Assembly (NCBI GenBank): GCA_024743195.1
Contig: JANSXE010000009.1
Coordinates: 62,001-126,000 of the forward strand
Source: Alphaproteobacteria bacterium
GTDB lineage: Bacteria; Pseudomonadota; Alphaproteobacteria; UBA8366; Aestuariispiraceae
Direction of reading: 5' to 3'
Length of the DNA: 64,000 nucleotides
Shown here one piece after another: positions 1-64,000 of the stretch (position 1 is the stretch's first letter; every line of letters begins with the position of its first letter). A model generated the notes under the pieces. That model saw only the letters and a program-made list of their open reading frames with translations. It had not been told where the DNA came from and made no database searches. Position numbers and translations under genes: made by a program.

Positions 1-1
1 C

Positions 2-352
2 GAGGTCGCGCGCGCGGACGCCCAGTCGATGCGCATCCTGGAGGCTTATCTCGACCGGACCCAGGGGCCCGATTGGCGCCAGGCCTTCGGCGGCGACGAC
101 GGCGACCGCAGCCGCGCCTATGAGGGCGGTTTCGGCGGCGCGGGCGAGGGCGGCGGCGGGGCCGCGTCCGGCGCGGGCCCGATGTCCGCCGACGAGGCCT
201 ATCGCGTGCTGGGTCTGGCGCCGGGGGCCGACGCCGCGGCGGTCAAGGAAGCGCACCGCCGCCTGATGAAGGTGGTCCATCCGGACGTCGGCGGTTCCGA
301 CTACATGGCGAGCAAGGTCAACGAGGCCAAGCGGGTGCTGCTGGGCAAATAG
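2..352 (+). CDS. J-domain protein, 5' end outside window
   Basis: The reading frame is open from the left window edge, so the N-terminus is missing and the ATG at 29 is probably internal. The last ~55 residues form a J-domain: a helix beginning MSADEAYRVLGL, a basic helix HRRLMKVV, the HPD tripeptide and a short C-terminal helix ending NEAKRVLLGK. The domain is at the extreme C-terminus, as in the Tim14/Pam18-like DnaJ proteins of alphaproteobacteria, rather than at the N-terminus as in DnaJ. A glycine-rich linker precedes it. By family knowledge the HPD motif stimulates the ATPase of a DnaK-type Hsp70. Whether a membrane segment lies upstream cannot be seen. The client is unknown. Confidence 0.85.
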   Translation, partial: EVARADAQSMRILEAYLDRTQGPDWRQAFGGDDGDRSRAYEGGFGGAGEGGGGAASGAGPMSADEAYRVLGLAPGADAAAVKEAHRRLMKVVHPDVGGSDYMASKVNEAKRVLLGK

Positions 353-1161
353 CGCGCGGCCGACGAGACCGCAGCCCGCCCGCGCAGGCGGGCGCCGCGC
401 GGCGGGCGGCGTCGGGGCCGGATCGCCGCGCGAAAGCCGGACCGGTCCGCCCGCCGCCCAGCGCGCCGCGCCTTTTAGCCTCTCGTCCTCTCGTTCCATG
501 GGCTCGCTGGCTCCCGCAGATCGTGCGCAAAGCCCATGCGCCGTCGGGTTCACAGCAAAACCAATTGTAAGGCGTATAGTCCAAAGAGCGGCGTGCGGTA
601 GTCACGGCGTTATCGCGTCGGGCGCCTGGAAATCGGGCGACGCCCTGTTGAAAGCCTCAGCGAAGGCGGATTTTCAAGCGTTCTCGGGACGGTCGACCCG
701 GCGCCTCGGCTGTGATTCGGCGCGCGGCGCACAATAAGTGAAGGTCCTATAAGGCGTATAGAAGTTTGGTTTGCAGTGCGGGCGCACGAGCGGCTCCTCT
801 TGCAACGGTGGATCGGCCGGGGCTGCCGCGGAGGTGACGCCCCCGCCCGACAAGGCCCCCGCCCGACAAGGCCCCCGCCCGACGACGCCCCGCCCGAAGA
901 CGCCCCCATCCGACACCCCCCGCCTGACGATGGTCTGCATACGGCCCCGACAGCGCGCGTTCAGCGCGTTCGGTATGTACGTCGCCCTGGGGCGATGATC
1001 GCCCTGGTCCCGCATGAAGATTTTGCGACGGAACCCGCGCGCGGGCGGGGACGCCGCTGCTGCGGCTTGCCGCCGTGCGGGGGCTGTGGCAGAACGCCGG
1101 TGCCTGCGATCCCCGCCGCCGCCGGGGGCGCGCCCTTGAAGCAATTCGGTCGATCCCGCCC
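353..1161. other. Gene-free stretch with short repeats
   Basis: I see no convincing gene here; the frames that cross it are arginine/proline-rich and resemble no family. A GC hairpin (GCCCGCC at 374-380 pairing with 387-393) follows the J-domain gene but has no T-tract. The 12-mer TAAGGCGTATAG occurs twice in the same orientation, at 568-579 and 750-761. A degenerate C-rich tandem repeat built on CCCGCCCGACAAGGCC covers about 841-930. A small palindrome, GGGCGAT-G-ATCGCCC, lies at 990-1004. The galU promoter presumably lies in the last 150 bp, but I cannot place it. Confidence 0.5.
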
Positions 1162-2082
1162 ATGGCGTCCTCCGCCTCGAAACCGGTCCGCACCGCCGTC
1201 TTTCCCGTCGCCGGGCTGGGCACGCGATTCCTGCCCGCGACCAAGGCGATGGCGAAGGAAATGCTGACCGTCGTGGACAAGCCGCTGATCCAGTACGCGG
1301 TCGAGGAGGCGGCGGCGGCGGGGATCGAGCGCTTCATCTTCGTCACCGGTCGCGGCAAGCAGGCGATCGAGGATCATTTCGACTTGGCCTATGAGCTGCA
1401 GGCGACCCTGAAGGCGCGCGGCAAGGAGGCGGCGATCGCCGAGGCGACCGACTTCCTGCCGCCGCCGGGCGCGATCGCCTATGTGAGGCAGCGCGAGGCG
1501 CTGGGGCTCGGCCATGCGGTCTGGTGCGCGCGCCGCCTGGTTGGGGACGAGCCCTTCGCCGTGCTGTCGCCCGACGATCTGGTGCTGAGCGCGACGCCCT
1601 GTCTGAAGCAGCTCGCGGACGCGCAGGCCGGCCTGGGCGGCAACCTTGTGGCCGTCATGGACGTGCCGCGCGACCAGACGAACCGATACGGCGTCCTGGA
1701 TACGCCCGACCCGGAGAGCCGAACGCCGCGCGTCGAGGGATTGGTCGAGAAGCCGGCGCCGGAGGCCGCGCCGTCGACGCTGTCCATCATCGGACGCTAC
1801 ATCTTGACGCCCGAGGTTTTCGCGGAGTTGGACCGGCACGAGCGCGGCGCGGGCGGCGAGATCCAACTGACCGATGCGATGGCGAAGCTGATCGGCCGCC
1901 AGCCCTTCCACGGACTGCGTTTCGAGGGCGAGCGGTTCGATTGCGGCACGAAGGACGGCTGGCTCGCGGCCAATATCGCCTTCTCGCTGGCGCGATCGGA
2001 TCGGCGTGAGGCGGCGGCCGAGATCGTTCGCCGGGCCGCGGCGGGGCTGTCCGGCGACGCGGAAGGACGAGGGGATTCGTGA
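1162..2082 (+). CDS. galU: UTP--glucose-1-phosphate uridylyltransferase
   Basis: GalU makes UDP-glucose from UTP and glucose 1-phosphate in the cytoplasm. The 306-residue protein opens with the nucleotidyltransferase signature AGLGTRFLPATKAMAKEM and keeps the substrate-side motifs YVRQREALGLGHAV, LSPDDL and the EKP segment seen in bacterial GalU. The ATG at 1162 is preferred over an in-frame upstream ATG at 1075, because the extra 29 residues are arginine-rich, and family members start a few residues before the signature. It ends one base before ugd starts, so the two are co-transcribed and feed UDP-glucose to UDP-glucuronate synthesis for surface polysaccharide. Confidence 0.95.
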   Translation: MASSASKPVRTAVFPVAGLGTRFLPATKAMAKEMLTVVDKPLIQYAVEEAAAAGIERFIFVTGRGKQAIEDHFDLAYELQATLKARGKEAAIAEATDFLPPPGAIAYVRQREALGLGHAVWCARRLVGDEPFAVLSPDDLVLSATPCLKQLADAQAGLGGNLVAVMDVPRDQTNRYGVLDTPDPESRTPRVEGLVEKPAPEAAPSTLSIIGRYILTPEVFAELDRHERGAGGEIQLTDAMAKLIGRQPFHGLRFEGERFDCGTKDGWLAANIAFSLARSDRREAAAEIVRRAAAGLSGDAEGRGDS

Positions 2083-2083
2083 C

Positions 2084-3397
2084 ATGAAGATCGCCACGAT
2101 CGGGGCCGGCTATGTGGGCTTGGTGACGGGCGCCTGCTTCGCCGACATGGGGTGGGACGTGACCTGCATCGACATCGATCCCGCCAAGATCGAGGCCTTG
2201 GAAGCGGGTGAGATTCCGATCTACGAGCCGGGACTCGAGGAGATGGTCCGTAAGAACGCCGCCGCGGGTCGGCTTCACTTCACGACCGAAACCTCGGAAG
2301 GCGTGCCGGGGCGCGACGCTGTCTTCATCGCGGTCGGCACGCCGCCGCGGCCCGAGGACGGGCACGCCGACATGAAGTACGTGCACGCCGCCGCCGAATC
2401 GATCGCGGCCGCGATGACGGGCTTCACGGTCGTGGTCAACAAATCGACCGTGCCGGTCGGAACCTCGCGCGCGGTCGCGGAGATCATGGGCCGGACCCGC
2501 GCCGCCGACGAGTTCGAGGTGATCTCCAATCCGGAATTCCTGCGCGAGGGCGCGGCCGTCGGCGACTTCACGCGGCCGGACCGCATCGTGGTCGGGACCC
2601 GGTCCGAGCGCGCGGCCGACGTGATGCGGCAACTCTACAAGCCGTTGACCGACCAGGGCTATCCGCTGCTGGTCACGGATCCGGAATCGGCGGAGTTGAT
2701 CAAGTACGCGGCCAACGCCTTCCTCGCCACCAAGATCACCTTCATCAACGAGATCGCGGATTTGTGCGAGAAAGCGGGCGCCGATGTGGAGCAGGTGGCC
2801 CACGGCCTCGGCCTCGACACCCGCATCGGCCCGCGCTTCCTGAAGCCCGGGCCGGGCTATGGCGGAAGCTGTTTTCCGAAGGATACGCTGGAGTTCGTGT
2901 CGACCGCCCGCGGATACGGAGCGCCCAGCCGGATCGTCGAAGCGGTGGTCGCCGCAAACGACGCGCGCAAGCAGTCCGTGGCCGGGCGCGTTGAGGCGGC
3001 CGTGGGCGGCGATCTGGCGGGCAAGCGCATCGCGGTGCTCGGCGTCACCTTCAAGGCGGAAACGGACGACATGCGCGAAAGCCCCGCGCTGACCGTGATC
3101 CCGGATCTGCAGGCGCGCGGCGCGCAGATCGCGGCCTATGACCCGCAGGGCATGAGCAATGCCGGGGAATTGCTGACGGGCGTCGAGTGGGCGGACGATC
3201 CCTACGCCGCCCTGCACGGCGCGGACGCCGTCGCCGTGCTGACCGAATGGCGCGTCTTCGCCACGCTCGAACTGGTGCGCATGCGCAGCGCGCTGAAATC
3301 TCCGATAGTCGTTGATATGCGGAACCTGTACGATCCGGTGATTATGGAGGCGGCGGGTTTCCGCTATCTTGGCGTGGGCCGCGGCGGGGTCGGCTGA
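2084..3397 (+). CDS. ugd: UDP-glucose 6-dehydrogenase
   Basis: Oxidises UDP-glucose twice with NAD+ to UDP-glucuronate. The 437-residue protein starts MKIATIGAGYVGLVTG, a Rossmann fold with GxGxxG at the extreme N-terminus. It has NPEFLREG and the active-site motif GGSCFPKD with the catalytic cysteine at residue 263. The C-terminal UDP-binding domain contains TFKAETDDMRESP. The start at 2084 has a purine-rich ribosome-binding site (GGAAGGACGAGG) inside the end of galU. Together with galU and the mutase downstream it forms a sugar-nucleotide supply set, while the glycosyltransferases that would use the product are not in this window. Confidence 0.95.
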   Translation: MKIATIGAGYVGLVTGACFADMGWDVTCIDIDPAKIEALEAGEIPIYEPGLEEMVRKNAAAGRLHFTTETSEGVPGRDAVFIAVGTPPRPEDGHADMKYVHAAAESIAAAMTGFTVVVNKSTVPVGTSRAVAEIMGRTRAADEFEVISNPEFLREGAAVGDFTRPDRIVVGTRSERAADVMRQLYKPLTDQGYPLLVTDPESAELIKYAANAFLATKITFINEIADLCEKAGADVEQVAHGLGLDTRIGPRFLKPGPGYGGSCFPKDTLEFVSTARGYGAPSRIVEAVVAANDARKQSVAGRVEAAVGGDLAGKRIAVLGVTFKAETDDMRESPALTVIPDLQARGAQIAAYDPQGMSNAGELLTGVEWADDPYAALHGADAVAVLTEWRVFATLELVRMRSALKSPIVVDMRNLYDPVIMEAAGFRYLGVGRGGVG

Positions 3398-3486
3398 GTG
3401 GGGGCGTGCGGTTGGTCCAAGCGAGCGGCCGCCAGCAGGGCCCATTCCGCGGCTAGATCGTGGCGCGCTGGGGAGGGATGCGGGCG

Positions 3487-4887
3487 ATGACCATTGGCGG
3501 GCACAGGTTCGATCCGTCGATCCTGCGCGAGTACGACATTCGCGGCATTGTCGGCCGGACCTTGACGCCGTCGGATGCGCTGGCGCTCGGACGCACCTTG
3601 GGAACGATCGCGGCGGCCGGCAGCGGACGGCTCGCAGTCGTCGGCTATGACGGGCGGATGAGCTCGACGGTGCTTGAAGAAGAGCTCTGCCGTGGGATCG
3701 CGTCCTGCGGCTTGTTCGTCCTGCGCATCGGATTGGCGCCGACGCCGTGCGTGTACTTCACCGCCAAGATGCTCGGCGCGGAACTGGGCGTGATGGTCAC
3801 CGGCTCGCACAATCCGCCGGAATACAACGGCTTCAAGATGGTCGTCGGCGGCAAGCCGTTCTTCGGCGACGACATCAAGCGCCTGCGCGACCTCGCCGCG
3901 CGCGGCGTCTGGGCGCGCGCGGAAGGCGGCGTCGTCGAGGTCGACGCGATCTCGGCCTATGTGTCCCGCGTGCTGCTCGACTATCATTCAAGGCGCGCGC
4001 TGCGGGTCGGCTGGGACGCCGGCAACGGCGCCGCCGGACCGGCCGTTCTGCGCATCGCGCGGCGGCTCAAGGGCGAGCATCTGCTGCTGAACGAAACCGT
4101 CGACGGCTCTTTCCCGAACCACCACCCGGATCCGACGGTGCCCGAGAATCTCGAGCAGTTGCGCGCCCTCGTGCTGGAAGAGAAGCTGGATCTCGGCGTG
4201 GCCTTCGACGGCGACGGGGACCGGCTCGGCGTCATCGACGACGAGGGCGAGATCATCTGGGGCGACCAGCTTCTCGCCATCCTGGCTGGCGAGGTGCTCA
4301 AGCGCCATCCCGGCGCGCCGGTGCTCGCCGACGTGAAGGCCAGCCAGGTGCTGTTCGACGAGATCGAGCGGCTCGGCGGCAAGCCGATCATGTGCCCGAC
4401 CGGGCATTCCATCATCAAGTCGATGATGGCGCTGCATAACGCCCCGCTCGCCGGGGAGATGAGCGGTCACATCTTTCTCGGGGACCGCTACTACGGCTAT
4501 GACGACGCGCTCTATGCGGCGGTGCGCCTGATCAATCACCTGGCCGAGTCGGGCGCCAAACTCTCGGACCTGCGGCGCGCGCTGCCGCAGGTGGTGAACA
4601 CGCCGGAGGTGCGCATCGACGTGCCGGAGGAGCGCAAGTTCGACATCGTCGCGGAGGTCAAGCGCCGCCTTCTGGCCGCCGGCGCCGACGTCAACGATAT
4701 CGACGGGGTGCGCGTCACGGTCGGCCACGGCTGGTGGCTGCTGCGGGCGTCCAACACGCAGAACGCTCTGGTGGCGCGCTGCGAGGCGCCGAGCGAGGCG
4801 GAACTCGACGCCCTCAAGCGCCAAGTCGCCGAGCAGCTCGCGCTCAGCGGCGTCGACGGGGATCAGGTGCGCGCGCTCGCCGCCTGA
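3487..4887 (+). CDS. Phosphomannomutase/phosphoglucomutase
   Basis: An alpha-D-phosphohexomutase of the AlgC/ManB type, interconverting hexose 6-phosphate and 1-phosphate. The start REYDIRG is typical. The phosphoserine loop TGSHNPPEYNG has the catalytic serine at residue 107, and the metal loop DGDGDR is at 241-246. A sugar-specificity loop containing GEMSGH and a C-terminal phosphate-binding domain follow; at 466 residues it is full length. ATG 3487 is chosen over GTG 3460 and ATG 3478 because GGGAGGG at 3471-3477 sits nine bases before it. The enzyme would supply glucose 1-phosphate to GalU or mannose 1-phosphate. Sequence alone does not separate the two specificities. Confidence 0.92.
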   Translation: MTIGGHRFDPSILREYDIRGIVGRTLTPSDALALGRTLGTIAAAGSGRLAVVGYDGRMSSTVLEEELCRGIASCGLFVLRIGLAPTPCVYFTAKMLGAELGVMVTGSHNPPEYNGFKMVVGGKPFFGDDIKRLRDLAARGVWARAEGGVVEVDAISAYVSRVLLDYHSRRALRVGWDAGNGAAGPAVLRIARRLKGEHLLLNETVDGSFPNHHPDPTVPENLEQLRALVLEEKLDLGVAFDGDGDRLGVIDDEGEIIWGDQLLAILAGEVLKRHPGAPVLADVKASQVLFDEIERLGGKPIMCPTGHSIIKSMMALHNAPLAGEMSGHIFLGDRYYGYDDALYAAVRLINHLAESGAKLSDLRRALPQVVNTPEVRIDVPEERKFDIVAEVKRRLLAAGADVNDIDGVRVTVGHGWWLLRASNTQNALVARCEAPSEAELDALKRQVAEQLALSGVDGDQVRALAA

Positions 4888-4908
4888 GCGATCGCCGGCG
4901 CGCGCCGC

Positions 4909-5316
4909 CTACGGCCGCGGCGCCCGGTCCCCCAGCATGTAGCGCGCCGCATCCACCAGATCGATCGGCAGCGACAGCAGGATCGTCGCGAGCAGCGCCC
5001 AGAGAAGCCAGCGCGCCGGAACCGGCGCGGGCTCGGCCGACCCGGCGCCGGCGAGGCGCCGCCACAGCACATAGGCCAACGGCGTCCAGAAGATCAGGTG
5101 GCCGAGCCCGATCAGGCGCACGAACCCCAGCGTCTCGAAGATCCAGGCGCCGACGAGACCGTTGCCGATATTGAGCAACAGGATCGCCGCCCCCTCCCGA
5201 CGGACGCCGGGCTGGATCAGCGCCGCCGTCGCGGCGGCGAGCGTGACCGCGATCATCCACCAGCTCCAGATCTGGACCCAGAGCGGCTGCAGCGCCAGCG
5301 CCTCTTGAAATCCCAT
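4909..5316 (-). CDS. Small four-helix membrane protein of unknown function
   Basis: A 135-residue protein with four likely membrane segments: residues about 11-35, two closely spaced ones at about 43-90, and one at about 101-125. A loop rich in Ala, Pro and Glu precedes the last helix. The start is an ATG preceded by GGGAGAAGG. It is convergent with the mutase gene and divergent from the gamma-glutamyltransferase. I do not recognise the family; hydrophobic aromatic-rich helices and a lack of charged residues within them suggest a small inner-membrane protein rather than a transporter with a polar path. Confidence 0.7.
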   Translation of the reverse strand: MGFQEALALQPLWVQIWSWWMIAVTLAAATAALIQPGVRREGAAILLLNIGNGLVGAWIFETLGFVRLIGLGHLIFWTPLAYVLWRRLAGAGSAEPAPVPARWLLWALLATILLSLPIDLVDAARYMLGDRAPRP

Positions 5317-5480
5317 CGCGTCGCCTTCTCCCTGTTCGGCGCGGCCGCCCGGCGCGCTCAGGCAGTCTACCGGGGCCCTTTGCGCTGGCAAGCGCGGCGC
5401 GCCGGTCCTGCGGCTTGCCATGTCGGCCGCCTTAACTATCCTCGCCGCTTTCGCGGCCGTGCGCGCCGCGGCGCCGTCAT

Positions 5481-5485
5481 GGAGG
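5481..5485 (+). promoter_or_regulatory. Shine-Dalgarno deciding the ggt start
   Basis: GGAGG lies eight bases before the GTG at 5494, inside what would be codons 1-3 of the alternative ATG at 5479. That ATG has no purine-rich stretch upstream. The match favours the GTG. Confidence 0.6.
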
Positions 5486-5493
5486 ACCACAGG

Positions 5494-7080
5494 GTGCGCG
5501 ATTTTCACTTCCCCGGCCGATCGACCGTCCACGCCCAGAACGGGATGGTCGCCACCTCCCATCCCTTGGCGTCGCAGAGCGCGCTGCAAATCCTGCGCGA
5601 AGGCGGCTCCGCCATGGACGCCGCGATCGCGGCGGCGGCGGTGCTGGCGGTGGTCGAACCGCACATGACGGGGATCGGCGGCGACTGCTTCGCCTTGCTG
5701 GCGCCGAAGGGCGGCGCGGACGTGCTCGCCTTCAACGGCTCCGGCCGGTCGCCCGCGGCGGCCAGCCTGGACGCCTACCGCGCGCAGGGCGTGACCGAGA
5801 TCGGGACGGACAGCGTGCAATCCGTCACCCTGCCCGGCGCTGTCGACGGCTGGGAGCGGCTGCACGCCGACCACGGACGGCTGGAGTTCGCGCGCCTGCT
5901 GCAGCCGGCGATCGATTACGCCCGCGGCGGCTATCCGGTCCATGCGCGCGTGCGCGCCGACTGGGCCCAGGCCGCGCCGCGGCTGGCCGCGCGCGAGGCG
6001 GCGGCGCAGGTCTTCCTGCCCGACGGTCGGGCGCCGGAGGAGGGCGCGATCCATCGCCAGGAGCGCTTGGCCGACACGCTGGAGACGATCGCGCGGAAGG
6101 GCGCGCGCGGCTTCTATGACGGGCCCGTGGCGGAGGCGATGGTCGCCGCCCTGCAGGCCGAGGGCGGGGTGCACACGCTCGACGATTTCCGCGCCGTCAA
6201 GGGCGACTACGCGCCGCCGGCGTCGACCGCCTACCGCGGCGTCGACGTGCATCAGATCCCCCCGAACAATCAGGGGGTCACGGCGCTTGTGATGTTGAAT
6301 ATCCTGGAGGGGTTCGACATCGCGGCGCTCGACCCGCTCTCGGCGGCGCGGCTGCATCTGGAGATCGAAGCCGGGCGCATCGCCTTCGACATGCGCAACC
6401 GTCACCTGGCCGATCTGCCGAGCCTGCAGGTTTCGCTCGACCGGCTGCTCTCCAAGGAGTGGGCCGCAGAGTTGCGCGCCAAGATCTCGCCCGAGTGCGC
6501 CATGACGGACATCGGGGATCTCGGGCTCGCCGCTTCGGACACCGTCTATCTCACGGTTGTCGACCGCGATCTCAACGCCGTCAGTTTCATCAACTCGATC
6601 TATCATGGATTCGGGTCGACGATCCTGTGCCCGCAGACCGGGGTCATGTTCCAGAATCGCGGCGCCTCGTTCCGCATGGATCCGGCGCATCCGAACGCGC
6701 TCGCGCCCAATAAGCGGCCGATGCACACCATCATGCCGGGCATGGTCACGCGCGACGGGAAGGCGCTCCTGTCCTTCGGCGTGATGGGCGGCGACTATCA
6801 GCCCTACGGCCACGCGCGGGTCGTGTCGAACCTGATCGATTACGGCCTCGATCTGCAGTACTCGATCGACATGCCGCGCGTCTTCGCGATGGGCGCCGAG
6901 GTGGATGTCGAGCGCAGCCTGCCGACCGAGGTCGTGCGCGGTCTGGCCGAACGCGGCCATCCGATCCGCATGGCGGCCAGCCCGCACGGCGGCGGCCAGG
7001 CGGTGCTGATCGATCACGCGCGCGGCGTGCTCAGCGGCGCCTCCGATCCGCGCAAGGACGGCTGCGCGCTGGGTTATTGA
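5494..7080 (+). CDS. ggt: Gamma-glutamyltransferase family protein
   Basis: An N-terminal-nucleophile hydrolase that normally cleaves or transfers the gamma-glutamyl group of glutathione-like substrates after self-processing into two subunits. The N-terminal part has the family hallmarks GGSAMDAAIAAAAVLAVVEPHMTGIGGD. The small-subunit nucleophile should be the threonine in DTVYLTVVD (residue 350 from the GTG), followed by NSIYHGFGS. At 528 residues it is a usual length. No signal peptide is apparent, which fits the short cytoplasmic Ggt-like enzymes (including oxamate amidohydrolase-type members) better than periplasmic Ggt. Substrate is therefore uncertain. It stands alone between a divergent membrane-protein gene and a HAD phosphatase. 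Confidence 0.88.
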   Translation: MRDFHFPGRSTVHAQNGMVATSHPLASQSALQILREGGSAMDAAIAAAAVLAVVEPHMTGIGGDCFALLAPKGGADVLAFNGSGRSPAAASLDAYRAQGVTEIGTDSVQSVTLPGAVDGWERLHADHGRLEFARLLQPAIDYARGGYPVHARVRADWAQAAPRLAAREAAAQVFLPDGRAPEEGAIHRQERLADTLETIARKGARGFYDGPVAEAMVAALQAEGGVHTLDDFRAVKGDYAPPASTAYRGVDVHQIPPNNQGVTALVMLNILEGFDIAALDPLSAARLHLEIEAGRIAFDMRNRHLADLPSLQVSLDRLLSKEWAAELRAKISPECAMTDIGDLGLAASDTVYLTVVDRDLNAVSFINSIYHGFGSTILCPQTGVMFQNRGASFRMDPAHPNALAPNKRPMHTIMPGMVTRDGKALLSFGVMGGDYQPYGHARVVSNLIDYGLDLQYSIDMPRVFAMGAEVDVERSLPTEVVRGLAERGHPIRMAASPHGGGQAVLIDHARGVLSGASDPRKDGCALGY

Positions 7081-7185
7081 TCGGACGGCGAGGCGCTGCG
7101 GCTGGACTCCGCCCGGGCGCCCGCCCCATATGAGAGGCGTGCGCCCTGGGGCGCGCCGTTTCGCAAGCCAAAGGCTCCGCCGCCC

Positions 7186-7926
7186 ATGGATCTCACCGCC
7201 ATTCGCGGGGTGTTGTTCGATAAGGACGGCACGTTGCTCGACTATCACGCGACCTGGATGCCGGCCAATCGCGCCGTGGCCGCCCATCTGTCCGGCGGCG
7301 ACGCCGCGCTGGAGCGCGCGCTGCTGGTGCGCGGCGGCTGGCTGCCGGAGGTCGACCGGGTGGCGTCGGGCTCGCCGCTGGCGGCGGGCGACCTCGCGGA
7401 TATCGTCGCGGTGTGGGGCGACCTGCTGCCGCCGGAAATGACGGCCGACCCGGACGCCCTGGCCGCGCGGATCGACGCGCTCTTCATCGCGCATTGCGCG
7501 CCGACGCCGGTGTGCGACCTGGCGGCGCTGTTCGACGCCTTGAAGGCGCGCGGGCTCGCGCTCGGCGTCGCCACGGCCGACAGCGAAGCCGGCGCGCGGG
7601 CCAGCCTCGGCCCCTTCGCCGCGCTGGAGCGGCTCGACTTCCTGGCCGGCTATGACAGCGGCCACGGCTCCAAACCGGGCCCGGGGCAGGCGGTCGCCTT
7701 CTGCGCCGCGACCGGCTTGGCGCCGTCGGAAATCCTGGTGGTCGGCGATAACGCGCACGACGTCGCCATGGCCCGCGCGGCCGGCGCCGGCGCGGCCGTC
7801 GGCGTGCTGACCGGCGCCAGCGACCGCGCGGCGCTGGAGGCGCTGGCCGACGCGGTGTTCGAGGACGTGCGGTTTCTGCTGGACAGGGCTTGGACCATCG
7901 AACCGATACGAAAGACTACGCCCTAA
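7186..7926 (+). CDS. HAD-superfamily phosphatase, phosphoglycolate phosphatase-like
   Basis: A 246-residue haloacid-dehalogenase hydrolase. Motif I is FDKDGTLLDY with nucleophile Asp12 and acid/base Asp14. The cap domain follows, then a motif II region around GVATADS, the lysine of HGSKPGPG (motif III) and VVGDNAHDVAMARAAG (motif IV acidic pair replaced by GDN-D). The architecture is that of Gph-like phosphatases acting on small phosphorylated metabolites. The substrate cannot be read from sequence. It follows the gamma-glutamyltransferase by about 100 bp and its stop overlaps that of the opposing DUF3800 gene by four bases. Confidence 0.85.
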   Translation: MDLTAIRGVLFDKDGTLLDYHATWMPANRAVAAHLSGGDAALERALLVRGGWLPEVDRVASGSPLAAGDLADIVAVWGDLLPPEMTADPDALAARIDALFIAHCAPTPVCDLAALFDALKARGLALGVATADSEAGARASLGPFAALERLDFLAGYDSGHGSKPGPGQAVAFCAATGLAPSEILVVGDNAHDVAMARAAGAGAAVGVLTGASDRAALEALADAVFEDVRFLLDRAWTIEPIRKTTP

Positions 7927-8687
7927 ACCCTTTGGTCGCGCGATCGTCTTGTAAGGCATGCCGGACAGAAGCAATCCTCGGCGCGGCGGCCTTTCGCATG
8001 ATACAGGCCGTGAATGACGCCGCCATCGGAATCGAATCTCGGGATCAACGGATCGAAGAAGCGTCCGTCGGCGTGTTCGTACTTGCGGCGTGTGGCCCAG
8101 GCGACGAGATCGGCAAGTTGGATCAGTCTGGTCGCCTCCGAGTCGACAAAGAGCGGGACTTCGGCAAGGTAACGGAAATGTCCCCATGTGGCTCCGCTCG
8201 TGCGGAATGTCCTCGCTAGAGTCTGGATTGGACGCTCATGGCGAGACTTGTCCATGACGATCAAGCCGCGCTGGTTCTCCCCCGTCCTGTTGTGATGGCG
8301 TTGCAGGAACAGGTTGAACCGATTGCAGATCTCCTGAAATGCGAGTTCGACGGGGTCGCGCGGACTGATCATGGTTTTTTCGACCGCGACGGCGAAAAGC
8401 CGAATGCTGGCGTTTGGATCGGCGAGCAAGCGCACGACGGCGTGCAAGTGCGGCTCGCGATCGGCTCTCGAAAGCCGTTTCCAGACGCCTTGTTTGCCTG
8501 AATAAATCTCGCTTGCGTGCAGCTCGATGTCTTCAGCGCGGCCCAGTCCGAATTGAGAAACGCACTTATCCACGTCCTGGATCAGGTGGTAGAGTCCGCG
8601 TTCGAAAACGGCGACGCCGCCGAGGACGAAGAAATCTTCCTCTGGATTTCCGACCGAGCCGGAGTCGTCAACGTAAAGTATGTGCAT
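7923..8687 (-). CDS. DUF3800 domain-containing protein
   Basis: A 254-residue protein that begins MHILYVDDSGSVGNPEEDFF, the RNase H-like opening strand and acidic residues of DUF3800. It has a later IVMDKSRHE strand and an acidic helix with LIQLADLVAWATRRKYEH typical of the family C-terminus. A cysteine pair (CFCPAC) ends the protein. The family is a putative nuclease often carried by mobile or defence regions; its activity is not established. By eye the gene is less GC-rich than both neighbours, which suggests acquisition. Nothing resembling a partner toxin, methylase or integrase is adjacent, so it is an orphan insertion between housekeeping genes. Confidence 0.85.
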   Translation of the reverse strand: MHILYVDDSGSVGNPEEDFFVLGGVAVFERGLYHLIQDVDKCVSQFGLGRAEDIELHASEIYSGKQGVWKRLSRADREPHLHAVVRLLADPNASIRLFAVAVEKTMISPRDPVELAFQEICNRFNLFLQRHHNRTGENQRGLIVMDKSRHERPIQTLARTFRTSGATWGHFRYLAEVPLFVDSEATRLIQLADLVAWATRRKYEHADGRFFDPLIPRFDSDGGVIHGLYHAKGRRAEDCFCPACLTRRSRDQRV

Positions 8688-8842
8688 GCGCGAAAATTCC
8701 CTCGGATGATCCCGCGCAAAGAAAATGCAGTCGAGTGGGGCACGAACCCCAACGAACCGCCTGCTGCAGCTCTCTCAACCGCACCCAATAGATAACCGGT
8801 AAGGAATTGCGTTTCAAGACGGGCCAGCCGAAGACGACCGTT

Positions 8843-8875
8843 TGTGATCACATTTGCAAATGTGATCACATTTGC
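8843..8875. promoter_or_regulatory. Double palindromic operator upstream of the polyamine operon
   Basis: Bases 8843-8870 are a perfect 28-bp palindrome made of two TGTGATCACA decamers joined by TTTGCAAA. Read another way, GCAAATGTGATCACATTTGC at 8856-8875 is itself a perfect 20-bp palindrome, and most of it is repeated 18 bp upstream. Two sites 18 bp apart (about two helical turns) fit cooperative binding by two dimers. It lies 66 bp before spuC and 155 bp from the divergent DUF3800 start. GntR/FCD-type regulators recognise short TGT-n-ACA palindromes, so that family is a reasonable guess; no candidate regulator gene is next to it. Confidence 0.7.
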
Positions 8876-8941
8876 CTAGAGTGGTTCGGCGCGACGGCCG
8901 GCGGCCGCGCGGTTGGTTCGCTTTTCGTGAGGACGCCCGCC

Positions 8942-10324
8942 ATGACCGACATCATCCGCAACTACGACGTCGACGCGCTCGTGAAGCTCGACATGTCGCA
9001 CCATCTGCACCCCTTCACCGATCATAAGGGCCTGCACGGCGAGGGCGGCAGCCGCATCATCACCCGCGCCGACGGCGTCTATCTCTATGACGGGCACGGC
9101 GAGAAGATCATCGACGGCATGGCGGGCCTGTGGTGCGTCAATGTCGGCTACGGCCGCAAGGAGCTGGCCGAGGCGGCCTACAGGCAGATGCTGGAGCTGC
9201 CCTACTACAACACCTTCTTCAAGACGGCCCATCCGCCCTCGATCGAGCTGGCGGAGAAGGTCGCGGGCAAGCTGCCGGCCAACTTCAACCGCGTCTTCTT
9301 CTCGAATTCCGGTTCGGAGGCCAACGACACCAACCTGCGTCTGGTCCACCATTATTGGCAGTCCGCCGGCAAGCCGGAGAAGGTCAACGTCATCAGCCGC
9401 GAGAACGCCTATCACGGCTCCACCGTCGCCGGCGCGGCGCTGGGCGGCATGGCGCCGATGCACAAGCAGGGCGGCAAGCTGATCCCGACGATCCACCACG
9501 TCATGCAGCCCTATCCCTTCAAGTACGCGCTGGAGATGGATCCGGAGGAGTTCGGGTTGAAGGCGGCCAAGGCGGTCGAGGAGAAGATTCTGGAGCTCGG
9601 GCCCGAGACGGTCGCCGCCTTCATCGGCGAGCCGATCCAGGGCGCCGGCGGCGTCATCATCCCGCCGGAGAGCTACTGGCCGGAGATTCAGCGCATCTGC
9701 CGGGAATACGACGTGCTGCTGATCTGCGACGAGGTGATCTGCGGCTTCGGGCGGACCGGGAACTGGTTCGGGCTGGAGACCTTCGGGATCGAGCCCGATC
9801 TGATCACCATGGCGAAGGGCCTGTCTTCCGGCTATCTGCCGATCGCGGCGTCGGGCGTCTCCGACAAGGTCGCCGACATCATCATGGAGAAGGGCGGAGA
9901 GTTCTTCCACGGCTACACCTACTCCGGCCATCCGGCGGCCTGTGCGGTGGCGATCGCCAATATCGAGATCATGGAGCGCGAGAAGCTGGTCGAGAGGGTG
10001 CGCGAGGAGACCGCGCCTCATCTGGCCCGCGCGCTGCGGCGCTTCGACGACCATCCGCTGGTCGGCGAGACGCGCAGCCGCGGCCTTCTCGGCGCCATCG
10101 AGTTGGTGCAGGACAAGGCGACCCGCACGCGCTTCAAGCCCGACGGCAAGGCGGGCGGCCTGTGCCGCGACCATTTCGTGAAGCGCAACGCGATCATGCG
10201 CGCCTGCGGGGATGTGATGGTGATGTCGCCGCCGCTCACGATCACGACGGCGGAGATCGACGCCCTGCTCGACGTCGCGGCGGAAGCGCTCGACGCCACC
10301 GCAAAGGATCTTGGGGTCATGTGA
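8942..10324 (+). CDS. spuC: Putrescine/polyamine aminotransferase (class III, SpuC-like)
   Basis: A PLP-dependent class-III aminotransferase of 460 residues. The PLP lysine is K292 in ITMAKGLSSGY; the preceding aspartate is in LLICDEVICGFGRTGNWFG, and SGSEAND and the NAYHGS motif are present. The opening (DMSHHLHPFTDHKGLHGEGG) and overall match to the SpuC/polyamine:pyruvate group suggest conversion of putrescine to 4-aminobutanal, with pyruvate as likely acceptor. ATG 8942 is chosen rather than an upstream in-frame start because the extra residues lie over the operator. It heads the operon and is followed 46 bp later by aguA, whose pathway yields its substrate. Confidence 0.88.
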   Translation: MTDIIRNYDVDALVKLDMSHHLHPFTDHKGLHGEGGSRIITRADGVYLYDGHGEKIIDGMAGLWCVNVGYGRKELAEAAYRQMLELPYYNTFFKTAHPPSIELAEKVAGKLPANFNRVFFSNSGSEANDTNLRLVHHYWQSAGKPEKVNVISRENAYHGSTVAGAALGGMAPMHKQGGKLIPTIHHVMQPYPFKYALEMDPEEFGLKAAKAVEEKILELGPETVAAFIGEPIQGAGGVIIPPESYWPEIQRICREYDVLLICDEVICGFGRTGNWFGLETFGIEPDLITMAKGLSSGYLPIAASGVSDKVADIIMEKGGEFFHGYTYSGHPAACAVAIANIEIMEREKLVERVREETAPHLARALRRFDDHPLVGETRSRGLLGAIELVQDKATRTRFKPDGKAGGLCRDHFVKRNAIMRACGDVMVMSPPLTITTAEIDALLDVAAEALDATAKDLGVM

Positions 10325-10370
10325 GCCGAGGCAGACGGGGCTGCTGGCTGGTCAAGGGGGCGACCGGACG

Positions 10371-11393
10371 ATGACGACGCGTTTTCCGACGGAGGACGGG
10401 TTCCGCATGCCGCCCGAATGGGCGCCGCACGCCGGAACCTACATGGCCTGGCCGATCCATCCCGAGGTCTTCCGGGACAGGATGGAGGAAGCCCGCGACG
10501 CCTACGCCGCCGTCGCCCGCGCGATCGCGGATTTCGAGCCGGTGACCATGCTGGCCGATCCGGCGGACGCCGAGGACGCGGCCGCGCGCTGCGGACCGTC
10601 GGTCACCGTGGTTCCGCAACCGCTCGACGACAGTTGGGCCCGCGATATCGGGGCCACCTTCGTGACCGACGGGCAGGGACGCCTCGCCGGGGTCGATTGG
10701 AAGTTCAACGCCTGGGGCGGACTCTATCCGCAGTGTGACAAGGACGCCGCCGTCGCCGAGGCGATGATCGGGCGCGAGCGCGCGGCGCGCTATCCCATGC
10801 CGATCTTCATGGAAGGCGGCGGGCTGCACACCGACGGGGCGGGGACGATCCTGACCACGGGTAGCGTGATCCTGAACGACAACCGCAATCCCGGGCTGAC
10901 GGAGCGCGAGGCGGAGGAGATCCTGACCCGCGCGCTCGGCGGCTCCCAGGTGATTTGGCTCGACGGGGAGGCGCTTGAGTATGACGACACCGACGGGCAC
11001 GTCGACAACCTCGCCTGCTTCGTGCGCGAGGGGGTGGTCGCGACGCTGGTCTCGCCCGACCCCGCCGATCCGCAGCATGAGCGTCTGAAGGCCAACGCCG
11101 AGCGGCTGCGCGCGGCGAAGGATTCGAAGGGACGGCCGTTCGAGGTGGTCGAGATCGCCCACCCCGAAAAGCGGGTCGAGCGCGGCCTGCGTCTGGCGCA
11201 GTCCTACATCAATTTCTATATCGCCAACGGGGCGGTGATCGCGCCGATCTTCGACGATCCGGCCGACGCGCCGGCGATAGAGACGCTGCGGCGGTTGTTC
11301 CCCGAGAGTGTCGTGATCCCGCTTCCGGGGATCGAGATCGTGCGCGGCGGCGGCTGCATCCATTGCATCACCCAGCAGGTTCCGAGGGCCTGA
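10371..11393 (+). CDS. aguA: Agmatine deiminase
   Basis: Hydrolyses agmatine to N-carbamoylputrescine and ammonia. The 340-residue guanidino-modifying enzyme has MPPEWAPHAGTYMAWP at the N-terminus, DSWARDIGATFV, the GGGLHTDGAGTIL loop, the DDTDGHVDN motif and the catalytic cysteine C332 in GGGCIHCITQQVP. All are hallmarks of AguA rather than of arginine deiminase. AAGGGGG lies upstream of the ATG. It is between spuC and aguB in the same orientation, with 23 bp to aguB, and provides the first step of agmatine breakdown. Confidence 0.96.
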   Translation: MTTRFPTEDGFRMPPEWAPHAGTYMAWPIHPEVFRDRMEEARDAYAAVARAIADFEPVTMLADPADAEDAAARCGPSVTVVPQPLDDSWARDIGATFVTDGQGRLAGVDWKFNAWGGLYPQCDKDAAVAEAMIGRERAARYPMPIFMEGGGLHTDGAGTILTTGSVILNDNRNPGLTEREAEEILTRALGGSQVIWLDGEALEYDDTDGHVDNLACFVREGVVATLVSPDPADPQHERLKANAERLRAAKDSKGRPFEVVEIAHPEKRVERGLRLAQSYINFYIANGAVIAPIFDDPADAPAIETLRRLFPESVVIPLPGIEIVRGGGCIHCITQQVPRA

Positions 11394-11416
11394 GCGACGG
11401 CAGGGAGGAGGCGGGT

Positions 11417-12295
11417 ATGACCGAGGTGACGTTGGCGGCCACCCAGATGGCCTGCGATTGGGATACGGACGCGAACCTCAAGCGCGCCGAAGAGATGGTG
11501 CGCGAGGCCGCCGGGCGCGGCGCGCAGATCGTCCTTCTGCAGGAGCTGTTCGAGACGCCCTATTTCTGCCCCGACCAGAAGCAGGAGCTGTTCCGTCTGG
11601 CGCGGCCCTTCGCCGACAACCCGGTCGTCGCCCGTTTCGCGGAGCTCGCCAAGGAGTTGGGCGTCGTGCTGCCGGTCAGCTTCTTCGAGCGCGCCAACAA
11701 CGCCTACTACAATTCGCTCGCCATGGTGGACGCCGACGGAACCGTCATGGGCCTCTACCGCAAGAGCCATATCCCCGACGGCCCCGGCTATCAGGAGAAG
11801 TTCTATTTCAATCCCGGCGACACGGGCTTCAAGGTGTGGGACACCGCCGTCGGCCGGGTCGGGGTCGGAATTTGCTGGGACCAGTGGTATCCGGAATGTG
11901 CGCGCTCGATGGCGCTGATGGGCGCCGACATCCTGATGTATCCGACCGCGATCGGCAGCGAGCCCAACGCGCCCGAGATCGACAGCATGCCCCATTGGCG
12001 GCGCGCCATGCAGGGCCATGCGGCGGCGAACATGGTGGCGCTCGTCGCCAGCAACAGGATCGGGACCGAGCGCTCGGACGCCGCCGAGATGACCTTCTAC
12101 GGGTCCTCCTTCATCGCGGACTATACGGGCGGCCTGCTGGCCGACGGAGGGCGCGACGGCCAGGAGACGCTGACCGCGACGGTCGATCTGGAGGCGATGC
12201 GGCTTGCGCGCGCGAGCTGGGGCTTCTTCCGCGACCGCCGCCCCGATCTCTACGACCGGGTGCTGACGCTCGACGGCGAGCGGCGCGCGATGTGA
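11417..12295 (+). CDS. aguB: N-carbamoylputrescine amidase
   Basis: A nitrilase-superfamily amidase that cleaves N-carbamoylputrescine to putrescine, CO2 and ammonia. The catalytic triad is visible as E43 (LQELFE), K116 (YRKSHIPDGPGYQEKFYF) and C153 (GICWDQWYPE). The DQWYPE context and the long ELFETPYF loop are typical of AguB. Length is 292 residues, as usual. The ATG is preceded by GGGAGGAGG. It completes the agmatine-to-putrescine pair with aguA; the product is the expected substrate of the SpuC-like transaminase. Confidence 0.96.
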   Translation: MTEVTLAATQMACDWDTDANLKRAEEMVREAAGRGAQIVLLQELFETPYFCPDQKQELFRLARPFADNPVVARFAELAKELGVVLPVSFFERANNAYYNSLAMVDADGTVMGLYRKSHIPDGPGYQEKFYFNPGDTGFKVWDTAVGRVGVGICWDQWYPECARSMALMGADILMYPTAIGSEPNAPEIDSMPHWRRAMQGHAAANMVALVASNRIGTERSDAAEMTFYGSSFIADYTGGLLADGGRDGQETLTATVDLEAMRLARASWGFFRDRRPDLYDRVLTLDGERRAM

Positions 12296-12506
12296 CGGGC
12301 TGCGTCGCCCATTGACGAATCGCCGTCCGCATGGCGATGTTTTCTTCCGAAAACGGCGCGCCGGGTCGTCCGGACGCGCCGGGCGGGGGAGACTCGGACC
12401 CCGCATCCCCACAGGGCCGCAGAAGCCGGGGATGCGGCCGTCCGACAAACGATGTCGATCCGGGCGAGACCGCGGATCGATCAACAGACCGGAGGCAACA
12501 GGGAGC
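12296..12506 (+). other. Hairpin-rich spacer between aguB and potF
   Basis: Three perfect stem-loops lie in this 211-bp spacer: GTTTTC/GAAAAC at 12339-12344 and 12349-12354; CGGCGCG/CGCGCCG at 12354-12360 and 12375-12381; and CCGCATCCCC/GGGGATGCGG at 12401-12410 and 12428-12437. No long T-tract follows, so they look more like RNA-processing or stability structures than terminators. Such spacers commonly raise the yield of a binding protein relative to the enzymes. Confidence 0.5.
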
Positions 12507-13637
12507 ATGAATATGGGAGCCGATAACACCCCCGCACGGCGCACCGTTCTGAAGGCGGGCGTCGCGGCGTTCGCGACCGCGGTCGGCCTGTCGGCCGGCG
12601 TCGCCGCGGCGCAGGACAACGTCGTCAACGTCTACAACTGGTCCGACTACATCGCCGAGGACACGATCGCGAACTTCGAGGCGGAGACCGGGATCACCGT
12701 CCGCTACGACGTGTTCGATTCGAACGAGGTGCTGGAGGCGAAGCTGCTCGCCGGCAATTCCGGCTACGACGTCGTCGTGCCGTCCTCGACCTTCCTGTCG
12801 CGTCAGATCCAGGCCGGCGTGTTCATGGCGCTCGACCGCTCGAAGCTGTCGAACTGGGACAATCTGGACGACGGCCTGTTGCAGCGGGTCGAGCCGATGG
12901 ACGCCGGCAACGCGCACGGCGTGCCGTACATGTGGGGCACCACCGGCTTCGCCTACAACAAGAAGATGATCGAAGAGCGCATGCCCGACGCGCCGGTCGA
13001 CAGCTGGGCGATGATGATGGACCCCGAGGTGGTGTCCAAGTTCGCCGACTGCGGCGTCACCTTCCTGGACGCGCCGACCGAGGTGATCCCGGCCGCCCTC
13101 AACTATGTCGGCCACGATCCGGCGTCCGAGGATCCGGACCATCTGGCCGACGCGATGGCGCACATGGAGACGGTCCGTCCGTCGATCAAGTACTTCCACT
13201 CCTCCCAGAACATCAACGATCTGGCCAATGGCGACATCTGCCTCGCCATGGGCTGGTCCGGGGACATGTTCATCGCCCGCGACCGCGCCGCGGAGGCCGG
13301 CCAGGGCGTCGAGATCGAGTACGTGATCCCGAAGGAGGGCGCGCTGCTCTGGACCGACATGATGGCGGTGCCGAAGGACGCGCCCAATGCTGAGAACGCG
13401 CACCTTTTCCTGAACTACATCATGAAGCCCGAGGTGGCGGCCGGCATCTCCAACTATGTCTGGTACGCCAACGCCAACGAGGCCGCGACCGAGCTGGTCG
13501 ATCCCGAGGTCAAGGACGACCCGGCGATCTATCCCGATGCGGAGACGATGGCGAAGCTCTATACGGTGCAGCCCTACGGGCCCCGCTTCCAGCGCGAGGT
13601 CACCCGGGCCTGGACCAAGCTGAAGACCGGCCGCTGA
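12507..13637 (+). CDS. potF: Putrescine/spermidine ABC transporter substrate-binding protein
   Basis: The periplasmic binding component of the PotFGHI/SpuDEFGH-type importer, 376 residues. The N-terminus has a twin arginine (ARRTVLKAG) before a hydrophobic stretch that ends AAAQ, so it may be exported by Tat rather than Sec. The mature part begins with the family signature VVNVYNWSDYIAEDT and keeps the YDVVVPSS strand, TTGFAYN and aromatic/acidic pocket residues (W and D in AMGWSGDMF). ATG 12507 has GGAGG at 12491-12495; ATG 12513 is a close alternative. Either putrescine or agmatine could be the ligand, given the adjacent agu genes. Confidence 0.92.
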   Translation: MNMGADNTPARRTVLKAGVAAFATAVGLSAGVAAAQDNVVNVYNWSDYIAEDTIANFEAETGITVRYDVFDSNEVLEAKLLAGNSGYDVVVPSSTFLSRQIQAGVFMALDRSKLSNWDNLDDGLLQRVEPMDAGNAHGVPYMWGTTGFAYNKKMIEERMPDAPVDSWAMMMDPEVVSKFADCGVTFLDAPTEVIPAALNYVGHDPASEDPDHLADAMAHMETVRPSIKYFHSSQNINDLANGDICLAMGWSGDMFIARDRAAEAGQGVEIEYVIPKEGALLWTDMMAVPKDAPNAENAHLFLNYIMKPEVAAGISNYVWYANANEAATELVDPEVKDDPAIYPDAETMAKLYTVQPYGPRFQREVTRAWTKLKTGR

Positions 13638-13786
13638 GCCGCGGTCGGAGCTGACGCCGGTGATGCGCGCGTCGTCCCCGGGCCGACCGTCGGTCCGCGC
13701 TTGGGCGGCGCGCGCCTCAGCGTCTTCTTCGACGCGTCCCACAGCGCCCGCCGCGGCGCCCCTCACGACGCCCTGGGAGAGCGGGA

Positions 13787-13814
13787 GCGAGCCATCATGA
13801 GCGAGCCATCATGA
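13787..13814 (+). repeat. 14-bp tandem duplication over the potG start
   Basis: GCGAGCCATCATGA occurs twice without a gap (13787-13800 and 13801-13814). The second copy carries the potG ATG at 13811; the first carries an ATG at 13797 that opens a five-codon frame (MSEPS) whose stop overlaps the real start. The upstream ATG could act as a decoy or as a translational coupler. Confidence 0.85.
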
Positions 13815-14992
13815 GTGGGACGGCGGAGGCCCCGACGGCCGGCCGGCCGGCCGGCGCATCCGAGCACGGGCCGGCGGGCTGGGCGCGCCCGGAGGGCGCT
13901 CCCTACATCTCCATCCAGCACGTCACCAAGCGCTTCGGCGACTTCGCCGCCGTCGACGACGTCAGCCTCGACATCTACCGGGCGGAGCTGTTCTCGCTGC
14001 TCGGCGCGTCGGGCTGCGGCAAGACCACGCTTCTGCGCATGCTGGCCGGGCTGGAGCAGCCGACGGAAGGGCGCATCCTGATCGACGGACAGGACATGGT
14101 GGGCGTGCCGCCCTACGACCGGCCGGTCAACATGATGTTCCAGTCCTATGCGCTCTTCCCGCACATGACGGTGGCCCAGAACATCGCCTTCGGCCTGAAG
14201 CAGGAGCGCATGGACAAGGCGGAGATCGCGCGGCGCGTCGACGAGATGCTGGAGCTGGTGCAGCTCGGCCGTTTCGGCAAGCGCAAGCCGCACCAGCTCT
14301 CCGGCGGCCAACGCCAGCGGGTCGCGCTCGCCCGCGCGCTCGCCAAGCGGCCGAAGCTCCTGCTGCTCGACGAGCCGCTGGCGGCGCTCGACAAGAAGCT
14401 GCGGGAATCGACCCAGTTCGAGCTGATGAACATCCAGGAGGAGCTGGGCGTCACCTTCGTCGTCGTCACCCACGATCAGGAGGAGGCGATGACGCTTTCC
14501 ACCCGGATTGCGGTGATGAACGAAGGCGTGATCCAACAGGTCGGCCGCCCGCGGGAGGTCTACGAGTATCCCAAGACCCGCTTCGTCGCCGACTTCATCG
14601 GCTCGGTGAACCTGTTCGAGGGGCCCGTGAAGCAGGCCGGCGGCGACGGCGCGCCCCTGCTGGTCGAGGCGCCGGAGGTCGGGATCGACATCGCGGTCGA
14701 GGGCGAGGGCCTCGAACTCGCAGCCGGCCGGGAGGTCGCGGTCGCGCTGCGGCCGGAGAAGATCACGATCTCCAAGCAACGCCCGTCGGACGCCGACAAC
14801 ATGGTGGCGGGCAAGGTCGACGAGATCGCCTATCAGGGCGGGATTTCGATCTATCAGGTGCGGCTCGCGACCGACCGCCTGGTGAAGGTCACGCAGCCGA
14901 ACCTCGCGCGTATGGCCGACCGGCCGATCGACTGGGAGGAGGACGTGTGGCTCTCCTGGTCGCGCGCCGCCGGCGTGGTGCTGACGGCGTGA
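13811..14992 (+). CDS. potG: Polyamine ABC transporter ATP-binding protein
   Basis: A 393-residue ATPase driving polyamine uptake. Walker A is GASGCGKTT at 65-73, the Q-loop is in MMFQSYALFPHMTV, the signature is LSGGQRQRVALARAL and Walker B is LLLLDEPLAALDKKLR, with the H-loop in VVVTHDQEEAMT. A C-terminal TOBE domain (regulatory, OB-like) covers roughly 290-393. The first ~30 residues are a Pro/Gly/Ala-rich extension containing a (CCGG)n run that may be slippage-prone. Its stop overlaps the potH start by four bases. Confidence 0.94.
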   Translation: MSGTAEAPTAGRPAGASEHGPAGWARPEGAPYISIQHVTKRFGDFAAVDDVSLDIYRAELFSLLGASGCGKTTLLRMLAGLEQPTEGRILIDGQDMVGVPPYDRPVNMMFQSYALFPHMTVAQNIAFGLKQERMDKAEIARRVDEMLELVQLGRFGKRKPHQLSGGQRQRVALARALAKRPKLLLLDEPLAALDKKLRESTQFELMNIQEELGVTFVVVTHDQEEAMTLSTRIAVMNEGVIQQVGRPREVYEYPKTRFVADFIGSVNLFEGPVKQAGGDGAPLLVEAPEVGIDIAVEGEGLELAAGREVAVALRPEKITISKQRPSDADNMVAGKVDEIAYQGGISIYQVRLATDRLVKVTQPNLARMADRPIDWEEDVWLSWSRAAGVVLTA

Positions 14993-15954
14993 GCGCGGGC
15001 GGCGATCCGCTGACGCTCGCCGCCGGGAGCCGCCGGGGCGCGGGGCCGTTCGTCCGGCTGCGCCGGCGGCTCTTCAGCGCGCGCACGGTGCTGCTGCTGC
15101 CGCCCTTTCTCTGGCTGTTGCTGTTCTTCCTGGCGCCCTTCGGGATCGTGCTGAAGCTCAGCTTCTCCGAGGCGGCGATCGCCATGCCGCCCTATCTGCC
15201 GATCTTCGAGTGGGCGGAGGGGCTGGTCCCGCGCTTCACCGGCACGCTCTACAATTTCAGCTTCCTGTTCACCGACGATCTCTACATCGTCGCCTATCTG
15301 AACTCGATCAAGATCGCGTTGGTCTCCACCATCGCCTGCCTGCTGATCGGCTATCCCATGGCCTACGGCATCGCCCGCGCGCCCGGCGCCTGGCGCAACG
15401 CGCTTCTGATGCTGGTGATTCTGCCCTTCTGGACCAGCTTCCTGATCCGCGTCTACGCCTGGATCGGCATCCTGAAGAACAACGGGCTGATCAATAACCT
15501 GTTGATCTCGCTCGGCGTGATCGACCAGCCGATCCAACTGCTGCACAACGACTTCTCGGTCTATGTCGGGATCATCTATTCCTACCTGCCCTTCATGATC
15601 CTGCCGCTCTACGCCAATCTGGCGAAGATGGACGAAAGCCTGTTGGAGGCGGCGGCGGACCTCGGCTGCCGGCCCTGGAAGACCTTCTGGGCGGTCACCC
15701 TGCCGCTGTCGCTGCCGGGGATCGTCGCCGGCTCCATGCTGGTCTTCATCCCGGCGGTGGGCGAATTCGTGATCCCGGAACTGCTGGGCGGCCCGGACAC
15801 GCTGATGATCGGCCGGGTCTTGTGGAACGAGTTCTTCCAGAACCGCGACTGGCCCGTCGCCTCGGCGGTGGCGATCGCGATGCTGTTGTTCCTCGTCGTG
15901 CCGATCGTGCTGTTCCAGCACTATCAGGGCAAGGATCAGGAGGCCGGGCGATGA
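14989..15954 (+). CDS. potH: Polyamine ABC transporter permease, first subunit
   Basis: A 321-residue inner-membrane permease with about six membrane segments and the EAA-type coupling loop (ESLLEAAADLGCRPWKTFWAVTLPLSLPG) that contacts the ATPase. The start is taken as GTG 14989, whose GTGA overlaps the potG stop; a GTG at 14947 would add 14 Arg-rich residues within potG. It forms a heterodimer with the next permease. By family knowledge this class couples only to PotF/PotD-like binding proteins, consistent with the operon order. Confidence 0.93.
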   Translation: MSAGGDPLTLAAGSRRGAGPFVRLRRRLFSARTVLLLPPFLWLLLFFLAPFGIVLKLSFSEAAIAMPPYLPIFEWAEGLVPRFTGTLYNFSFLFTDDLYIVAYLNSIKIALVSTIACLLIGYPMAYGIARAPGAWRNALLMLVILPFWTSFLIRVYAWIGILKNNGLINNLLISLGVIDQPIQLLHNDFSVYVGIIYSYLPFMILPLYANLAKMDESLLEAAADLGCRPWKTFWAVTLPLSLPGIVAGSMLVFIPAVGEFVIPELLGGPDTLMIGRVLWNEFFQNRDWPVASAVAIAMLLFLVVPIVLFQHYQGKDQEAGR

Positions 15955-16772
15955 AGAAGGGCCTGCATCCCGTCACCCTCACGATGCTGCTGTTCGGCTT
16001 CGCCTTCCTCTATGCGCCGATCGTCATCCTGATCGTCTTCTCCTTCAACGAGGGCAAGCTGGTCTCGGTCTGGTCGGGCTTCTCGCCGAAATGGTACGGC
16101 GAGCTGTTCCGCGATCCGCAGATTCTCTCCTCGGCCTGGATGAGCCTCAAGATCGCGTCCGTGAACGCGACCGTCGCGACCGTGCTCGGGCTCTTCGGCG
16201 CCTATGCGCTGCACCGCTTCGGGGCCTTCCGGGGCCGCACGCTCTTCACCGGCATGATGACGGCGCCGCTGGTCATGCCGGACGTGATCACGGGGCTGGC
16301 GACGCTGCTGCTCTTCGTCGGGCTCGCCTGGCAGCGGGGCATGTCCACCATCACCATCGCGCACATCACCTTCTCCATGGCCTTCGTGGCCGTGATCGTG
16401 CGGGCGCGCCTCTCCTCCCTCGACCAGTCGTTGGAGGAGGCGGCGATGGATCTCGGCGCGCGGCCGGCCAAGACCTTCCTCCTCATCACCATCCCGATGC
16501 TGGCGCCGGCGCTGGTCTCGGCCTGGCTTCTGGCCTTCACGCTCTCGCTCGACGATCTGGTGATCGCGAGCTTCGTGGCCGGGCCCGGCTCCACCACCCT
16601 GCCCATGGTGGTCTTCTCCAAGGTGCGCCTCGGCGTCAGTCCGGAGATCAATGCGCTGGGCACGCTGATCGTGCTGCTGGTGACCTTCTGCATCGTCGCC
16701 GCGGCCCTCGTCTTCCAGCGCCAGGAGGCCCAGCGGGTGCAGGACGCCCAGATGGCCGCCCGGGCGGACTAG
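15951..16772 (+). CDS. potI: Polyamine ABC transporter permease, second subunit
   Basis: A 273-residue permease, the partner of PotH, starting in an ATGA overlap with the potH stop. It has six predicted membrane helices and the coupling loop QSLEEAAMDLGARPAKTFLLITIPM. The stop codon lies in a 10-bp tandem repeat (GGGCGGACTA at 16762-16789), so slippage there would alter the last codons. It is followed 28 bp later by a FAD oxidoreductase in the same direction, probably in the same transcript. Confidence 0.93.
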   Translation: MKKGLHPVTLTMLLFGFAFLYAPIVILIVFSFNEGKLVSVWSGFSPKWYGELFRDPQILSSAWMSLKIASVNATVATVLGLFGAYALHRFGAFRGRTLFTGMMTAPLVMPDVITGLATLLLFVGLAWQRGMSTITIAHITFSMAFVAVIVRARLSSLDQSLEEAAMDLGARPAKTFLLITIPMLAPALVSAWLLAFTLSLDDLVIASFVAGPGSTTLPMVVFSKVRLGVSPEINALGTLIVLLVTFCIVAAALVFQRQEAQRVQDAQMAARAD

Positions 16773-16789
16773 GGCGGACTAGGGCGGAT
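16762..16789 (+). repeat. 10-bp tandem repeat spanning the potI stop
   Basis: GGGCGGACTA is repeated 2.7 times. The potI TAG is in the first junction and further TAG triplets follow in register with the copies. Confidence 0.8.
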
Positions 16790-16800
16790 CAGCGCGTCCC

Positions 16801-18144
16801 ATGGCCTCGCCCCCGGTCGATCCCGTCGTCTCCGACCCCAGCCCGCCCGCGGCCGCCGACGCCGTGGTCGTCGGCGCCGGGATCATCGGCGCCTGCGCGG
16901 CGCTGGCGCTGGCGGAGAAGGGCCTGTCGGTCGCGCTGGTCGAAAAGGGCGTCGTCGGCGGCGAGCAGTCGAGCCGCAATTGGGGCTGGTGCCGCCAGCA
17001 GGGCCGCGACAGCCGAGAGATCCCGCTGATCAAGGCGAGCCTCGCCGAATGGGACCGGATGGCCGGGCGCACCGGCCGCGACCTGGGCTTCCGCCGCGCC
17101 GGCGTCGCCTATGTCACCGACAAGCCGGCCGAGCTGGCGGCGTGGGAGGCTTGGGTCGCCCGCGCCCGGGAGCATCAGATCGACAGCCGCATGCTCTCGC
17201 GCGCCGAGGCGGCGGAGCTGTTCCCCGACGCCCGCGCCGACTGGATCGGGGGCGTCGCGACGCCCAGCGACGGGCGCGCCGAGCCCGCCCGCGCCGCGCC
17301 TGCGATCGCGGAGGCCCTGCGCGCCCGCGGCGGCCATGTGCTGACGCACTGCGCCGTGCGCGGGCTGGAGACGGAGGCGGGCGCCGTCTCCGCCGTGGTC
17401 ACGGAGCAGGGGCCGATCCGCACGCGCCTCGTCCTGCTGGCCGCGGGCGCCTGGTCCAACCTGTTCCTCAAGCGCCACGGGTTGGAGATGCCGCAACTCT
17501 GCGTGCGCGCCTCGGTGCTGCGCACCGCGCCCGCGCCCGCGCCCGCGCCGGCGGTGACGGACGGCGCGCTGGGCGCGCCGGATTTCAGCCTGCGCCGGCG
17601 CTTGGACGGCGGCTACAATCTGGCGCTCGGCGGGGCCGTCGCCTTCGACCTGACGCCGGACGCGTTCCGCTACCTGCGCGCCTTCTGGCCCGCCTTCCTG
17701 GCGGAGCGCAAGCATATGCGCCTCCGCCTCGGCCGGCCCTTCCTCGACGCCCTGCGCCAACCGACGGACTGGCCGCTCGACGGCGAAAGCCCGTTCGAGC
17801 GCACGCGCATCCTCGACCCCGAGCCGGACGACCGCGTGCTGGACCAGGCGCTTTCGGCGCTGAAGCGCGCCTTCCCGGCGCTCGCGGGCGTCGAGGTCGC
17901 CGGGCGCTGGGCCGGCCTGATCGACGCGACGCCCGACGCCGTGCCCGCCATCGGGCCGGTCGCGGCCCAGCCCGGCCTCTTCATCGCTGCCGGCTTCTCC
18001 GGCCACGGCTTCGGCATAGGCCCCGGCGCCGGCCGCCTCGCCGCCGACCTCGTCGCCGGCGACCCGCCCCTCGTCGACCCGGCGCCTTTCCGCTTCTCGC
18101 GCTTCAGCGACGGAACCACGCTCGCGCTGGAGGCGGGGCTGTAA
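16801..18144 (+). CDS. FAD-dependent oxidoreductase, DAO/PuuB-like family
   Basis: A 447-residue D-amino-acid-oxidase-fold flavoenzyme. The FAD-binding GxGxxG is VVGAGIIGACAAL near residue 25, followed by the acidic end of strand two (ALVEKG). SSRNWGWCRQQGRD fits the group that includes gamma-glutamylputrescine oxidase and related amine oxidases. The C-terminal FAD loop is FIAAGFSGHGFGIGPGAG. The gene is the last of the polyamine operon, so the substrate is likely a polyamine or a derivative; no PuuA-like glutamylputrescine synthetase is present to make gamma-glutamylputrescine. A microsatellite near 17528 encodes alternating Ala-Pro. Confidence 0.82.
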   Translation: MASPPVDPVVSDPSPPAAADAVVVGAGIIGACAALALAEKGLSVALVEKGVVGGEQSSRNWGWCRQQGRDSREIPLIKASLAEWDRMAGRTGRDLGFRRAGVAYVTDKPAELAAWEAWVARAREHQIDSRMLSRAEAAELFPDARADWIGGVATPSDGRAEPARAAPAIAEALRARGGHVLTHCAVRGLETEAGAVSAVVTEQGPIRTRLVLLAAGAWSNLFLKRHGLEMPQLCVRASVLRTAPAPAPAPAVTDGALGAPDFSLRRRLDGGYNLALGGAVAFDLTPDAFRYLRAFWPAFLAERKHMRLRLGRPFLDALRQPTDWPLDGESPFERTRILDPEPDDRVLDQALSALKRAFPALAGVEVAGRWAGLIDATPDAVPAIGPVAAQPGLFIAAGFSGHGFGIGPGAGRLAADLVAGDPPLVDPAPFRFSRFSDGTTLALEAGL

Positions 18145-18224
18145 ACAATGGCGCCCCTCACGCCGCGACGGAGGGCTCCTCGAACGTGGGGGGGCACCTT
18201 TCACTATCATCCCGCTCGGCCCTC

Positions 18225-18255
18225 GCTCTGACGAAAGTCAGAGCCCATGCCTGAG
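18225..18255 (-). repeat. 31-nt hairpin element, copy A
   Basis: Read on the minus strand it begins CTCAGGCATGGG and ends in an 8-bp stem, GCTCTGAC/GTCAGAGC, closed by a TTTC loop. The same 31-nt element is at 19933 and 40424 on the plus strand. Stem pairs 2 and 3 differ between copies but remain complementary. It lies 80 bp after the stop of the FAD oxidoreductase. Confidence 0.9.
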
Positions 18256-18280
18256 CGTCGGCGGCGGGCCGGAAAAGAGT

Positions 18281-18475
18281 ATTGTGTCCCCTTTTTTCGT
18301 AGGTCCCTTTTTCGACGCGCCCCCGTCGTCCCGGACGGCCGCTAGGCCGATCTTGGACCCAGGAGCCCCAGCCGCCAACCGCCGCCCCGCCAGAGCGGCT
18401 ACGGCTTGTCCGAAATTAGTATTGTGTCCCCGTTTTTAGCATTGTGTCCCCGTTTTTCCTGTCCCCGTTTTTCCC
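18281..18475 (-). repeat. GGGGACACAAT repeat cluster A
   Basis: Four copies of GTGTCCCC or GTCCCCG followed by T-runs: ATTGTGTCCCC at 18281-18291, two ATTGTGTCCCCGTTTTT units at about 18421-18457 and a shorter one at about 18460-18475. The orientation is opposite to cluster B. A gap of 25 nt separates it from hairpin copy A. The motif resembles repeats that accompany REP-associated (RAYT/IS200-like) transposases in other proteobacteria, but no transposase is present here. Confidence 0.8.
18324..18368. repeat. Intergenic palindromic repeat of the CCCGGAC...GGACCC type
   Basis: Inside cluster A is a CGTCGTCCCGGACGGCCG arm followed by GGCCGATCTTGGACCCAG, an imperfect palindrome like a common alphaproteobacterial intergenic repeat that carries 'cccggac...gatccgggaccc'. 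It was probably an older insertion into which or beside which the GTGTCCCC units spread. Confidence 0.45.
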
Positions 18476-18661
18476 CGAGGTGGCTCGGAACAAGACTGGA
18501 CCTTAGCCTGGATTTACCAACTCCGTGCTTCTGAGTTGAAGCTTCATATAGATAGTTCCGAAGACCCGGTCGTTTCGCTGAGGATTGCTGTTGTGAAGCG
18601 CGCCTATCAGCCCTAAACCGTGATCAGCGTTGGGAATCACACATGAGATAGGGCGGCTGGT

Positions 18662-19507
18662 ATGACGACCGGCGTGTTTGCCATGGTGCTGGGGGCGGCC
18701 GTGCTGCACGCGGCCTGGAATGCGCTAGTTAAGGTCAATGCTGACAGGCTCGTGATGATCGCCATCATGATGATGAGCCAGGTCGGTGTTGGCTTGCTGG
18801 TTGTCCCTTTTCTGGCGGTCCCAGCACCAGAGAGCTGGCCATTCATTGCTGCTTCGGCGGCCCTGAACACGGCCTACTTCGTGTTTCTGATCAATGCCTA
18901 TCGCTATGGTGATCTCAGCCACGTCTATCCCATTGCCCGAGGTTCGGCACCATTGATCGTCGCGATTGTATCGGTTGCTATTGTTGGCGAGACATTGACT
19001 CGCCAGGCCGGCCTGGCAGTGGTCGTGATCGGGTTGGGGATCATGAGCCTGACCCTAACCCGTGGCACGGACGCCTTCAGAGAACCCAAAGCAATACTCT
19101 ACGCGCTTGGGACGGGCGTTTTGATTGCCGGATACACAATCGTCGATGGCTTGGGCGCCCGCTTGGCCGGCAACGCTCACAGCTACACCTTCTGGATCCA
19201 ACTGGTGAACGGCCTTCCGATCACCCTTCTGGCGCTCTATCTGCGCAGGGGCCGTGTTCTTTCATCGGTGCGTATGTGCTGGAAGGTGGGCGTCCTCGGT
19301 GGCATGATATCGCTGGTGGCTTATTGGATCGTCATATGGGCGATGACGCAGGCGCCCATGGCGCTCGTCTCTGCTGTCCGGGAAACGAGCATGGTGTTCG
19401 CCGTGCTCTTTGGTGTCTTCATCCTCAGGGAACGTCTCGACCTCGCTCGTCTGGCATCGATCGGCACGACCTTGATCGGAACCATGATGCTGAAAATGTC
19501 GCGATGA
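18662..19507 (+). CDS. EamA/DMT-family permease
   Basis: A 281-residue drug/metabolite transporter with about ten membrane helices arranged as two EamA repeats (roughly 1-135 and 145-281). AWNALVK near the start and PIARGSAPLIVAI in the first half are typical of the family. The second repeat carries VSAVRETSMVFAVLFGVFILRERL. Substrate is unknown; members export amino acids, nucleosides or metabolites. Codon use and base composition are clearly less GC-rich than the flanking polyamine and T6SS genes. It is the only gene between two inverted composite repeats, so acquisition as a small cassette is likely. Confidence 0.88.
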   Translation: MTTGVFAMVLGAAVLHAAWNALVKVNADRLVMIAIMMMSQVGVGLLVVPFLAVPAPESWPFIAASAALNTAYFVFLINAYRYGDLSHVYPIARGSAPLIVAIVSVAIVGETLTRQAGLAVVVIGLGIMSLTLTRGTDAFREPKAILYALGTGVLIAGYTIVDGLGARLAGNAHSYTFWIQLVNGLPITLLALYLRRGRVLSSVRMCWKVGVLGGMISLVAYWIVIWAMTQAPMALVSAVRETSMVFAVLFGVFILRERLDLARLASIGTTLIGTMMLKMSR

Positions 19508-19828
19508 GCGCTGCCCCAAGACCGCATTCAAGTACAGACGCGGGTTCTGGCCTGGGCCGGAGAATGGACTCGTGGTTTCGCTGCACGCAATGAGGGAGCG
19601 ACCAGATTCTCCGTCGTTCAAGCAGACCAGTTCCGCAGCTGCAAAGTTGCTCCGAAAGGATGGTTGGAACGATTGTACGACTACGCCTTCATCGCTCTAT
19701 AGTCCCAACACGGTTTTTACCGATCCCTCAGGGCTGAACGACCAGTCCGCAGGACTGTTTTCAAGCAGGAACATAATGGAGTTGTTTGCGTCGAACCCGA
19801 TCTGGCTCAGGCGTTTGCGGACATCCTT
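19508..19828. other. Non-coding tail of the EamA segment
   Basis: About 320 bp of lower-GC sequence between the EamA stop and cluster B. A long plus-strand frame (19572-20144) crosses it but has no family features and runs through the repeats, so I do not call a gene. No terminator hairpin with a T-tract was found apart from the repeats that follow. Confidence 0.5.
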
Positions 19829-19918
19829 GGAAAAAACGGGGACACAATATGTTTTTCCAAGGAAAAAACGGGGACACTATACGTTTTTCCTAAAAAGCGG
19901 GGACACAATTTTTTTCCT
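19829..19918 (+). repeat. GGGGACACAAT repeat cluster B
   Basis: A 32-bp unit is repeated in tandem: 19829-19860 and 19861-19892, then a partial third. Each full unit contains GGAAAAAACGGGGACAC and closes with GTTTTTCC, so each can fold as a hairpin. The last GGGGACACAAT ends at 19909, 23 nt before hairpin copy B. Orientation is opposite to cluster A. Confidence 0.85.
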
Positions 19919-19932
19919 GCCCGACGTGAACG

Positions 19933-19963
19933 CTCAGGCATGGGCGCTGACTTTCGTCAGCGC
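19933..19963 (+). repeat. 31-nt hairpin element, copy B
   Basis: CTCAGGCATGGG followed by stem GCGCTGAC/GTCAGCGC with loop TTTC. It has the same length as copies A and C; stem pairs 2 and 3 are C-G and G-C here. It stands 187 bp before clpV. Confidence 0.9.
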
Positions 19964-20150
19964 GGGGGTGGGGCGGGGTCATAGAGGCGGCGCGGGACGC
20001 CGCGCCGGCTGCTTGCGGCGTCGGCCGGGGCCGTGGACCTCTCTGCCGTTCTTGGGGGCGGGGTGGTGCCGAGGCGCTGAGCTTCCTTGCGCGAGGGCCC
20101 CGAATCGCGTCGGACTCGATCCCGCAACCGGGGTCGAAGGCTGAAAGCCC

Positions 20151-22838
20151 ATGCAGCTCGACATGAAGGTGCTGGTCGGGAAGCTCGACCCGGCCTGCCG
20201 CAAGGCGTTGGAGCAGGCGGCGCAGCTTTGCGTGCAGCAGACCCATTTCCACGTCACGGCCGAGCATTTCCTGCTCAAGCTGCTGGAGCAGCCGGAGACG
20301 GATCTCGCCGTAGGGCTGGCGCCGCAGGATGTGGACGCGGGCGCGCTCGCGGCCGATCTGCAGGCGGCGGTGGACGGCCTGCGCCGCGGCAACACCCGCA
20401 CGCCGGCCTTGGGGCCGGAGATCGCGGAGCTGTTGCAGGCGGCCTGGATCTACAGCTCGGCCACGCTGGGGCAGACCGCCACGCGCTCGGCCGCGCTGTT
20501 GCAGGCGGCCTTGGAGACGCCGGCGATCGCCGGGCCGCTCCTAGAGGCGGCGCCCGCCTTCGCGGACCTGCCGGTCGAGACCCTGCGCGCCGCCTGGCCG
20601 GAGATCGTCAAGCACTCCCCCGAGGCGACCCCCACCGCGCATCAGGCCGCCAAGGCGGACGCGGAGGCCGCGCGCGAGGCGCGGCGCGACGCCCGCGCCG
20701 CGCGGGCCGCGAAGCAGGAGCCGGCCGCCGCGGATCCTGCGCAGGACGGGGCGGCGGGCGAGGACCCGCTGGCGGTGCTCGACCTCTACACCGTCTCGCT
20801 CACCGATCAGGCGCTGGTCGGCGCGATTGACCCGATCGTCGGGCGCGATGCGGAGATCCGTCAGGTCATCGACATCCTGATGCGCCGGCGCCAGAACAAT
20901 CCGATCCTGACCGGCGAGGCGGGCGTGGGGAAGACCGCGGTGGTCGAGGGCTTCGCCCAGCGCATCGCCGACGGCGACGTCCCGCCGCCCTTGAAGGAGG
21001 TGGACGTCCGCCTCCTCGACCTCGCGCTGCTGCAGGCCGGCGCCTCGATGAAAGGGGAGTTCGAGGAGCGCCTGAAGTCCGTGGTGGAGGCGGTGAAGGC
21101 GTCGGCCAAGCCGATCGTGCTGTTCGTCGACGAGGCGCACACCTTGATCGGCGCCGGCGGCGCGGCCGGGCAGGGCGATGCGGCGAACCTCCTCAAGCCG
21201 GCCCTCGCGCGCGGCGAATTGCGCACCGTCGCGGCCACCACCTGGGCCGAATACAAACGCTATATCGAGAAGGACCCGGCGCTCGCCCGGCGCTTCCAGG
21301 TGGTCAAGGTGGGGGAGCCGGAGGCGGAGCGCGCGGTCGCCATGGTGCGCGGCCTCGCCCGGCGCTTGGCGGACCATCACGGCGTGCGCATCCTGGACGA
21401 GGCGATCGGGGAGGCGGTGCATCTCTCCGCCCGCTACATCGCCGGCCGGCAGTTGCCGGACAAGGCGATCGCGGTCCTGGACACGGCCTGCGCGCGCGTC
21501 GCGGTCTCGCAAGCCGGCGAGCCGCCGGCGCTGGAGGCCGCGCGGCGGCTGGTCGAGCGGCTGACCGTCGAGATCGACATCCTGAAGGCCGAGCGGGTGC
21601 GCGCCGACGACCACGCCGCGCGCATCGCGCGGCTGGAGGGCGAGCGCACGGAGGCGGAGGCGGAGCGCGACGCGCTGGCCGAGCGCTGGGACGCCGAGCG
21701 CGATCTGGTCGAGGAGATGCGGGCGCTGCTCGACCGCCGCCTCGATCCGGAGGAGCCGCCGGGCGAGGGGTACGCCGCGCTTCAGGAAAAACTCGCCGCG
21801 GCGCAGGGCGACGAGCCCATGGTTGCGGCCGCCGTCGACGGCGCCGTCGTCGCCCAGGTGATCGCCGGCTGGACCGGCATTCCGGTCGGCCGGGTGATGC
21901 GCGACGAGATCGCGGGCGTGCTGGCGCTGGAGGATCGGCTGCGCGCGCGCATCGTGGGCCAGGACCATGCGCTCGCCGCCGTCGCCCGGCGCATCCGCAC
22001 CTACCGCGCCGGCCTCGACGACCCGGGCAAGCCGGTGGGCGTCTTCCTGTTCGTGGGCCCCTCCGGCGTGGGCAAGACGGAGACGGCGCTCGGCCTCGCC
22101 GAATTGCTCTATGGCGGGGAGCGCAACCTGATCACCGTCAACATGTCGGAGTTCCAGGAGGCGCACACGGTCTCGGCGCTGAAGGGCGCGCCGCCCGGCT
22201 ATGTCGGCTTCGGCCAGGGCGGCGTGCTGACCGAGGCGGTGCGCCGCGCCCCCTATTCCGTCGTGCTGCTGGACGAGGTGGAGAAGGCGCATCCGGACGT
22301 GATGGAGCTGTTCTTCCAGGTCTTCGACAAGGGGATGATGGAGGACGGGGAGGGCGTCGAGGTCGATTTCAAGAACACGGTGCTGATCCTGACCTCGAAC
22401 CTGGGCGACCGGATCATCCAGGAGGCCGCCTTCTCCGGCGCGGAGATGAGCGTCGAGGAGCTTGCCGCCAAGGTCCGCCCGGCGCTGCTGGAGCGGTTCA
22501 AACCGGCCTTCCTGGGCCGCCTGTCGGTCGTCCCCTATCTGCCGCTGGGCGAGGCGCAGATCCGCGCCGTGGTCGACCTCAAGCTCGCCCGCATCGCCGG
22601 TCGCTTCGCGGAGAACAACGGGGCCGAGCTCGCGCTTGCGCCCGAGGTCGCCGACGCGGTCGCCGCCCGCTCGACCGAGGTGGAGAGCGGCGCGCGCGCC
22701 ATCGACGCGATCCTGACCCACAACCTGCTGCCGGCCGTCTCCGACGCCGTGCTGGCCCGCATGGCCGACGGCGGCGCGTTCGCGCGCGCGACGGTGACGC
22801 TCGACGCCGGCGGGCATTTCGCGGTGGCGTTGGAATGA
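20151..22838 (+). CDS. tssH: Type VI secretion ATPase TssH (ClpV)
   Basis: The AAA+ disaggregase that recycles contracted T6SS sheath. The N-domain (1-150) is of the Clp type. Two ATPase modules are present: Walker A GEAGVGKT at 255-262 with LFVDEAHTLIGAGG, and GPSGVGKTE at 636-644 with LLDEVEKAHPDVMELFFQVFDKG. An alanine-rich linker at about 160-200 and a shortened coiled-coil middle domain (450-550) fit ClpV rather than ClpB. Length, 895 residues, is usual. The ATG at 20151 is used; ATG 20163 is possible. Its normal substrate TssBC is not encoded nearby, so it must act on sheath proteins from another locus. Confidence 0.95.
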   Translation: MQLDMKVLVGKLDPACRKALEQAAQLCVQQTHFHVTAEHFLLKLLEQPETDLAVGLAPQDVDAGALAADLQAAVDGLRRGNTRTPALGPEIAELLQAAWIYSSATLGQTATRSAALLQAALETPAIAGPLLEAAPAFADLPVETLRAAWPEIVKHSPEATPTAHQAAKADAEAAREARRDARAARAAKQEPAAADPAQDGAAGEDPLAVLDLYTVSLTDQALVGAIDPIVGRDAEIRQVIDILMRRRQNNPILTGEAGVGKTAVVEGFAQRIADGDVPPPLKEVDVRLLDLALLQAGASMKGEFEERLKSVVEAVKASAKPIVLFVDEAHTLIGAGGAAGQGDAANLLKPALARGELRTVAATTWAEYKRYIEKDPALARRFQVVKVGEPEAERAVAMVRGLARRLADHHGVRILDEAIGEAVHLSARYIAGRQLPDKAIAVLDTACARVAVSQAGEPPALEAARRLVERLTVEIDILKAERVRADDHAARIARLEGERTEAEAERDALAERWDAERDLVEEMRALLDRRLDPEEPPGEGYAALQEKLAAAQGDEPMVAAAVDGAVVAQVIAGWTGIPVGRVMRDEIAGVLALEDRLRARIVGQDHALAAVARRIRTYRAGLDDPGKPVGVFLFVGPSGVGKTETALGLAELLYGGERNLITVNMSEFQEAHTVSALKGAPPGYVGFGQGGVLTEAVRRAPYSVVLLDEVEKAHPDVMELFFQVFDKGMMEDGEGVEVDFKNTVLILTSNLGDRIIQEAAFSGAEMSVEELAAKVRPALLERFKPAFLGRLSVVPYLPLGEAQIRAVVDLKLARIAGRFAENNGAELALAPEVADAVAARSTEVESGARAIDAILTHNLLPAVSDAVLARMADGGAFARATVTLDAGGHFAVALE

Positions 22839-22860
22839 GAGCGCCGAGCGGCGGCGCCGT

Positions 22861-22976
22861 CCTCGCCCTTCGAGACGGCCTCTCGCGAGGCCTCCTCAGG
22901 ATGAGGGCCCGACGCAGATCGCACGCGCTCAGGCCTCACCCTGGGGAGGCCCGAACGGCCGTCCCGAAGGGCGAGG
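22861..22976. repeat. 116-bp imperfect palindrome after clpV
   Basis: The outer arms CCTCGCCCTTCGAGACGGCC (22861-22880) and 22957-22976 pair with one mismatch; inner arms at about 22892-22909 and 22932-22949 pair with few mismatches. The CTTCGAGACGG and CTCAGGATGAGG words are those of a widespread alphaproteobacterial intergenic repeat. Between two co-oriented T6SS genes it could reduce read-through or stabilise the upstream mRNA end. Confidence 0.75.
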
Positions 22977-22997
22977 CCAGGGCGGAGCCTGCGCGCC

Positions 22998-25157
22998 ATG
23001 GCTGACCCCGTCGGTTTCACGCAACAGAACCTGACGCTCTCCGTCGACACGCCGTTGGGCGACGACGCTTTTTTGCTGAAGGGGCTGCGCGGGACGGAAG
23101 CGCTCTCGCAGCTCTTCCGCTACGAATTCACGCTCGCCTCCGAGGAGGCGGAGATCGACTTCTCCCAGATCGTCGGGCAGAGCGTCACCGCCAGCATCGC
23201 GCTCGGCGACGGGGAGACGGTCCGCTATGTGAACGGGATCGTCACCCATTTCACCCAGCATGACAGCGACCCGCGGCTGTGGTTCTACCGCGCGGTGGTG
23301 GAGCCGACCTTCTGGTTGGGGACGCGCAAGGCCGATTGCCGCATCTTCCAGGACCAGTCGGTCACCGACATCATCGAGACGGTGCTGGGGGAACTCGGCG
23401 TCACCGACTATTCGCTTGAGACCGCCAGTTCCTACGAGGCGCGGGAGTACTGCGTGCAGTACAACGAGACCAGCTTCGACTTCCTGAGCCGGCTGATGGA
23501 GGCGGAGGGGATCTTCTACTTCTTCCGCCATGAGAACGGGAAGCACACGCTGGTGCTGGCCGACGATTCCGACGTGCATGAGGAGTGCCCGGGCGCGGCG
23601 AGCGTCTTCTACCGGCCGGACCGGAGCGGCGCGCGGGAGGACGAGGACGCGATCTTCCAACTCGCCTACACCGAACGGGTGGCGACCGATTCCTTCGCGG
23701 CGCGCGACTACAATTTCGAGCAGCCGACGACCGACCTGACGACGACGGCCGAAGGCGGCGCCTCCGGCTCGGACATGGAGGTCTATGAGTATCCGGGCGG
23801 CTATCTGACGAAGGATGCGGGCGACGCGCTGGCCGATCTGCGCCTGCAGGCCTTCGAGACCCCGACCAAGGAGCTGTCCGGCCGCTCCACCGTGAAATCC
23901 TTCATCGCAGGCTACAATTTCACGCTCGACTGGCACGAGCGGCCGAGCCTCAACGCCGCCTACATGATCCGCGAACTGACGATCAGCGCGGACGCGGACC
24001 GCTATGAGAACCGCTTTACGGCCCAGCCGGCGACCCACCCGTTCCGCCCGGCGCGGCTGACCCGCGTCCCGCGCATCCACGGCGGCCAGACGGCGCTGGT
24101 CGTCGGCAAGTCGGGAGAGGAGATCTGGACCGACGAGTACGGCCGCATCAAGGTCCAGTTTCCTTGGGACCGGGAGGACGCGCAGGACGAGACGTCGAGC
24201 TGCTTCGTGCGCGTCGCCCAGGGCTGGGCCGGCAAGAGCTGGGGAAGCTGGTTCCTGCCCCGCATCGGGATGGAGGTGGTGGTCAGCTTCCTGGAGGGGG
24301 ACCCGGATCGGCCGCTGGTCACGGGCTGCGTCTACAACGGCGACAATCGGCAGTCCTACACGCTGCCCGACGACCAGACCAAGAGCTGGATCAAGACCAA
24401 CAGCTCCAAGGGCGGCGAGGGCTCGAACGAGCTGCGCTTCGAGGACAAGGCGGGCGAGGAGGAGGTCTATCTGCACGCCCAGAAAGACTGGAACAGCGAG
24501 GTCGAGAACGCGCGGACCACGACGATCAAGGAAGGCGACGACACGCTGACCCTGGAGCAGGGCGACCGCACGCTGGAGGTCCAGTCCGGCGACGAGACGC
24601 ACACGATCGCCGGCTCGCGCACGCTCAGCGTCGACGGCGCCCAGGACCACACCACCGGCGACGGCTTCACCCACAAGGTGACCGGCGACTACACGCTGAA
24701 AGTCTCCGGCGACCTGACGATCAACGCGACCGGAAAGGTCACGATCAAGGCCGGCGACGCGATGGTCCTCCAGGCCGGCTCCGACGGCACGCTGAAAGCC
24801 GGGCAGAACCTGACCGTCCAGTCCGGCATGGATTTCACCCAGAAGTCGGGCAAGAACCTCGACATCTCCTCGGCCATGGACACGACCAACGAAGCCGGCA
24901 TGAACATGACCACCAAGGCCGGCATGAACATGAAGAACGAGGCCGGCATGAACCTCGAGGAGAAGGGGGGCATGAACTACAAGGCCGAGGGCGCCATGAA
25001 CCACGAAGCCAAGGGCGGCATGCAGCTCAAGGCCGAGGGCGGCATGCAGGCCAGCGTCAAGGGCGGCATGCAGGGCACCTATGAAGGCGGCATGATGGGC
25101 ACGCTCAAGGGCGGCGTCATGGCGGCCCTCAAGGGTGCGATCAACAAGCTGGGCTGA
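22998..25157 (+). CDS. vgrG: Type VI secretion spike protein VgrG (TssI)
   Basis: The membrane-puncturing spike of the T6SS, 719 residues. Residues 1-360 resemble the gp27-like Rhs/VgrG domain (FLLKGLRGTEALSQLF near the start). The gp5 OB-fold is at about 375-455 (YGRIKVQFPWD, then GMEVVVSFLEGDPDRPLVTG). A beta-helix with TLTLEQGDRTLEVQSG-like rungs follows. From 609 to 712 it continues as thirteen consecutive octapeptides with Gly or Ala at position 2 and mostly Met at position 3, ending in AINKLG. No enzymatic C-terminal extension is present, so cargo must ride on PAAR or an adaptor. It is followed five bases later by the MORN_2 gene. Confidence 0.95.
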   Translation: MADPVGFTQQNLTLSVDTPLGDDAFLLKGLRGTEALSQLFRYEFTLASEEAEIDFSQIVGQSVTASIALGDGETVRYVNGIVTHFTQHDSDPRLWFYRAVVEPTFWLGTRKADCRIFQDQSVTDIIETVLGELGVTDYSLETASSYEAREYCVQYNETSFDFLSRLMEAEGIFYFFRHENGKHTLVLADDSDVHEECPGAASVFYRPDRSGAREDEDAIFQLAYTERVATDSFAARDYNFEQPTTDLTTTAEGGASGSDMEVYEYPGGYLTKDAGDALADLRLQAFETPTKELSGRSTVKSFIAGYNFTLDWHERPSLNAAYMIRELTISADADRYENRFTAQPATHPFRPARLTRVPRIHGGQTALVVGKSGEEIWTDEYGRIKVQFPWDREDAQDETSSCFVRVAQGWAGKSWGSWFLPRIGMEVVVSFLEGDPDRPLVTGCVYNGDNRQSYTLPDDQTKSWIKTNSSKGGEGSNELRFEDKAGEEEVYLHAQKDWNSEVENARTTTIKEGDDTLTLEQGDRTLEVQSGDETHTIAGSRTLSVDGAQDHTTGDGFTHKVTGDYTLKVSGDLTINATGKVTIKAGDAMVLQAGSDGTLKAGQNLTVQSGMDFTQKSGKNLDISSAMDTTNEAGMNMTTKAGMNMKNEAGMNLEEKGGMNYKAEGAMNHEAKGGMQLKAEGGMQASVKGGMQGTYEGGMMGTLKGGVMAALKGAINKLG
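24822..25133 (+). repeat. VgrG-tail 24-bp degenerate repeat array
   Basis: The DNA for residues 609-712 is thirteen 24-bp units, most containing GGCATGAA or GGCATGCA at the same phase. DNA similarity is highest among units four to eleven (about 24894-25085), so the array probably grew by recent duplication of whole rungs of the beta-helix. Confidence 0.8.
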
Positions 25158-25162
25158 GGGCG

Positions 25163-26116
25163 ATGGCGGACGCGGCCGACGACGATGCAAAGCCTCTCGA
25201 TCCGGCGGACCCGGCGTTCGACGCCTTCTTCGCGGCGATGGACGAGCCGGGCGGCGACGGCCCGCCGGACGGCGACTACGAGGATCTGGACGCCAAGGGC
25301 CGGCCCCGCGCGCGCTATACGATCCGCGACGGCAAGCTGGACGGCCCGGCGGAATTCTATCGCGACGGCGCGGTCACCCAGCGCTGCGCCTTCCGCGCCG
25401 GTCTGCTGCACGGGCCCTGCCAGGTCTACGAGGAGGGCGTGCTGCTGCAAGAGGCCCATTTCGTCGACGGCGTGATCGACGGCGAGGCGGTCAACTATGT
25501 GGACGGCGCGCCGGCCAGCCGCTTCACCTATCGCGACGGCCGGCCGCACGGCGCCGCCGACTTCTACGAGGCCGGCGCGCTCACCCAGCACTCCACCTTC
25601 GACCAAGGCTATCTGGAGGGAGAGACCGTCTTCTACGACGCCCAGGGCGAGGTGGCGCAGCGCCTGCCCTATCGCGACGGCCTGAAGGAGGGGAAGGGCG
25701 TGCTCTACGACCAGGGCCGCCGGCTGGTCGAGATCGACTTTGTCGAGGACCGCATGACGGGTTGGCTCGTCACCTATGGCCCCACCGACAAGCCGATGGC
25801 GCGGATTCCCTATCGCGACGGGCTGAAAGAGGGCGAGGCGCGCTATTTCGACCTGGACGGCCGGCTGGTGAAGACGGAGAGCTACGCCGCCGACAAGCTC
25901 GACGGCCCGACGCGCGAGTACCTGCCCGGCGGCCCCTGCCTGAAGGAGAGCCCCTACGCCGCGGGCAAGCTGGACGGTTGGGTGGTCGAATACTCGCCCA
26001 AGGGCAAGGAGACCTTCCGGCAGGAGTTCAAGGGGGGCGAGCCCGTCGGACCGAAGCTGGAGAAGACCCGCTTCGGCCGCCGCGAGGCCGGCGACGGCGA
26101 GGCGGAGGAAGACTGA
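25163..26116 (+). CDS. MORN_2 (YwqK-type) repeat protein
   Basis: A 317-residue soluble protein without signal peptide, built of about ten 23-24-residue repeats from residue 50 to 300. The repeat is roughly YRDG-x-x-x-G-x-x-x-x-Y-x-x-G-x-L. This is the MORN_2 repeat that databases label as a YwqK-family antitoxin. Lying between vgrG and PAAR, it holds the usual position of an effector, an immunity protein or a loading adaptor, but no toxin domain is found next to it. An acidic N-terminal 45 residues (several Asp and Glu) and a charged C-terminal tail flank the repeats. Function is inferred from place only. Confidence 0.75.
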   Translation: MADAADDDAKPLDPADPAFDAFFAAMDEPGGDGPPDGDYEDLDAKGRPRARYTIRDGKLDGPAEFYRDGAVTQRCAFRAGLLHGPCQVYEEGVLLQEAHFVDGVIDGEAVNYVDGAPASRFTYRDGRPHGAADFYEAGALTQHSTFDQGYLEGETVFYDAQGEVAQRLPYRDGLKEGKGVLYDQGRRLVEIDFVEDRMTGWLVTYGPTDKPMARIPYRDGLKEGEARYFDLDGRLVKTESYAADKLDGPTREYLPGGPCLKESPYAAGKLDGWVVEYSPKGKETFRQEFKGGEPVGPKLEKTRFGRREAGDGEAEED

Positions 26117-26181
26117 GCCCCCGCTTTGCGATAGACTCGATCATGCCGTCCGATCCTGCGGCCGCTTGAGGAGACGCGCCC

Positions 26182-26472
26182 ATGGCCATGCCCGCCGCCG
26201 CCCTGACCGCGATGCATGTCTGTCCGATGGTGACCGGCGTGGTGCCGCATGTGGGCGGCCCGATCGCCTCGCCCTCCATGGCGACCGTTCTGGTCGGCGT
26301 GCTGCCGGCGATCGGCCCGGGCTCCACGGGCGTCTGCGTCGGCCCGCCGGACAGCGTCGTCATGGGCTCGCCCACCTGCCTGGCGGGAAGCCTGCCGATG
26401 GCGCGGGTGGCGGACAGCTGCGCCCATGGCGGAACCATCGTGGTCCCGCAACCGACCGTGCTGCTGGCCTGA
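26182..26472 (+). CDS. PAAR-domain spike tip protein
   Basis: A 96-residue minimal PAAR protein that would sharpen the VgrG tip. It starts MAMPAAALTAMHVCPM, has PHVGGPI and VLVGVLPA blocks and a C-terminal CAHGGTIV segment; His13, the central cysteines and His near residue 83 can bind zinc. There is no N- or C-terminal extension, so it carries no built-in toxin. ATG 26182 agrees with the family N-terminus; a few bases upstream GAGGAGACG acts as the ribosome-binding site. Confidence 0.9.
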   Translation: MAMPAAALTAMHVCPMVTGVVPHVGGPIASPSMATVLVGVLPAIGPGSTGVCVGPPDSVVMGSPTCLAGSLPMARVADSCAHGGTIVVPQPTVLLA

Positions 26473-26777
26473 ACGCCGGGCCCAAGGACTCGCAAATATT
26501 GAGCACGGCGTTCGTTGTGCGGTGGCCGATTTCTTGATCCCGAGTCCTGCCGAATCCTTTGCTCTTGGTTTTCCCGTTTCATAGATGCTGCGTTTTCTCT
26601 TCTATCCACCACAATATGTGGCGCGCGGAAAAATATGTTTTTCTTATGAATGCTTTCTTGTGCGTCGGATTCCTCCAGTGATATCATGCGGTTAAGGTGA
26701 TCTATATTTGGCGGTCAGGATCCTATCCTCCGCCAGATGTTGTGTTTTCGGTTTCCGGAACAGGAGCGGCGGCCGGT
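26473..26777 (+). other. AT-richer spacer before the SPOR-tssJKLMA block
   Basis: The 305-bp gap has several A/T-rich stretches unlike its surroundings. A TATCAT word near 26691 could be a -10 element, but no good -35 partner is 17 bp upstream, and I saw no sigma-54 GG/GC pair. This is the likeliest place for a second promoter in the T6SS cluster. No small gene is evident. Confidence 0.45.
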
Positions 26778-27815
26778 ATGGCGGCGGCGAGCATGGGCGG
26801 CGACGACGGAAGCGGGTTCGGCGGGTTCCGGGCGTCCGAGGGGCGCGGCGGCGGCTCGCTGCTGGGCCTGTTGGGGCTTGCCGCGGAAGGGCGCCTCCGG
26901 TCCCGGCCGCGCGGCCGGCCCTATTCCCGTACGGCCTACGAGGCGGCGCCGCGCATCCGCCAGGGCGGCGCGCCGCTGCGCGTGGCGCTGTCGCCGGCGG
27001 CGGCCTACGGCGTCTTCGGCGGCGCGACGGCTGCGGCCTTTCTGCTGTTCCTCGCCGGATTCCTCGCCGCCTTCTGGCTGGTCGCGCCGGACGGGGCGCC
27101 GGTCGCGGAGCGCGCGCCGGCGCCCGCCGTCGCAGCGCCGGAGGCGGGCGCGGCGGCCGGCGGGTTGATCCCGCGCGCGACTGCGGGCGATGCGCCGGAG
27201 ACGCGCGCCCCGCCCGCGCCCGAGATCGCGGCGGCGGAGCGCGCCATGGCGCCGCGGGTCGAGACGCCGCAACTGGCGGCCTTGCCGACCGCCGTGGCGC
27301 CGGCGACGGAAGCGCCCGCGGCGCCGATGACGGAAGCGCCCGCGGCGCCGGCGACGGAAGCGCCCGCGGCGCGAACCGCGCCCGTGACCGTCCCGTCGGC
27401 CCCTCGGGCGCGCCTCAAACCGGTGCTCGGCGACGCGGCCGGCGGCGGTGTGGCCCGCGAGCCAATGCCGGTTGAGGATATGAGCGCTAGCCCGCCCGAG
27501 CCGCCTGCGGCTGCGTCGAGCGGTTTCACGGCGCCTGGGACCTCTTCCGAAGCGTCGGACGTCGGCGCCGGGGCCGCGTACGAGCTTCAATTCGGCGCTT
27601 TTCGGGAGCGCGCCAATGCGGACGCCTTGCTGGCCGGGGCCCCGGAAAGTCTGGGCGCCCGGCTGGTGGAAAGCCGCGATGCGGCCGGCCGGCCCTTGTA
27701 TTTCATCCGGGCCGGCGGCTTTGAAACAGCGGCCGAGGCGCGCGCCGCCTCCGCGCGGATCGAGCGAGAGGCCGGCCTCAAGAGCTTCGTGCGGCGCGAT
27801 GCGGGGGCGAGCTAG
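26778..27815 (+). CDS. Membrane-anchored SPOR-domain protein in the T6SS cluster
   Basis: A 345-residue bitopic protein. The first 75 residues are Gly/Arg-rich and cytoplasmic; a membrane helix spans about 77-101 (VFGGATAAAFLLFLAGFLAA). A long Ala/Pro-rich periplasmic linker includes three copies of an eight-residue AP-x-TEAPA unit. The C-terminal ~75 residues form a SPOR domain (YELQFGAFRERANADAL ... YFIRAGGF). SPOR domains bind peptidoglycan strands lacking stem peptides. ATG 26778 has AGGAG eleven bases upstream; GTG 26697 is the less likely alternative. It ends three bases before tssJ, so it belongs to that transcript and could anchor the membrane complex. Confidence 0.82.
   Translation: MAAASMGGDDGSGFGGFRASEGRGGGSLLGLLGLAAEGRLRSRPRGRPYSRTAYEAAPRIRQGGAPLRVALSPAAAYGVFGGATAAAFLLFLAGFLAAFWLVAPDGAPVAERAPAPAVAAPEAGAAAGGLIPRATAGDAPETRAPPAPEIAAAERAMAPRVETPQLAALPTAVAPATEAPAAPMTEAPAAPATEAPAARTAPVTVPSAPRARLKPVLGDAAGGGVAREPMPVEDMSASPPEPPAAASSGFTAPGTSSEASDVGAGAAYELQFGAFRERANADALLAGAPESLGARLVESRDAAGRPLYFIRAGGFETAAEARAASARIEREAGLKSFVRRDAGAS
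27297..27368 (+). repeat. 24-bp in-frame tandem repeat (x3) in the SPOR gene
   Basis: Three consecutive 24-bp units, two identical and one with two changes, encode the Ala/Pro/Glu linker. Unit number change would lengthen or shorten the linker by eight residues without a frameshift. Confidence 0.9.
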
Positions 27816-27818
27816 ACG

Positions 27819-28328
27819 ATGGCCGGTCGGCGTCTTGGCGCGCGGACGGCGCGGCCTCTTGCGGCGGCGCTGAGCGGGCTCCTTCTCCTGGCCGGCTGCG
27901 GGCTCGTCGGCGACTCGGCGCCCGTTTTCTCCATGCAGTGGGTGTCGCTGGCGTCGGAGCCGGCGTCGAACCGCAACAACCCGACGCCGGTCGATCTGGT
28001 GCTGGTGTACGATCCGGCGGCGTCCGATCAACTCGCCGGCCTGACCGCGGCCGATTGGTTCCGCCGCAAGCCGCAGGTGCTGCGCGATTTCCCGCGCGGC
28101 GTGAAGGTCATCGGCTGGGAGGTCGTGCCGGATCAGGTGATCGCCCCGCGCGAACTGGAGGACGAGGATCTGGAGAACGCCGACGGCGACGCTCCCCGGG
28201 CCGCCTTCGTCTATGCGGACTTCTTCACGCCCGGCGACCATCGCGCGCGCCTGGAGGCGCAGCGCGCCGTGCGCATTCGCCTGGGGTCGGACGATTTCAC
28301 CCTCGAATCCTTTGATCCGCCGAATTGA
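27819..28328 (+). CDS. tssJ: Type VI secretion lipoprotein TssJ
   Basis: A 169-residue outer-membrane lipoprotein: basic N-terminus, hydrophobic stretch and lipobox LLAGC with Cys27. The mature domain contains NPTPVDLVLVYDP and ADWFRRKPQVLRDFP, matching the small beta-sandwich of TssJ in which a loop contacts TssM. It is followed by tssK, L and M, the usual neighbours. The sequence is divergent from gammaproteobacterial SciN, so the name rests partly on the neighbourhood. Confidence 0.8.
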   Translation: MAGRRLGARTARPLAAALSGLLLLAGCGLVGDSAPVFSMQWVSLASEPASNRNNPTPVDLVLVYDPAASDQLAGLTAADWFRRKPQVLRDFPRGVKVIGWEVVPDQVIAPRELEDEDLENADGDAPRAAFVYADFFTPGDHRARLEAQRAVRIRLGSDDFTLESFDPPN

Positions 28329-28518
28329 CGACTGGCGGATTTCTTTACCGGCTAAAGGGAAGCCGGGACAGCCGCTCGCCTTTATTGTAGGCTCCGACTG
28401 CGTTTTCTTGTGGCTTCGGGTCCGCATCGGATAGACTTGAGCTCCGGCGGCCGCGTCACGGGGCAGGCCGACGGAGTGTGGGGACGCGGGGACGCGGACG
28501 CGAAGGGGATCTCTCGCC

Positions 28519-29871
28519 ATGCCGAAGTCGGCGCAGGACGTACCGGAGGCGATCGAGTGGCATGAGGGCATGCTGCTCGCCCCGCAGCATTTCCAGCAAC
28601 TGGCGCTGCGCGCGGAGACGCTCACCGCCTATCATACGCTGGCCGCGCAGCCCTTCCATTGGGGCGTGCGGCATCTGAAGACCGACCCGGTGCTGCTGGT
28701 CTCGGGCGTCTTTCGCGTGCTGGAGTTGGAGGCGGTGCTGCCCGACGGGCTGATCGTCCGCCACGTCCAGGGCGAGGGCGAGCCGCTGGAGATCGACCTG
28801 ACGGCCCAGGCCGACCGGCTGGCCCGCGGCCCGCTCCGGCTTCATCTGGCCGTGCCGGTCCGCCGCCCCGGCGGCCGGCCGACGGGGGGCGACCTGCCGC
28901 GCTATCGCAGCGTCGAGGGCGCGCCGGTCGGCGACGAGACCTCGGGCGAGAACGCGCTGTCGATCCCGCGCCTTGCGCCGCGCCTGTCGCTGATCGCGGC
29001 GGACGCGCTCGCCGAGAAGTATGTCGGCTTCCCGATCGCCGAGATCGCGCTGGAGGAAGAGGCCTTCACCCAGACCCGCTTCGTCCCGCCGGCGCTCGCC
29101 GTCGCCCGCGCGTCGCCGATCGGGGAGGCCTGCACGGCGCTTGCGGCGCGGCTGCGCGAGAAGGCGGTGTTCCTGGCCGAGCGGGCCAAGACCCCGCTCA
29201 GCCAGAGCGATCGGCCGATGCTGCATCAGACCCAGACCCTGCTGCACGGCCTCGTGGCGGGGCTGCCGCAGTTCGAGGCGATCCTGAAGACCGACCGCTG
29301 TCACCCGTTTCCGCTCTATCTCGCGCTCACCAACATCGTCGGGCACATGACGGTCGTCGGCGGCGCGCTGGCGCCGCCGGCGCTCTCGGCCTACGACCAT
29401 GACGACATGCGCGCGTCCTTCGAACAGGCGATCCAATTCGCCGTCCAGATGCTCGACCGGGTGTCGGAAGCTTACGTCGCTTTGCCCTTCTTGGAGGAGG
29501 AGGGCGTTTTCCGCCTGACGCTCGACCCCGCCTGGTGCGACGAGGCCCTGACCATCGGCGTGCGCGCCCGACCGGAGATGACCGAGTCCGACGTCATCGC
29601 CTGGATCGAAGGCGCGTTGATCGGCTCTGAGGGCGCGCTCACCTCGATGCAGGAGCGCCGCGTGCTCGGCGCCGGGCGCCGGCGCATCGACCGCGACGAC
29701 GCGCTGGACCTGACCCCGACCCGCGGCGTGGTGCTGTTCCGCATCGAGATCGATCCGGAATTCATCGAGCCGGGGGAGCCGCTCCTGGCGCTCTCCGGCG
29801 ACCGCGGGCGCGAGCCGCCGCAGGAAATCGTCCTCTACGTCCGCAATCCCGCGGGCGAGGATGCGGGCTGA
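28519..29871 (+). CDS. tssK: Type VI secretion baseplate protein TssK
   Basis: A 450-residue cytoplasmic protein that links the baseplate to the membrane complex. The N-terminal signature IEWHEGMLLAPQHFQQ is diagnostic of TssK; the middle helical bundle and the C-terminal domain (VVLFRIEIDPEFIEPGEPL) are complete. A 190-bp spacer without hairpins separates it from tssJ, while tssL follows 16 bp after its stop. Baseplate partners TssE, F and G are not encoded in the window. Confidence 0.95.
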   Translation: MPKSAQDVPEAIEWHEGMLLAPQHFQQLALRAETLTAYHTLAAQPFHWGVRHLKTDPVLLVSGVFRVLELEAVLPDGLIVRHVQGEGEPLEIDLTAQADRLARGPLRLHLAVPVRRPGGRPTGGDLPRYRSVEGAPVGDETSGENALSIPRLAPRLSLIAADALAEKYVGFPIAEIALEEEAFTQTRFVPPALAVARASPIGEACTALAARLREKAVFLAERAKTPLSQSDRPMLHQTQTLLHGLVAGLPQFEAILKTDRCHPFPLYLALTNIVGHMTVVGGALAPPALSAYDHDDMRASFEQAIQFAVQMLDRVSEAYVALPFLEEEGVFRLTLDPAWCDEALTIGVRARPEMTESDVIAWIEGALIGSEGALTSMQERRVLGAGRRRIDRDDALDLTPTRGVVLFRIEIDPEFIEPGEPLLALSGDRGREPPQEIVLYVRNPAGEDAG

Positions 29872-29887
29872 ACGGAAGGCCCGATCC

Positions 29888-30826
29888 ATGGCCGCACCCG
29901 CCGCCGCCTCCCCCGCAACCGGCAGCGCCGGCCTGTACGTTCTGGATCAGTTCCGGGAGTTCTACGCCGAGGTGATGCGGCTGCGCGGGCTGGCGCTGAA
30001 GAGCGGCCGGGCGCGCGCCCGCGCCAAGGCCGCCGCCCGGACGCCCGATCCGCCGCCCGAAGGCGTCCTGCGGCCGGCGCCGCCGCCTCTGCCCGGCAAG
30101 GCGAAGCCCAAGGACGCGCCGGAGCCGGAGGCGGCGCCGGACGACGCCGCGCCCGTCGACGACGCGGCCGCCGGCGAGGCCAAGCCGCTGATCACGCCCG
30201 AGGAGGCGGTGCAGCAGCTGCAGTCGCTGTTGGAGATGCAGGCGCTGGAAGCCGGACGTCGCGGCGGCGAATACGGCGTCCTCTATTACCGTGAAGCGCA
30301 ATATGTGATGGCGGCGCTCGCCGACGAGATCTTCCTGCATCTCGACTGGCCGGGTCGGGGGCGTTGGAAGGACGACCTGCTGGAAACGCGGCTCTTTGGC
30401 ACTTATTCGGCGGGCGAGACGTTTTTTCGCGACTTGGACAAGCTGCTCGCCGGCGGCGATCGAGTGCAGGCGGAGATCGCGCTGATCTATCTGCTCGCGC
30501 TGTCGCTCGGCTTCCGCGGCAAGTATCGCGGCGGCAAGCACGACCAGCGTCTGGCCGACTATCGCAAGCAACTCTACGCCTACATCTATCAGCGCCGGCC
30601 CGACCTCGCCGACCAGACTCGGCGCCTTGCGGCCCAGGCGTACGACCACACGCAGATGGACGCGGTCCCGCGGATGCTGCCGTCTCCGGCGCGGTGGTTC
30701 TGGGTCCTGGGCGCCGCGGTCGTCGCCTACATCGTCGTCGGCCATCTGCTGTGGGGCGATGCAGTCGGCCCCTTGCTCGAGGTGCTGGATCGCGCCGGCG
30801 CTCCGCCGCCGGACGGGTCGTCATGA
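29888..30826 (+). CDS. tssL: Type VI secretion inner-membrane protein TssL (short form)
   Basis: A 312-residue protein with the DotU/TssL cytoplasmic helical domain (YYREAQYVMAALADEIFLHL ... GFRGKYRGG) and a single C-terminal membrane helix at about 270-290. It ends about 20 residues after the helix, so it lacks the OmpA-like peptidoglycan-binding domain of extended TssL forms. A Pro/Ala/Asp-rich linker occupies about 50-105. ATG 29888 is preferred to ATG 29861, which overlaps tssK. The stop overlaps the tssM start (ATGA). Confidence 0.93.
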   Translation: MAAPAAASPATGSAGLYVLDQFREFYAEVMRLRGLALKSGRARARAKAAARTPDPPPEGVLRPAPPPLPGKAKPKDAPEPEAAPDDAAPVDDAAAGEAKPLITPEEAVQQLQSLLEMQALEAGRRGGEYGVLYYREAQYVMAALADEIFLHLDWPGRGRWKDDLLETRLFGTYSAGETFFRDLDKLLAGGDRVQAEIALIYLLALSLGFRGKYRGGKHDQRLADYRKQLYAYIYQRRPDLADQTRRLAAQAYDHTQMDAVPRMLPSPARWFWVLGAAVVAYIVVGHLLWGDAVGPLLEVLDRAGAPPPDGSS

Positions 30827-33800
30827 GCTGGTTCGACGCCATCCGGGACCTGCTGTTCCGCCTCACCCCCTATCTGCCGAGCATCATCGGCATGCTGGTG
30901 GTGTCGGCGTTGTCGATCCTGACCGCGGTGTGGCTCCTGGTGCGGCGCTCGCGCAAGGCGGCGGCCGACGCCGCCGCCGACGAGGAGCGCGAGGCCGAGG
31001 CCCTGGACGCGGCCGAGCCCTTCCAGGTCGAGCCGGACGATCTGCCGCTGCTGCCGATGCGCAAGAGCTTCCGGCATGCGCTGAAGCTGCTGAAGATGCA
31101 TGTATCCGGGCGGGACTGGCGCTACGCCATCCCCTGGTATCTGCTGATCGGTCCGGAAGGGGCCGGCAAGTCCACGCTGATCCGCAATACGGACATGAGC
31201 CTGCCCGTCGGCGCGCCCGCCGACGATTGGGAGGACGTCCGCCCGGCCTGCAAATGGTGGTTCTTCGACCGCGGCGTGGTGCTGGACGTGGCCGGCCAGC
31301 TCGTGCGCGCCCGGCGCAGCCTGAACTCGGACCGCAAGGCCTGGAGCCTGCTGCTGCGTCTGCTCGACCATCACCGGCCGCGCCGTCCGGTCGACGGCGT
31401 GATCCTGACGCTGCCGATCGACGATCTGCTGGGGCCCGACGGCGCCCCCTTGCCGACGGAGCAGGTCGCCGAGCGCGCCGAGGCCCTCTACAAGAAGCTC
31501 TGGCAGGCGCAGAGCGTGCTCGGCCTCGCCTTCCCGGTCTATGTGATCGTCACCAAATGCGACCGGCTGACCGGCTTCAAACCCTTCGTGCAGGAACTGC
31601 CCGACAGCGCGCACGCCGACATGCTGGGCTGGTCCAGCCCCTACAGCGTCGAGACGGAGTTCCGGCGCGAGTGGGTCGACGAGGCGGTCGATCAGATCGA
31701 CGGCGCCGTGCGCGCCGCCCAGATGGAGCTGTTCGCCGAGCGCGCCGACCTTCCCGAGGCCGAGGCGCTCTTCCTGTTCCCGGGGGCGATCGAGAGACTG
31801 CGCGAACCGCTGGCCGAGGCGCTGCGCCATCTCTTCAAGGCGAGCGCCTATCACGAGGCCTTCTCGCTGCGCGGCGTCTATCTGACCGGCGACGGCGGCG
31901 CGCCGCCACCGCAGGGCCTGCGGCCCCTGCCGGTGCTGCCCGGGGTCTACGCCGGCCCGAAGGAGGAGGTGCGGCCCGCTTTCCTGCACGACCTCTTCGA
32001 GGACAAGATCTTCCCCGAGAACGGTTTGGCGCGGCCGGCGCGGCGCGCGCTGCTGTCGCGCAACCGCACGGCGCTCGCCGCGCAGGCGGCGCTCGCGGCG
32101 CTGGTTGTGGGCGGCGGTCTCGGCCTCGCCGTCGACTATGGCGCGCTGCAGCGCGGCGTCGCCTCGGTCGAGCCCTTGGTGCGCACCGTCCAAAGCGACA
32201 TGGCTGAGGTGGAGGCCTTGCGGCGCGCGGCGCTCGCCCGCGGCGAGGCGCCGGCCGGGCGCGGCAGTTTCGACCGGGAGAAGGCGCTCACCCTGCTCGA
32301 CGGCATGTCTCGGGTCGAGGCGGACAGCTTCGCCAAGCTCTTCATGCCGACCAGCTGGGCGACGTCGGTCGACGAGCGGATCGTCCGCGTCACCACCGAG
32401 GCCTTCAATCATTTCATTCTGCAGACCATGCGCGCGGCCCTGGTCGACCGGGGCGCAGCGATCGTCGAGGGGCGGCTGGCGGCGGCCGGCGCCGAAGCGG
32501 ACGCGGGGCCCGAGAGAACGTCCGGTGTCGAAGCCCTTGCGGCCGCCCTTCCCGGGGCGGCGGTCGACTACGGGCCGGAATACGCCCAATTGCGGCGTTA
32601 CGTCGAGGCGCTGCGGCGCTTCGAGGACGCTGTCGACCGCTTCAATGCGTTGCGCGCCCGCCGGCAACTTGGCGACGTCAAGGCGCTGGTCGACTATCTC
32701 TTCGGCGTCTCCCTGCCGGATGAGTTCCTCGAGAACGCCGGCTTTTACGAGGCGGCGCTCGACACCATCGAGTACCGGCCGATCGCGCTCGAGGAGTTTC
32801 GCGACCCGGCCGTCAGCCGACACCGGCGCTTCGCGAACGAGGCGCTGCCGGCGCTGTTCGCGGAAAACCCGCTGTTGGCGGGGTTGCGGCGTCTGGGGGT
32901 CCAACTCGACGACGCGGCCAATCGGCGCGCGGGCGGCGTGCAGGAGATGCAGGCGCTGCGCGACAGAATCGCGGAGCTGCGGGGGATGTTCGATCAACCG
33001 CGCTACGCCTGGATGGAGGATGCGACCTTCGACGCGGCGGTCGGTTTCGCGGGCCTGCTGGAGAGGGTCGGCGGATCGGCACTGCTGGGCCCGACGCTGG
33101 CGGCGGAATTCGAACGCGCGGCGCGCCGCGGGGTCGAGGACGTGCGCAACGAGATGCCGGACCTGCGGTCCTTCGCGGTCGGCCCGCTGCTGGCGGAGGA
33201 GGGGGCGCGCCCCGTGCTGGCGTTCTCCGAGCCGGTGGCGGCGCTCGACGATCTGCTGGCGCAACTTTTCGAGCGGCCCTTCATGCGCGACGGGCCGGCG
33301 CAACGTCTGCCCGGCGCGCCGCCGAGCGGGGTTGTCGCGCTGTGGAACGGCGATCGGCTCGACGAGGGGCTGGCGCTGATCGACGACTATGACGATTTCA
33401 TGCGCGCCGAGTTGCAGCGCGCGCCGAGCGCGTTGCACGGCATGATCCGTGCCTCTGCGGCGGAACGCCTCGGGCGCGCCGTCAACGATCAGATCGCCCG
33501 GGCGCTGGAAATCGGCCGCGGCGGCGCCGGCGCCGGCTTGCGGGTCGAGGAGGCTTTGCGCCGGGAGGTTCGCAGCCTCAGCGAAGCGGCGCCGCCGCTC
33601 AGCCGCATCTTGGCGACCTATGACGAACTCGCGCTCGAAGACAGCTATCTCGATCTCAGCGATCTGATGATCGGCCATGCGGTGGGGCTGATCGAACAGG
33701 CGGACGCGCTCTTCGCGGGCGAGGCCTTCTACGAGCCGCAGGGCGGGGATTTCACCTGGTGGGACGGCTCCGCCGGGATGGCGCTGGAGGCGTTCCGGGC

Positions 33801-34980
33801 GCGCGATCGCTTCGAGTTGACGGACGTGCTGGCCCGGCAACGCGAGCGCATCCAACTCCTCTCGCAGGAATATGTGCGCCCCCTGGTCGGCTTCCTGGAT
33901 GCGCGCGAGGTCCGATTGGCCTCCGCCGCCGAGACCCTGGTCGGCAAGTGGCGGCGCATCGGGGACGAGTTGGAGAAGTACGCGCTGCGCCGGGCCGACA
34001 ACTCCGTCTCCGAGCTTGAGAGCTTCATCACCGGGCCGATGACCGTCGTGACCTTCGCGACCTGCCGGGAGACGCTGGACAGCGTCGGGTTGAGCGGCGA
34101 GGGCGCCCGCGGGGGCGATTTCTTCCTGCAGCGGATCGACCGCTTGGCGCGCGGCATTCGCCAGCGCTGCGCCGATCTCGCCGGCGTGCAGGCGCAGACC
34201 TCCTACCGCGCGATCCATGACGCCTTTGGCGATACGCTGGCGGGGCGCTACCCCTTCGTACCCGCCGGATATCGGCAGGACGCGCCGGAGGCGAGCCCGC
34301 GCGATCTGGCCGCCTTCTTCGCCGTCTACGACCGCGAGGCGGGGCCGGCCCGGCAGGCGCTGACGGAGGCCGTGGATCTCGGCTTCGCCCGCGACCGGGC
34401 GCTCGACTTCCTAGACCGAATGGATCAGGTGCGGGCGCTGTTCGGGCCGTGGCTGGCGGCGCCGGGCGCCGACGACGCGCCGGTCTTCGACGTCAGCGCG
34501 ACCTTCCGCGTCAACCGGCCGCGCGAGGCCGGGGCCAATCAGGTGATCGAATGGGCGCTCCAGATCGGACCGCAGCGGCTCGACCAACGCACGCCCGACG
34601 CCACGGCGCGCTGGGGCCTGGGCGAGCCGGTGACGCTCACCTTGCGCTGGGCCGAGAACTCCACCATGACGCCCGCGCTCGACCCCGACCGTCCGGAACT
34701 GTCGGTCAGCGGGCGCACGCTGACCGTCGGCTACGCCAACGCCTGGTCGCTGTTCGAACTGATCCGGCGGTTCCGGGCCGGGTCCGACGATTTCGAGCAG
34801 TTCGTCGATCCACGGCCGCACACCTTGCGGGTCGACGCGCCGACCCGTCCGGCCGGCGGCGGGCCGGTGGCGCTCGCGCGGCTGTTCCTGCGCGTCGAAC
34901 TGACGGCGGAGACGGCGGAGGGCGCCCAGCCCGTCGTGGTTCCGACCTTCCCGGCGCGCGCGCCCGAAGTCCTGGAGTGA
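30823..34980 (+). CDS. tssM: Type VI secretion inner-membrane protein TssM (IcmF)
   Basis: The 1385-residue core of the membrane complex. An N-terminal hydrophobic region lies at about 15-42. A cytoplasmic NTPase domain has Walker A GPEGAGKST at 110-118 and VIVTKCDRLTGF as the G4-like motif. A second membrane helix is at about 417-437. The large periplasmic part contains the IcmF-related helical region and the C-terminal beta domain that contacts TssJ. It is longer than enterobacterial TssM. The intact P-loop suggests an ATP-binding type. Confidence 0.95.
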   Translation: MSWFDAIRDLLFRLTPYLPSIIGMLVVSALSILTAVWLLVRRSRKAAADAAADEEREAEALDAAEPFQVEPDDLPLLPMRKSFRHALKLLKMHVSGRDWRYAIPWYLLIGPEGAGKSTLIRNTDMSLPVGAPADDWEDVRPACKWWFFDRGVVLDVAGQLVRARRSLNSDRKAWSLLLRLLDHHRPRRPVDGVILTLPIDDLLGPDGAPLPTEQVAERAEALYKKLWQAQSVLGLAFPVYVIVTKCDRLTGFKPFVQELPDSAHADMLGWSSPYSVETEFRREWVDEAVDQIDGAVRAAQMELFAERADLPEAEALFLFPGAIERLREPLAEALRHLFKASAYHEAFSLRGVYLTGDGGAPPPQGLRPLPVLPGVYAGPKEEVRPAFLHDLFEDKIFPENGLARPARRALLSRNRTALAAQAALAALVVGGGLGLAVDYGALQRGVASVEPLVRTVQSDMAEVEALRRAALARGEAPAGRGSFDREKALTLLDGMSRVEADSFAKLFMPTSWATSVDERIVRVTTEAFNHFILQTMRAALVDRGAAIVEGRLAAAGAEADAGPERTSGVEALAAALPGAAVDYGPEYAQLRRYVEALRRFEDAVDRFNALRARRQLGDVKALVDYLFGVSLPDEFLENAGFYEAALDTIEYRPIALEEFRDPAVSRHRRFANEALPALFAENPLLAGLRRLGVQLDDAANRRAGGVQEMQALRDRIAELRGMFDQPRYAWMEDATFDAAVGFAGLLERVGGSALLGPTLAAEFERAARRGVEDVRNEMPDLRSFAVGPLLAEEGARPVLAFSEPVAALDDLLAQLFERPFMRDGPAQRLPGAPPSGVVALWNGDRLDEGLALIDDYDDFMRAELQRAPSALHGMIRASAAERLGRAVNDQIARALEIGRGGAGAGLRVEEALRREVRSLSEAAPPLSRILATYDELALEDSYLDLSDLMIGHAVGLIEQADALFAGEAFYEPQGGDFTWWDGSAGMALEAFRARDRFELTDVLARQRERIQLLSQEYVRPLVGFLDAREVRLASAAETLVGKWRRIGDELEKYALRRADNSVSELESFITGPMTVVTFATCRETLDSVGLSGEGARGGDFFLQRIDRLARGIRQRCADLAGVQAQTSYRAIHDAFGDTLAGRYPFVPAGYRQDAPEASPRDLAAFFAVYDREAGPARQALTEAVDLGFARDRALDFLDRMDQVRALFGPWLAAPGADDAPVFDVSATFRVNRPREAGANQVIEWALQIGPQRLDQRTPDATARWGLGEPVTLTLRWAENSTMTPALDPDRPELSVSGRTLTVGYANAWSLFELIRRFRAGSDDFEQFVDPRPHTLRVDAPTRPAGGGPVALARLFLRVELTAETAEGAQPVVVPTFPARAPEVLE

Positions 34981-34988
34981 GAAGCCCT

Positions 34989-36218
34989 ATGAGCGAGCCC
35001 GACCAGAGCCAAGAGGCCGCGGCCGACGCCGCCCCGGTCCAGCCGCCGCCGGTGGCGGAGGACGGCCCGCCCGAAGCGCTCCTGGCGGAGCTGCCGGGCC
35101 CGGAGGGTCCATGCGGCGCCTCGCTGCGCTATGACCCGTTGTTCGACGAGATCCGCGAGGCGCGGCGCGAGGAGGCGGACCTGCCGCAGGGCGTGTGGGA
35201 GCGCGAGGTGAAGCGCGCCGACTGGGGGCATGTCCGCGACCTGTGTATGGAGGCGCTGTCGGAGCGCTCGAAGGACCTGCATCTGGTGTTCTGGCTGACC
35301 GAGGCCTGGACCCATCTGGAGGGGGTGCGCGGCTTCCGGCGCGGGATCGATCTCGCCTGTTCGCTTTGCGAGGACTACTGGGAGGATCTTCATCCGGCGA
35401 TTTCGGAGGACGGCGACCTCGACTTTCGGCTGGGGCCCGTGCAATGGGCGAACACGCAGTTCGGCCGGCTGCTGCAGCTCGCGCCGATCACCGCCCCGGT
35501 GGGGGACGCGCGTCCCTACGACCTGCACGCCTGGCGCGACGTCCTGCGGATCGAGAATCTGCGCGAACGCGACGCGAAGTCGGCCGAAAGGGAGGGGCGG
35601 CGCAAGCCCAGCCGCGGCGCCTTCGAAGCCAGCGTCAGCCTGACGCCGGTCGATTTCTATGTGGATCTGGTGCTGATGGTCGAGGCGGCGTTGGGCGAGG
35701 TTGCGCGCCTCGACGCGATCCTGGAGCAGCGAGCGGGCAAGGAGGCGCCGAGCCTCGGCCAGATGCGCCGGACGCTGCAGGAGATCGACGAACTGGCGCG
35801 CCGCTATCTGGCCGACAAGGGCGGCGAACTGCCCAGCGAAGAGACGGCCCCCGAGACGGGCGACGAGACGGGCGACGAGACGGGGGAGAGCGGCGCATCG
35901 CAGGCCGCCCCAGTCGAAGCCGCGTCGAAGGAGGCGGAGATGGCGGAGAAAACGAACGCCGGCGCGGGCGCGTCGGGTCCGATCGACAGTCGGGCGGAAG
36001 CCTATCGGCGCCTCGCGGAGGCGGCCGATTACCTGATGCGCACCGAGCCGCACAGCCCCGTGCCCTATCTGATCCGGCGCGCCGTGGTCTGGGGCGAGAT
36101 GAGCTTCGGCGAACTGCTGGTGGAGCTGATGGAGAACGGCGGCGACCACCAGCGGGTCCTGCGCCTGCTCGGCCTCGACGAAATGGGCCGACCCCAGGAC
36201 GGAACGCCCAAGAGCTGA
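34989..36218 (+). CDS. tssA: Type VI secretion protein TssA
   Basis: A 409-residue protein with an ImpA_N domain at about 35-170 (GPEGPCGASLRYDPLFDEI and LTEAWTHLEGVRGFRRGI). TssA starts or caps sheath assembly. The C-terminal region (SRAEAYRRLAEAADYLMRTEPHSPVP) fits the short TssA class. Between them an acidic spacer contains repeated ETGD units encoded by a 12-bp tandem repeat near 35855-35890. The start has a weak ribosome-binding site eight bases after the tssM stop, so translation is likely coupled. It ends the visible T6SS block. Confidence 0.92.
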   Translation: MSEPDQSQEAAADAAPVQPPPVAEDGPPEALLAELPGPEGPCGASLRYDPLFDEIREARREEADLPQGVWEREVKRADWGHVRDLCMEALSERSKDLHLVFWLTEAWTHLEGVRGFRRGIDLACSLCEDYWEDLHPAISEDGDLDFRLGPVQWANTQFGRLLQLAPITAPVGDARPYDLHAWRDVLRIENLRERDAKSAEREGRRKPSRGAFEASVSLTPVDFYVDLVLMVEAALGEVARLDAILEQRAGKEAPSLGQMRRTLQEIDELARRYLADKGGELPSEETAPETGDETGDETGESGASQAAPVEAASKEAEMAEKTNAGAGASGPIDSRAEAYRRLAEAADYLMRTEPHSPVPYLIRRAVVWGEMSFGELLVELMENGGDHQRVLRLLGLDEMGRPQDGTPKS

Positions 36219-36559
36219 CCGGCCCGCCTCACCGGGCGGCTGACGCCAGCCCGCCCGGGATCGTCCGGAGGTCCTCGACGCGCCGCGGCCCACGCACGGC
36301 GGCGGCGGCCAGTCCACAGCGCACGGTTTTGAAGACCCTCTGCAAGGCGGCGTGAAAGGCCCGGCTGCGCAGCGCGCGGCCGGTCGCGACGCCGTCGGCG
36401 ATGGTCTCTTGGCTCAGAATGGCGTTCCGATTGGGTTACATAATCAAGTATCCTTGTTCGGTGTTGAGGGGCTCGATTGCCTTCACCCACACTATTCCTT
36501 GACATTGACCGCTTCACAAACGAGTTTCCTTCGACAGTGTTTAAAGAAAAGTTTGAAAC
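36219..36559 (+). other. Spacer between tssA and the LysR gene
   Basis: The first 200 bp are GC-rich and hold a short hairpin (GCCCGCCTCACCGGGCGGC at about 36223-36241) that may end the T6SS transcript. The last 140 bp are A/T-richer and include a TTGACA-like word at about 36498, plausibly the lysR promoter. No gene is seen. Confidence 0.45.
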
Positions 36560-37489
36560 ATGGGCGCTCTTCCCTCGCTGACGGCGCTGCGCGCGTTCGA
36601 CGCCGCGGCCCGGCGTTTGAGCTTCACCGAGGCGGCGGAGGAGCTCTCGGTGACGCCCGCGGCGCTGAGTTTTCAGATCAAACGTCTTGAGGAGCATTTG
36701 GGCGCCGCGCTCTTCATTCGCCGGGCGCGCACGCTCGAGCTGACCGACGCGGGTCGCGCGCTGGCCCCCGGCGCGGCGGCGGCCTTCCAGACGCTTCGGA
36801 TCGGCTGGCAGTCCGCGCAACGGGCCGTGGCGACGAACCGTCTGACGGTCACCGCCGGCCCCGCTTTCACCGCAAAGTGGCTGGCGCCCTTGCTGGGGGA
36901 CTTCGCGCGCGAGCATCCGGAGGTCGAACTCAGCCTGCACACGACGCTGGCGCTGCTCGATCTCGCGCGCGACGGGATCGACATCGCGGTGCGGTTCGGG
37001 TTGAGCGACGATGCGGGTCTGTTCTCGGAAGCGCTCGCCGACGAGGCCCTCACCCCGGTGGCGCGGCCGGAGATCGCCGCCCGGCTCGCCGCGCCGGCCG
37101 ATCTGCTCGACCAGACCCTGATCCACGACGCCAGCCTCGACTTCCTGCCGAATCCCCCGAATTGGGCGCGCTGGCTCCAAGAGGCCGGGGTGGCGGCGCG
37201 ACCGCCGTCGGGTCCGTCCTTCAGTCAGGCCGACCACGCGGTCGACATGGCCTTGCAGGGCGGGGGCGTGGTGCTCGGCCGCTATTCCATGGTGCGGCGT
37301 GCGCTGCGCGACGGCGCGCTCGCCGCGCCGTTCGATCTGGCGCTCGGGGTGAGGGCGCAGTACCGGATCGTCACCCTGCCGGGGCAGCAGGACCGTCCGG
37401 TCGTCAGACTGTTCCGGGAGTGGCTGAAGCGCGCCACCGCCGAGCCGGAGCCCGCCTGGGGGCGGCCGCGGCTGGTGATGGTGGACTGA
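36560..37489 (+). CDS. LysR-family regulator, GcvA-like
   Basis: A 309-residue transcription factor. The winged helix-turn-helix (LTALRAFDAAARRLSFTEAA and VTPAALSFQIKRLEEHLG) fills residues 5-65, and a periplasmic-binding-like effector domain follows (FDIAVRFG-type segment, DIAVRFGLSDD). The PSLTALRAFDAAAR opening is that of the GcvA group. It converges with hutF nine bases away and follows the T6SS genes after a promoter-like gap. Target is unknown: hut, T6SS or distant genes are all possible. Confidence 0.9.
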   Translation: MGALPSLTALRAFDAAARRLSFTEAAEELSVTPAALSFQIKRLEEHLGAALFIRRARTLELTDAGRALAPGAAAAFQTLRIGWQSAQRAVATNRLTVTAGPAFTAKWLAPLLGDFAREHPEVELSLHTTLALLDLARDGIDIAVRFGLSDDAGLFSEALADEALTPVARPEIAARLAAPADLLDQTLIHDASLDFLPNPPNWARWLQEAGVAARPPSGPSFSQADHAVDMALQGGGVVLGRYSMVRRALRDGALAAPFDLALGVRAQYRIVTLPGQQDRPVVRLFREWLKRATAEPEPAWGRPRLVMVD

Positions 37490-37498
37490 CCGGCGCCG

Positions 37499-38896
37499 TC
37501 ACTCGTGGAACAGACGCGCCAGCAGCCTGCGATAGGCGGTGCGCGCCTCCACCTGATGCGGATGGTGGCTGTCGGCGACGACGCGGTCGCCGCCGACATA
37601 GACGTCCTCCACCGGGTTCGAATCCGCGGCGAAGAGCCAGCCGTCCAGCACCTGGTCGCCCTGGCGTTCGGCGATGTCGGGATGCTCCCTGTCGAGGGCG
37701 ACGAGGTCCGCCGAGGCGCCGATTTCGATCCGTCCCGTCTTGCGGCCTGCAGCCTGACCGCCGCCGGCGGCCGCCAGCGGCCACAGGGTCCCACCGACCG
37801 ACGGGCTCTCCGGGCCAGCCAGCCGGTTGCGGCGTTTCGCGGTCAGCCGCGCGCCGTACTCCAGCAGCGCCAACTCCCGCGTCGGGTCGCGGCTGACATG
37901 GCTGTCGGAGCCGATCCCGAGCCGCCCGCCGGCCGCCAGATAGGCCGTGATCGGAAACAGCCCGTCGCCCAGATTCGCTTCCGTTATCGGGCAGAGGCCG
38001 GCGACCGCGCCGCTCTGCGCCAGCAGCGCGATCTCGGCCACATCCAGATGCGTCGCGTGAACCAGGCACCAGCGGGCGTCGATCCCCACCGTCTCCGACA
38101 GCAGGGTGACCGGGCGATGGCCGGTCGCCGCAAGGCAGTCGGCGACCTCCTTCTCCTGCTCCGCGATGTGGATATGGATCGGCGCCGTCTCATCGAGCTT
38201 GGCGAGCGCGCGCACCGCGTCCGCGATCGCCTTCGGCGGCGCCGCGCGCACCGAATGCGGCGCCAGGCCGACCCGCACGCAGGGGTCGCCGGCGAAGGCG
38301 GCCCGCACCCGCTCCACGATCGCCAGCATGGATTTCGCAGAGCCCTTGAAGCGCTTCTGCCTCGGATTCAGCGGCGCATCGTCGAAGCCGCCGCGGCTGT
38401 AGAGGACCGGAAGGTGCGTGACCGCGATCCCGGCCTCGCGCAGGCCGGAGACGACGGCGAGGCTCATCTCCGCCGGATCTTCATAGGCGGCGCCATTCGG
38501 GTCGCGGTGCAGATAATGGAACTCGCAGATCCCGGTGTAGCCGCGCATCAGGCACTCGACCGCCAGATGCCGCGCGATCACGGTCGCGTCCTCCGGCTCC
38601 AGCATCAGCGCGAGGCGGTACATCGCCTCCCGCCAGGTCCAGAAGCTCTCGTCGCCGCCGGTTACGGCCGGGTCGCCGCGCGTCTCCGCCCGTCCGGCCA
38701 TGGCGCGCTGGAAGCTGTGGCTGTGCAGGTTGGTCATGCCGGGAACCACCGGGCCCGGCGCGCGCGGGGTCCCGTTCGCGACCGCGCCGGCGTCCGGCGT
38801 CACCTCGATCAGGCGGCCGGCCCCGTCCCAGCGCAGCATGACGTCGGCCGCCCAGCCGTCGGGCAACAGCGCCATATCGGCGAAGAGTTCCGTCAT
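37499..38896 (-). CDS. hutF: Formimidoylglutamate deiminase
   Basis: Converts N-formimidoyl-L-glutamate to N-formyl-L-glutamate and ammonia in the five-step histidine route. The 465-residue amidohydrolase has the metal motif [14 protein letters not shown], the [10 protein letters not shown] segment characteristic of HutF, HIHIAEQ, HATHLD and [12 protein letters not shown]. The ATG at 38896 matches the family N-terminus ([15 protein letters not shown]). The gene is divergent from hutI with 118 bp between them, and hutG, which would use its product, is 1.6 kb away. Confidence 0.95.
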
Positions 38897-39014
38897 GCCC
38901 CCCGTCCGGTTAGGCTTGCAGCGTCGTCCCCCGGCGCCGCAAACCACAAGCGTGACGCGACCGAGCGGCGGCGGCAAGTCTTTCGACGCGGCGGGATGGG
39001 AGATCGGACAGGTC

Positions 39015-40235
39015 ATGTGGGAGCAGCTTTGGATCAACGCGCGGCTTGCGACGATGGAGCCGGCTCGTACGCCCTATGGCGCGATCGAGGACGGCGCGCT
39101 GGGCGTCGAGGACGGTCGCATCGCCTGGGTCGGCCCGCGCGCGAACTTGCCGGACGCGCCCGCCGCCCTGGCGCATCAGGTGCGCGATGCGGGCGGACGC
39201 TGGATCACCCCGGGTCTGGTCGATTGCCACACGCACCTCGTCCATGGCGGCGACCGGGCGCGCGAGTTCGAACTGCGTCTCGAAGGGGCGAGCTATGCGG
39301 AGATCGCCGAGGCCGGCGGCGGCATCGTCTCCACCGTCGCCGCGACCCGCGCCGCCGACGAGGCGGCGCTTCTTGAGAGCGCCGGCCGCCGCCTCGACGA
39401 TCTGCTGAAGGAGGGCGTGACGACGGTCGAGATCAAGTCGGGCTACGGGCTCGACGCGGAGACCGAAGTCAAGATGCTGCGCGTCGCCCGCGCGCTCGGC
39501 CGCAGCCGGGCGGTGACGGTGAAGACCAGCTTCCTCGGCGCGCACGCCGCCCCGCCGGAGGCCGGGGGCGACCGCGACGGCTATATCGACCAAGTGATCG
39601 GGGAGCAGTTGCCCGGGGTGATGGAGGAAGGGCTGGCGGACGCGGTCGACGCCTTCTGCGAGGGGATCGCCTTCTCGCCCGATCAGGTGCGCCGGGTCTT
39701 CGACGCCGCCAAGGCGGCCCGGCTGCCGGTGAAGCTGCACGCCGACCAGCTTTCCGACCTGGGCGGGGCGGCGCTGGCGGCCGAGTACGGGGCGCTCAGC
39801 GCCGATCATCTGGAATATACGAGCGAGGCCGGCGTCGCCGCGATGGCGGAGGCCGGAACGGTCGCGGTGATATTGCCCGGCGCCTTCTACACGCTGCGCG
39901 AGACCAAACTGCCGCCGATCGAGGCGTTCCGGGCGCACAAGGTCCCGATGGCGCTGGCGAGCGACGCCAACCCCGGCTCCTCGCCCATCACCTCGCTGCT
40001 GCTGATCCTCAACATGGCCTGCACCCTGTTCCGCCTGACGCCGGAGGAGGCGCTGGCCGGCGTCACGCGCAACGGCGCGGCTGCGCTCGGCATGGCGCAG
40101 GAGGCCGGGACCCTGCGCGTCGGCAAGCGCGCCGACTTCGCGCTGTGGGACATCGACCAGCCGGCGGAACTCGCCTACCGCCTCGGCTGGAATCCCTGCG
40201 CCGGCGTGGTGCGCGGCGGACAGGTCGTGCGCTAA
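39015..40235 (+). CDS. hutI: Imidazolonepropionase
   Basis: Hydrolyses 4-imidazolone-5-propanoate to N-formimidoylglutamate. The 406-residue amidohydrolase has the metal motif [18 protein letters not shown], the glycine-rich [23 protein letters not shown] and the SDANPGS loop. ATG 39015 places the N-terminus as in other HutI. A shared divergent promoter with hutF is likely; I found no clear HutC-type operator in it. Confidence 0.96.
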
Positions 40236-40330
40236 GCGCGGGCGGGCCGCGCCGTCCGGTCGCGCCGTCGCCTCCCCGGCGACGACGCGAAGCCGCGCCC
40301 GGGCCGGAGCGCACAGCGCCCGAAAACGTA

Positions 40331-40413
40331 TTGTGTCCCCGTTTTATTTTTCGGGGACACAACACTATTTTCCGAGCGTATTTTTCGGGGACACAATACT
40401 ATTTTCCGAGCGG
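40331..40413. repeat. GGGGACACAAT repeat cluster C
   Basis: An 11-bp perfect hairpin stem TTGTGTCCCCG/CGGGGACACAA (40331-40341 and 40352-40362) overlaps a 34-bp tandem repeat at 40346-40379 and 40380-40413 (two differences). Each 34-bp unit contains TTTTTCGGGGACACAA and ATTTTCCGAGCG. The last motif ends 26 nt before hairpin copy C. It lies between the convergent hutI and hutG genes. Confidence 0.9.
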
Positions 40414-40423
40414 GCCGCCGGCT

Positions 40424-40454
40424 CTCAGGCGTGGGTCCTGACTTTCGTCAGGAC
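40424..40454 (+). repeat. 31-nt hairpin element, copy C
   Basis: CTCAGGCGTGGG followed by stem GTCCTGAC/GTCAGGAC with loop TTTC; same length as copies A and B. Stem pairs 2 and 3 are T-A and C-G. It is in the hutI-hutG convergent gap and could also serve as a terminator for either gene. Confidence 0.9.
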
Positions 40455-40488
40455 GGGGCGGCGGGAGGGCGGGGAAGGCGCGGCGGCT

Positions 40489-41295
40489 CTAAATCGGCCG
40501 CCAAGCCTGCGCCGCCTGCAGCATCGGGCGCAGAACGGCTTGCAGCGTCTCCGCCTTCGCCGCGTCATAGGCGTAAGGCGGCGCCTCGTCCATATAGCTC
40601 GCCTGCGCGATCTCGAGTTGGAGCGCGTGGCGCGCCTCGGCGGGCTGGCCGTAATGGCGGGTGGAGTAGCCGCCCTTGAAGCGCCCGTCGCGCACCAGGG
40701 AATAGCCGGCGCCGGTTTCGGCGATCGCCTGCTCGGCCGCCTGAAGGACGGCGTCCGCCAGCGCCGGCGCGCAGCTCGCCCCGTCGGCGGTCCCGAGATT
40801 GAGGTCGGGCAGGCGCCCCTCGAACAGGCGGGGGACGCGGGAGCGGATCGAATGCGCCTCCCACAGCACCGCGAAGCCGAAGCGCGCCTGGATGCGCGCC
40901 AGCGCCGCCTGCAGCGCCGCGTGATAGGGCTTCCAATAGCCCTCCACCCGCGCGAAGGTCTCCGCCATGTCGGGCGTCATATCGTTGACGTAGAGCGGAC
41001 GGCCGCGGAAGTCGTCGATCGGGACGAGCCCCGTGCCCGCCTGACCCGGATAGAGCGGGGCGTCGTCCGGCGGCCGGTTGAGATCGACCACATAGCGCGA
41101 ATAGTCCGCCGCCAGGACCGAGCAGCCGAGCGCGCCCGCGAAGCCGTAGAGCCGGTCGACCCGCCAATCCGTATCGGGACGTTGCAGCGCCTCGGGCGTC
41201 AGGCGCGCCGAGATCTCCTCGGGAATCTCGGTTCCGGCGTGCGGGATGCTGACCAGCACCGGCCCCTGGCCCTCATGCAAGCGATAGATCGTCAT
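40489..41295 (-). CDS. hutG: N-formylglutamate deformylase
   Basis: Hydrolyses N-formyl-L-glutamate to glutamate and formate, the last step of the HutF route. The 268-residue N-formylglutamate amidohydrolase has VLVSIPHAGTEIPEE at the start, DTDWRVDRLY, YVVDLNRPPDD and WEAHSIRS, all typical. The ATG at 41295 is chosen; the 12 residues upstream are not family-like. It converges on hutI across the repeat cluster and diverges from the dioxygenase gene. Confidence 0.93.
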   Translation of the reverse strand: MTIYRLHEGQGPVLVSIPHAGTEIPEEISARLTPEALQRPDTDWRVDRLYGFAGALGCSVLAADYSRYVVDLNRPPDDAPLYPGQAGTGLVPIDDFRGRPLYVNDMTPDMAETFARVEGYWKPYHAALQAALARIQARFGFAVLWEAHSIRSRVPRLFEGRLPDLNLGTADGASCAPALADAVLQAAEQAIAETGAGYSLVRDGRFKGGYSTRHYGQPAEARHALQLEIAQASYMDEAPPYAYDAAKAETLQAVLRPMLQAAQAWRPI

Positions 41296-41461
41296 GCGCG
41301 CCTCTATAGGCGCTCGGGCGGCGCCTGTCATGCGCGAAGGGGGCGGCGGCGACGGTGAACGCGCGTCACCGGCGGGTGATGTTTTTCCGGCTTGTCAGAA
41401 GCGGGGCGAGCCTTCTACGTCTCGGGCTCTTGCAGGCGATCGAGAGAGGAGCGGCGGCGCG

Positions 41462-42685
41462 ATGGCGGAGCAGCGGAGCATCGGAGCGGAGCGGGTCGAG
41501 GCTGCAGCCGAGGGGGCGCCCGAGGGCGCGGCGGGCGAGTCCGTGCGGATCGCCGCGGCGGCGCCGGCGGCGGATCATGTGGCGCTGCATTGGGCGGCGC
41601 ATCCGCGCGGCTTGGCCGCGAGCCGGTTCCATTTCGTCTGGCTGCGCGCCAACTGCCGCTGCGCCGAATGCCTGCATCCGCACACCTGGGAGCGCACGAT
41701 CGACAGCTACGCCCTCGATCCCGCGATCCGCCCGGCGGAGATCGCGGCGGCGGAGGAGGGGCGGGCGCTCGCCCTGCGCTGGCCGGACGGGCACGAGACC
41801 CGGCTCGCCGCCGGCTGGCTCGCCGCGCGGGATTACGACGGCGGCGCGCGGCGTGCGGACATGCGCGCGGTCCGCAGCTGGGACGCGGCCGCGCTGCTGG
41901 CCGATCCGCCGGAGCATCGCTGGGAGGCGGTGACGACCGGGGACGCCGATCTGCGCCTGATGCTGACCGACCTGCGCGAGCGGGGCCTGGCGATCGTGCG
42001 CGGCGTCCCGCCCCAGGACGGCGAGGTCGAGCGCGTGGCGCGCCGCATCGCCTTCCTGCGCGAGACCAATTTCGGCGTCGGCTTCCGGGTCGAGAACAAG
42101 CCGGACCCGAACAACGTCGCCTATACCGCGCTTGAGCTGAAGGCCCACACCGACCTGCCGAACCGCGAAAGCCCGCCGGGGATCCAGTTCCTGCACTGCC
42201 ATCGCGCCGACGCGGCCGGCGGGGAGAGCCTGCTGGTCGACGGCTTCCGCGCCGCCGAGCGGCTGCGCGACGAGGCGCCGGAGGCCTTCGCGCGCCTGAC
42301 GCGCACGGCGCTTCCCTTCCGCTTCGTCGACGCGGATTGGGACATCCGCTGGCGCGCGCCGACGATCCGCCTCGACGCGGACGGCGATTTCGAGGAGGTG
42401 CGGTATCACGACGCCCTGACGGCGCCGCTGGACGTCCCGTTCGAGGAGATGGGTCCGCTCTACGACGCGCTGCGGCGCTTCACGGCGATCCTGCGGGAGC
42501 CGCAGATGGAACTGCGCTTGAAGCTTCAGCCCGGCGATCTGATCGCCTTCCAGAACCGACGCGTCCTGCACGGCCGCGGCGCCTTCGACCCCAATGCGGG
42601 CCTGCGCAAGCTGGAGGGCTGCTACGTCGATTGCGACGACGCCTGGTCGCGGCTGCGCGTGCTGGAGCGCAGCGCAGGCGGGTGA
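41462..42685 (+). CDS. Gamma-butyrobetaine dioxygenase-like 2-oxoglutarate oxygenase
   Basis: A 407-residue Fe(II)/2-oxoglutarate oxygenase that resembles gamma-butyrobetaine hydroxylase, which makes L-carnitine. The N-terminal DUF971-type domain has cysteines in CRCAECLH that bind zinc. The catalytic TauD fold has H229 and D231 (AHTDLPN) and the distal H370 (VLHGRGAF), with the 2OG-binding arginine in the following segment. The first ~30 residues are an Ala/Glu-rich extension. It stands alone; a carnitine-type thioesterase at 52.8 kb might be functionally related. Trimethyllysine hydroxylase is a less likely alternative. Confidence 0.85.
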   Translation: MAEQRSIGAERVEAAAEGAPEGAAGESVRIAAAAPAADHVALHWAAHPRGLAASRFHFVWLRANCRCAECLHPHTWERTIDSYALDPAIRPAEIAAAEEGRALALRWPDGHETRLAAGWLAARDYDGGARRADMRAVRSWDAAALLADPPEHRWEAVTTGDADLRLMLTDLRERGLAIVRGVPPQDGEVERVARRIAFLRETNFGVGFRVENKPDPNNVAYTALELKAHTDLPNRESPPGIQFLHCHRADAAGGESLLVDGFRAAERLRDEAPEAFARLTRTALPFRFVDADWDIRWRAPTIRLDADGDFEEVRYHDALTAPLDVPFEEMGPLYDALRRFTAILREPQMELRLKLQPGDLIAFQNRRVLHGRGAFDPNAGLRKLEGCYVDCDDAWSRLRVLERSAGG

Positions 42686-42726
42686 GGGCGCGCCCTCCTT
42701 TCAGGTCTGCGCCTGCCGGAACGTCT

Positions 42727-42760
42727 CCTCACCCCGGCCCTCTCCCGCGGGGAGAAGGAG
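42727..42760. repeat. Intergenic CCTCACCCCGGCCCTCTCCC repeat
   Basis: A common proteobacterial intergenic repeat with stem TCTCCC/GGGAGA, between the convergent dioxygenase and dienelactone hydrolase genes, where it may act as a two-way terminator. Confidence 0.6.
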
Positions 42761-42773
42761 GCGCCGCGCGCCC

Positions 42774-43442
42774 TCAGCCAGCCATGTGCTTGTCCAGGAA
42801 GGCGATGGTGCGCTCCCAACTCATCTCAGCGGCGTTCTTGTCGTAGGGATCGACGGTTTCGTTGAAGAAGGCGTGCTGCGCCTCGTAGCGGTGCAGTTCG
42901 ACCGCCGGGGCGGGCGAGTCCTTCAGGGCGGCTTCGAGTTGGCCCACCGCCTCCGGCGTGCACCAATCGTCCTGCGTCGCGAAATGCCCCAGGAAGGGGA
43001 CCTTCATCTGCGCCGGGTCCGCCTGCTCCTTGGGCGGGATGCCGTAATAGCAGACGGCGACGTCGCACTCGGCGAGCTTCACGCCGGCGATGATGGTCAG
43101 GGCCCCGCCCATGCAGAAGCCCATCACGCAGACCTTGCCGGCCTTGGATTTCAACAGCTGGGCTGCGCCGCGCACGTCCTGCTCGACGGCGCCGACCCAG
43201 TCGAGATTGGTCATGATGTGGTTGGCCTCGTCCGGGTCGCCGGTGACGCGGCCCGCGTAGAGATCCGGCGCCAGGGCCGTGTAGCCGGCGGCCGCGAAGC
43301 GGTCCGCGACGCCCTTGATCTGATCGTTCAGGCCCCACCATTCCTGGATCACGACCACGGCGCCCTTCGGGTCCGCGGCCTCCGCCAGATAGCCGTCGGC
43401 CTGATGGCCGTCCGGGCAGTCGATCTTGATCATCTCGCCCAT
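42774..43442 (-). CDS. Dienelactone hydrolase family protein
   Basis: A 222-residue alpha/beta hydrolase of the DLH family. The nucleophile is C110 in GFCMGG (a cysteine, as in true dienelactone hydrolases), the acid is in ATQDDWCTP and the histidine in EAQHAFFN; the early WWGLNDQIK segment is also typical. AGGGAGGACAGCCCC precedes the ATG. No aromatic ring-cleavage genes are near, so the physiological substrate is unknown. Confidence 0.9.
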   Translation of the reverse strand: MGEMIKIDCPDGHQADGYLAEAADPKGAVVVIQEWWGLNDQIKGVADRFAAAGYTALAPDLYAGRVTGDPDEANHIMTNLDWVGAVEQDVRGAAQLLKSKAGKVCVMGFCMGGALTIIAGVKLAECDVAVCYYGIPPKEQADPAQMKVPFLGHFATQDDWCTPEAVGQLEAALKDSPAPAVELHRYEAQHAFFNETVDPYDKNAAEMSWERTIAFLDKHMAG

Positions 43443-43536
43443 GGGGCTGTCCTCCCTGTTGGATGGCGTGTTCATTGGCTTCCCGACCCCACACATAGTC
43501 GCCGGCGACGGGTCTGTGAAGCCAGGGCCTGGACGC

Positions 43537-43998
43537 TTAGAGATAGTCGAGCGGCAGCTCGGTCGTGTTCTTGATCTCCTCCATCGCGAAGGAGGAGGAG
43601 ACGTCCGTCATGTCGACCGAGGCGATCAGGCGCTTGTAGAAGCGGTCGAAGGCCGGGATGTCCGGGATGACGACCTTCAGCAGGTAGTCGATCTCCCCCG
43701 ACATGCGGTAGAACTCGACCACCTCCGGGAACTGGCGCACGGCGTCCGCGAAGCGCTGCAGCCAGTCCGCATTGTGATGGGCCGTGCGCACCGCGACGAA
43801 GACCGTCGCGCCCAGCCCGATCTGCGCCGGGTCCAGAAGGGCGACCCGTGCGCGGATCACCCCCTTCTCCTCCAGCGCCTTGACGCGGCGCCAGCACGGC
43901 GTGGTGGAAAGACCGACCTCCGCGGCGAGTTCCGCCATCGACAGGCCGGCGTCGCGCTGCAAGGCGGCCAGGATGCGGCGATCGATTGCGTCCATCAT
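43537..43998 (-). CDS. Lrp/AsnC-family regulator
   Basis: A 153-residue transcription factor. An AsnC-type helix-turn-helix (DRRILAALQRDAGLSMAELA and LSTTPCWRRVKALEEKGVI) occupies 1-60 and an RAM effector-binding domain follows, ending in NTTELPLDYL. Two ATGs three bases apart (43998 and 43995) and a TTG at 44001 are available; AAGG lies seven bases before the ATG at 43995. It diverges from the DUF6356 gene over an A/T-rich region with an inverted repeat, which suggests autoregulation as is common in the family. Confidence 0.92.
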   Translation of the reverse strand: MMDAIDRRILAALQRDAGLSMAELAAEVGLSTTPCWRRVKALEEKGVIRARVALLDPAQIGLGATVFVAVRTAHHNADWLQRFADAVRQFPEVVEFYRMSGEIDYLLKVVIPDIPAFDRFYKRLIASVDMTDVSSSFAMEEIKNTTELPLDYL

Positions 43999-44034
43999 CA
44001 AGCCTTAGAATGAAAATACTGAATACGCCTATCA

Positions 44035-44053
44035 GATAGAAAACCATTCTATC
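44035..44053. promoter_or_regulatory. Inverted repeat in the AsnC-DUF6356 divergent region
   Basis: GATAGAA and TTCTATC separated by five bases form a perfect 7-bp inverted repeat in an A/T-rich stretch. It is 37 bp upstream of the regulator start and 97 bp before the DUF6356 gene. Lrp/AsnC proteins bind such A/T-rich palindromes. Confidence 0.5.
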
Positions 44054-44149
44054 AAATCGGTGCATGACCGCCAAGAACGCAAACACTTTCCGCGACTCGT
44101 TCGATATTCTTTCTCCTGTAATACATCAGGGACTGGGAGCCGCCGCGCC

Positions 44150-44398
44150 ATGGCCGATCTGAAGCGTCTGTTCACGGAGCATCCGGCGAGCGTCGGCGAG
44201 AGCTATGGCGAGCATATGGGCCAGGCGCTCGGCTTCGCCGGCGGCTGCTTCGCGGCCGGCTTCGCCTGTCTGGCGCACGCCTTTCTGCCCTTCCTGTGCG
44301 AGACGACGGGCAGCCGGCGCATCACGGCGCTCTACGACCGGATGGTGACCAACCGCGTGCGGCTCGATCGGCGGGACCGCGCCCTGCCGGCGGAGTAG
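44150..44398 (+). CDS. DUF6356-type small membrane protein
   Basis: An 82-residue protein that starts MADLKRLFTEHPASVGESYGEH, the recognisable opening of the alphaproteobacterial DUF6356 family. A hydrophobic stretch at about 25-50 (GFAGGCFAAGFACLAHAF) can cross the membrane once or twice. A basic C-terminal tail follows. The role is unknown. Its neighbour on the other strand is the AsnC regulator, with which it shares a control region. Confidence 0.75.
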   Translation: MADLKRLFTEHPASVGESYGEHMGQALGFAGGCFAAGFACLAHAFLPFLCETTGSRRITALYDRMVTNRVRLDRRDRALPAE

Positions 44399-44412
44399 AG
44401 CGCCCCGCCGCG

Positions 44413-44868
44413 TCACCCCGCGTCGGCGGGGAGCGCGATCGACGGAACCCAGAGATACCAGTCCGGATCGAACAGGTAGCACTCGCGCAGGCCGTGCGGC
44501 TTGTCGACCGTCCCGTCGAAGACCTGATAGCCCCACTCGCGCGCCCGCGCCTCGCAGGCGTCGGGGTCGAGGCCGTAAAGCCGCAATTCGACGCCCACGC
44601 CGCGCCCCTGCACCGACCGGACGAGGCCGCTCATCCGATGGTCCGAGTAGCTGTGGTCGGCGTGCAGCATCCAGGCGGCGCCGATGGCCGGCAAAGCCAG
44701 ATAGGCGAAATCCTCGTCGGCGTAGACCGTCTCCGCTTGGAAGACGTGCTCGGCGAAGCCGACCGAGGCCTCGACATGCTTCACAAGCAGATTGACGCCC
44801 AGCCCGTTTGGCAGGCTGCGGCCGAAGGCCATGGCGTCCATCCAGGGGGTCTTGGTGCTTTTCTTCAT
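44413..44868 (-). CDS. VOC/glyoxalase-fold protein
   Basis: A 151-residue vicinal-oxygen-chelate protein: two beta-alpha-beta-beta-beta modules with VNLLVKHVEASVGFAEHVF in the first and VELRLYGLDPDACEARAREWGY in the second, ending RECYLFDPDWYLWVPS. Metal ligands are not all conserved as in glyoxalase I (the last position is D or W rather than E), so it may not be that enzyme. The first 59 residues of the open frame upstream of 44868 are low-complexity and not included. Confidence 0.75.
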   Translation of the reverse strand: MKKSTKTPWMDAMAFGRSLPNGLGVNLLVKHVEASVGFAEHVFQAETVYADEDFAYLALPAIGAAWMLHADHSYSDHRMSGLVRSVQGRGVGVELRLYGLDPDACEARAREWGYQVFDGTVDKPHGLRECYLFDPDWYLWVPSIALPADAG

Positions 44869-44990
44869 GGGGCGCTTTCCCAGGCGTTCGCGGCGCGGAC
44901 CGATGATGAAGCATGGCGCCGCCGTCCGCCGCGCGACAGCGCCATTTTCGCGCTGCGCGCACCGCCGCCGGCGCGCCTTTCTCCCCAACG

Positions 44991-45022
44991 CAAAAACGCC
45001 CCCGAACCCTGGGTTCGAGAGC
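44991..45022 (-). terminator. Rho-independent terminator of rpsU
   Basis: On the minus strand GCTCTCGAACCC pairs with GGGTTCGGGGGC (12 bp with two G-T wobbles), followed directly by GTTTTTG. It lies about 70 bp after the rpsU stop and matches the classical stem plus T-run layout. Confidence 0.8.
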
Positions 45023-45091
45023 GTCCTCGCGGACCGCGCCGCCAAGTCGTCAAACGACGAGGCGGCCGGTTTGTCCGAGCGGCGGCGAGGC

Positions 45092-45295
45092 CTAGAAGCC
45101 CTCGCGCTCCATGCGCTTGCGCAGCAGCTTGCGGTGCCGGCGCACGGCCTCGGCCCGTTCGCGCGCCTTCTTTTCGGAAGGCTTCTCGAAATGCCGACGG
45201 AGCTTCATCTCGCGGAATACGCCTTCGCGCTGCATTTTCTTCTTCAGCGCGCGGAGCGCCTGGTCGACATTGTTGTCACGAACGATGACTTGCAC
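45092..45295 (-). CDS. rpsU: 30S ribosomal protein bS21
   Basis: A 67-residue basic protein starting [20 protein letters not shown] and rich in Arg/Lys to the end, the hallmark of bS21. The start codon is GTG at 45295. A good sigma-70-type promoter lies 100-130 bp upstream, and a terminator follows, so it is a single-gene transcript with a leader of roughly 90 nt. Confidence 0.97.
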
Positions 45296-45394
45296 GTTTC
45301 TTCACCCGACCTTTCGGCTAGCGATTGACGGTGCGTGGGACGGACCCCACGACTCATGGTCGAGAGACAGGCCGCCCCTCGACAACAGCGTCGG

Positions 45395-45423
45395 CTTATA
45401 ACACCGCCGCCCCTCTTTGTGAA
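45395..45423 (-). promoter_or_regulatory. Sigma-70-type promoter of rpsU
   Basis: On the minus strand TTCACA (5/6 match to -35) and TATAAG (5/6 match to -10) are separated by exactly 17 bp. Transcription would start near 45387 and give a leader of about 90 nt. Confidence 0.65.
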
Positions 45424-45457
45424 GGGGGAAGCGCACGCGGGGCCGCGGGTCTTTCGC

Positions 45458-45502
45458 CGCCGCGTGTTTTGACGCCGCGTGTTTTGACGCCGCGCGTTTT
45501 GA
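45458..45502 (+). repeat. 15-bp tandem repeat (x3) upstream of def
   Basis: CGCCGCGTGTTTTGA occurs twice and a one-base variant once, without gaps, ending 31 bp before the def ATG and lying just upstream of the rpsU promoter on the other strand. Confidence 0.9.
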
Positions 45503-45533
45503 CGCCAAGCGCCGTGCGACCCATATTGAGGCC

Positions 45534-46139
45534 ATGTCGATATTGAAGATCGCCCGAATGGGCCACCCTATCCTGCGCCGCGTCGCGGATCCGGTTCCGG
45601 ATCCGACGAGCGCCGGCGTCGCCGTCCTGGTGCAGAGCATGGTCGACACCATGGAGGACGCGGACGGAACCGGCCTCGCCGCGCCGCAGGTGCACGTGCC
45701 GGCCCGCGTCGTCGTCTACCGCGTCGACCCGTCGGAACGCCGCGGCGTGAGCGAGGGCGTCCCCTTGACCGCGCTGGTCAATCCGGTGCTGACGCCGCTG
45801 ACCGACGAGATCGCCTATGATTGGGAGGGCTGCCTGTCGGTCCCGGGGCTGGTCGGGCTCGTGCCCCGGGTTACGCGCATCCGGCTGGAAGCCGAAACGC
45901 CTGAAGGTGAGCGGATCAAGCGGGAGGTGGAGGGGTTTCACGCTCGGGTGCTGCAGCATGAATGCGATCATCTGGACGGGATTCTCTATCCGCAGCGGAT
46001 GGACGATCTGTCGCTCCTGCTGTTCGCGGACGAGATGCGCCACGGCCCGCCGGAGAAGGCGCGCCGGCTGATGGGGCTGGCCCCGCGTTCCGAGAGCGGC
46101 TCGGACGCCGACGAGGTGGAGGAAGAAGATGCCGCATGA
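45534..46139 (+). CDS. def: Peptide deformylase
   Basis: Removes the formyl group from new proteins. The 201-residue enzyme has the three PDF motifs GTGLAAPQ (45-52), EGCLS with metal ligand C100, and HECDH (142-146) with the other two ligands and the catalytic glutamate. A 30-residue acidic tail (SESGSDADEVEEEDAA) is beyond the usual fold. The coding end overlaps coq9 by 11 bases. Confidence 0.96.
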   Translation: MSILKIARMGHPILRRVADPVPDPTSAGVAVLVQSMVDTMEDADGTGLAAPQVHVPARVVVYRVDPSERRGVSEGVPLTALVNPVLTPLTDEIAYDWEGCLSVPGLVGLVPRVTRIRLEAETPEGERIKREVEGFHARVLQHECDHLDGILYPQRMDDLSLLLFADEMRHGPPEKARRLMGLAPRSESGSDADEVEEEDAA

Positions 46140-46824
46140 CCAGGCGGGCGCGGTCCCGCCGGAGCTTGACCTGAACGAGACGCGCGACCGCCTGATCGAG
46201 GCGGTCCTGCTGCACGTGCCTTTCGACGGCTGGAGCAAGACCGCGCTGATGCGCGCCGCCGAGGAGTGCGATATCCCGCATGCGACGGCGGAGGCGCTGT
46301 TCCCGGCCGGCGCGCGCGATCTGGTGAACTGGCACAGCCGCTGGGCCGATCGGCGCATGTCGGCGGCGCTGGCCGAGAGCCCGATGGCTGAGATGCGCAT
46401 CCGCGAGCGCATCGCCTTCGCCGTGATGACCCGCCTGGAGCAGAACGCGCTGGATCGGGAGGCGATCCGCGCCGCGCTCGGCTTCCTGGCCCTGCCGCAG
46501 AACGCGCCCTTGGCGGCGGAACTGCTCTACCGCACGGTCGACGACATCTGGTTCGCCTGCGGCGACCGGTCGACGGACTGGAACTTCTACTCCAAGCGCG
46601 GGCTGCTGGCGGGGGTCTATTCCTCGACGCTGCTGGTCTGGCTCAATGACGACTCGGAGGATTTCGAGACCACCCGCGGCTTCCTCGACCGACGAATCGC
46701 GAACGTCATGGCGATCCCGAAGATCAAGGGCCGGGCGGCGAAGCTGGGCGAGATCGCCGGTTTCATCCCGCGCCGCATCAAGGCCTTCCGCACCTTCCGT
46801 CCCGCCGGGGCCGGGCGCGGCTGA
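46129..46824 (+). CDS. COQ9-family protein
   Basis: A 231-residue TetR-like lipid-binding protein that, in the ubiquinone pathway, assists late ring modification with COQ7. The RDRLIEAVLLHVPFDGWSKTAL opening and DDIWFACGDRSTDWNFYSKR match the COQ9 family strongly. It overlaps def by 11 bases, so translation is coupled. COQ9 occurs in alphaproteobacteria and mitochondria, and supports the class assignment. Confidence 0.93.
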   Translation: MPHDQAGAVPPELDLNETRDRLIEAVLLHVPFDGWSKTALMRAAEECDIPHATAEALFPAGARDLVNWHSRWADRRMSAALAESPMAEMRIRERIAFAVMTRLEQNALDREAIRAALGFLALPQNAPLAAELLYRTVDDIWFACGDRSTDWNFYSKRGLLAGVYSSTLLVWLNDDSEDFETTRGFLDRRIANVMAIPKIKGRAAKLGEIAGFIPRRIKAFRTFRPAGAGRG

Positions 46825-46855
46825 GACCGCGGCGCCGAGCGAGGGGGCGCGGTGC

Positions 46856-47203
46856 ATGTTCGAGCATTTCCGGGAAGAGCTTCGGGACGCCCGGCGCGCA
46901 GACCCGAAACGCGAGGAAGCGTTGCGCGCGCGCAACGTGATTCTGGCGTCGGCGGCCGCCATCGCGCCGCTGACGGCGCTGATGTGGATCGCGATCCTGC
47001 TCTTATGGGACCATGTGGGCGATCCGCCGGGGCTGATGACGGATGCGGCGCTGCTTTACCCCGTCCTGTCGGTCGCGGGCGCGATGCTGGCCATGCCGCT
47101 GCACAAGCGTGGGCGCTATTTCAGTGCGGGCCTGATCGCCGCGGCGCCGCTGCTGGCGGTCCTCGCCTATCTCGGCGCGGCGGTGCGCTGGGCCATTGCC
47201 TGA
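46856..47203 (+). CDS. Small three-helix membrane protein
   Basis: A 115-residue protein with a charged N-terminal 27 residues and three predicted membrane helices at about 28-52, 62-84 and 92-114. GAGGGGGCGCGGTGC supplies a ribosome-binding site for the ATG at 46856. It follows coq9 by 31 bp and converges with purK three bases later. I do not recognise the family. Confidence 0.7.
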   Translation: MFEHFREELRDARRADPKREEALRARNVILASAAAIAPLTALMWIAILLLWDHVGDPPGLMTDAALLYPVLSVAGAMLAMPLHKRGRYFSAGLIAAAPLLAVLAYLGAAVRWAIA

Positions 47204-47206
47204 GCG

Positions 47207-48307
47207 TTACGCTTCGTCACGCCGCAGCCGCGTGACGTGCCCCATCTTGCGCCCGGGGCGCGTCTCGCGCTTGCCGTAGAGATGCAGCCGGGCGCCGGGC
47301 TCGGCCAGCAGGTCCGGCCAGGCGTCGACCTCCTCGCCGATCAGGTTTTCCATCTCCACCGCGCCCAGACGGGAGACCTCCCCCAACGGCAGGCCGCAGA
47401 TCGCGCGCACCGTCTGCTCGAACTGGCTGGTCGCGGCGCCGTCGATGGTCCAATGGCCTGAATTATGGGGCCTGGGCGCGATCTCGTTGGCGAGTACGCG
47501 GCCGTCCGGCATGACGAACATCTCCACCGCCAGGAGCCCGACATAGTCCAGCGCAGAGAGCGCCTTGCAGGCGATCTCAACCGCGCGATCCGCGACGTCG
47601 GCTGCAATCGGCGCCGGCGCCAGCGTCTTGTGCAGGACGCCGTCGCGGTGGCGGTTCTCGACCGGTTCGAAGCAGCGGATCTCGCCATCCTCCGTCCGCG
47701 CCGCCAGGACGGAGACTTCCAGCGAGAAGTCGACGAAGCCCTCCAGCACCGAGCGCTGGGCCCCGACCGCCGCCCAGGCGTCCGCGGCCGCATCGCCGTC
47801 GCGGATCACGGCCTGGCCCTTGCCGTCATAACCGAAGCGCGCGGTCTTCAAGACCGACGGGCGCCCGATCCGCTCGAGCGCGGCGTCGAGCGCCGCCGCA
47901 TCCGGGATGTCGGCCCAGGGCGCGGTCTCGATCCCGGCTTTGTTGAGGAAGGTCTTCTCCGCCGCCCTGTCCTGTGCGACGCGCAGCGCCGCCGCGCCGG
48001 GGCGCACGGGCTTGCTGGCGGCCAGCCGCTCGACCGTCTCGACCGGCACATTCTCGAATTCTAGGGTGATCACGTCGACCGAGGCGGCGAAGACGTCCAG
48101 CGCCGCCGCATCGTCCCAGGCGGCGGCCGTGTGCCGGGCCACGTGCGCGGCCGGGCACTCCGCCGCCGGCTCGTAGACATGACAGCGATAGCCGAGGCGG
48201 GCGGCCGCCAAGGCCAGCATGCGGCCGAGCTGGCCGCCGCCCAGAACGCCGATCACCGACCCGGGCGGAAGATGAAGCCGGTCTTGGGGCGCGGGCCCAG
48301 CCGTCAT
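47207..48307 (-). CDS. purK: 5-(carboxyamino)imidazole ribonucleotide synthase
   Basis: The ATP-grasp enzyme that carboxylates AIR to N5-CAIR in purine synthesis. The 366-residue protein opens SVIGVLGGGQLGRMLA and has TLEFENVP, KTARFGYDGKGQ and EIAPRPHNSGHWTIDG, the last being diagnostic. It starts four bases after purE ends, and the purE-purK order is the usual one. Confidence 0.97.
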   Translation of the reverse strand: MTAGPAPQDRLHLPPGSVIGVLGGGQLGRMLALAAARLGYRCHVYEPAAECPAAHVARHTAAAWDDAAALDVFAASVDVITLEFENVPVETVERLAASKPVRPGAAALRVAQDRAAEKTFLNKAGIETAPWADIPDAAALDAALERIGRPSVLKTARFGYDGKGQAVIRDGDAAADAWAAVGAQRSVLEGFVDFSLEVSVLAARTEDGEIRCFEPVENRHRDGVLHKTLAPAPIAADVADRAVEIACKALSALDYVGLLAVEMFVMPDGRVLANEIAPRPHNSGHWTIDGAATSQFEQTVRAICGLPLGEVSRLGAVEMENLIGEEVDAWPDLLAEPGARLHLYGKRETRPGRKMGHVTRLRRDEA

Positions 48308-48311
48308 GGGG

Positions 48312-48806
48312 TCAGCCGTCGGCCGGGTCGTCGACCGGCTCCTCGGCGACGGCGTCGGTCTGGCGGGCGCGATAGGCGTCGAGCGCCGCCGCCGTGTCCG
48401 GATCGCTGAGGGCCAGGACCGAGGCGGCGAGAAGGGCCGCGTTGATCGCCCCCGACCGCCCGATCGCCAGCGTTCCGACCGGCACGCCCGCCGGCATCTG
48501 GACGATCGAAAGGAGGCTGTCCTTGCCGCTCAACGCCTGCGACTGGATCGGCACGCCGAACACCGGCAGGGGCGTCATGGCCGCGGCCATGCCCGGCAGG
48601 TGCGCCGCCCCGCCGGCCCCCGCGATGATGACCTTCAGGCCGCGTGCGCGCGCGCCTTCCGCGTAGGCGACCAGGCGCTTCGGCGTCCGGTGCGCCGAGA
48701 CGATCTTGCGCTCGAAGGAGACGCCCAGGGACTGAAGCGTCTCCGCCGCATGGCGCATGGTCGGCCAGTCGGACTGGCTGCCCATGATGATGCCGACGTC
48801 GGGCAT
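48312..48806 (-). CDS. purE: N5-carboxyaminoimidazole ribonucleotide mutase
   Basis: Class I PurE, which moves the carboxylate of N5-CAIR to C4. The 164-residue protein has [10 protein letters not shown], the catalytic-histidine motif SAHRTPKR and [18 protein letters not shown] precedes the ATG at 48806. It is upstream of purK in the same transcript and diverges from the degenerate GGDEF gene. Confidence 0.97.
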
Positions 48807-48923
48807 GGCCCCTCTCTCTTTCGACGCCGCCGCGCTCGCGTGGGCGCGGCGATCGGGAAAGGGGGGAGTATAGGAATCCGCCTGATCCGTGCAAGCGGGC
48901 GCAAAAGCGCCTATCTTAGGGAT

Positions 48924-49802
48924 ATGAAGACGGATGAGACCAACTTCGTGCGCAACGTCCTGCCCGCGCCGCGCCAGCGCGGGACCCCGGTGCTCGAGCC
49001 AGCGGAGCCGGTGCACGGCGAGGATCCGACGATCGACGAGCTCGATCCCTTCGAGCGTTGGCGCATGCAGCGCGAAGACAGGGGGCGCGAAGACAGGGGG
49101 CGCGGCGGCGCGGCCGACGCCTATCGGCGCGCCCCGGGGGGCGGGTCTGCGACCGGGCCGCATGGCGATCTGAAGGATGCGACGTCGATCCACGGGCTTG
49201 ACCCGGCCGCGCTGCCGGCGCCGGTGCTCGCGGCGTTGGGCGAGATGGGCGAGGAGATCGCGCACCTGAACGAAGCGCTGACAGCGGCCGCCGCCCGTAT
49301 CGACCGATTGGAGGCGGAGATTGATCGGGACGACCTGACCGGGTTGCTGGACCGCGGCGGGCTGCTGCACGAGATCGCGCATGTCCGCGCGCTCGACGCG
49401 CAGGAGCGCAACGGCCCCGGCAGCACGGTGGCGCTCATCGATCTGGAGCCGGCCCCGGAGGTGCGCCGCCGGTGCGGCCGGCCCGCGATGGAGCGGCTGT
49501 TGCGCGAGACCGCCGAGGCGTTGGCGGAGGCCTGCCAGCCGGGCGAAGCGCTGGCGCATCTCGGGGAAGGTGAATACGCCGTGATCCTGCCGGGGCGGGC
49601 GTCGGATCAGGCGCGCGGGCGGCTGTCCGAGATCCTCTCCGCCGCGTTCGAGAGGCCCTTCCGCGCGGAGGGTCGGGATTATCGCCTGTCGGCCGCGGCC
49701 GGGCTGGCGGCTGCAGGCGCAGGGAGCGACGCCGACGCGGTCCTCGCCGCTGCGGACGTGGATCTGCGTCGCGCATCCGGGGCGGGGCGCCGGGAAAGCT
49801 AG
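48924..49802 (+). CDS. Degenerate GGDEF-domain protein
   Basis: A 292-residue protein without membrane segments or signal peptide. A Pro/Arg/Asp-rich N-terminal ~85 residues includes a REDRG duplication from a 15-bp tandem repeat. A helix at about 105-140 leads into a GGDEF-like fold that begins [11 protein letters not shown]. The signature loop reads [12 protein letters not shown] in place of GG(D/E)EF, so the first glycine-rich half is altered and cyclase activity is unlikely. It could bind nucleotide or act as a sensor subunit. Its stop overlaps the opposing ydcH-like stop as CTAG. Confidence 0.75.
49071..49100 (+). repeat. 15-bp in-frame tandem duplication
   Basis: CGCGAAGACAGGGGG occurs twice (49071-49085 and 49086-49100) inside the degenerate GGDEF gene and duplicates five residues. 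Confidence 0.9.
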
Positions 49803-50005
49803 GCGATGATGTCGTCGATCAGCATCGTCTCAAGACGCGCAATCTGATCCTTGATCGCGAGTTTGCGTTTCTTCATGCGCTGCATCTGAAGCTGATCGAA
49901 GGGCGCGCGCTCCGAGACGCGCGCGATCATGTCGTCGAGATCGCGGTGCTCGGACAGCAGGGCGTCGATGCGCGCGCGGATTTCGCGTTCCTGCTGCTCG
50001 TCCAT
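49799..50005 (-). CDS. YdcH-family (DUF465) small coiled-coil protein
   Basis: A 68-residue helical protein: [16 protein letters not shown] and [21 protein letters not shown] form the two helices of DUF465/YdcH. The function is unknown. A 14-bp repeat array lies directly upstream of its start and its stop overlaps the degenerate GGDEF gene by four bases. Confidence 0.85.
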
Positions 50006-50025
50006 CTGGTCTCGTCGGTCGTGAG

Positions 50026-50081
50026 GCGCTGGTTGTAGGGCGCTGGTTGTAGGGCGCCGGTTGTGAGGCGCTGGTCGTGCG
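50026..50081. repeat. 14-bp tandem repeat (x4) between DUF465 and TIGR02444 genes
   Basis: Four contiguous 14-bp units built on GCGCTGGTTGTAGG (the third and fourth have two to three changes). The array begins 20 bp upstream of the DUF465 start on the minus strand and is 107 bp before the plus-strand gene. Confidence 0.9.
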
Positions 50082-50187
50082 TACGCCGACCGTCGGGACG
50101 GCCGCGCGATCGCGACGCCTTATAGCAGCCCCGCCCGTGGGAAAGAAGAGATTTGCGCCCGTGCGCCGCCCCTGCGAGACTCGCGCG

Positions 50188-50817
50188 ATGAGCGAGACGC
50201 CGCAAGACCCGCCCGAGCCTGCGCCGACGCCCGAGACGGCGCCTGAGACGGCGCCCGACTCGGCGCGGCTCTGGCGGTTCGCGGTCGATCTGTACGGGCG
50301 AGACGGTGTCGAGGACGCGGCCTTGGCGCTGCAGGACGATCACGGGCTCGACGTGACCATGCTGCTGCTCTGTTGCTTCCTGGGACGGCACGGGGTTCGG
50401 GCGCGCCGTGAGACCATCGCGGCGCTGGACCAGCATGCGCGGGCTTGGCGTGCGGTGGCGGTCGAACCGCTGCGCACCCTGCGCCGGCGCTTGAAGCGGG
50501 ACGTCGGCGCGGTCTCGGCGGAGAGCGCGGCCCCGTTCCGGGAGCGCGTGAAAGCGCTGGAGTTGGAGGCGGAGCGTCTGGCGCTCGATACGCTGTTCCG
50601 CACGCTCGAGCGGCTGCCCGGCCGGGATGCGCGCGAGGCGGAGCGCGCCGGGGTGATGCGGGTCAATCTGTCGCTATATGTCGAACAGGCGGGCGTCGCG
50701 GACCGCGCAGCCGCGCGGCCGTATCTGGAAACGCTCGTTCTCGGCGCGGTGGAAACGGTTCTGAAGCCGGCGCCCGAGCGTGGAGAAAGCGCGGAGGGCG
50801 ACGCGAACGACGCGTAG
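50188..50817 (+). CDS. TIGR02444-family protein
   Basis: A 209-residue protein with a Pro/Glu/Thr-rich first 25 residues and a mostly helical body; SARLWRFAVDLYGRDGVEDAALALQDDHGLDVTMLL at 26-62 is characteristic of the TIGR02444 (DUF2390) family. No catalytic motif is known. It converges with mlaC ten bases later. The ATG at 50188 is preferred since the open frame upstream is an Arg-rich run through the spacer. Confidence 0.8.
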   Translation: MSETPQDPPEPAPTPETAPETAPDSARLWRFAVDLYGRDGVEDAALALQDDHGLDVTMLLLCCFLGRHGVRARRETIAALDQHARAWRAVAVEPLRTLRRRLKRDVGAVSAESAAPFRERVKALELEAERLALDTLFRTLERLPGRDAREAERAGVMRVNLSLYVEQAGVADRAAARPYLETLVLGAVETVLKPAPERGESAEGDANDA

Positions 50818-50827
50818 TCGAAGCGGC

Positions 50828-51475
50828 TCAGCCTTGCTGGCGACGCTCGGCCAGGGCGGCGTTCTGCTTGCGCAGCGCGTCGATCAGCGCATCGACGCCC
50901 CCATTGGCGCGCATGAAGCCGACATATTCGTCGCGCTGCGTGACCATCATGGAAATGCCTTCGACGACGATGTCGATGATCTTCAACTCCCCGTCCTTGC
51001 GGTGAACGCGCCACGCGACCCGAACCGGGGGGGCGTCGCCGAGCTGCTCAAGTTCGGTTTCCACGATGGTGCTGTCGCGGCCGCCTTCGCGGGTCCGCAG
51101 GAGATGGAGCTCCTCGCCCGTATAGTTGCGGAACCGCCAGGCGTAGTTCTGGACGATGTTCTCCTCGAGCAGTTCGAGGAACGTCCCCATTTGCTCCGCG
51201 TCCGTCTGCCGGCGGTAGACGCCCAGCACGTAGCCGCCGACGAATTCCAGGTCGAGGCCGGTGTTCAGCAGGGTGCGGAAGCGCTCCTGCCGTTCCTCCT
51301 GTGGAATCTCCCGGTCGGTGAGCGCCGTCACGGCGCGCTCGCCGAGATCGAGGATGAAGGCCCCGGCCTCCGCGTCCTGCGCGAAAGCCGTCCCCGTTCC
51401 GGAAGCGCCCGGGGCGCTCGCCATGCAGATCGCCGCGATCGCGGCCAGAGTGAACCCTCGGAGCGTACGCAGCAT
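50828..51475 (-). CDS. mlaC: Phospholipid-binding protein MlaC
   Basis: The periplasmic shuttle of the Mla system that carries phospholipid between the outer-membrane MlaA complex and the inner-membrane MlaFEDB transporter. The 215-residue precursor has a Sec signal peptide (LRGFTLAAIAAICMASA, cleavage near AFA-QD) and the Tol_Tol/Ttg2 fold with NTGLDLEFVGGYVLG and KIIDIVVEGISMMVTQRDEY. GGAGG lies upstream of the ATG. It follows mlaA by 20 bp. The mlaFED genes are not in the window. Confidence 0.92.
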   Translation of the reverse strand: MLRTLRGFTLAAIAAICMASAPGASGTGTAFAQDAEAGAFILDLGERAVTALTDREIPQEERQERFRTLLNTGLDLEFVGGYVLGVYRRQTDAEQMGTFLELLEENIVQNYAWRFRNYTGEELHLLRTREGGRDSTIVETELEQLGDAPPVRVAWRVHRKDGELKIIDIVVEGISMMVTQRDEYVGFMRANGGVDALIDALRKQNAALAERRQQG

Positions 51476-51495
51476 GCCGACGCCTCCGTTGCGCG

Positions 51496-52383
51496 TTATT
51501 CGGCCGGGACGGCCTGGCTGGCGACCAGTTCGTCGTCGGTCGCGTAAAACTCGTAATCCAGCTCGTCGAGGCTCATGGACGGCACCGGCGACGTCTCGTC
51601 AGACCCGGGGTCCCGGTTCTCGATCAGGCTTTGGCGGGTCTGGCGGTAGAGGCTGCGGACGGTCGCGTAGAAGTCCAGAGAGGTCTCTTCCAGATCCTGC
51701 AGTTGCCTGTAGTTGCGCGAGCGCATGTCCACCGCCTCGGTCACGCCGAGGATGATCGCGTTGTTCTCGATCACCCAGCGCTCCGAATTGTCCGCCCAGT
51801 AGGTGAGCGGGTTCAGATAGCGATCGGCGACGAAACCGCCCGCATCGCGCAGATTGGAGGGACCGAGGAAAGGCAGCATCAGATACGGGCCGTCGCCGAC
51901 GCCCCAGACCGCGAGGGTCTGACCGAAATCCTCGGGATGGTACGGATGTCCGGCTTCGCCGGCCGGGTCGAAGAAACCGATCCCGGCGACGGTGTTGAAG
52001 ATGAAGCGGCCCATCGTGGTTCCGGCGCGCTCCATCTCGCCCTGCATCAGATCGTTGGCGAGGATGACCGGCGTCTTCAGATGGCGCAGGAAGTTGCGCA
52101 CGCCGTCGCGCACCAAGTCAGGCAGGACGAGTTCGTACACCTGAGCGACCGGACGCAGGATCGTCTTGTCGACGAACAGGTTGAATTCGAAGATCGCCCG
52201 GTTCACGGGCTCGATCGGATCGTTGGTTTCCTGGAAGGCTGCGCGCGCTTCCGGGTCGTCCGGCGGCGTGGCGCATCCGGCGAGGCCGAGCACGAGCACA
52301 GCGGCCGCCATGGGCCTCAGGAGCCTGCGCGCCCTGTTCCGCACCCTGCCGACTTCCTCGAAAAATGCCCGATTACCCGTCAC
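51496..52383 (-). CDS. mlaA: Outer-membrane phospholipid-transport lipoprotein MlaA (VacJ)
   Basis: A 295-residue lipoprotein with LGLAGC as the lipobox; the mature protein begins CATPPDDPEARAAFQ and has the MlaA motifs NDPIEPVNRAIFEFN, FGQTLAVWGVGDGPYLMLPFLGPSN and RD. MlaA removes mislocalised phospholipid from the outer leaflet. The start is uncertain: GTG 52383 has GGAG six bases before it and gives a 25-residue pre-hydrophobic region; ATG 52311 has a weaker site and gives a shorter signal peptide. It leads an mlaA-mlaC operon. Confidence 0.92.
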   Translation of the reverse strand: MTGNRAFFEEVGRVRNRARRLLRPMAAAVLVLGLAGCATPPDDPEARAAFQETNDPIEPVNRAIFEFNLFVDKTILRPVAQVYELVLPDLVRDGVRNFLRHLKTPVILANDLMQGEMERAGTTMGRFIFNTVAGIGFFDPAGEAGHPYHPEDFGQTLAVWGVGDGPYLMLPFLGPSNLRDAGGFVADRYLNPLTYWADNSERWVIENNAIILGVTEAVDMRSRNYRQLQDLEETSLDFYATVRSLYRQTRQSLIENRDPGSDETSPVPSMSLDELDYEFYATDDELVASQAVPAE

Positions 52384-52807
52384 GTTCGGCTCCACAGCGC
52401 CCGTATCATCATACCTAGTCCCCACCGCACTGTCGTCAAACCCGACAACCAACCGCACACGCTTTACGCCGGACCGGTGCGACGAGGCAAGCCCGCGCTT
52501 CGATCCGAAGCGCCGATCGCATCGAGGATGCCTTACAGCGCCTAATGGCCGGTTAACGGAGGCGTCCGATTCGCGCACGCCCTTCGAGTGGCGAGCGGAC
52601 GCACCATCCCTGCATGCGGTCTGGGTACCATAGGGTCGATGGACTCGTCATCGGCTGGCGCTTGGGGGGGCGGCGATCGCGCGGCGACTGTTGCATTTAT
52701 GCCGCTATGCGTCGGGTGCGCGACGCAAGGCGCAGCCCGGCGAATCGGATAAGAGCCGACCAGACGCCGTCTGAGACGTCACCTGAGACAAGGAGGAAGA
52801 CGCGCCC
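52384..52807. other. mlaA-thioesterase divergent spacer
   Basis: A 424-bp gap between divergent genes. It holds promoters for both directions in all likelihood, but I cannot place convincing -10/-35 pairs. A strong ribosome-binding site (AAGGAGG) directly precedes the thioesterase. No repeats or small genes were found. Confidence 0.45.
52390..52393 (-). promoter_or_regulatory. Shine-Dalgarno favouring the mlaA GTG start
   Basis: GGAG on the minus strand, six bases before GTG 52383. The ATG at 52311 has only GAGG in a poorer context, so the GTG is favoured but not proven. Confidence 0.45.
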
Positions 52808-53299
52808 ATGACCGCCGCGCCGATCGACGAGGCTTTGGTGCAAGGCCACCGATCCACCGTGCAGGAGGCGTGGATCGACTATAACGGCCACATGAATGTG
52901 GCCTACTACGTGCTGGCTTTCGACCAGGCCACGGATTTCTTCACCGATCGCGTCGGGCTCGACGCGGCGTATCGCGAGAGTGCGAACGCCTCGTTTTTCG
53001 TGGTCGATATGAATGTCGGTTATCGCCGGGAGTTGGGGGCTGGCGCGCCGCTGTTGTTCACGACGCAACTCTTGGACTTCGATCGCAAGCGCATGCGCTT
53101 TTTCCACACCATGCTGCACGCGGAGGAGCGATTCGTCGCCGCGACGAACGAAATCCTGACCGTGCATGTGGACATGACCGCGCGGCGCAGTTCGCCGATG
53201 GCCGAGTCGGTGCTGCGCGCGCTCGAGGCGCTGAGCGCGCGCCAGAAGCACTTGCCGCCGCCTCCGGAGGCGGGACGGGTGCTCGGGATCCGCCGGTGA
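52808..53299 (+). CDS. Hotdog-fold acyl-CoA thioesterase
   Basis: A 163-residue 4HBT-type thioesterase; EAWIDYNGHMNVAYYVLAFDQATD carries the Asp/Asn-Gly-His-Met-Asn active-site motif. The family includes betainyl-CoA thioesterase, which acts in carnitine breakdown, and the resemblance to those members and the gamma-butyrobetaine dioxygenase in the same window make that a possibility. Other acyl-CoA substrates cannot be excluded. AAGGAGG precedes the ATG. Confidence 0.85.
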   Translation: MTAAPIDEALVQGHRSTVQEAWIDYNGHMNVAYYVLAFDQATDFFTDRVGLDAAYRESANASFFVVDMNVGYRRELGAGAPLLFTTQLLDFDRKRMRFFHTMLHAEERFVAATNEILTVHVDMTARRSSPMAESVLRALEALSARQKHLPPPPEAGRVLGIRR

Positions 53300-53408
53300 A
53301 GGCGGGACGAGGCAAACTGCTTGTGGGTCGCGAATGATTTGCTAGCATGCCCCGTGCCGGCGCGGGGGGCGCCGATCGGCTGCGTCGGGCGGACGCCCCG
53401 GTGCGCGG

Positions 53409-53478
53409 AGTGCGGCGGGCGATGTGCGGCCGGCGATGTGCGGCCGGCGATGTGCGGCGAGCCAACTGCGGCGGGCGA
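53409..53478. repeat. 14-bp tandem repeat (x5) upstream of the GGDEF gene
   Basis: Five contiguous degenerate copies of TGTGCGGCCGGCGA; the second and third are identical. The array ends 18 bp before the GTG start of the diguanylate cyclase, immediately before its GGGGGG ribosome-binding site. Confidence 0.88.
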
Positions 53479-53496
53479 CTGGGGTAGGGGGGTATC

Positions 53497-54546
53497 GTGG
53501 AATTCGGCGACGGGCTCGACCAGGCGAACGTCTTTGCGCGACGGGCGCTGGAGTTGATGCAGGCCCACGCGGTGCCGCCGACGCCCAAGAACTTCACCAT
53601 CTGGTACGCTTACGCCGGGGAGAAGTTCCCCGACCTGCGCAAGGCCGTCGATGAGGCGATCGAGCGCAACGACGGCTTTACGCCGGCCGTGAACGCCGCA
53701 CTGTTCGAGCGGTTCTTCAGCGACTCCGACGAAGGCCTGGCGGTTCAGGAAACCGGGCGGCGCATCGAGGATCGGTTGAGCGGACTGCTCAAGATGCTGG
53801 GCGTGGCCTCCGAGGAGGTCGACGGTTTCGAAGCGTCGCTGAAGAACGGGCTGGGCGCGATGGCTGGGTCGGACGGCCTCAACGGCATCAAGGCGGCGGT
53901 TCAGCAGCTCGTTCTCGAAACCCAGAAGATGCAGAGCTCCAACCGGGTCCTGCAGGAGCAGCTTGAGACCTCATCAAGCGAGATCGCCTCGCTGCGGCAG
54001 AATCTCGAAGAGGTTCAGCGCGAGGCGATGACGGATGCGCTGACCGGGATCGCGAACCGCAAGATGTTCGACGCCGTGCTGCGCCGCGCCGCGCTGGAAG
54101 CCGATGAGACCGGACAGCCGCTGTGTCTCGCCTTGACCGACATCGACCACTTCAAGCAGTTCAACGACACCTACGGCCACCAGACCGGCGATCAGGTGCT
54201 CAAGCTCGTCGCCCGGATCATGCAGGACAATGTGAAGGGGCGCGATCTGGCGGCGCGCTACGGCGGCGAGGAATTCGGCGTGATCCTGCCGCAGACGGAT
54301 ATCGGAGACGCGGAGACCGTCTGCGAGCAGATCCGCACCTCGGTCGCCGGCAAGCGCATCCGCAGTCGCCAGACCGGAGAGGAGATGGGCGCGATCACCC
54401 TATCCCTCGGAATCGCGCAGTTCCGCCAGGGGGAGCCGCTGTCGGAACTGATCCACCGCGCCGACGAGTGCCTGTATCACGCCAAACGCAGCGGGCGAAA
54501 CGTGACGATTGCGGAAGCGGCGCTGGATGCGGTCGCCGCCGACTGA
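53497..54546 (+). CDS. Diguanylate cyclase (GGDEF)
   Basis: A 349-residue soluble protein expected to make cyclic di-GMP. The C-terminal catalytic domain (about 180-340) has DALTGIANRKMFD, the metal site DIDHFKQFND and an intact GGEEF at 256-260; no RxxD I-site is obvious at the usual place five residues before. The N-terminal 170 residues are helical with a coiled coil (LVLETQKMQSSNRVLQEQL) and no PAS or membrane segment. The start is a GTG with AGGGGGG upstream. Unlike the GGDEF-like protein at 48.9 kb, it should be active. Confidence 0.9.
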   Translation: MEFGDGLDQANVFARRALELMQAHAVPPTPKNFTIWYAYAGEKFPDLRKAVDEAIERNDGFTPAVNAALFERFFSDSDEGLAVQETGRRIEDRLSGLLKMLGVASEEVDGFEASLKNGLGAMAGSDGLNGIKAAVQQLVLETQKMQSSNRVLQEQLETSSSEIASLRQNLEEVQREAMTDALTGIANRKMFDAVLRRAALEADETGQPLCLALTDIDHFKQFNDTYGHQTGDQVLKLVARIMQDNVKGRDLAARYGGEEFGVILPQTDIGDAETVCEQIRTSVAGKRIRSRQTGEEMGAITLSLGIAQFRQGEPLSELIHRADECLYHAKRSGRNVTIAEAALDAVAAD

Positions 54547-54669
54547 GTGCGGCGCCGGAAAGCGCGCGCGGTCCTTGGCGGACGCTCGGGTCCGGGCTAT
54601 TCTGTTCTTAACCTGTTGAGTTTCCGGAGGTTTCGGTCGCGGCGACCGACCAGTGCTTCGCCTGCGCCC

Positions 54670-54676
54670 GGGGAGA
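54670..54676 (+). promoter_or_regulatory. Shine-Dalgarno favouring GTG 54683
   Basis: GGGGAGA lies six bases before GTG 54683. The upstream GTG at 54653 has its nearest purine block (GGAGG at 54626-54630) more than 20 bases away. Confidence 0.5.
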
Positions 54677-54682
54677 GACCAC

Positions 54683-56449
54683 GTGGCGGCGCTATCGCCT
54701 CGCGACCTGACCGAACAGCTCCGCCAGTTGGTCCGCAACAAGCAGATCATCCTGTCCGCGCTCGCCGTTGCGGTGGGCGCGTTGGGGGGCGGCGCAGCGA
54801 TCGCCTTCCGCGAGGCGATCGAGGCCGTCCAACTGCTGCTCTACGGCTTCGACGGGGAGCGGTTCCACTCCATGGTGCGGGATCACCCCTGGTGGTGGAT
54901 CCTGCTGGCGCCGGCGGCGGGCGGGTTGCTGGTCGGACTGATCCTGCGCTTCTTCTCGCCCGAGCGGCGACCGCTCGGCGTCGCGGACGTGATCGAGGCG
55001 AGCGCGCTGTATGGCGGGCGGATGAGCCTCAACCAGGGTCTGCGCGGATTCCTGATCTCTGCGATCACCATCGGCTCCGGCGGCTCGTCCGGCCGCGAGG
55101 GGCCCGTCGTCCATTTCGCGGCCGCCCTCGCCGCGCGCGTCGCGCGACTGCTGAAGCTCGACCGCTCGCTCGGCCAGACGCTGCTCGGCTGCGGGGTGGC
55201 GGCCGGCGTGGCGGCCAGCTTCAACGCGCCGATCGCGGGGGTCTTTTTCGCGCTCGAGGTGGTGACCGGCAATTACGCGCTCGGCGCCTTCGCCCCGGTG
55301 GTGATCGCCTCGGTGACCGGGACCATCGTCAGCCGCGCCTATTTCGGCGACTACCCCGCCTTCGTGCTGCCGCCGCACGCGATCGAGAGCTTCTGGGAGT
55401 TTCCGGCCTTCGCCATGTTGGGCGGCGTCAGCGCCGTGGTGGCGATGGCCTTCGTCTGGTCGATCGATATGGTGCAGCGAACCCATCAGCGCCTCGATCT
55501 GCCGATCTGGCTCAGGCCCTGTCTCGGCGGGCTGCTGGTCGGGGCGATCGGCGTCGCCTTCCCGCAGATCATGGGCGTCGGCTATGAGGCGACGGACGAG
55601 GCGCTGAAGGAAGATCTGGCGTTGCACATGCTGATCGTGCTGATCGTGCTGAAGACGGCGGCGACGGCGATCACGCTCGGCTCGGGGATGGGCGGGGGCG
55701 TCTTCTCGCCCTCGCTGTTCCTCGGCGCGATGCTGGGCGGGGCGTTTGGCGTGGTGGCGACGCAGTTCTTCCCGCACCTTTCCTCCGGGCACGGCGCCTA
55801 TACGCTGGTCGGCATGGGGGCCGTGGCCGGCGCCGTCCTGGGCGCGCCGATCTCGACCATCCTGATCGTGTTCGAGATGACGGGCGACTATGCGCTCACC
55901 ATCGCGGTGATGATCGCCACCGTGATCGCCTCCCAGATCATGCAGCAGGTTTTCGGGAACAGTTTCTTCGGCTGGCAGCTCGCCGGACGCGGCGTCAATC
56001 TGGCCGGCGGGCGGGAAAGCCGGGTGCTGCGCCAGACCCGCGTGCGCAGCGTGATGAAACAGGACTATGTCACCGTCCAGCCCTCGGCCCCGCTTCCGGA
56101 CCTGCGCCAGAAGCTGCAGCTCACCACCTATGCGGAGGTGTTCGTGGTCGACGAGGAGGGAATCCTGGTCGGCACGGTGACGCTGCTCGACCTGGCCGAC
56201 GACGCCTTCGACCGCAGCCACGACCATGAGGTCCGCGCGATCGACGTCTGTCGCCGCAATCCGCCGACGGCGGAGGAGGACGACGATCTCGAAGAGGCGA
56301 TCTCCTTCATCGAGAGCTGCGGCGAGGAACATGTCGCGGTCGTGGATTCTTCCGATGGCGGAAAGCTGGTCGGCGTCCTGCACGAGCGCGACGTTCTGGC
56401 CGCCTACCATCACGCGATATTGGAGACGCGAAAGGAGGAACGCATTTGA
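54683..56449 (+). CDS. ClC-family chloride transporter with CBS domains
   Basis: A 588-residue membrane protein with about ten or more helices over residues 25-440. ClC motifs are present: GSGGSSGREGPVVH, which retains the gating glutamate of H+/Cl- exchangers, and GGGVFSPSLFLGAML, which lines the chloride path. Two CBS domains follow (about 450-588). The GTG at 54683 is taken as start. Its last codons contain the ribosome-binding site of the next gene and the stop overlaps that gene's TTG. Confidence 0.9.
   Translation: MAALSPRDLTEQLRQLVRNKQIILSALAVAVGALGGGAAIAFREAIEAVQLLLYGFDGERFHSMVRDHPWWWILLAPAAGGLLVGLILRFFSPERRPLGVADVIEASALYGGRMSLNQGLRGFLISAITIGSGGSSGREGPVVHFAAALAARVARLLKLDRSLGQTLLGCGVAAGVAASFNAPIAGVFFALEVVTGNYALGAFAPVVIASVTGTIVSRAYFGDYPAFVLPPHAIESFWEFPAFAMLGGVSAVVAMAFVWSIDMVQRTHQRLDLPIWLRPCLGGLLVGAIGVAFPQIMGVGYEATDEALKEDLALHMLIVLIVLKTAATAITLGSGMGGGVFSPSLFLGAMLGGAFGVVATQFFPHLSSGHGAYTLVGMGAVAGAVLGAPISTILIVFEMTGDYALTIAVMIATVIASQIMQQVFGNSFFGWQLAGRGVNLAGGRESRVLRQTRVRSVMKQDYVTVQPSAPLPDLRQKLQLTTYAEVFVVDEEGILVGTVTLLDLADDAFDRSHDHEVRAIDVCRRNPPTAEEDDDLEEAISFIESCGEEHVAVVDSSDGGKLVGVLHERDVLAAYHHAILETRKEERI
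56431..56440 (+). promoter_or_regulatory. Strong Shine-Dalgarno for the TTG-started PAS gene
   Basis: AAAGGAGGAA within the last codons of the ClC gene, seven bases from the TTG at 56446. A near-perfect site at the ideal distance supports this rare start. Confidence 0.75.
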
Positions 56450-57009
56450 CGCAGCCCGCCGCCGCGCTAAGGTGCGCTCTTGTTGGGGGCGTCGGACACA
56501 GGGGGCGCGCAGTGCGGAGCGACGGGGATCGCATCCTGCTGGACGAGCCGGAGATGGACGATCTCCGCGCCATGTACAGCTATTGGCGGGCGAAGCGGCG
56601 CGGCGACCTCCTGCCGGGGCGTCGGGATATCGATCCGTTGGATTTCCCGCGCCATATGCCCCGGGTCGCCCTGATCGACGTGCTGCGCGACGAATCGCCC
56701 GTGCATTTCCGCTATCGCCTCGCCGGCACCGAAATCGGCAACCGCGCCGGGCGCGACCCTACCGGCAAGCGCTTCGACGAGCTCTATCGCGGCCCCTATC
56801 TGGAACAGGCGCTCGAAACCTATTGGGCCATCCTGAAGGCGGGAGAGCCCCATTTCTCGCGGCGCGCGTTCCCTCTGATCGAGGGTCGCGAGTACCTCCA
56901 ATACGCGCGCCTGATCCTGCCCTTGGCGGGGGACGGGCGGGCCATCGACATGTTGTTGCTCGTCACCGCCTATCTTGAGCGGGTGGAGGTCGACGCGCCC
57001 AGCGTCTGA
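56446..57009 (+). CDS. PAS_5-type domain protein
   Basis: A 187-residue protein matching the alphaproteobacterial PAS_5 (PF07310) family: MYSYWRAKRRGDLLPGRRDIDPLDFPRHMPRVALIDVL at 45-82 and FRYRLAGTEIGNRAGRDPTGKRF. The fold should bind a small ligand or heme; there is no output domain. The start is TTG 56446, overlapping the ClC stop (TTGA) and served by AAAGGAGGAA; a GTG at 56512 is the alternative. Expression is therefore tied to the transporter. Confidence 0.82.
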   Translation: MTQPAAALRCALVGGVGHRGRAVRSDGDRILLDEPEMDDLRAMYSYWRAKRRGDLLPGRRDIDPLDFPRHMPRVALIDVLRDESPVHFRYRLAGTEIGNRAGRDPTGKRFDELYRGPYLEQALETYWAILKAGEPHFSRRAFPLIEGREYLQYARLILPLAGDGRAIDMLLLVTAYLERVEVDAPSV

Positions 57010-57143
57010 AGCGGGCGCGCGGATCGGCCGATTCGCCGCCGCGCGCGGAACGCCCGCGACCGACGCTCGGCGCAACAGGCCGCGGGCGCGGGTTTTCGCG
57101 GCCGGCTGGTTTGATCGGGCCGCGCCCTATAGTCTCTGACGCC

Positions 57144-59570
57144 ATGTCCGATCCGCTCGACTATGACGATGAGGGCTGGGGTCTCGCGCCCACTGGCCCG
57201 GCGCCGGCCTATCCCGGGCCGGGCGCCGCGGGCGCCGCCGCGCCCCCGCCCTGGCTCGACCGCCTCAACGACGCCCAGCGCGAGGCGGTGATGGCCGTCG
57301 ACGGCCCCGTGCTGGTCCTGGCCGGCGCGGGCACCGGCAAGACCCGCGTGCTGACGACGCGCCTTGCCCAGATCCTGCACGAGGGGCGGGCGCGGCCCTA
57401 TCAGATCCTGTGCGTCACCTTCACCAACAAGGCCGCGCGCGAGATGCGCGAGCGCGTCGCCGACCTGATCGGTCCGGCGACGGAGGGGATGTGGCTCGGC
57501 ACCTTCCACGCCCTGGCGACGCGCATCCTGCGCCGCCATGCGGAACTGGTCGGGCTGAAGAGCAATTTCACCATCCTCGATACGGATGATCAGATCCGTC
57601 TCCTGAAGCAGATCCTGGAGGCCGAGCGCATCGACGAGAAGCGCTGGCCCGCGCGCATGCTGATCCACGTGATCCAGCGCTGGAAGGACAAGGGGCTGAA
57701 GCCGGAGAAGGTGGAGGCCGGCGACGCCGGCGAGATCGCGAACGGCCGGGCGATCGCGATCTACCGCGCCTATCAGGAGCGGCTCGAGACGCTGAACGCC
57801 TGCGATTTCGGCGACCTGCTGCTGCACAATCTGACGCTCTTCACCGAGCATCCGGACGTGCTGGCCCAGTACCGAAATCTGTTCCGCTATATCCTGGTGG
57901 ACGAGTATCAGGACACCAACATCTCGCAATATCTCTGGCTGCGCCTGCTGGCCAAGAGCGACGATCCCGAGCGCGCTTCGAACATCTGCTGCGTCGGCGA
58001 CGACGATCAGTCCATCTATGGCTGGCGCGGCGCCGAGGTCGGCAACATCCTGCGCTTCGAAAAGGATTTCCCCGGCGCCCGCGTGATCCGCCTGGAGCGG
58101 AACTACCGCTCCACCCCGCACATTCTCGGCGCGGCCTCCGGGTTGATCGCGCACAATCAGGGTCGGCTTGGCAAGACGCTGTGGACCGACCATGAGGAAG
58201 ACGGCGCCAAGGTGCGCGTGCGCGGCGTCTGGGACGGGGAGGAGGAGGCCCGCCTCGTCGGCGAGGAGATTGAGGCGCTGCAGCTCAAGGGTTATCCGCT
58301 CGACGAGATCGCGGTCCTGGTGCGCGCCGGCTTCCAGACCCGCGAGTTCGAGGAGCGGCTCCTGACCCTCGGCGTGCCGTACCGCGTGGTCGGCGGCCCG
58401 CGCTTCTACGAGCGCGAGGAGATCCGCGACGCCATCGCCTATCTGCGCGTCGTCGCCCAGCCGGCCGACGACCTCGCTTTCGAGCGCATCGTGAACAAAC
58501 CCACCCGCGGCGTTGGCAAAACCACGCTGCAGAGTGTGCATCAGGCGGCGCGGCTGGAGCGTCTGCCGCTTTCCATCGCGGCGCGGCGTCTCGTCGAGAC
58601 CGACGAGCTGAAGCCGGCCGCGCGCCGGGCGCTGACCGCGATCCTGGACGATTTCGACCGCTGGCGTCGGCTGGCGGAAGGCGTCGACCATCTGGAGCTG
58701 ACCGAGACCGTCCTGGACGAGAGCGGCTACACCGCCATGTGGAAGGAGAGCAAGAAGCCCGAGGCGCCGGGCAAGCTCGACAATCTGAAAGAACTCCTCG
58801 TCGCGATGGAGGAGTATGACGACCTCGCCCAGTTCCTGGAGCATGTCAGCCTCGTGATGGACGCGGAGGAGCGCGGCGCCGGCCCGCAGGTCAGCCTGAT
58901 GACGCTGCATTCCGCGAAGGGGCTGGAGTTCGGGACCGTCTTCCTGCCCGGCTGGGAGGAGGGATTGTTCCCCCACCAGCGCGCGATGGACGAAAGCGGG
59001 CTCGCCGGGCTGGAGGAGGAGCGCCGGCTGGCCTATGTCGGGATCACCCGGGCGCGGGCGCGCTGCGAGATCAGCTTCGCCGCGAACCGCCGCGTCCACG
59101 GCTCCTGGCAGGCGGCGCTGCCGTCGCGCTTCATCGACGAACTGCCGAGCGATCATGTCGAGATCGAGGCCGACCGCGGCGTCTACGCCGGCTCCGGCGG
59201 CGGCGTGGCGGAGGAGCGCCAGGGCTTCATGTACGGCGGCGGCTACGGCGGGAGCTTCGGCGGCGGGCGGGGCGGTCTGCGGCCCGGCGTGCCCGAGCGC
59301 GACGGCGGCTTCAGCCAGGGCGGCGGACCCGGCTGGCGACGCCTGCAGGCGCGCGGCGGCGCCGGGCCGACGCGCCCGCCCGTGATCGACGCGCAGGCGG
59401 AATACATCGGCGGCGCCCAGGAGAGCGACTGGGGCGAAGGCGAGCGCTGCTTCCACCAGAAATTCGGCCCCGGCACCGTCATCAAGGTGGCCGGCGACCG
59501 GCTCACCATCGACTTCGACAAGGCCGGAACCAAGACCGTCGTCGCCGCCTTCGTGGAGCGGCCGGGCTAG
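57144..59570 (+). CDS. uvrD: UvrD/PcrA-type ATP-dependent DNA helicase
   Basis: An 808-residue superfamily-1A 3'-5' helicase. Q-motif LNDAQREAV, Walker A AGAGTGKTR (60-68), motif Ia TFTNKAAREM, motif II VDEYQDTN, motif III GDDDQSIYGWRGA, motif IV LERNYRST, motif V LMTLHSAKGLEF and motif VI YVGITRARA are all present. The N-terminal 35 residues are Pro/Ala/Gly-rich and the C-terminal tail has a Gly/Arg-rich stretch followed by a Tudor-like segment (FGPGTVIKVAGDRLTIDFD) that binds RNA polymerase in UvrD/PcrA. It acts in repair and in clearing stalled complexes. Confidence 0.95.
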   Translation: MSDPLDYDDEGWGLAPTGPAPAYPGPGAAGAAAPPPWLDRLNDAQREAVMAVDGPVLVLAGAGTGKTRVLTTRLAQILHEGRARPYQILCVTFTNKAAREMRERVADLIGPATEGMWLGTFHALATRILRRHAELVGLKSNFTILDTDDQIRLLKQILEAERIDEKRWPARMLIHVIQRWKDKGLKPEKVEAGDAGEIANGRAIAIYRAYQERLETLNACDFGDLLLHNLTLFTEHPDVLAQYRNLFRYILVDEYQDTNISQYLWLRLLAKSDDPERASNICCVGDDDQSIYGWRGAEVGNILRFEKDFPGARVIRLERNYRSTPHILGAASGLIAHNQGRLGKTLWTDHEEDGAKVRVRGVWDGEEEARLVGEEIEALQLKGYPLDEIAVLVRAGFQTREFEERLLTLGVPYRVVGGPRFYEREEIRDAIAYLRVVAQPADDLAFERIVNKPTRGVGKTTLQSVHQAARLERLPLSIAARRLVETDELKPAARRALTAILDDFDRWRRLAEGVDHLELTETVLDESGYTAMWKESKKPEAPGKLDNLKELLVAMEEYDDLAQFLEHVSLVMDAEERGAGPQVSLMTLHSAKGLEFGTVFLPGWEEGLFPHQRAMDESGLAGLEEERRLAYVGITRARARCEISFAANRRVHGSWQAALPSRFIDELPSDHVEIEADRGVYAGSGGGVAEERQGFMYGGGYGGSFGGGRGGLRPGVPERDGGFSQGGGPGWRRLQARGGAGPTRPPVIDAQAEYIGGAQESDWGEGERCFHQKFGPGTVIKVAGDRLTIDFDKAGTKTVVAAFVERPG

Positions 59571-59648
59571 AGCCTTCTTGCAGTCTCTCGCCGGATGAGG
59601 ACGGCCGTCTCGGCGGCCCGGCGGACGCCTTTGTGGGGAAGAGAGGGC

Positions 59649-60542
59649 ATGGCCTCGCAAGTCTGGAAGACCGAACTTCATCTGCCCGACGAGGCGTCGG
59701 CCGAGGCCCTGGGCGCGGCGGTCGACGGCTTCGTGCTGGGGCAGGCGACCTTCGAGCTGCCGGACGGGTCGGGGCCGGGCGCCGCCAAACGGTGGTCGTT
59801 GGAGTTCTACACCGACGGCATGCCGGACTGGGGCGTGCTGGGGCCGCGCCTTGCGCTTGCGGCGGTCGAGTGCGGGATCGCTGAGCCCGAGCCGCGCGCC
59901 GCGCCCCTGCCGGAGGTGGATTGGGTCGCGGAGAATCAGAAGAGCTTCGCCCCGATCCGCGCCGGGCGCTTCTACGTGCATCAGGAATTCTCGACCGAAC
60001 GTCCGCCGCCCGGGACGATCGAACTGGTCGTCAACGCCGGCACGGCCTTCGGAACGGGCACGCACGCCACGACCCGCGGCTGCTTGCTCATGCTGGACGC
60101 CATTTTGAAGCGGCGGCGGCCCGCGCGGGCGCTTGATCTCGGCTGCGGCACGGCGATCCTGGCGATGGGGCTGGCCGCCGCGACGCGCCGGCCGGTCGCC
60201 GCCGGCGACATCGATGCGGAGGCGGTGCGCGTCGCCGCGGAGAACGCGCGGCTCAATCGCCTGCACCCCTATCTGCGTCCGGTGACGGCCGCCGGCCTGG
60301 AGCATCCGCAACTCAAACGCGGCGCGCCCTATGACCTGATCGTCGCCAACATTTTGGCCCGCCCGCTGATGCGGCTGGCGCCCTCGATCGCGCAGGCCCT
60401 GGGGCGCGGCGGCCTCGTCGTGCTGTCGGGACTGTTGGTCGAGCAGGAGGCGATGGCGCTCTCCGCCTATCGCGCGCAAGGGCTCTCGATCCGCGGGCGG
60501 CGGCGCCTCGACGGATGGTCCACCCTGCTGCTGGCGCGCTGA
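59649..60542 (+). CDS. prmA: Ribosomal protein L11 methyltransferase
   Basis: A 297-residue SAM-dependent enzyme that trimethylates bL11. The N-terminal substrate domain (WKTELHLPDEASAEAL) leads into the Rossmann methyltransferase with GTAFGTGTHATT, motif I ALDLGCGTAIL and post-motif IVANILARPL, all specific to PrmA. The in-frame ATG at 59595 adds 18 residues, but GGGGAAGAGAGGGC precedes the ATG at 59649 and the family starts there. Confidence 0.95.
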   Translation: MASQVWKTELHLPDEASAEALGAAVDGFVLGQATFELPDGSGPGAAKRWSLEFYTDGMPDWGVLGPRLALAAVECGIAEPEPRAAPLPEVDWVAENQKSFAPIRAGRFYVHQEFSTERPPPGTIELVVNAGTAFGTGTHATTRGCLLMLDAILKRRRPARALDLGCGTAILAMGLAAATRRPVAAGDIDAEAVRVAAENARLNRLHPYLRPVTAAGLEHPQLKRGAPYDLIVANILARPLMRLAPSIAQALGRGGLVVLSGLLVEQEAMALSAYRAQGLSIRGRRRLDGWSTLLLAR

Positions 60543-60933
60543 CGCCCCCTTCTCATGCGAAGCGGCCGGGCCCGGGGGAGGGGGGACCGGCCGCTTACCC
60601 GTCGGAACGGGTGGACGGATGGGGCCTCACGGCCCGGCATCCGCCGTCGCATTGGATGGAACCGCCGCTGGGGGGAGGAGGGGGAAGCGGCGATCCCACC
60701 CTGTTATTCGCCATATGATCTCGCGCGGGGCGATCGAGCATTGCCGGTTTTGCATGCCCCCCTTGCGGTTGTTGCATGGCTTATGCGCCGCCTCATGCGC
60801 GAGTGATCGCGCGCCGGGCCCACCGGCGTTGCGCGCGCGCCTTGCCAAGCCGCGCCTCGGTTCCTAGCTTTGCCGCAGGCGGCGGCCTCTGCGCGTCGCC
60901 GTCCGTTTTCACCGGTCCGGAAGGGTTCCTGCG
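60543..60933. other. Spacer between prmA and the aminopeptidase gene
   Basis: The gap of 391 bp holds the hairpin above and otherwise GC-rich sequence with short frames of no recognisable family. I found no structured-RNA signature. The aminopeptidase promoter presumably lies in the last 150 bp. Confidence 0.45.
60560..60596. terminator. Hairpin after prmA
   Basis: AAGCGGCCGG (60560-60569) and CCGGCCGCTT (60587-60596) are perfectly complementary over 10 bp with a G-rich 17-nt loop. The arm composition fits a terminator stem but no T-tract follows on either side, so strength is uncertain. Confidence 0.55.
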
Positions 60934-62790
60934 ATGACCGCCCCTGACGCGTCGAAGCCCGATGAGACGACGGAGACCGCCCCCGGCGGGCTGGACGCCT
61001 CGCCGGCGCCGGCGGAGCGCCTGGCGGCCTTGCGCGCCGAGTTGGCGCGCCTCGGCCTCGACGGTTTTCTGGCCCCTCGCACGGACGAATTCATGGGCGA
61101 GTACATGTCGGCGCGCGCCGAGCGGGTGCAGTGGCTGACGGGTTTCTCGGGCTCTGCCGGCTTCGTCGGCGTGGCGGCCGAGACCGCCGCGATCTTCGTC
61201 GACGGGCGCTACACCCTGCAGGTCATGGATCAGGTCGATCCCGAGGTCTTCACGCCGCGCCACGTGACGGAAGCGCCGCCGGGCGCCTGGATCCGGGAGA
61301 CCTTCGCGACGGGCGCCCGCATCGGCTATGACCCGTGGCTGCACACCAAGGCGGGGTTGGCGCGCCTGAAACGCGCGGCCGCCGATGTCGGCGCGGCGCT
61401 CGTCGCCGTCTCCGACAATCCGATCGACGCGGTCTGGGCGGATCAGCCCGCGCCGCCGGACGCGCCCGTCCTGCCGCACGCCGTCGCCTTCGCCGGCGAG
61501 AGCAGCCGGGACAAGCGCGCGCGGATCGGCGCGGAGCTGGAAAAGCGCGGCCTCGCCGCCGCCGTGTTGACGGCGAGCGACAGCATCGCCTGGCTTTTGA
61601 ATATCCGCGGCGGCGACGTGCCGAACTGCCCGGTGGCGCTCAGCTACGCGATCCTCAAGCAGGACGGCGCGGTCGATTGGTTCATCGACGCCAGCAAGCT
61701 GACCGATGCGGCGCGCGCCGCCCTGGACAACAGCGTCGCCGTCCAGCCGTTCGAGAGCTTCCCCCAGGCGCTCGAGGCGCTGGGCGCCGGCGGCGCGACA
61801 GTGCTGGCCGACGCCGCCGGCGGGCCCGTCGCGGCGCTCGAGCGGCTCGCCGCCGGCGGGGCGGAGGTGGTGGAGGGCGAGGATCCCTGCCTCCTGCCCA
61901 AGGCCTGCAAGAATGCGGCGGAGCTGGAGGGCGCCCGGGCGGCGCACCGCCGGGACGCGGCGGCGCTCGCGCGGTTCCTGCACTGGCTGTCGGTCGAGGC
62001 GCCGTCGGGGCGGCTGACCGAGTTGGACGCCATCGCCCATCTGGCGGCGTTGCGCGCGCGCGGCGATCGCTATCACGGCCCCAGCTTCGACACCATCGCC
62101 GGCGCAGGGCCGAACGGGGCCATCGTGCACTACCGGGCAAGCCCTGCGACCAATCGGCGGATCGAGCCGGACAATCTGCTGCTGGTGGATTCCGGCGGTC
62201 AGTACGACGACGGCACCACCGACGTCACCCGCACCATCGCCGTCGGCGCGCCGAGCGCCGAGATGCGCCGGCGCTTCACCCAGGTCCTCAAGGGGCATAT
62301 CGCGGTCGCGACGGCCCGGTTTCCCAAGGGCGTCACGGGCAGCCAACTCGATCCGCTGGCGCGCGCGGCGCTCTGGGCCGACGGGGTGGATTACGATCAC
62401 GGCACCGGCCATGGCGTCGGCAGCTACCTGAACGTCCATGAAGGGCCGCAGCGCATCGCCAAGGCCCACAGCGCGGTCGCCTTGCAGCCGGGAATGATCG
62501 TCTCCAACGAGCCCGGCTACTACAAGACCGGCGCTTTCGGCATCCGGATCGAGAATCTGGTGGCCGTCGCCGCCGTCGAGGAGCCGCCGGAGGGGGCCGA
62601 GAAGGCGCTTCTCGAATTCGAAACGCTGACGCTGGCGCCGATCGACCGGACGCTGATCGATCCGGCGATGTTGAGCGCGGCCGAACGGCGCTGGCTGGAC
62701 GCCTACCACGCCCGCGTGCTGGCCGAGATCGGTCCCCAGGTCGAGCCCGAAGTCCGCGAGTGGCTGGAAGCGGTCTGCGCGCCGCTTTGA
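60934..62790 (+). CDS. Xaa-Pro aminopeptidase (M24B, aminopeptidase P family)
   Basis: A 618-residue metallopeptidase that removes an N-terminal residue preceding proline. Creatinase-type N-terminal domains (to about 320) precede the pita-bread domain, where the ligands are in DSGGQYDDGTTDVTRT, GTGHGVGS and NEPGYYKTGAFGIRIENL. The length matches the long bacterial/eukaryotic XPNPEP1-like class rather than E. coli PepP. The first ~25 residues are a polar extension. The gene converges with the protease gene 13 bp later. Confidence 0.93.
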   Translation: MTAPDASKPDETTETAPGGLDASPAPAERLAALRAELARLGLDGFLAPRTDEFMGEYMSARAERVQWLTGFSGSAGFVGVAAETAAIFVDGRYTLQVMDQVDPEVFTPRHVTEAPPGAWIRETFATGARIGYDPWLHTKAGLARLKRAAADVGAALVAVSDNPIDAVWADQPAPPDAPVLPHAVAFAGESSRDKRARIGAELEKRGLAAAVLTASDSIAWLLNIRGGDVPNCPVALSYAILKQDGAVDWFIDASKLTDAARAALDNSVAVQPFESFPQALEALGAGGATVLADAAGGPVAALERLAAGGAEVVEGEDPCLLPKACKNAAELEGARAAHRRDAAALARFLHWLSVEAPSGRLTELDAIAHLAALRARGDRYHGPSFDTIAGAGPNGAIVHYRASPATNRRIEPDNLLLVDSGGQYDDGTTDVTRTIAVGAPSAEMRRRFTQVLKGHIAVATARFPKGVTGSQLDPLARAALWADGVDYDHGTGHGVGSYLNVHEGPQRIAKAHSAVALQPGMIVSNEPGYYKTGAFGIRIENLVAVAAVEEPPEGAEKALLEFETLTLAPIDRTLIDPAMLSAAERRWLDAYHARVLAEIGPQVEPEVREWLEAVCAPL

Positions 62791-62803
62791 GGCGGCGTCC
62801 CTG

Positions 62804-64000
62804 CTACTTGCACTGCGGGCGCAGCCGCACCAGGCCCCAGCCGTAGTTTCGGTCGCGCCCGGCGTCGCCCAGATCGTGGGCGTAGCCTTTCATGCTCTCC
62901 CGGATGCGGTCGGGATCGGCGGGAAAGCCGGCCTGCAGATGCAGCGCCACCACCGCCGTGACGAAGGGCGTCGCCATGGAGGTGCCGGACTGTTCGCGCA
63001 GGCCGCGCGGCGTCTCGGTCAGAAGCCCGACGCCCGGGGCCGCGAAATCGATATAGGATCCTCGGTTGGCGTGGGGGTAGAGGTCGAGCCCGCGGTCGAT
63101 GGCGGTGACGGCCAGGCTCTTCGGATCGGCGGCCGGCCAGGCGGGCGGGGCGCCGGCGCCCTTGTTGCCGGCGGCGGCGACGATCAGCAGCCCCTTGGCG
63201 CTCGCCCGCGCGACGGCGAGGCGCATCAGCTTGTTGTCGCCGCCGGCGACGGAGAAGTTGGCCACCTGAACCCCGTTCGCGACCAGCCAGTCGACGGCGC
63301 GGATCATGGCGGCCAGATTGCCGCGGGTGCGCCCGCCCCATTCCTCGAAGATGTTGGCCGCGTAGAGCGTGGCGCCCGGCAGCAGGCCGCCGAAGCGCCC
63401 GGGCCGCGGTTTGCCGACAAGCAACACCGCAATGGCGGTGCCGTGATCCTCCTCCGCCTCCCGGCGCCCCGGTTTGATCAGGCTCTTGTAGACCACGTCC
63501 CGGTCGGCCAGCGCGGGATGGCCCAGGTCCACCGCCCCGTCGATCTGGCCGAGCCGGACGCCCGCCCCGCAGCTTTCCGGCACAGCCCCCCAGCCGACCG
63601 TATCGCGCGCGAAGTCCCGCCGCGCCTGGGCGAGCTGCGGACGCGCCGGCGCTGAGGCCGCGCGGCCCGCCGACAGGTCGAGCAGATCGTTGCTGTCGAC
63701 GATCGCGTCGGGCAACGCCTCGCGGACGCGCTCGATCGCGTCGGGCAGGCTCATCGAGGCCGGCGCCTGAACGCGCCACATCTCGATCTCCAGCGCGCCG
63801 AGGCTGCTGCGCTCGAGCACCTGGAAGCCGAGACCGGAGAGCGTCCCTTCGGCGTCCGGCGGAGGGTCGGCGATCAGCAGTTCGCCGGGCTCCACCTCCT
63901 TCTGGAAGGCGTCGGGCTCTTCCTCGACCTCCGGAACGCCGCTGCCGCTCTGCGAGCCGATGACGCGGCCCTGCTCGTCATATTCGAGGATCGTCCAACT
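62804..64000 (-). CDS. S8-family serine protease, 5' end outside window
   Basis: A subtilisin-like protease; 398 residues are visible and the frame stays open to the right edge, so GTG 63895 need not be the start. The triad is Asp in GQIDGAVD, His in EEDHGTAIA and Ser in SGTSMATP, with the oxyanion Asn in AAGNKG. Residues before GTG 63895 are acidic (EVEEEPDAFQKE) and may belong to a propeptide or linker. No C-terminal domain follows the catalytic one. The protein is probably exported, but the signal peptide would lie outside the window. Confidence 0.92.
   Translation of the reverse strand, partial: SWTILEYDEQGRVIGSQSGSGVPEVEEEPDAFQKEVEPGELLIADPPPDAEGTLSGLGFQVLERSSLGALEIEMWRVQAPASMSLPDAIERVREALPDAIVDSNDLLDLSAGRAASAPARPQLAQARRDFARDTVGWGAVPESCGAGVRLGQIDGAVDLGHPALADRDVVYKSLIKPGRREAEEDHGTAIAVLLVGKPRPGRFGGLLPGATLYAANIFEEWGGRTRGNLAAMIRAVDWLVANGVQVANFSVAGGDNKLMRLAVARASAKGLLIVAAAGNKGAGAPPAWPAADPKSLAVTAIDRGLDLYPHANRGSYIDFAAPGVGLLTETPRGLREQSGTSMATPFVTAVVALHLQAGFPADPDRIRESMKGYAHDLGDAGRDRNYGWGLVRLRPQCK

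Follow-up and report, generated by a model that had tools for sequence, protein, structure and literature searches.

The window, i.e. the whole 64,000-nucleotide stretch of alphaproteobacterial DNA that was analysed, carries a type VI secretion system (T6SS) gene cluster in which tssJ is directly preceded by a gene for a bitopic protein of 345 amino acids with a C-terminal SPOR domain (26778–27815, forward strand). This SPOR protein is most likely a dedicated wall-anchor protein of the T6SS. We put the probability at about 0.68 that it is a T6SS-dedicated inner-membrane accessory, which fastens the membrane complex to the cell wall through its SPOR domain. Usually, an OmpA-type domain on TssL or an accessory such as TagL holds the T6SS membrane complex to the wall (PMC8253398, PMC10433429). 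A SPOR-based anchor is favoured here because TssL has no wall domain, because the SPOR gene shares an operon-like block with tssL, and because natural fusions of TssL with a SPOR domain exist.

Architecture and fold of the SPOR protein

The reading frame of the SPOR gene is open from a GTG at 26697 (26697–27815, 372 amino acids), and SPOR is its single Pfam domain (PF05036, residues 292–367, 37.5 bits; cut-off 21 bits). The ATG at 26778 is the better start, since a relative (L016) keeps 'MAAAS' at this position. From this ATG, hydropathy predicts a basic cytosolic head of 84 amino acids, one transmembrane helix (residues 85–103), a linker (104–262) and the SPOR domain (about 263–345; Pfam match at 27570–27797, forward strand). 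About half of the 159 residues of the periplasmic linker are proline (30) or alanine (48). The cytosolic motif 'AYE.AP[KR]I' before the helix, the periplasmic motif 'P.PEIA.AE' and the SPOR domain are kept in the window's family, and the remainder of the protein is variable. The predicted topology and the SPOR match are those of an inner-membrane protein with a periplasmic wall-binding domain. Hence, the bitopic layout, long periplasmic linker and C-terminal SPOR domain described in the initial annotation were all recovered, as was its spacing of three bases between the SPOR gene (stop at 27815) and tssJ (ATG at 27819).

In the AlphaFold2 model, most of the SPOR domain has a pLDDT above 90, whereas the linker scores low. 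A Foldseek search with this model returned the SPOR domain of RlpA with denuded glycan first (6i09, TMt 0.71) and the glycan-free form second (6i05), with the SPOR domain of DedD in the top five. The confident model and the RlpA and DedD matches indicate the RNP-like beta-alpha-beta-beta-alpha-beta fold of PF05036. No specific family for the protein was found in NCBIfam. Pfam detected SPOR alone and no OmpA/Pal/MotB domain (PF00691), and the protein is therefore not classed as a homologue of TagL.

The T6SS gene cluster

All genes of the cluster lie on the forward strand. Upstream of the SPOR gene are clpV (tssH; 20151–22838; AAA_2/ClpB domains), vgrG (tssI; 22998–25157; PF05954, 321 bits), a gene for a MORN-repeat (YwqK-like) protein (25163–26116; PF07661) and a gene for a PAAR protein (26182–26472; PF05488, 39.5 bits). 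Downstream of it are tssJ (27819–28328), tssK (28519–29871; PF05936, 152.9 bits; TIGR03353), a short form of tssL (29861–30826), tssM (30823–34980; 1385 amino acids; PF14331, 196 bits) and tssA (34980–36218; PF06812; TIGR03363). The genome has a single tssB-family match, located on another contig (C31). There, a second cluster (locus L170, G000 C31:247500-267400, about 9568–15656) contains tssB, tssC, hcp, tssE, tssF and an open reading frame in the tssG position (putative tssG), so that the T6SS is split over two loci but its main parts are present.

The MORN-repeat protein between vgrG and PAAR is kept in the T6SS loci of the window's family, and shorter MORN/YwqK versions adjoin vgrG in other lineages. 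A YwqK protein beside vgrG has been termed an antitoxin (PMC8163844).

TssJ of the window is an outer-membrane lipoprotein (lipobox Cys27) that is too divergent for a Pfam match; of 17 relatives, three gave a weak match to T6SS-SciN in Pfam. The AlphaFold2 model of the window's TssJ has a TssJ-like fold: all seven of its PDB matches with E < 0.001 are TssJ chains (6ixh, 3zhn, 4a1r; E from 1e-6 to 5e-4). TssL (321 amino acids) contains the DotU domain and no other domain in Pfam (PF09850, 105.9 bits). Its sole transmembrane helix (residues 279–297) is followed by a tail of 24 residues, in agreement with the initial annotation that TssL ends soon after its helix and has no OmpA-like domain. It is hence a short-form TssL, with DotU, one C-terminal transmembrane helix and no peptidoglycan-binding extension, and the same short tail occurs in seven relatives. 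In the window's family, TssL is extended at its N-terminus, so that about 110 residues with proline-rich 'PPPLPG' repeats precede DotU (29861–30190 in the window).

Conservation of the SPOR gene beside tssJ

We scanned 387 alphaproteobacterial genomes with PF09850, which gave 71 genomes with DotU. DotU regions of at most 20 kb were taken from most of these 71 genomes, and local profiles were built from them. The TssL search of genome contigs yielded six close relatives only; the wider survey used whole genomes. A further search of the orders to which G145 and G074 belong covered only three genomes and added one SPOR–tssJ pair (L250). The FastTree topology of the T6SS loci had long branches, and its broad split alone was relied on.

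In total, 26 SPOR–tssJ pairs, one of them doubtful, were found across 13 family-level groups. They comprise 18 pairs in the 85 T6SS loci, six pairs with a displaced tssJ, and the pairs L250 and L251. The doubtful pair (G119) has a local E of 0.01 and no Pfam match, and the SPOR gene of G156 scores 19.6 bits, slightly under the Pfam cut-off. Nine genomes of the window's family encode a DotU protein, of which eight have the T6SS type of the window. The SPOR gene directly precedes tssJ in all eight, the eighth pair being located on a separate contig end. The initial annotation had made its proposal depend on conservation of the SPOR gene with the T6SS loci of relatives, and the 26 pairs in 13 groups show that the gene is encoded and conserved together with T6SS genes.

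Gap lengths were tabulated for 24 pairs, with L250 and L251 kept apart. Of these gaps, 23 lie between -20 and +32 bp, and the two further pairs have 4-bp overlaps. The gap in L065 is uncertain, the start of its tssJ being unclear. The number of SPOR matches per genome ranges from one to seven, with five in the source genome; in G307 the gene beside tssJ is the only one. With so few SPOR genes per genome, the repeated adjacency to tssJ is not due to chance.

Most proteins of the pairs share the motif F..GF in the transmembrane helix. Those of L066, L186 and L196 differ, and the proteins of L186 and L196 have an N-terminal transmembrane helix and no cytosolic head. We regard the SPOR genes beside tssJ as one family and not as the result of repeated recruitment. 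Two loci (L072, 7166–7777; L100, 12444–12974) have a gene directly before tssJ for a bitopic protein with no detectable SPOR domain, which suggests a version of this family after loss of the SPOR domain. G074 has a tandem pair of SPOR genes before tssJ (L066, 6330–7802).

Proposed wall anchoring and the short TssL

In the proposed mechanism, the SPOR protein would be made together with TssJ and placed in the inner membrane beside the TssJLM complex, where it may contact TssJ, TssM or TssL. Its flexible linker would cross the periplasm, and the C-terminal SPOR domain would grip the glycan strands of peptidoglycan. The membrane complex would thereby be fastened to the wall, a task that elsewhere falls to the OmpA-type domain of TssL or to TagL. 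Given the gene linkage to tssJ, the partner of the protein may be TssJ or TssM.

We found three natural TssL–SPOR fusions (DotU plus SPOR; L247, 34.4 bits; L249, 28.0 bits; L248, 19.0 bits and thus just under the cut-off) in three genomes of one genus outside the Alphaproteobacteria, in another T6SS lineage. Fourteen proteins of the DotU–SPOR architecture were reported in 2012 (PMC3326028). These fusions show that a SPOR domain can occupy the position of the OmpA anchor on TssL, and they make the functional link between SPOR and T6SS more than a matter of gene position.

Among the 85 T6SS loci, the 18 with SPOR beside tssJ all belong to one T6SS lineage and have a short TssL and the gene order tssJ-K-L-M-A. 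TssL with an OmpA domain occurs in 15 loci, all of another clade, and the two features coincide in none of the 85. Each of the two features characterises a single lineage, so their mutual exclusion counts as a single contrast. An OmpA-type anchor elsewhere within the T6SS loci was sought and not found. In related lineages with a short TssL (L059–L064, L149–L159), tssJ has no SPOR gene as a neighbour; a short TssL hence does not require the SPOR protein.

The initial annotation had proposed that the SPOR protein replaces the peptidoglycan anchor of TssL. This idea is borne out insofar as the protein is linked to the T6SS, always accompanies a short TssL and never a TssL with an OmpA domain, and has a counterpart in the fusions. 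It fits less well with the sister lineages and with a linkage to tssJ rather than tssL. The suggested survey of SPOR genes beside tssJ against short TssL gave a similarly mixed outcome: every pair has a short TssL, but the correlation comes from a single lineage, with short-TssL sisters that have no adjacent SPOR gene, and is not independent evidence for replacement.

Possible glycan recognition and alternative roles

The glycan recognised by SPOR domains is free of peptide stems; in RlpA it is contacted by Q270, by A273-F274 and by a basic patch that includes R311 (PMC6895207). Gln270, Ala273-Phe274 and, from the basic patch, the last arginine (Arg311) of RlpA are matched in the window protein. 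The corresponding residues (Gln271, Gly273-Ala-Phe275, Arg311) are invariant in the window's family but not in all 13 groups. Binding of denuded glycan by the window protein is plausible from these residues. Outside the window's family, these glycan contacts are kept only in part. The glutamine itself is replaced by Glu (f74, f118, f15, f81), by His (f139) or by Arg/Glu (f36), or fails to align (f151), in around half of the groups, and recognition of denuded glycan may therefore not be the conserved trait.

These residues bear on the possibility that the protein serves to position the T6SS and does not carry load as an anchor, with the SPOR domain bringing T6SS assembly to amidase-processed, denuded glycan at the septum or at remodelling sites. 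We regard this role as possible but tentative: it would agree with the known binding property of SPOR domains (PMC6895207), with the RlpA–denuded glycan complex as closest fold match and with the key glutamine of the window's family, whereas the variation at that glutamine in the other groups speaks against it. About as tentative is the extended version, in which the SPOR component would read denuded glycan and thus tie T6SS assembly to wall processed by amidases, at the septum or at remodelling sites, in a T6SS lineage shared by free-living and putatively intracellular alphaproteobacteria, the intracellular lifestyle being judged from genome size and cluster layout.

The constant neighbour of the SPOR gene is tssJ and not tssL, the pair stays together when tssK-L-M are elsewhere, and overlap or near-overlap of the two genes is almost universal. 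This pattern would suit a protein that is mainly an assembly partner of TssJ or TssM, for example one that keeps the lipoprotein or TssM close to an opening in the wall or brings in a wall hydrolase, while its SPOR domain senses the wall. Such a role is less likely, as the TssL–SPOR fusions point to TssL, and the clpV–tssA cluster showed no peptidoglycan hydrolase gene.

In Alphaproteobacteria, ftsN is a neighbour of nagZ. The other four SPOR proteins of the source genome are an FtsN-like protein encoded beside a GH3/NagZ-type gene (contig C20), a D,D-carboxypeptidase, a lipoprotein and RlpA, and the F..GF motif of the transmembrane helix sets the window protein apart from them. An ordinary FtsN/DedD-like cell-division protein that sits in the cluster by accident is very improbable in spite of the same general architecture, and we rejected this housekeeping identity as largely refuted by the conserved adjacency to tssJ in 13 groups, by the separate FtsN-like gene, and by the ninth genome of the family (G002), which has a canonical T6SS only, four SPOR matches genome-wide instead of five, and no SPOR gene within its T6SS locus.

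Comparison with known systems

Like the window protein, TagL (SciZ) of EAEC Sci-1 is a T6SS-encoded inner-membrane accessory with a periplasmic peptidoglycan-binding domain and a partner TssL that has none (PMC8253398). The described features set the two apart: TagL spans the membrane three times and contacts DAP of the peptide through an OmpA/Pal/MotB domain, whereas the window protein has one helix and a SPOR domain, and the SPOR domain of RlpA binds glycan stripped of peptides. Specialised TssL proteins with a C-terminal peptidoglycan-binding domain, including the rare DotU–SPOR form (PMC3326028), would be expected to perform the same task, and the fusions in L247 and L249 have the same SPOR domain. 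In contrast to this form, SPOR of the window is on a separate protein with its own transmembrane helix, encoded before tssJ.

TagP, TagN, TagW, TagV (SH3b) and TagX are likewise associated with the T6SS and bind or cut the cell wall, but TagP is a TssM derivative, TagV an SH3b protein and TagX an endopeptidase, and none is described as a SPOR protein (PMC10433429, PMC7614798). FtsN, DedD and DamX share the bitopic layout, long disordered linker and C-terminal SPOR domain. However, they are cell-division proteins not encoded with the T6SS, and the genome's own FtsN-like protein lacks the F..GF motif.

A 2019 structural study assigns every known SPOR protein to cell division or morphogenesis (PMC6895207). 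The peptidoglycan anchors described for T6SSs are of the OmpA type (TssL, TagL), the SH3b type (TagV) or uncharacterised (TagN, TagW) (PMC8253398, PMC10433429, PMC7614798). Among the inspected papers that join type VI secretion and SPOR domains, SPOR appears as a T6SS component only in the 2012 note on the fusion (PMC3326028). A SPOR protein built into this T6SS lineage, in no fewer than 13 family-level groups, would be a further kind of wall attachment and might sense the chemistry of the wall. The docking site of the T6SS in the wall and its dependence on wall remodelling become testable in the culturable Marivibrio halodurans and Pacificispira spongiicola.

Displaced tssJ genes in reduced genomes

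The pairing of SPOR and tssJ bears on the T6SS of reduced genomes as well. Many reduced genomes of the lineage have tssK-L-M-A without tssJ nearby, a layout reported in Paracaedibacter-like symbionts (PMC8163844). A 2025 review describes the T6SS of Holosporales as having no tssJ (PMC11909080). In contrast, our tssJ profile detected tssJ in 26 of the 28 genomes searched, positive controls included, and most of the reduced alphaproteobacterial genomes among them do have tssJ, often paired with SPOR. There, tssJ lies away from tssK-L-M (loci including L174, L176, L177, L178 and L186).

The SPOR gene is located directly 5' of the displaced tssJ in six genomes (G156, G370, G053, G307, G337, G119). 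Hence, where the cluster is split, it travels with tssJ and not with tssL. In several reduced lineages SPOR is not beside tssJ; together with the proteins of L072 and L100 that have no SPOR domain, this implies that the SPOR protein is dispensable in some members. In L154, a single open reading frame of 635 amino acids (9448–11355) matches both the TssL and TssM profiles and is a possible TssL–TssM fusion.
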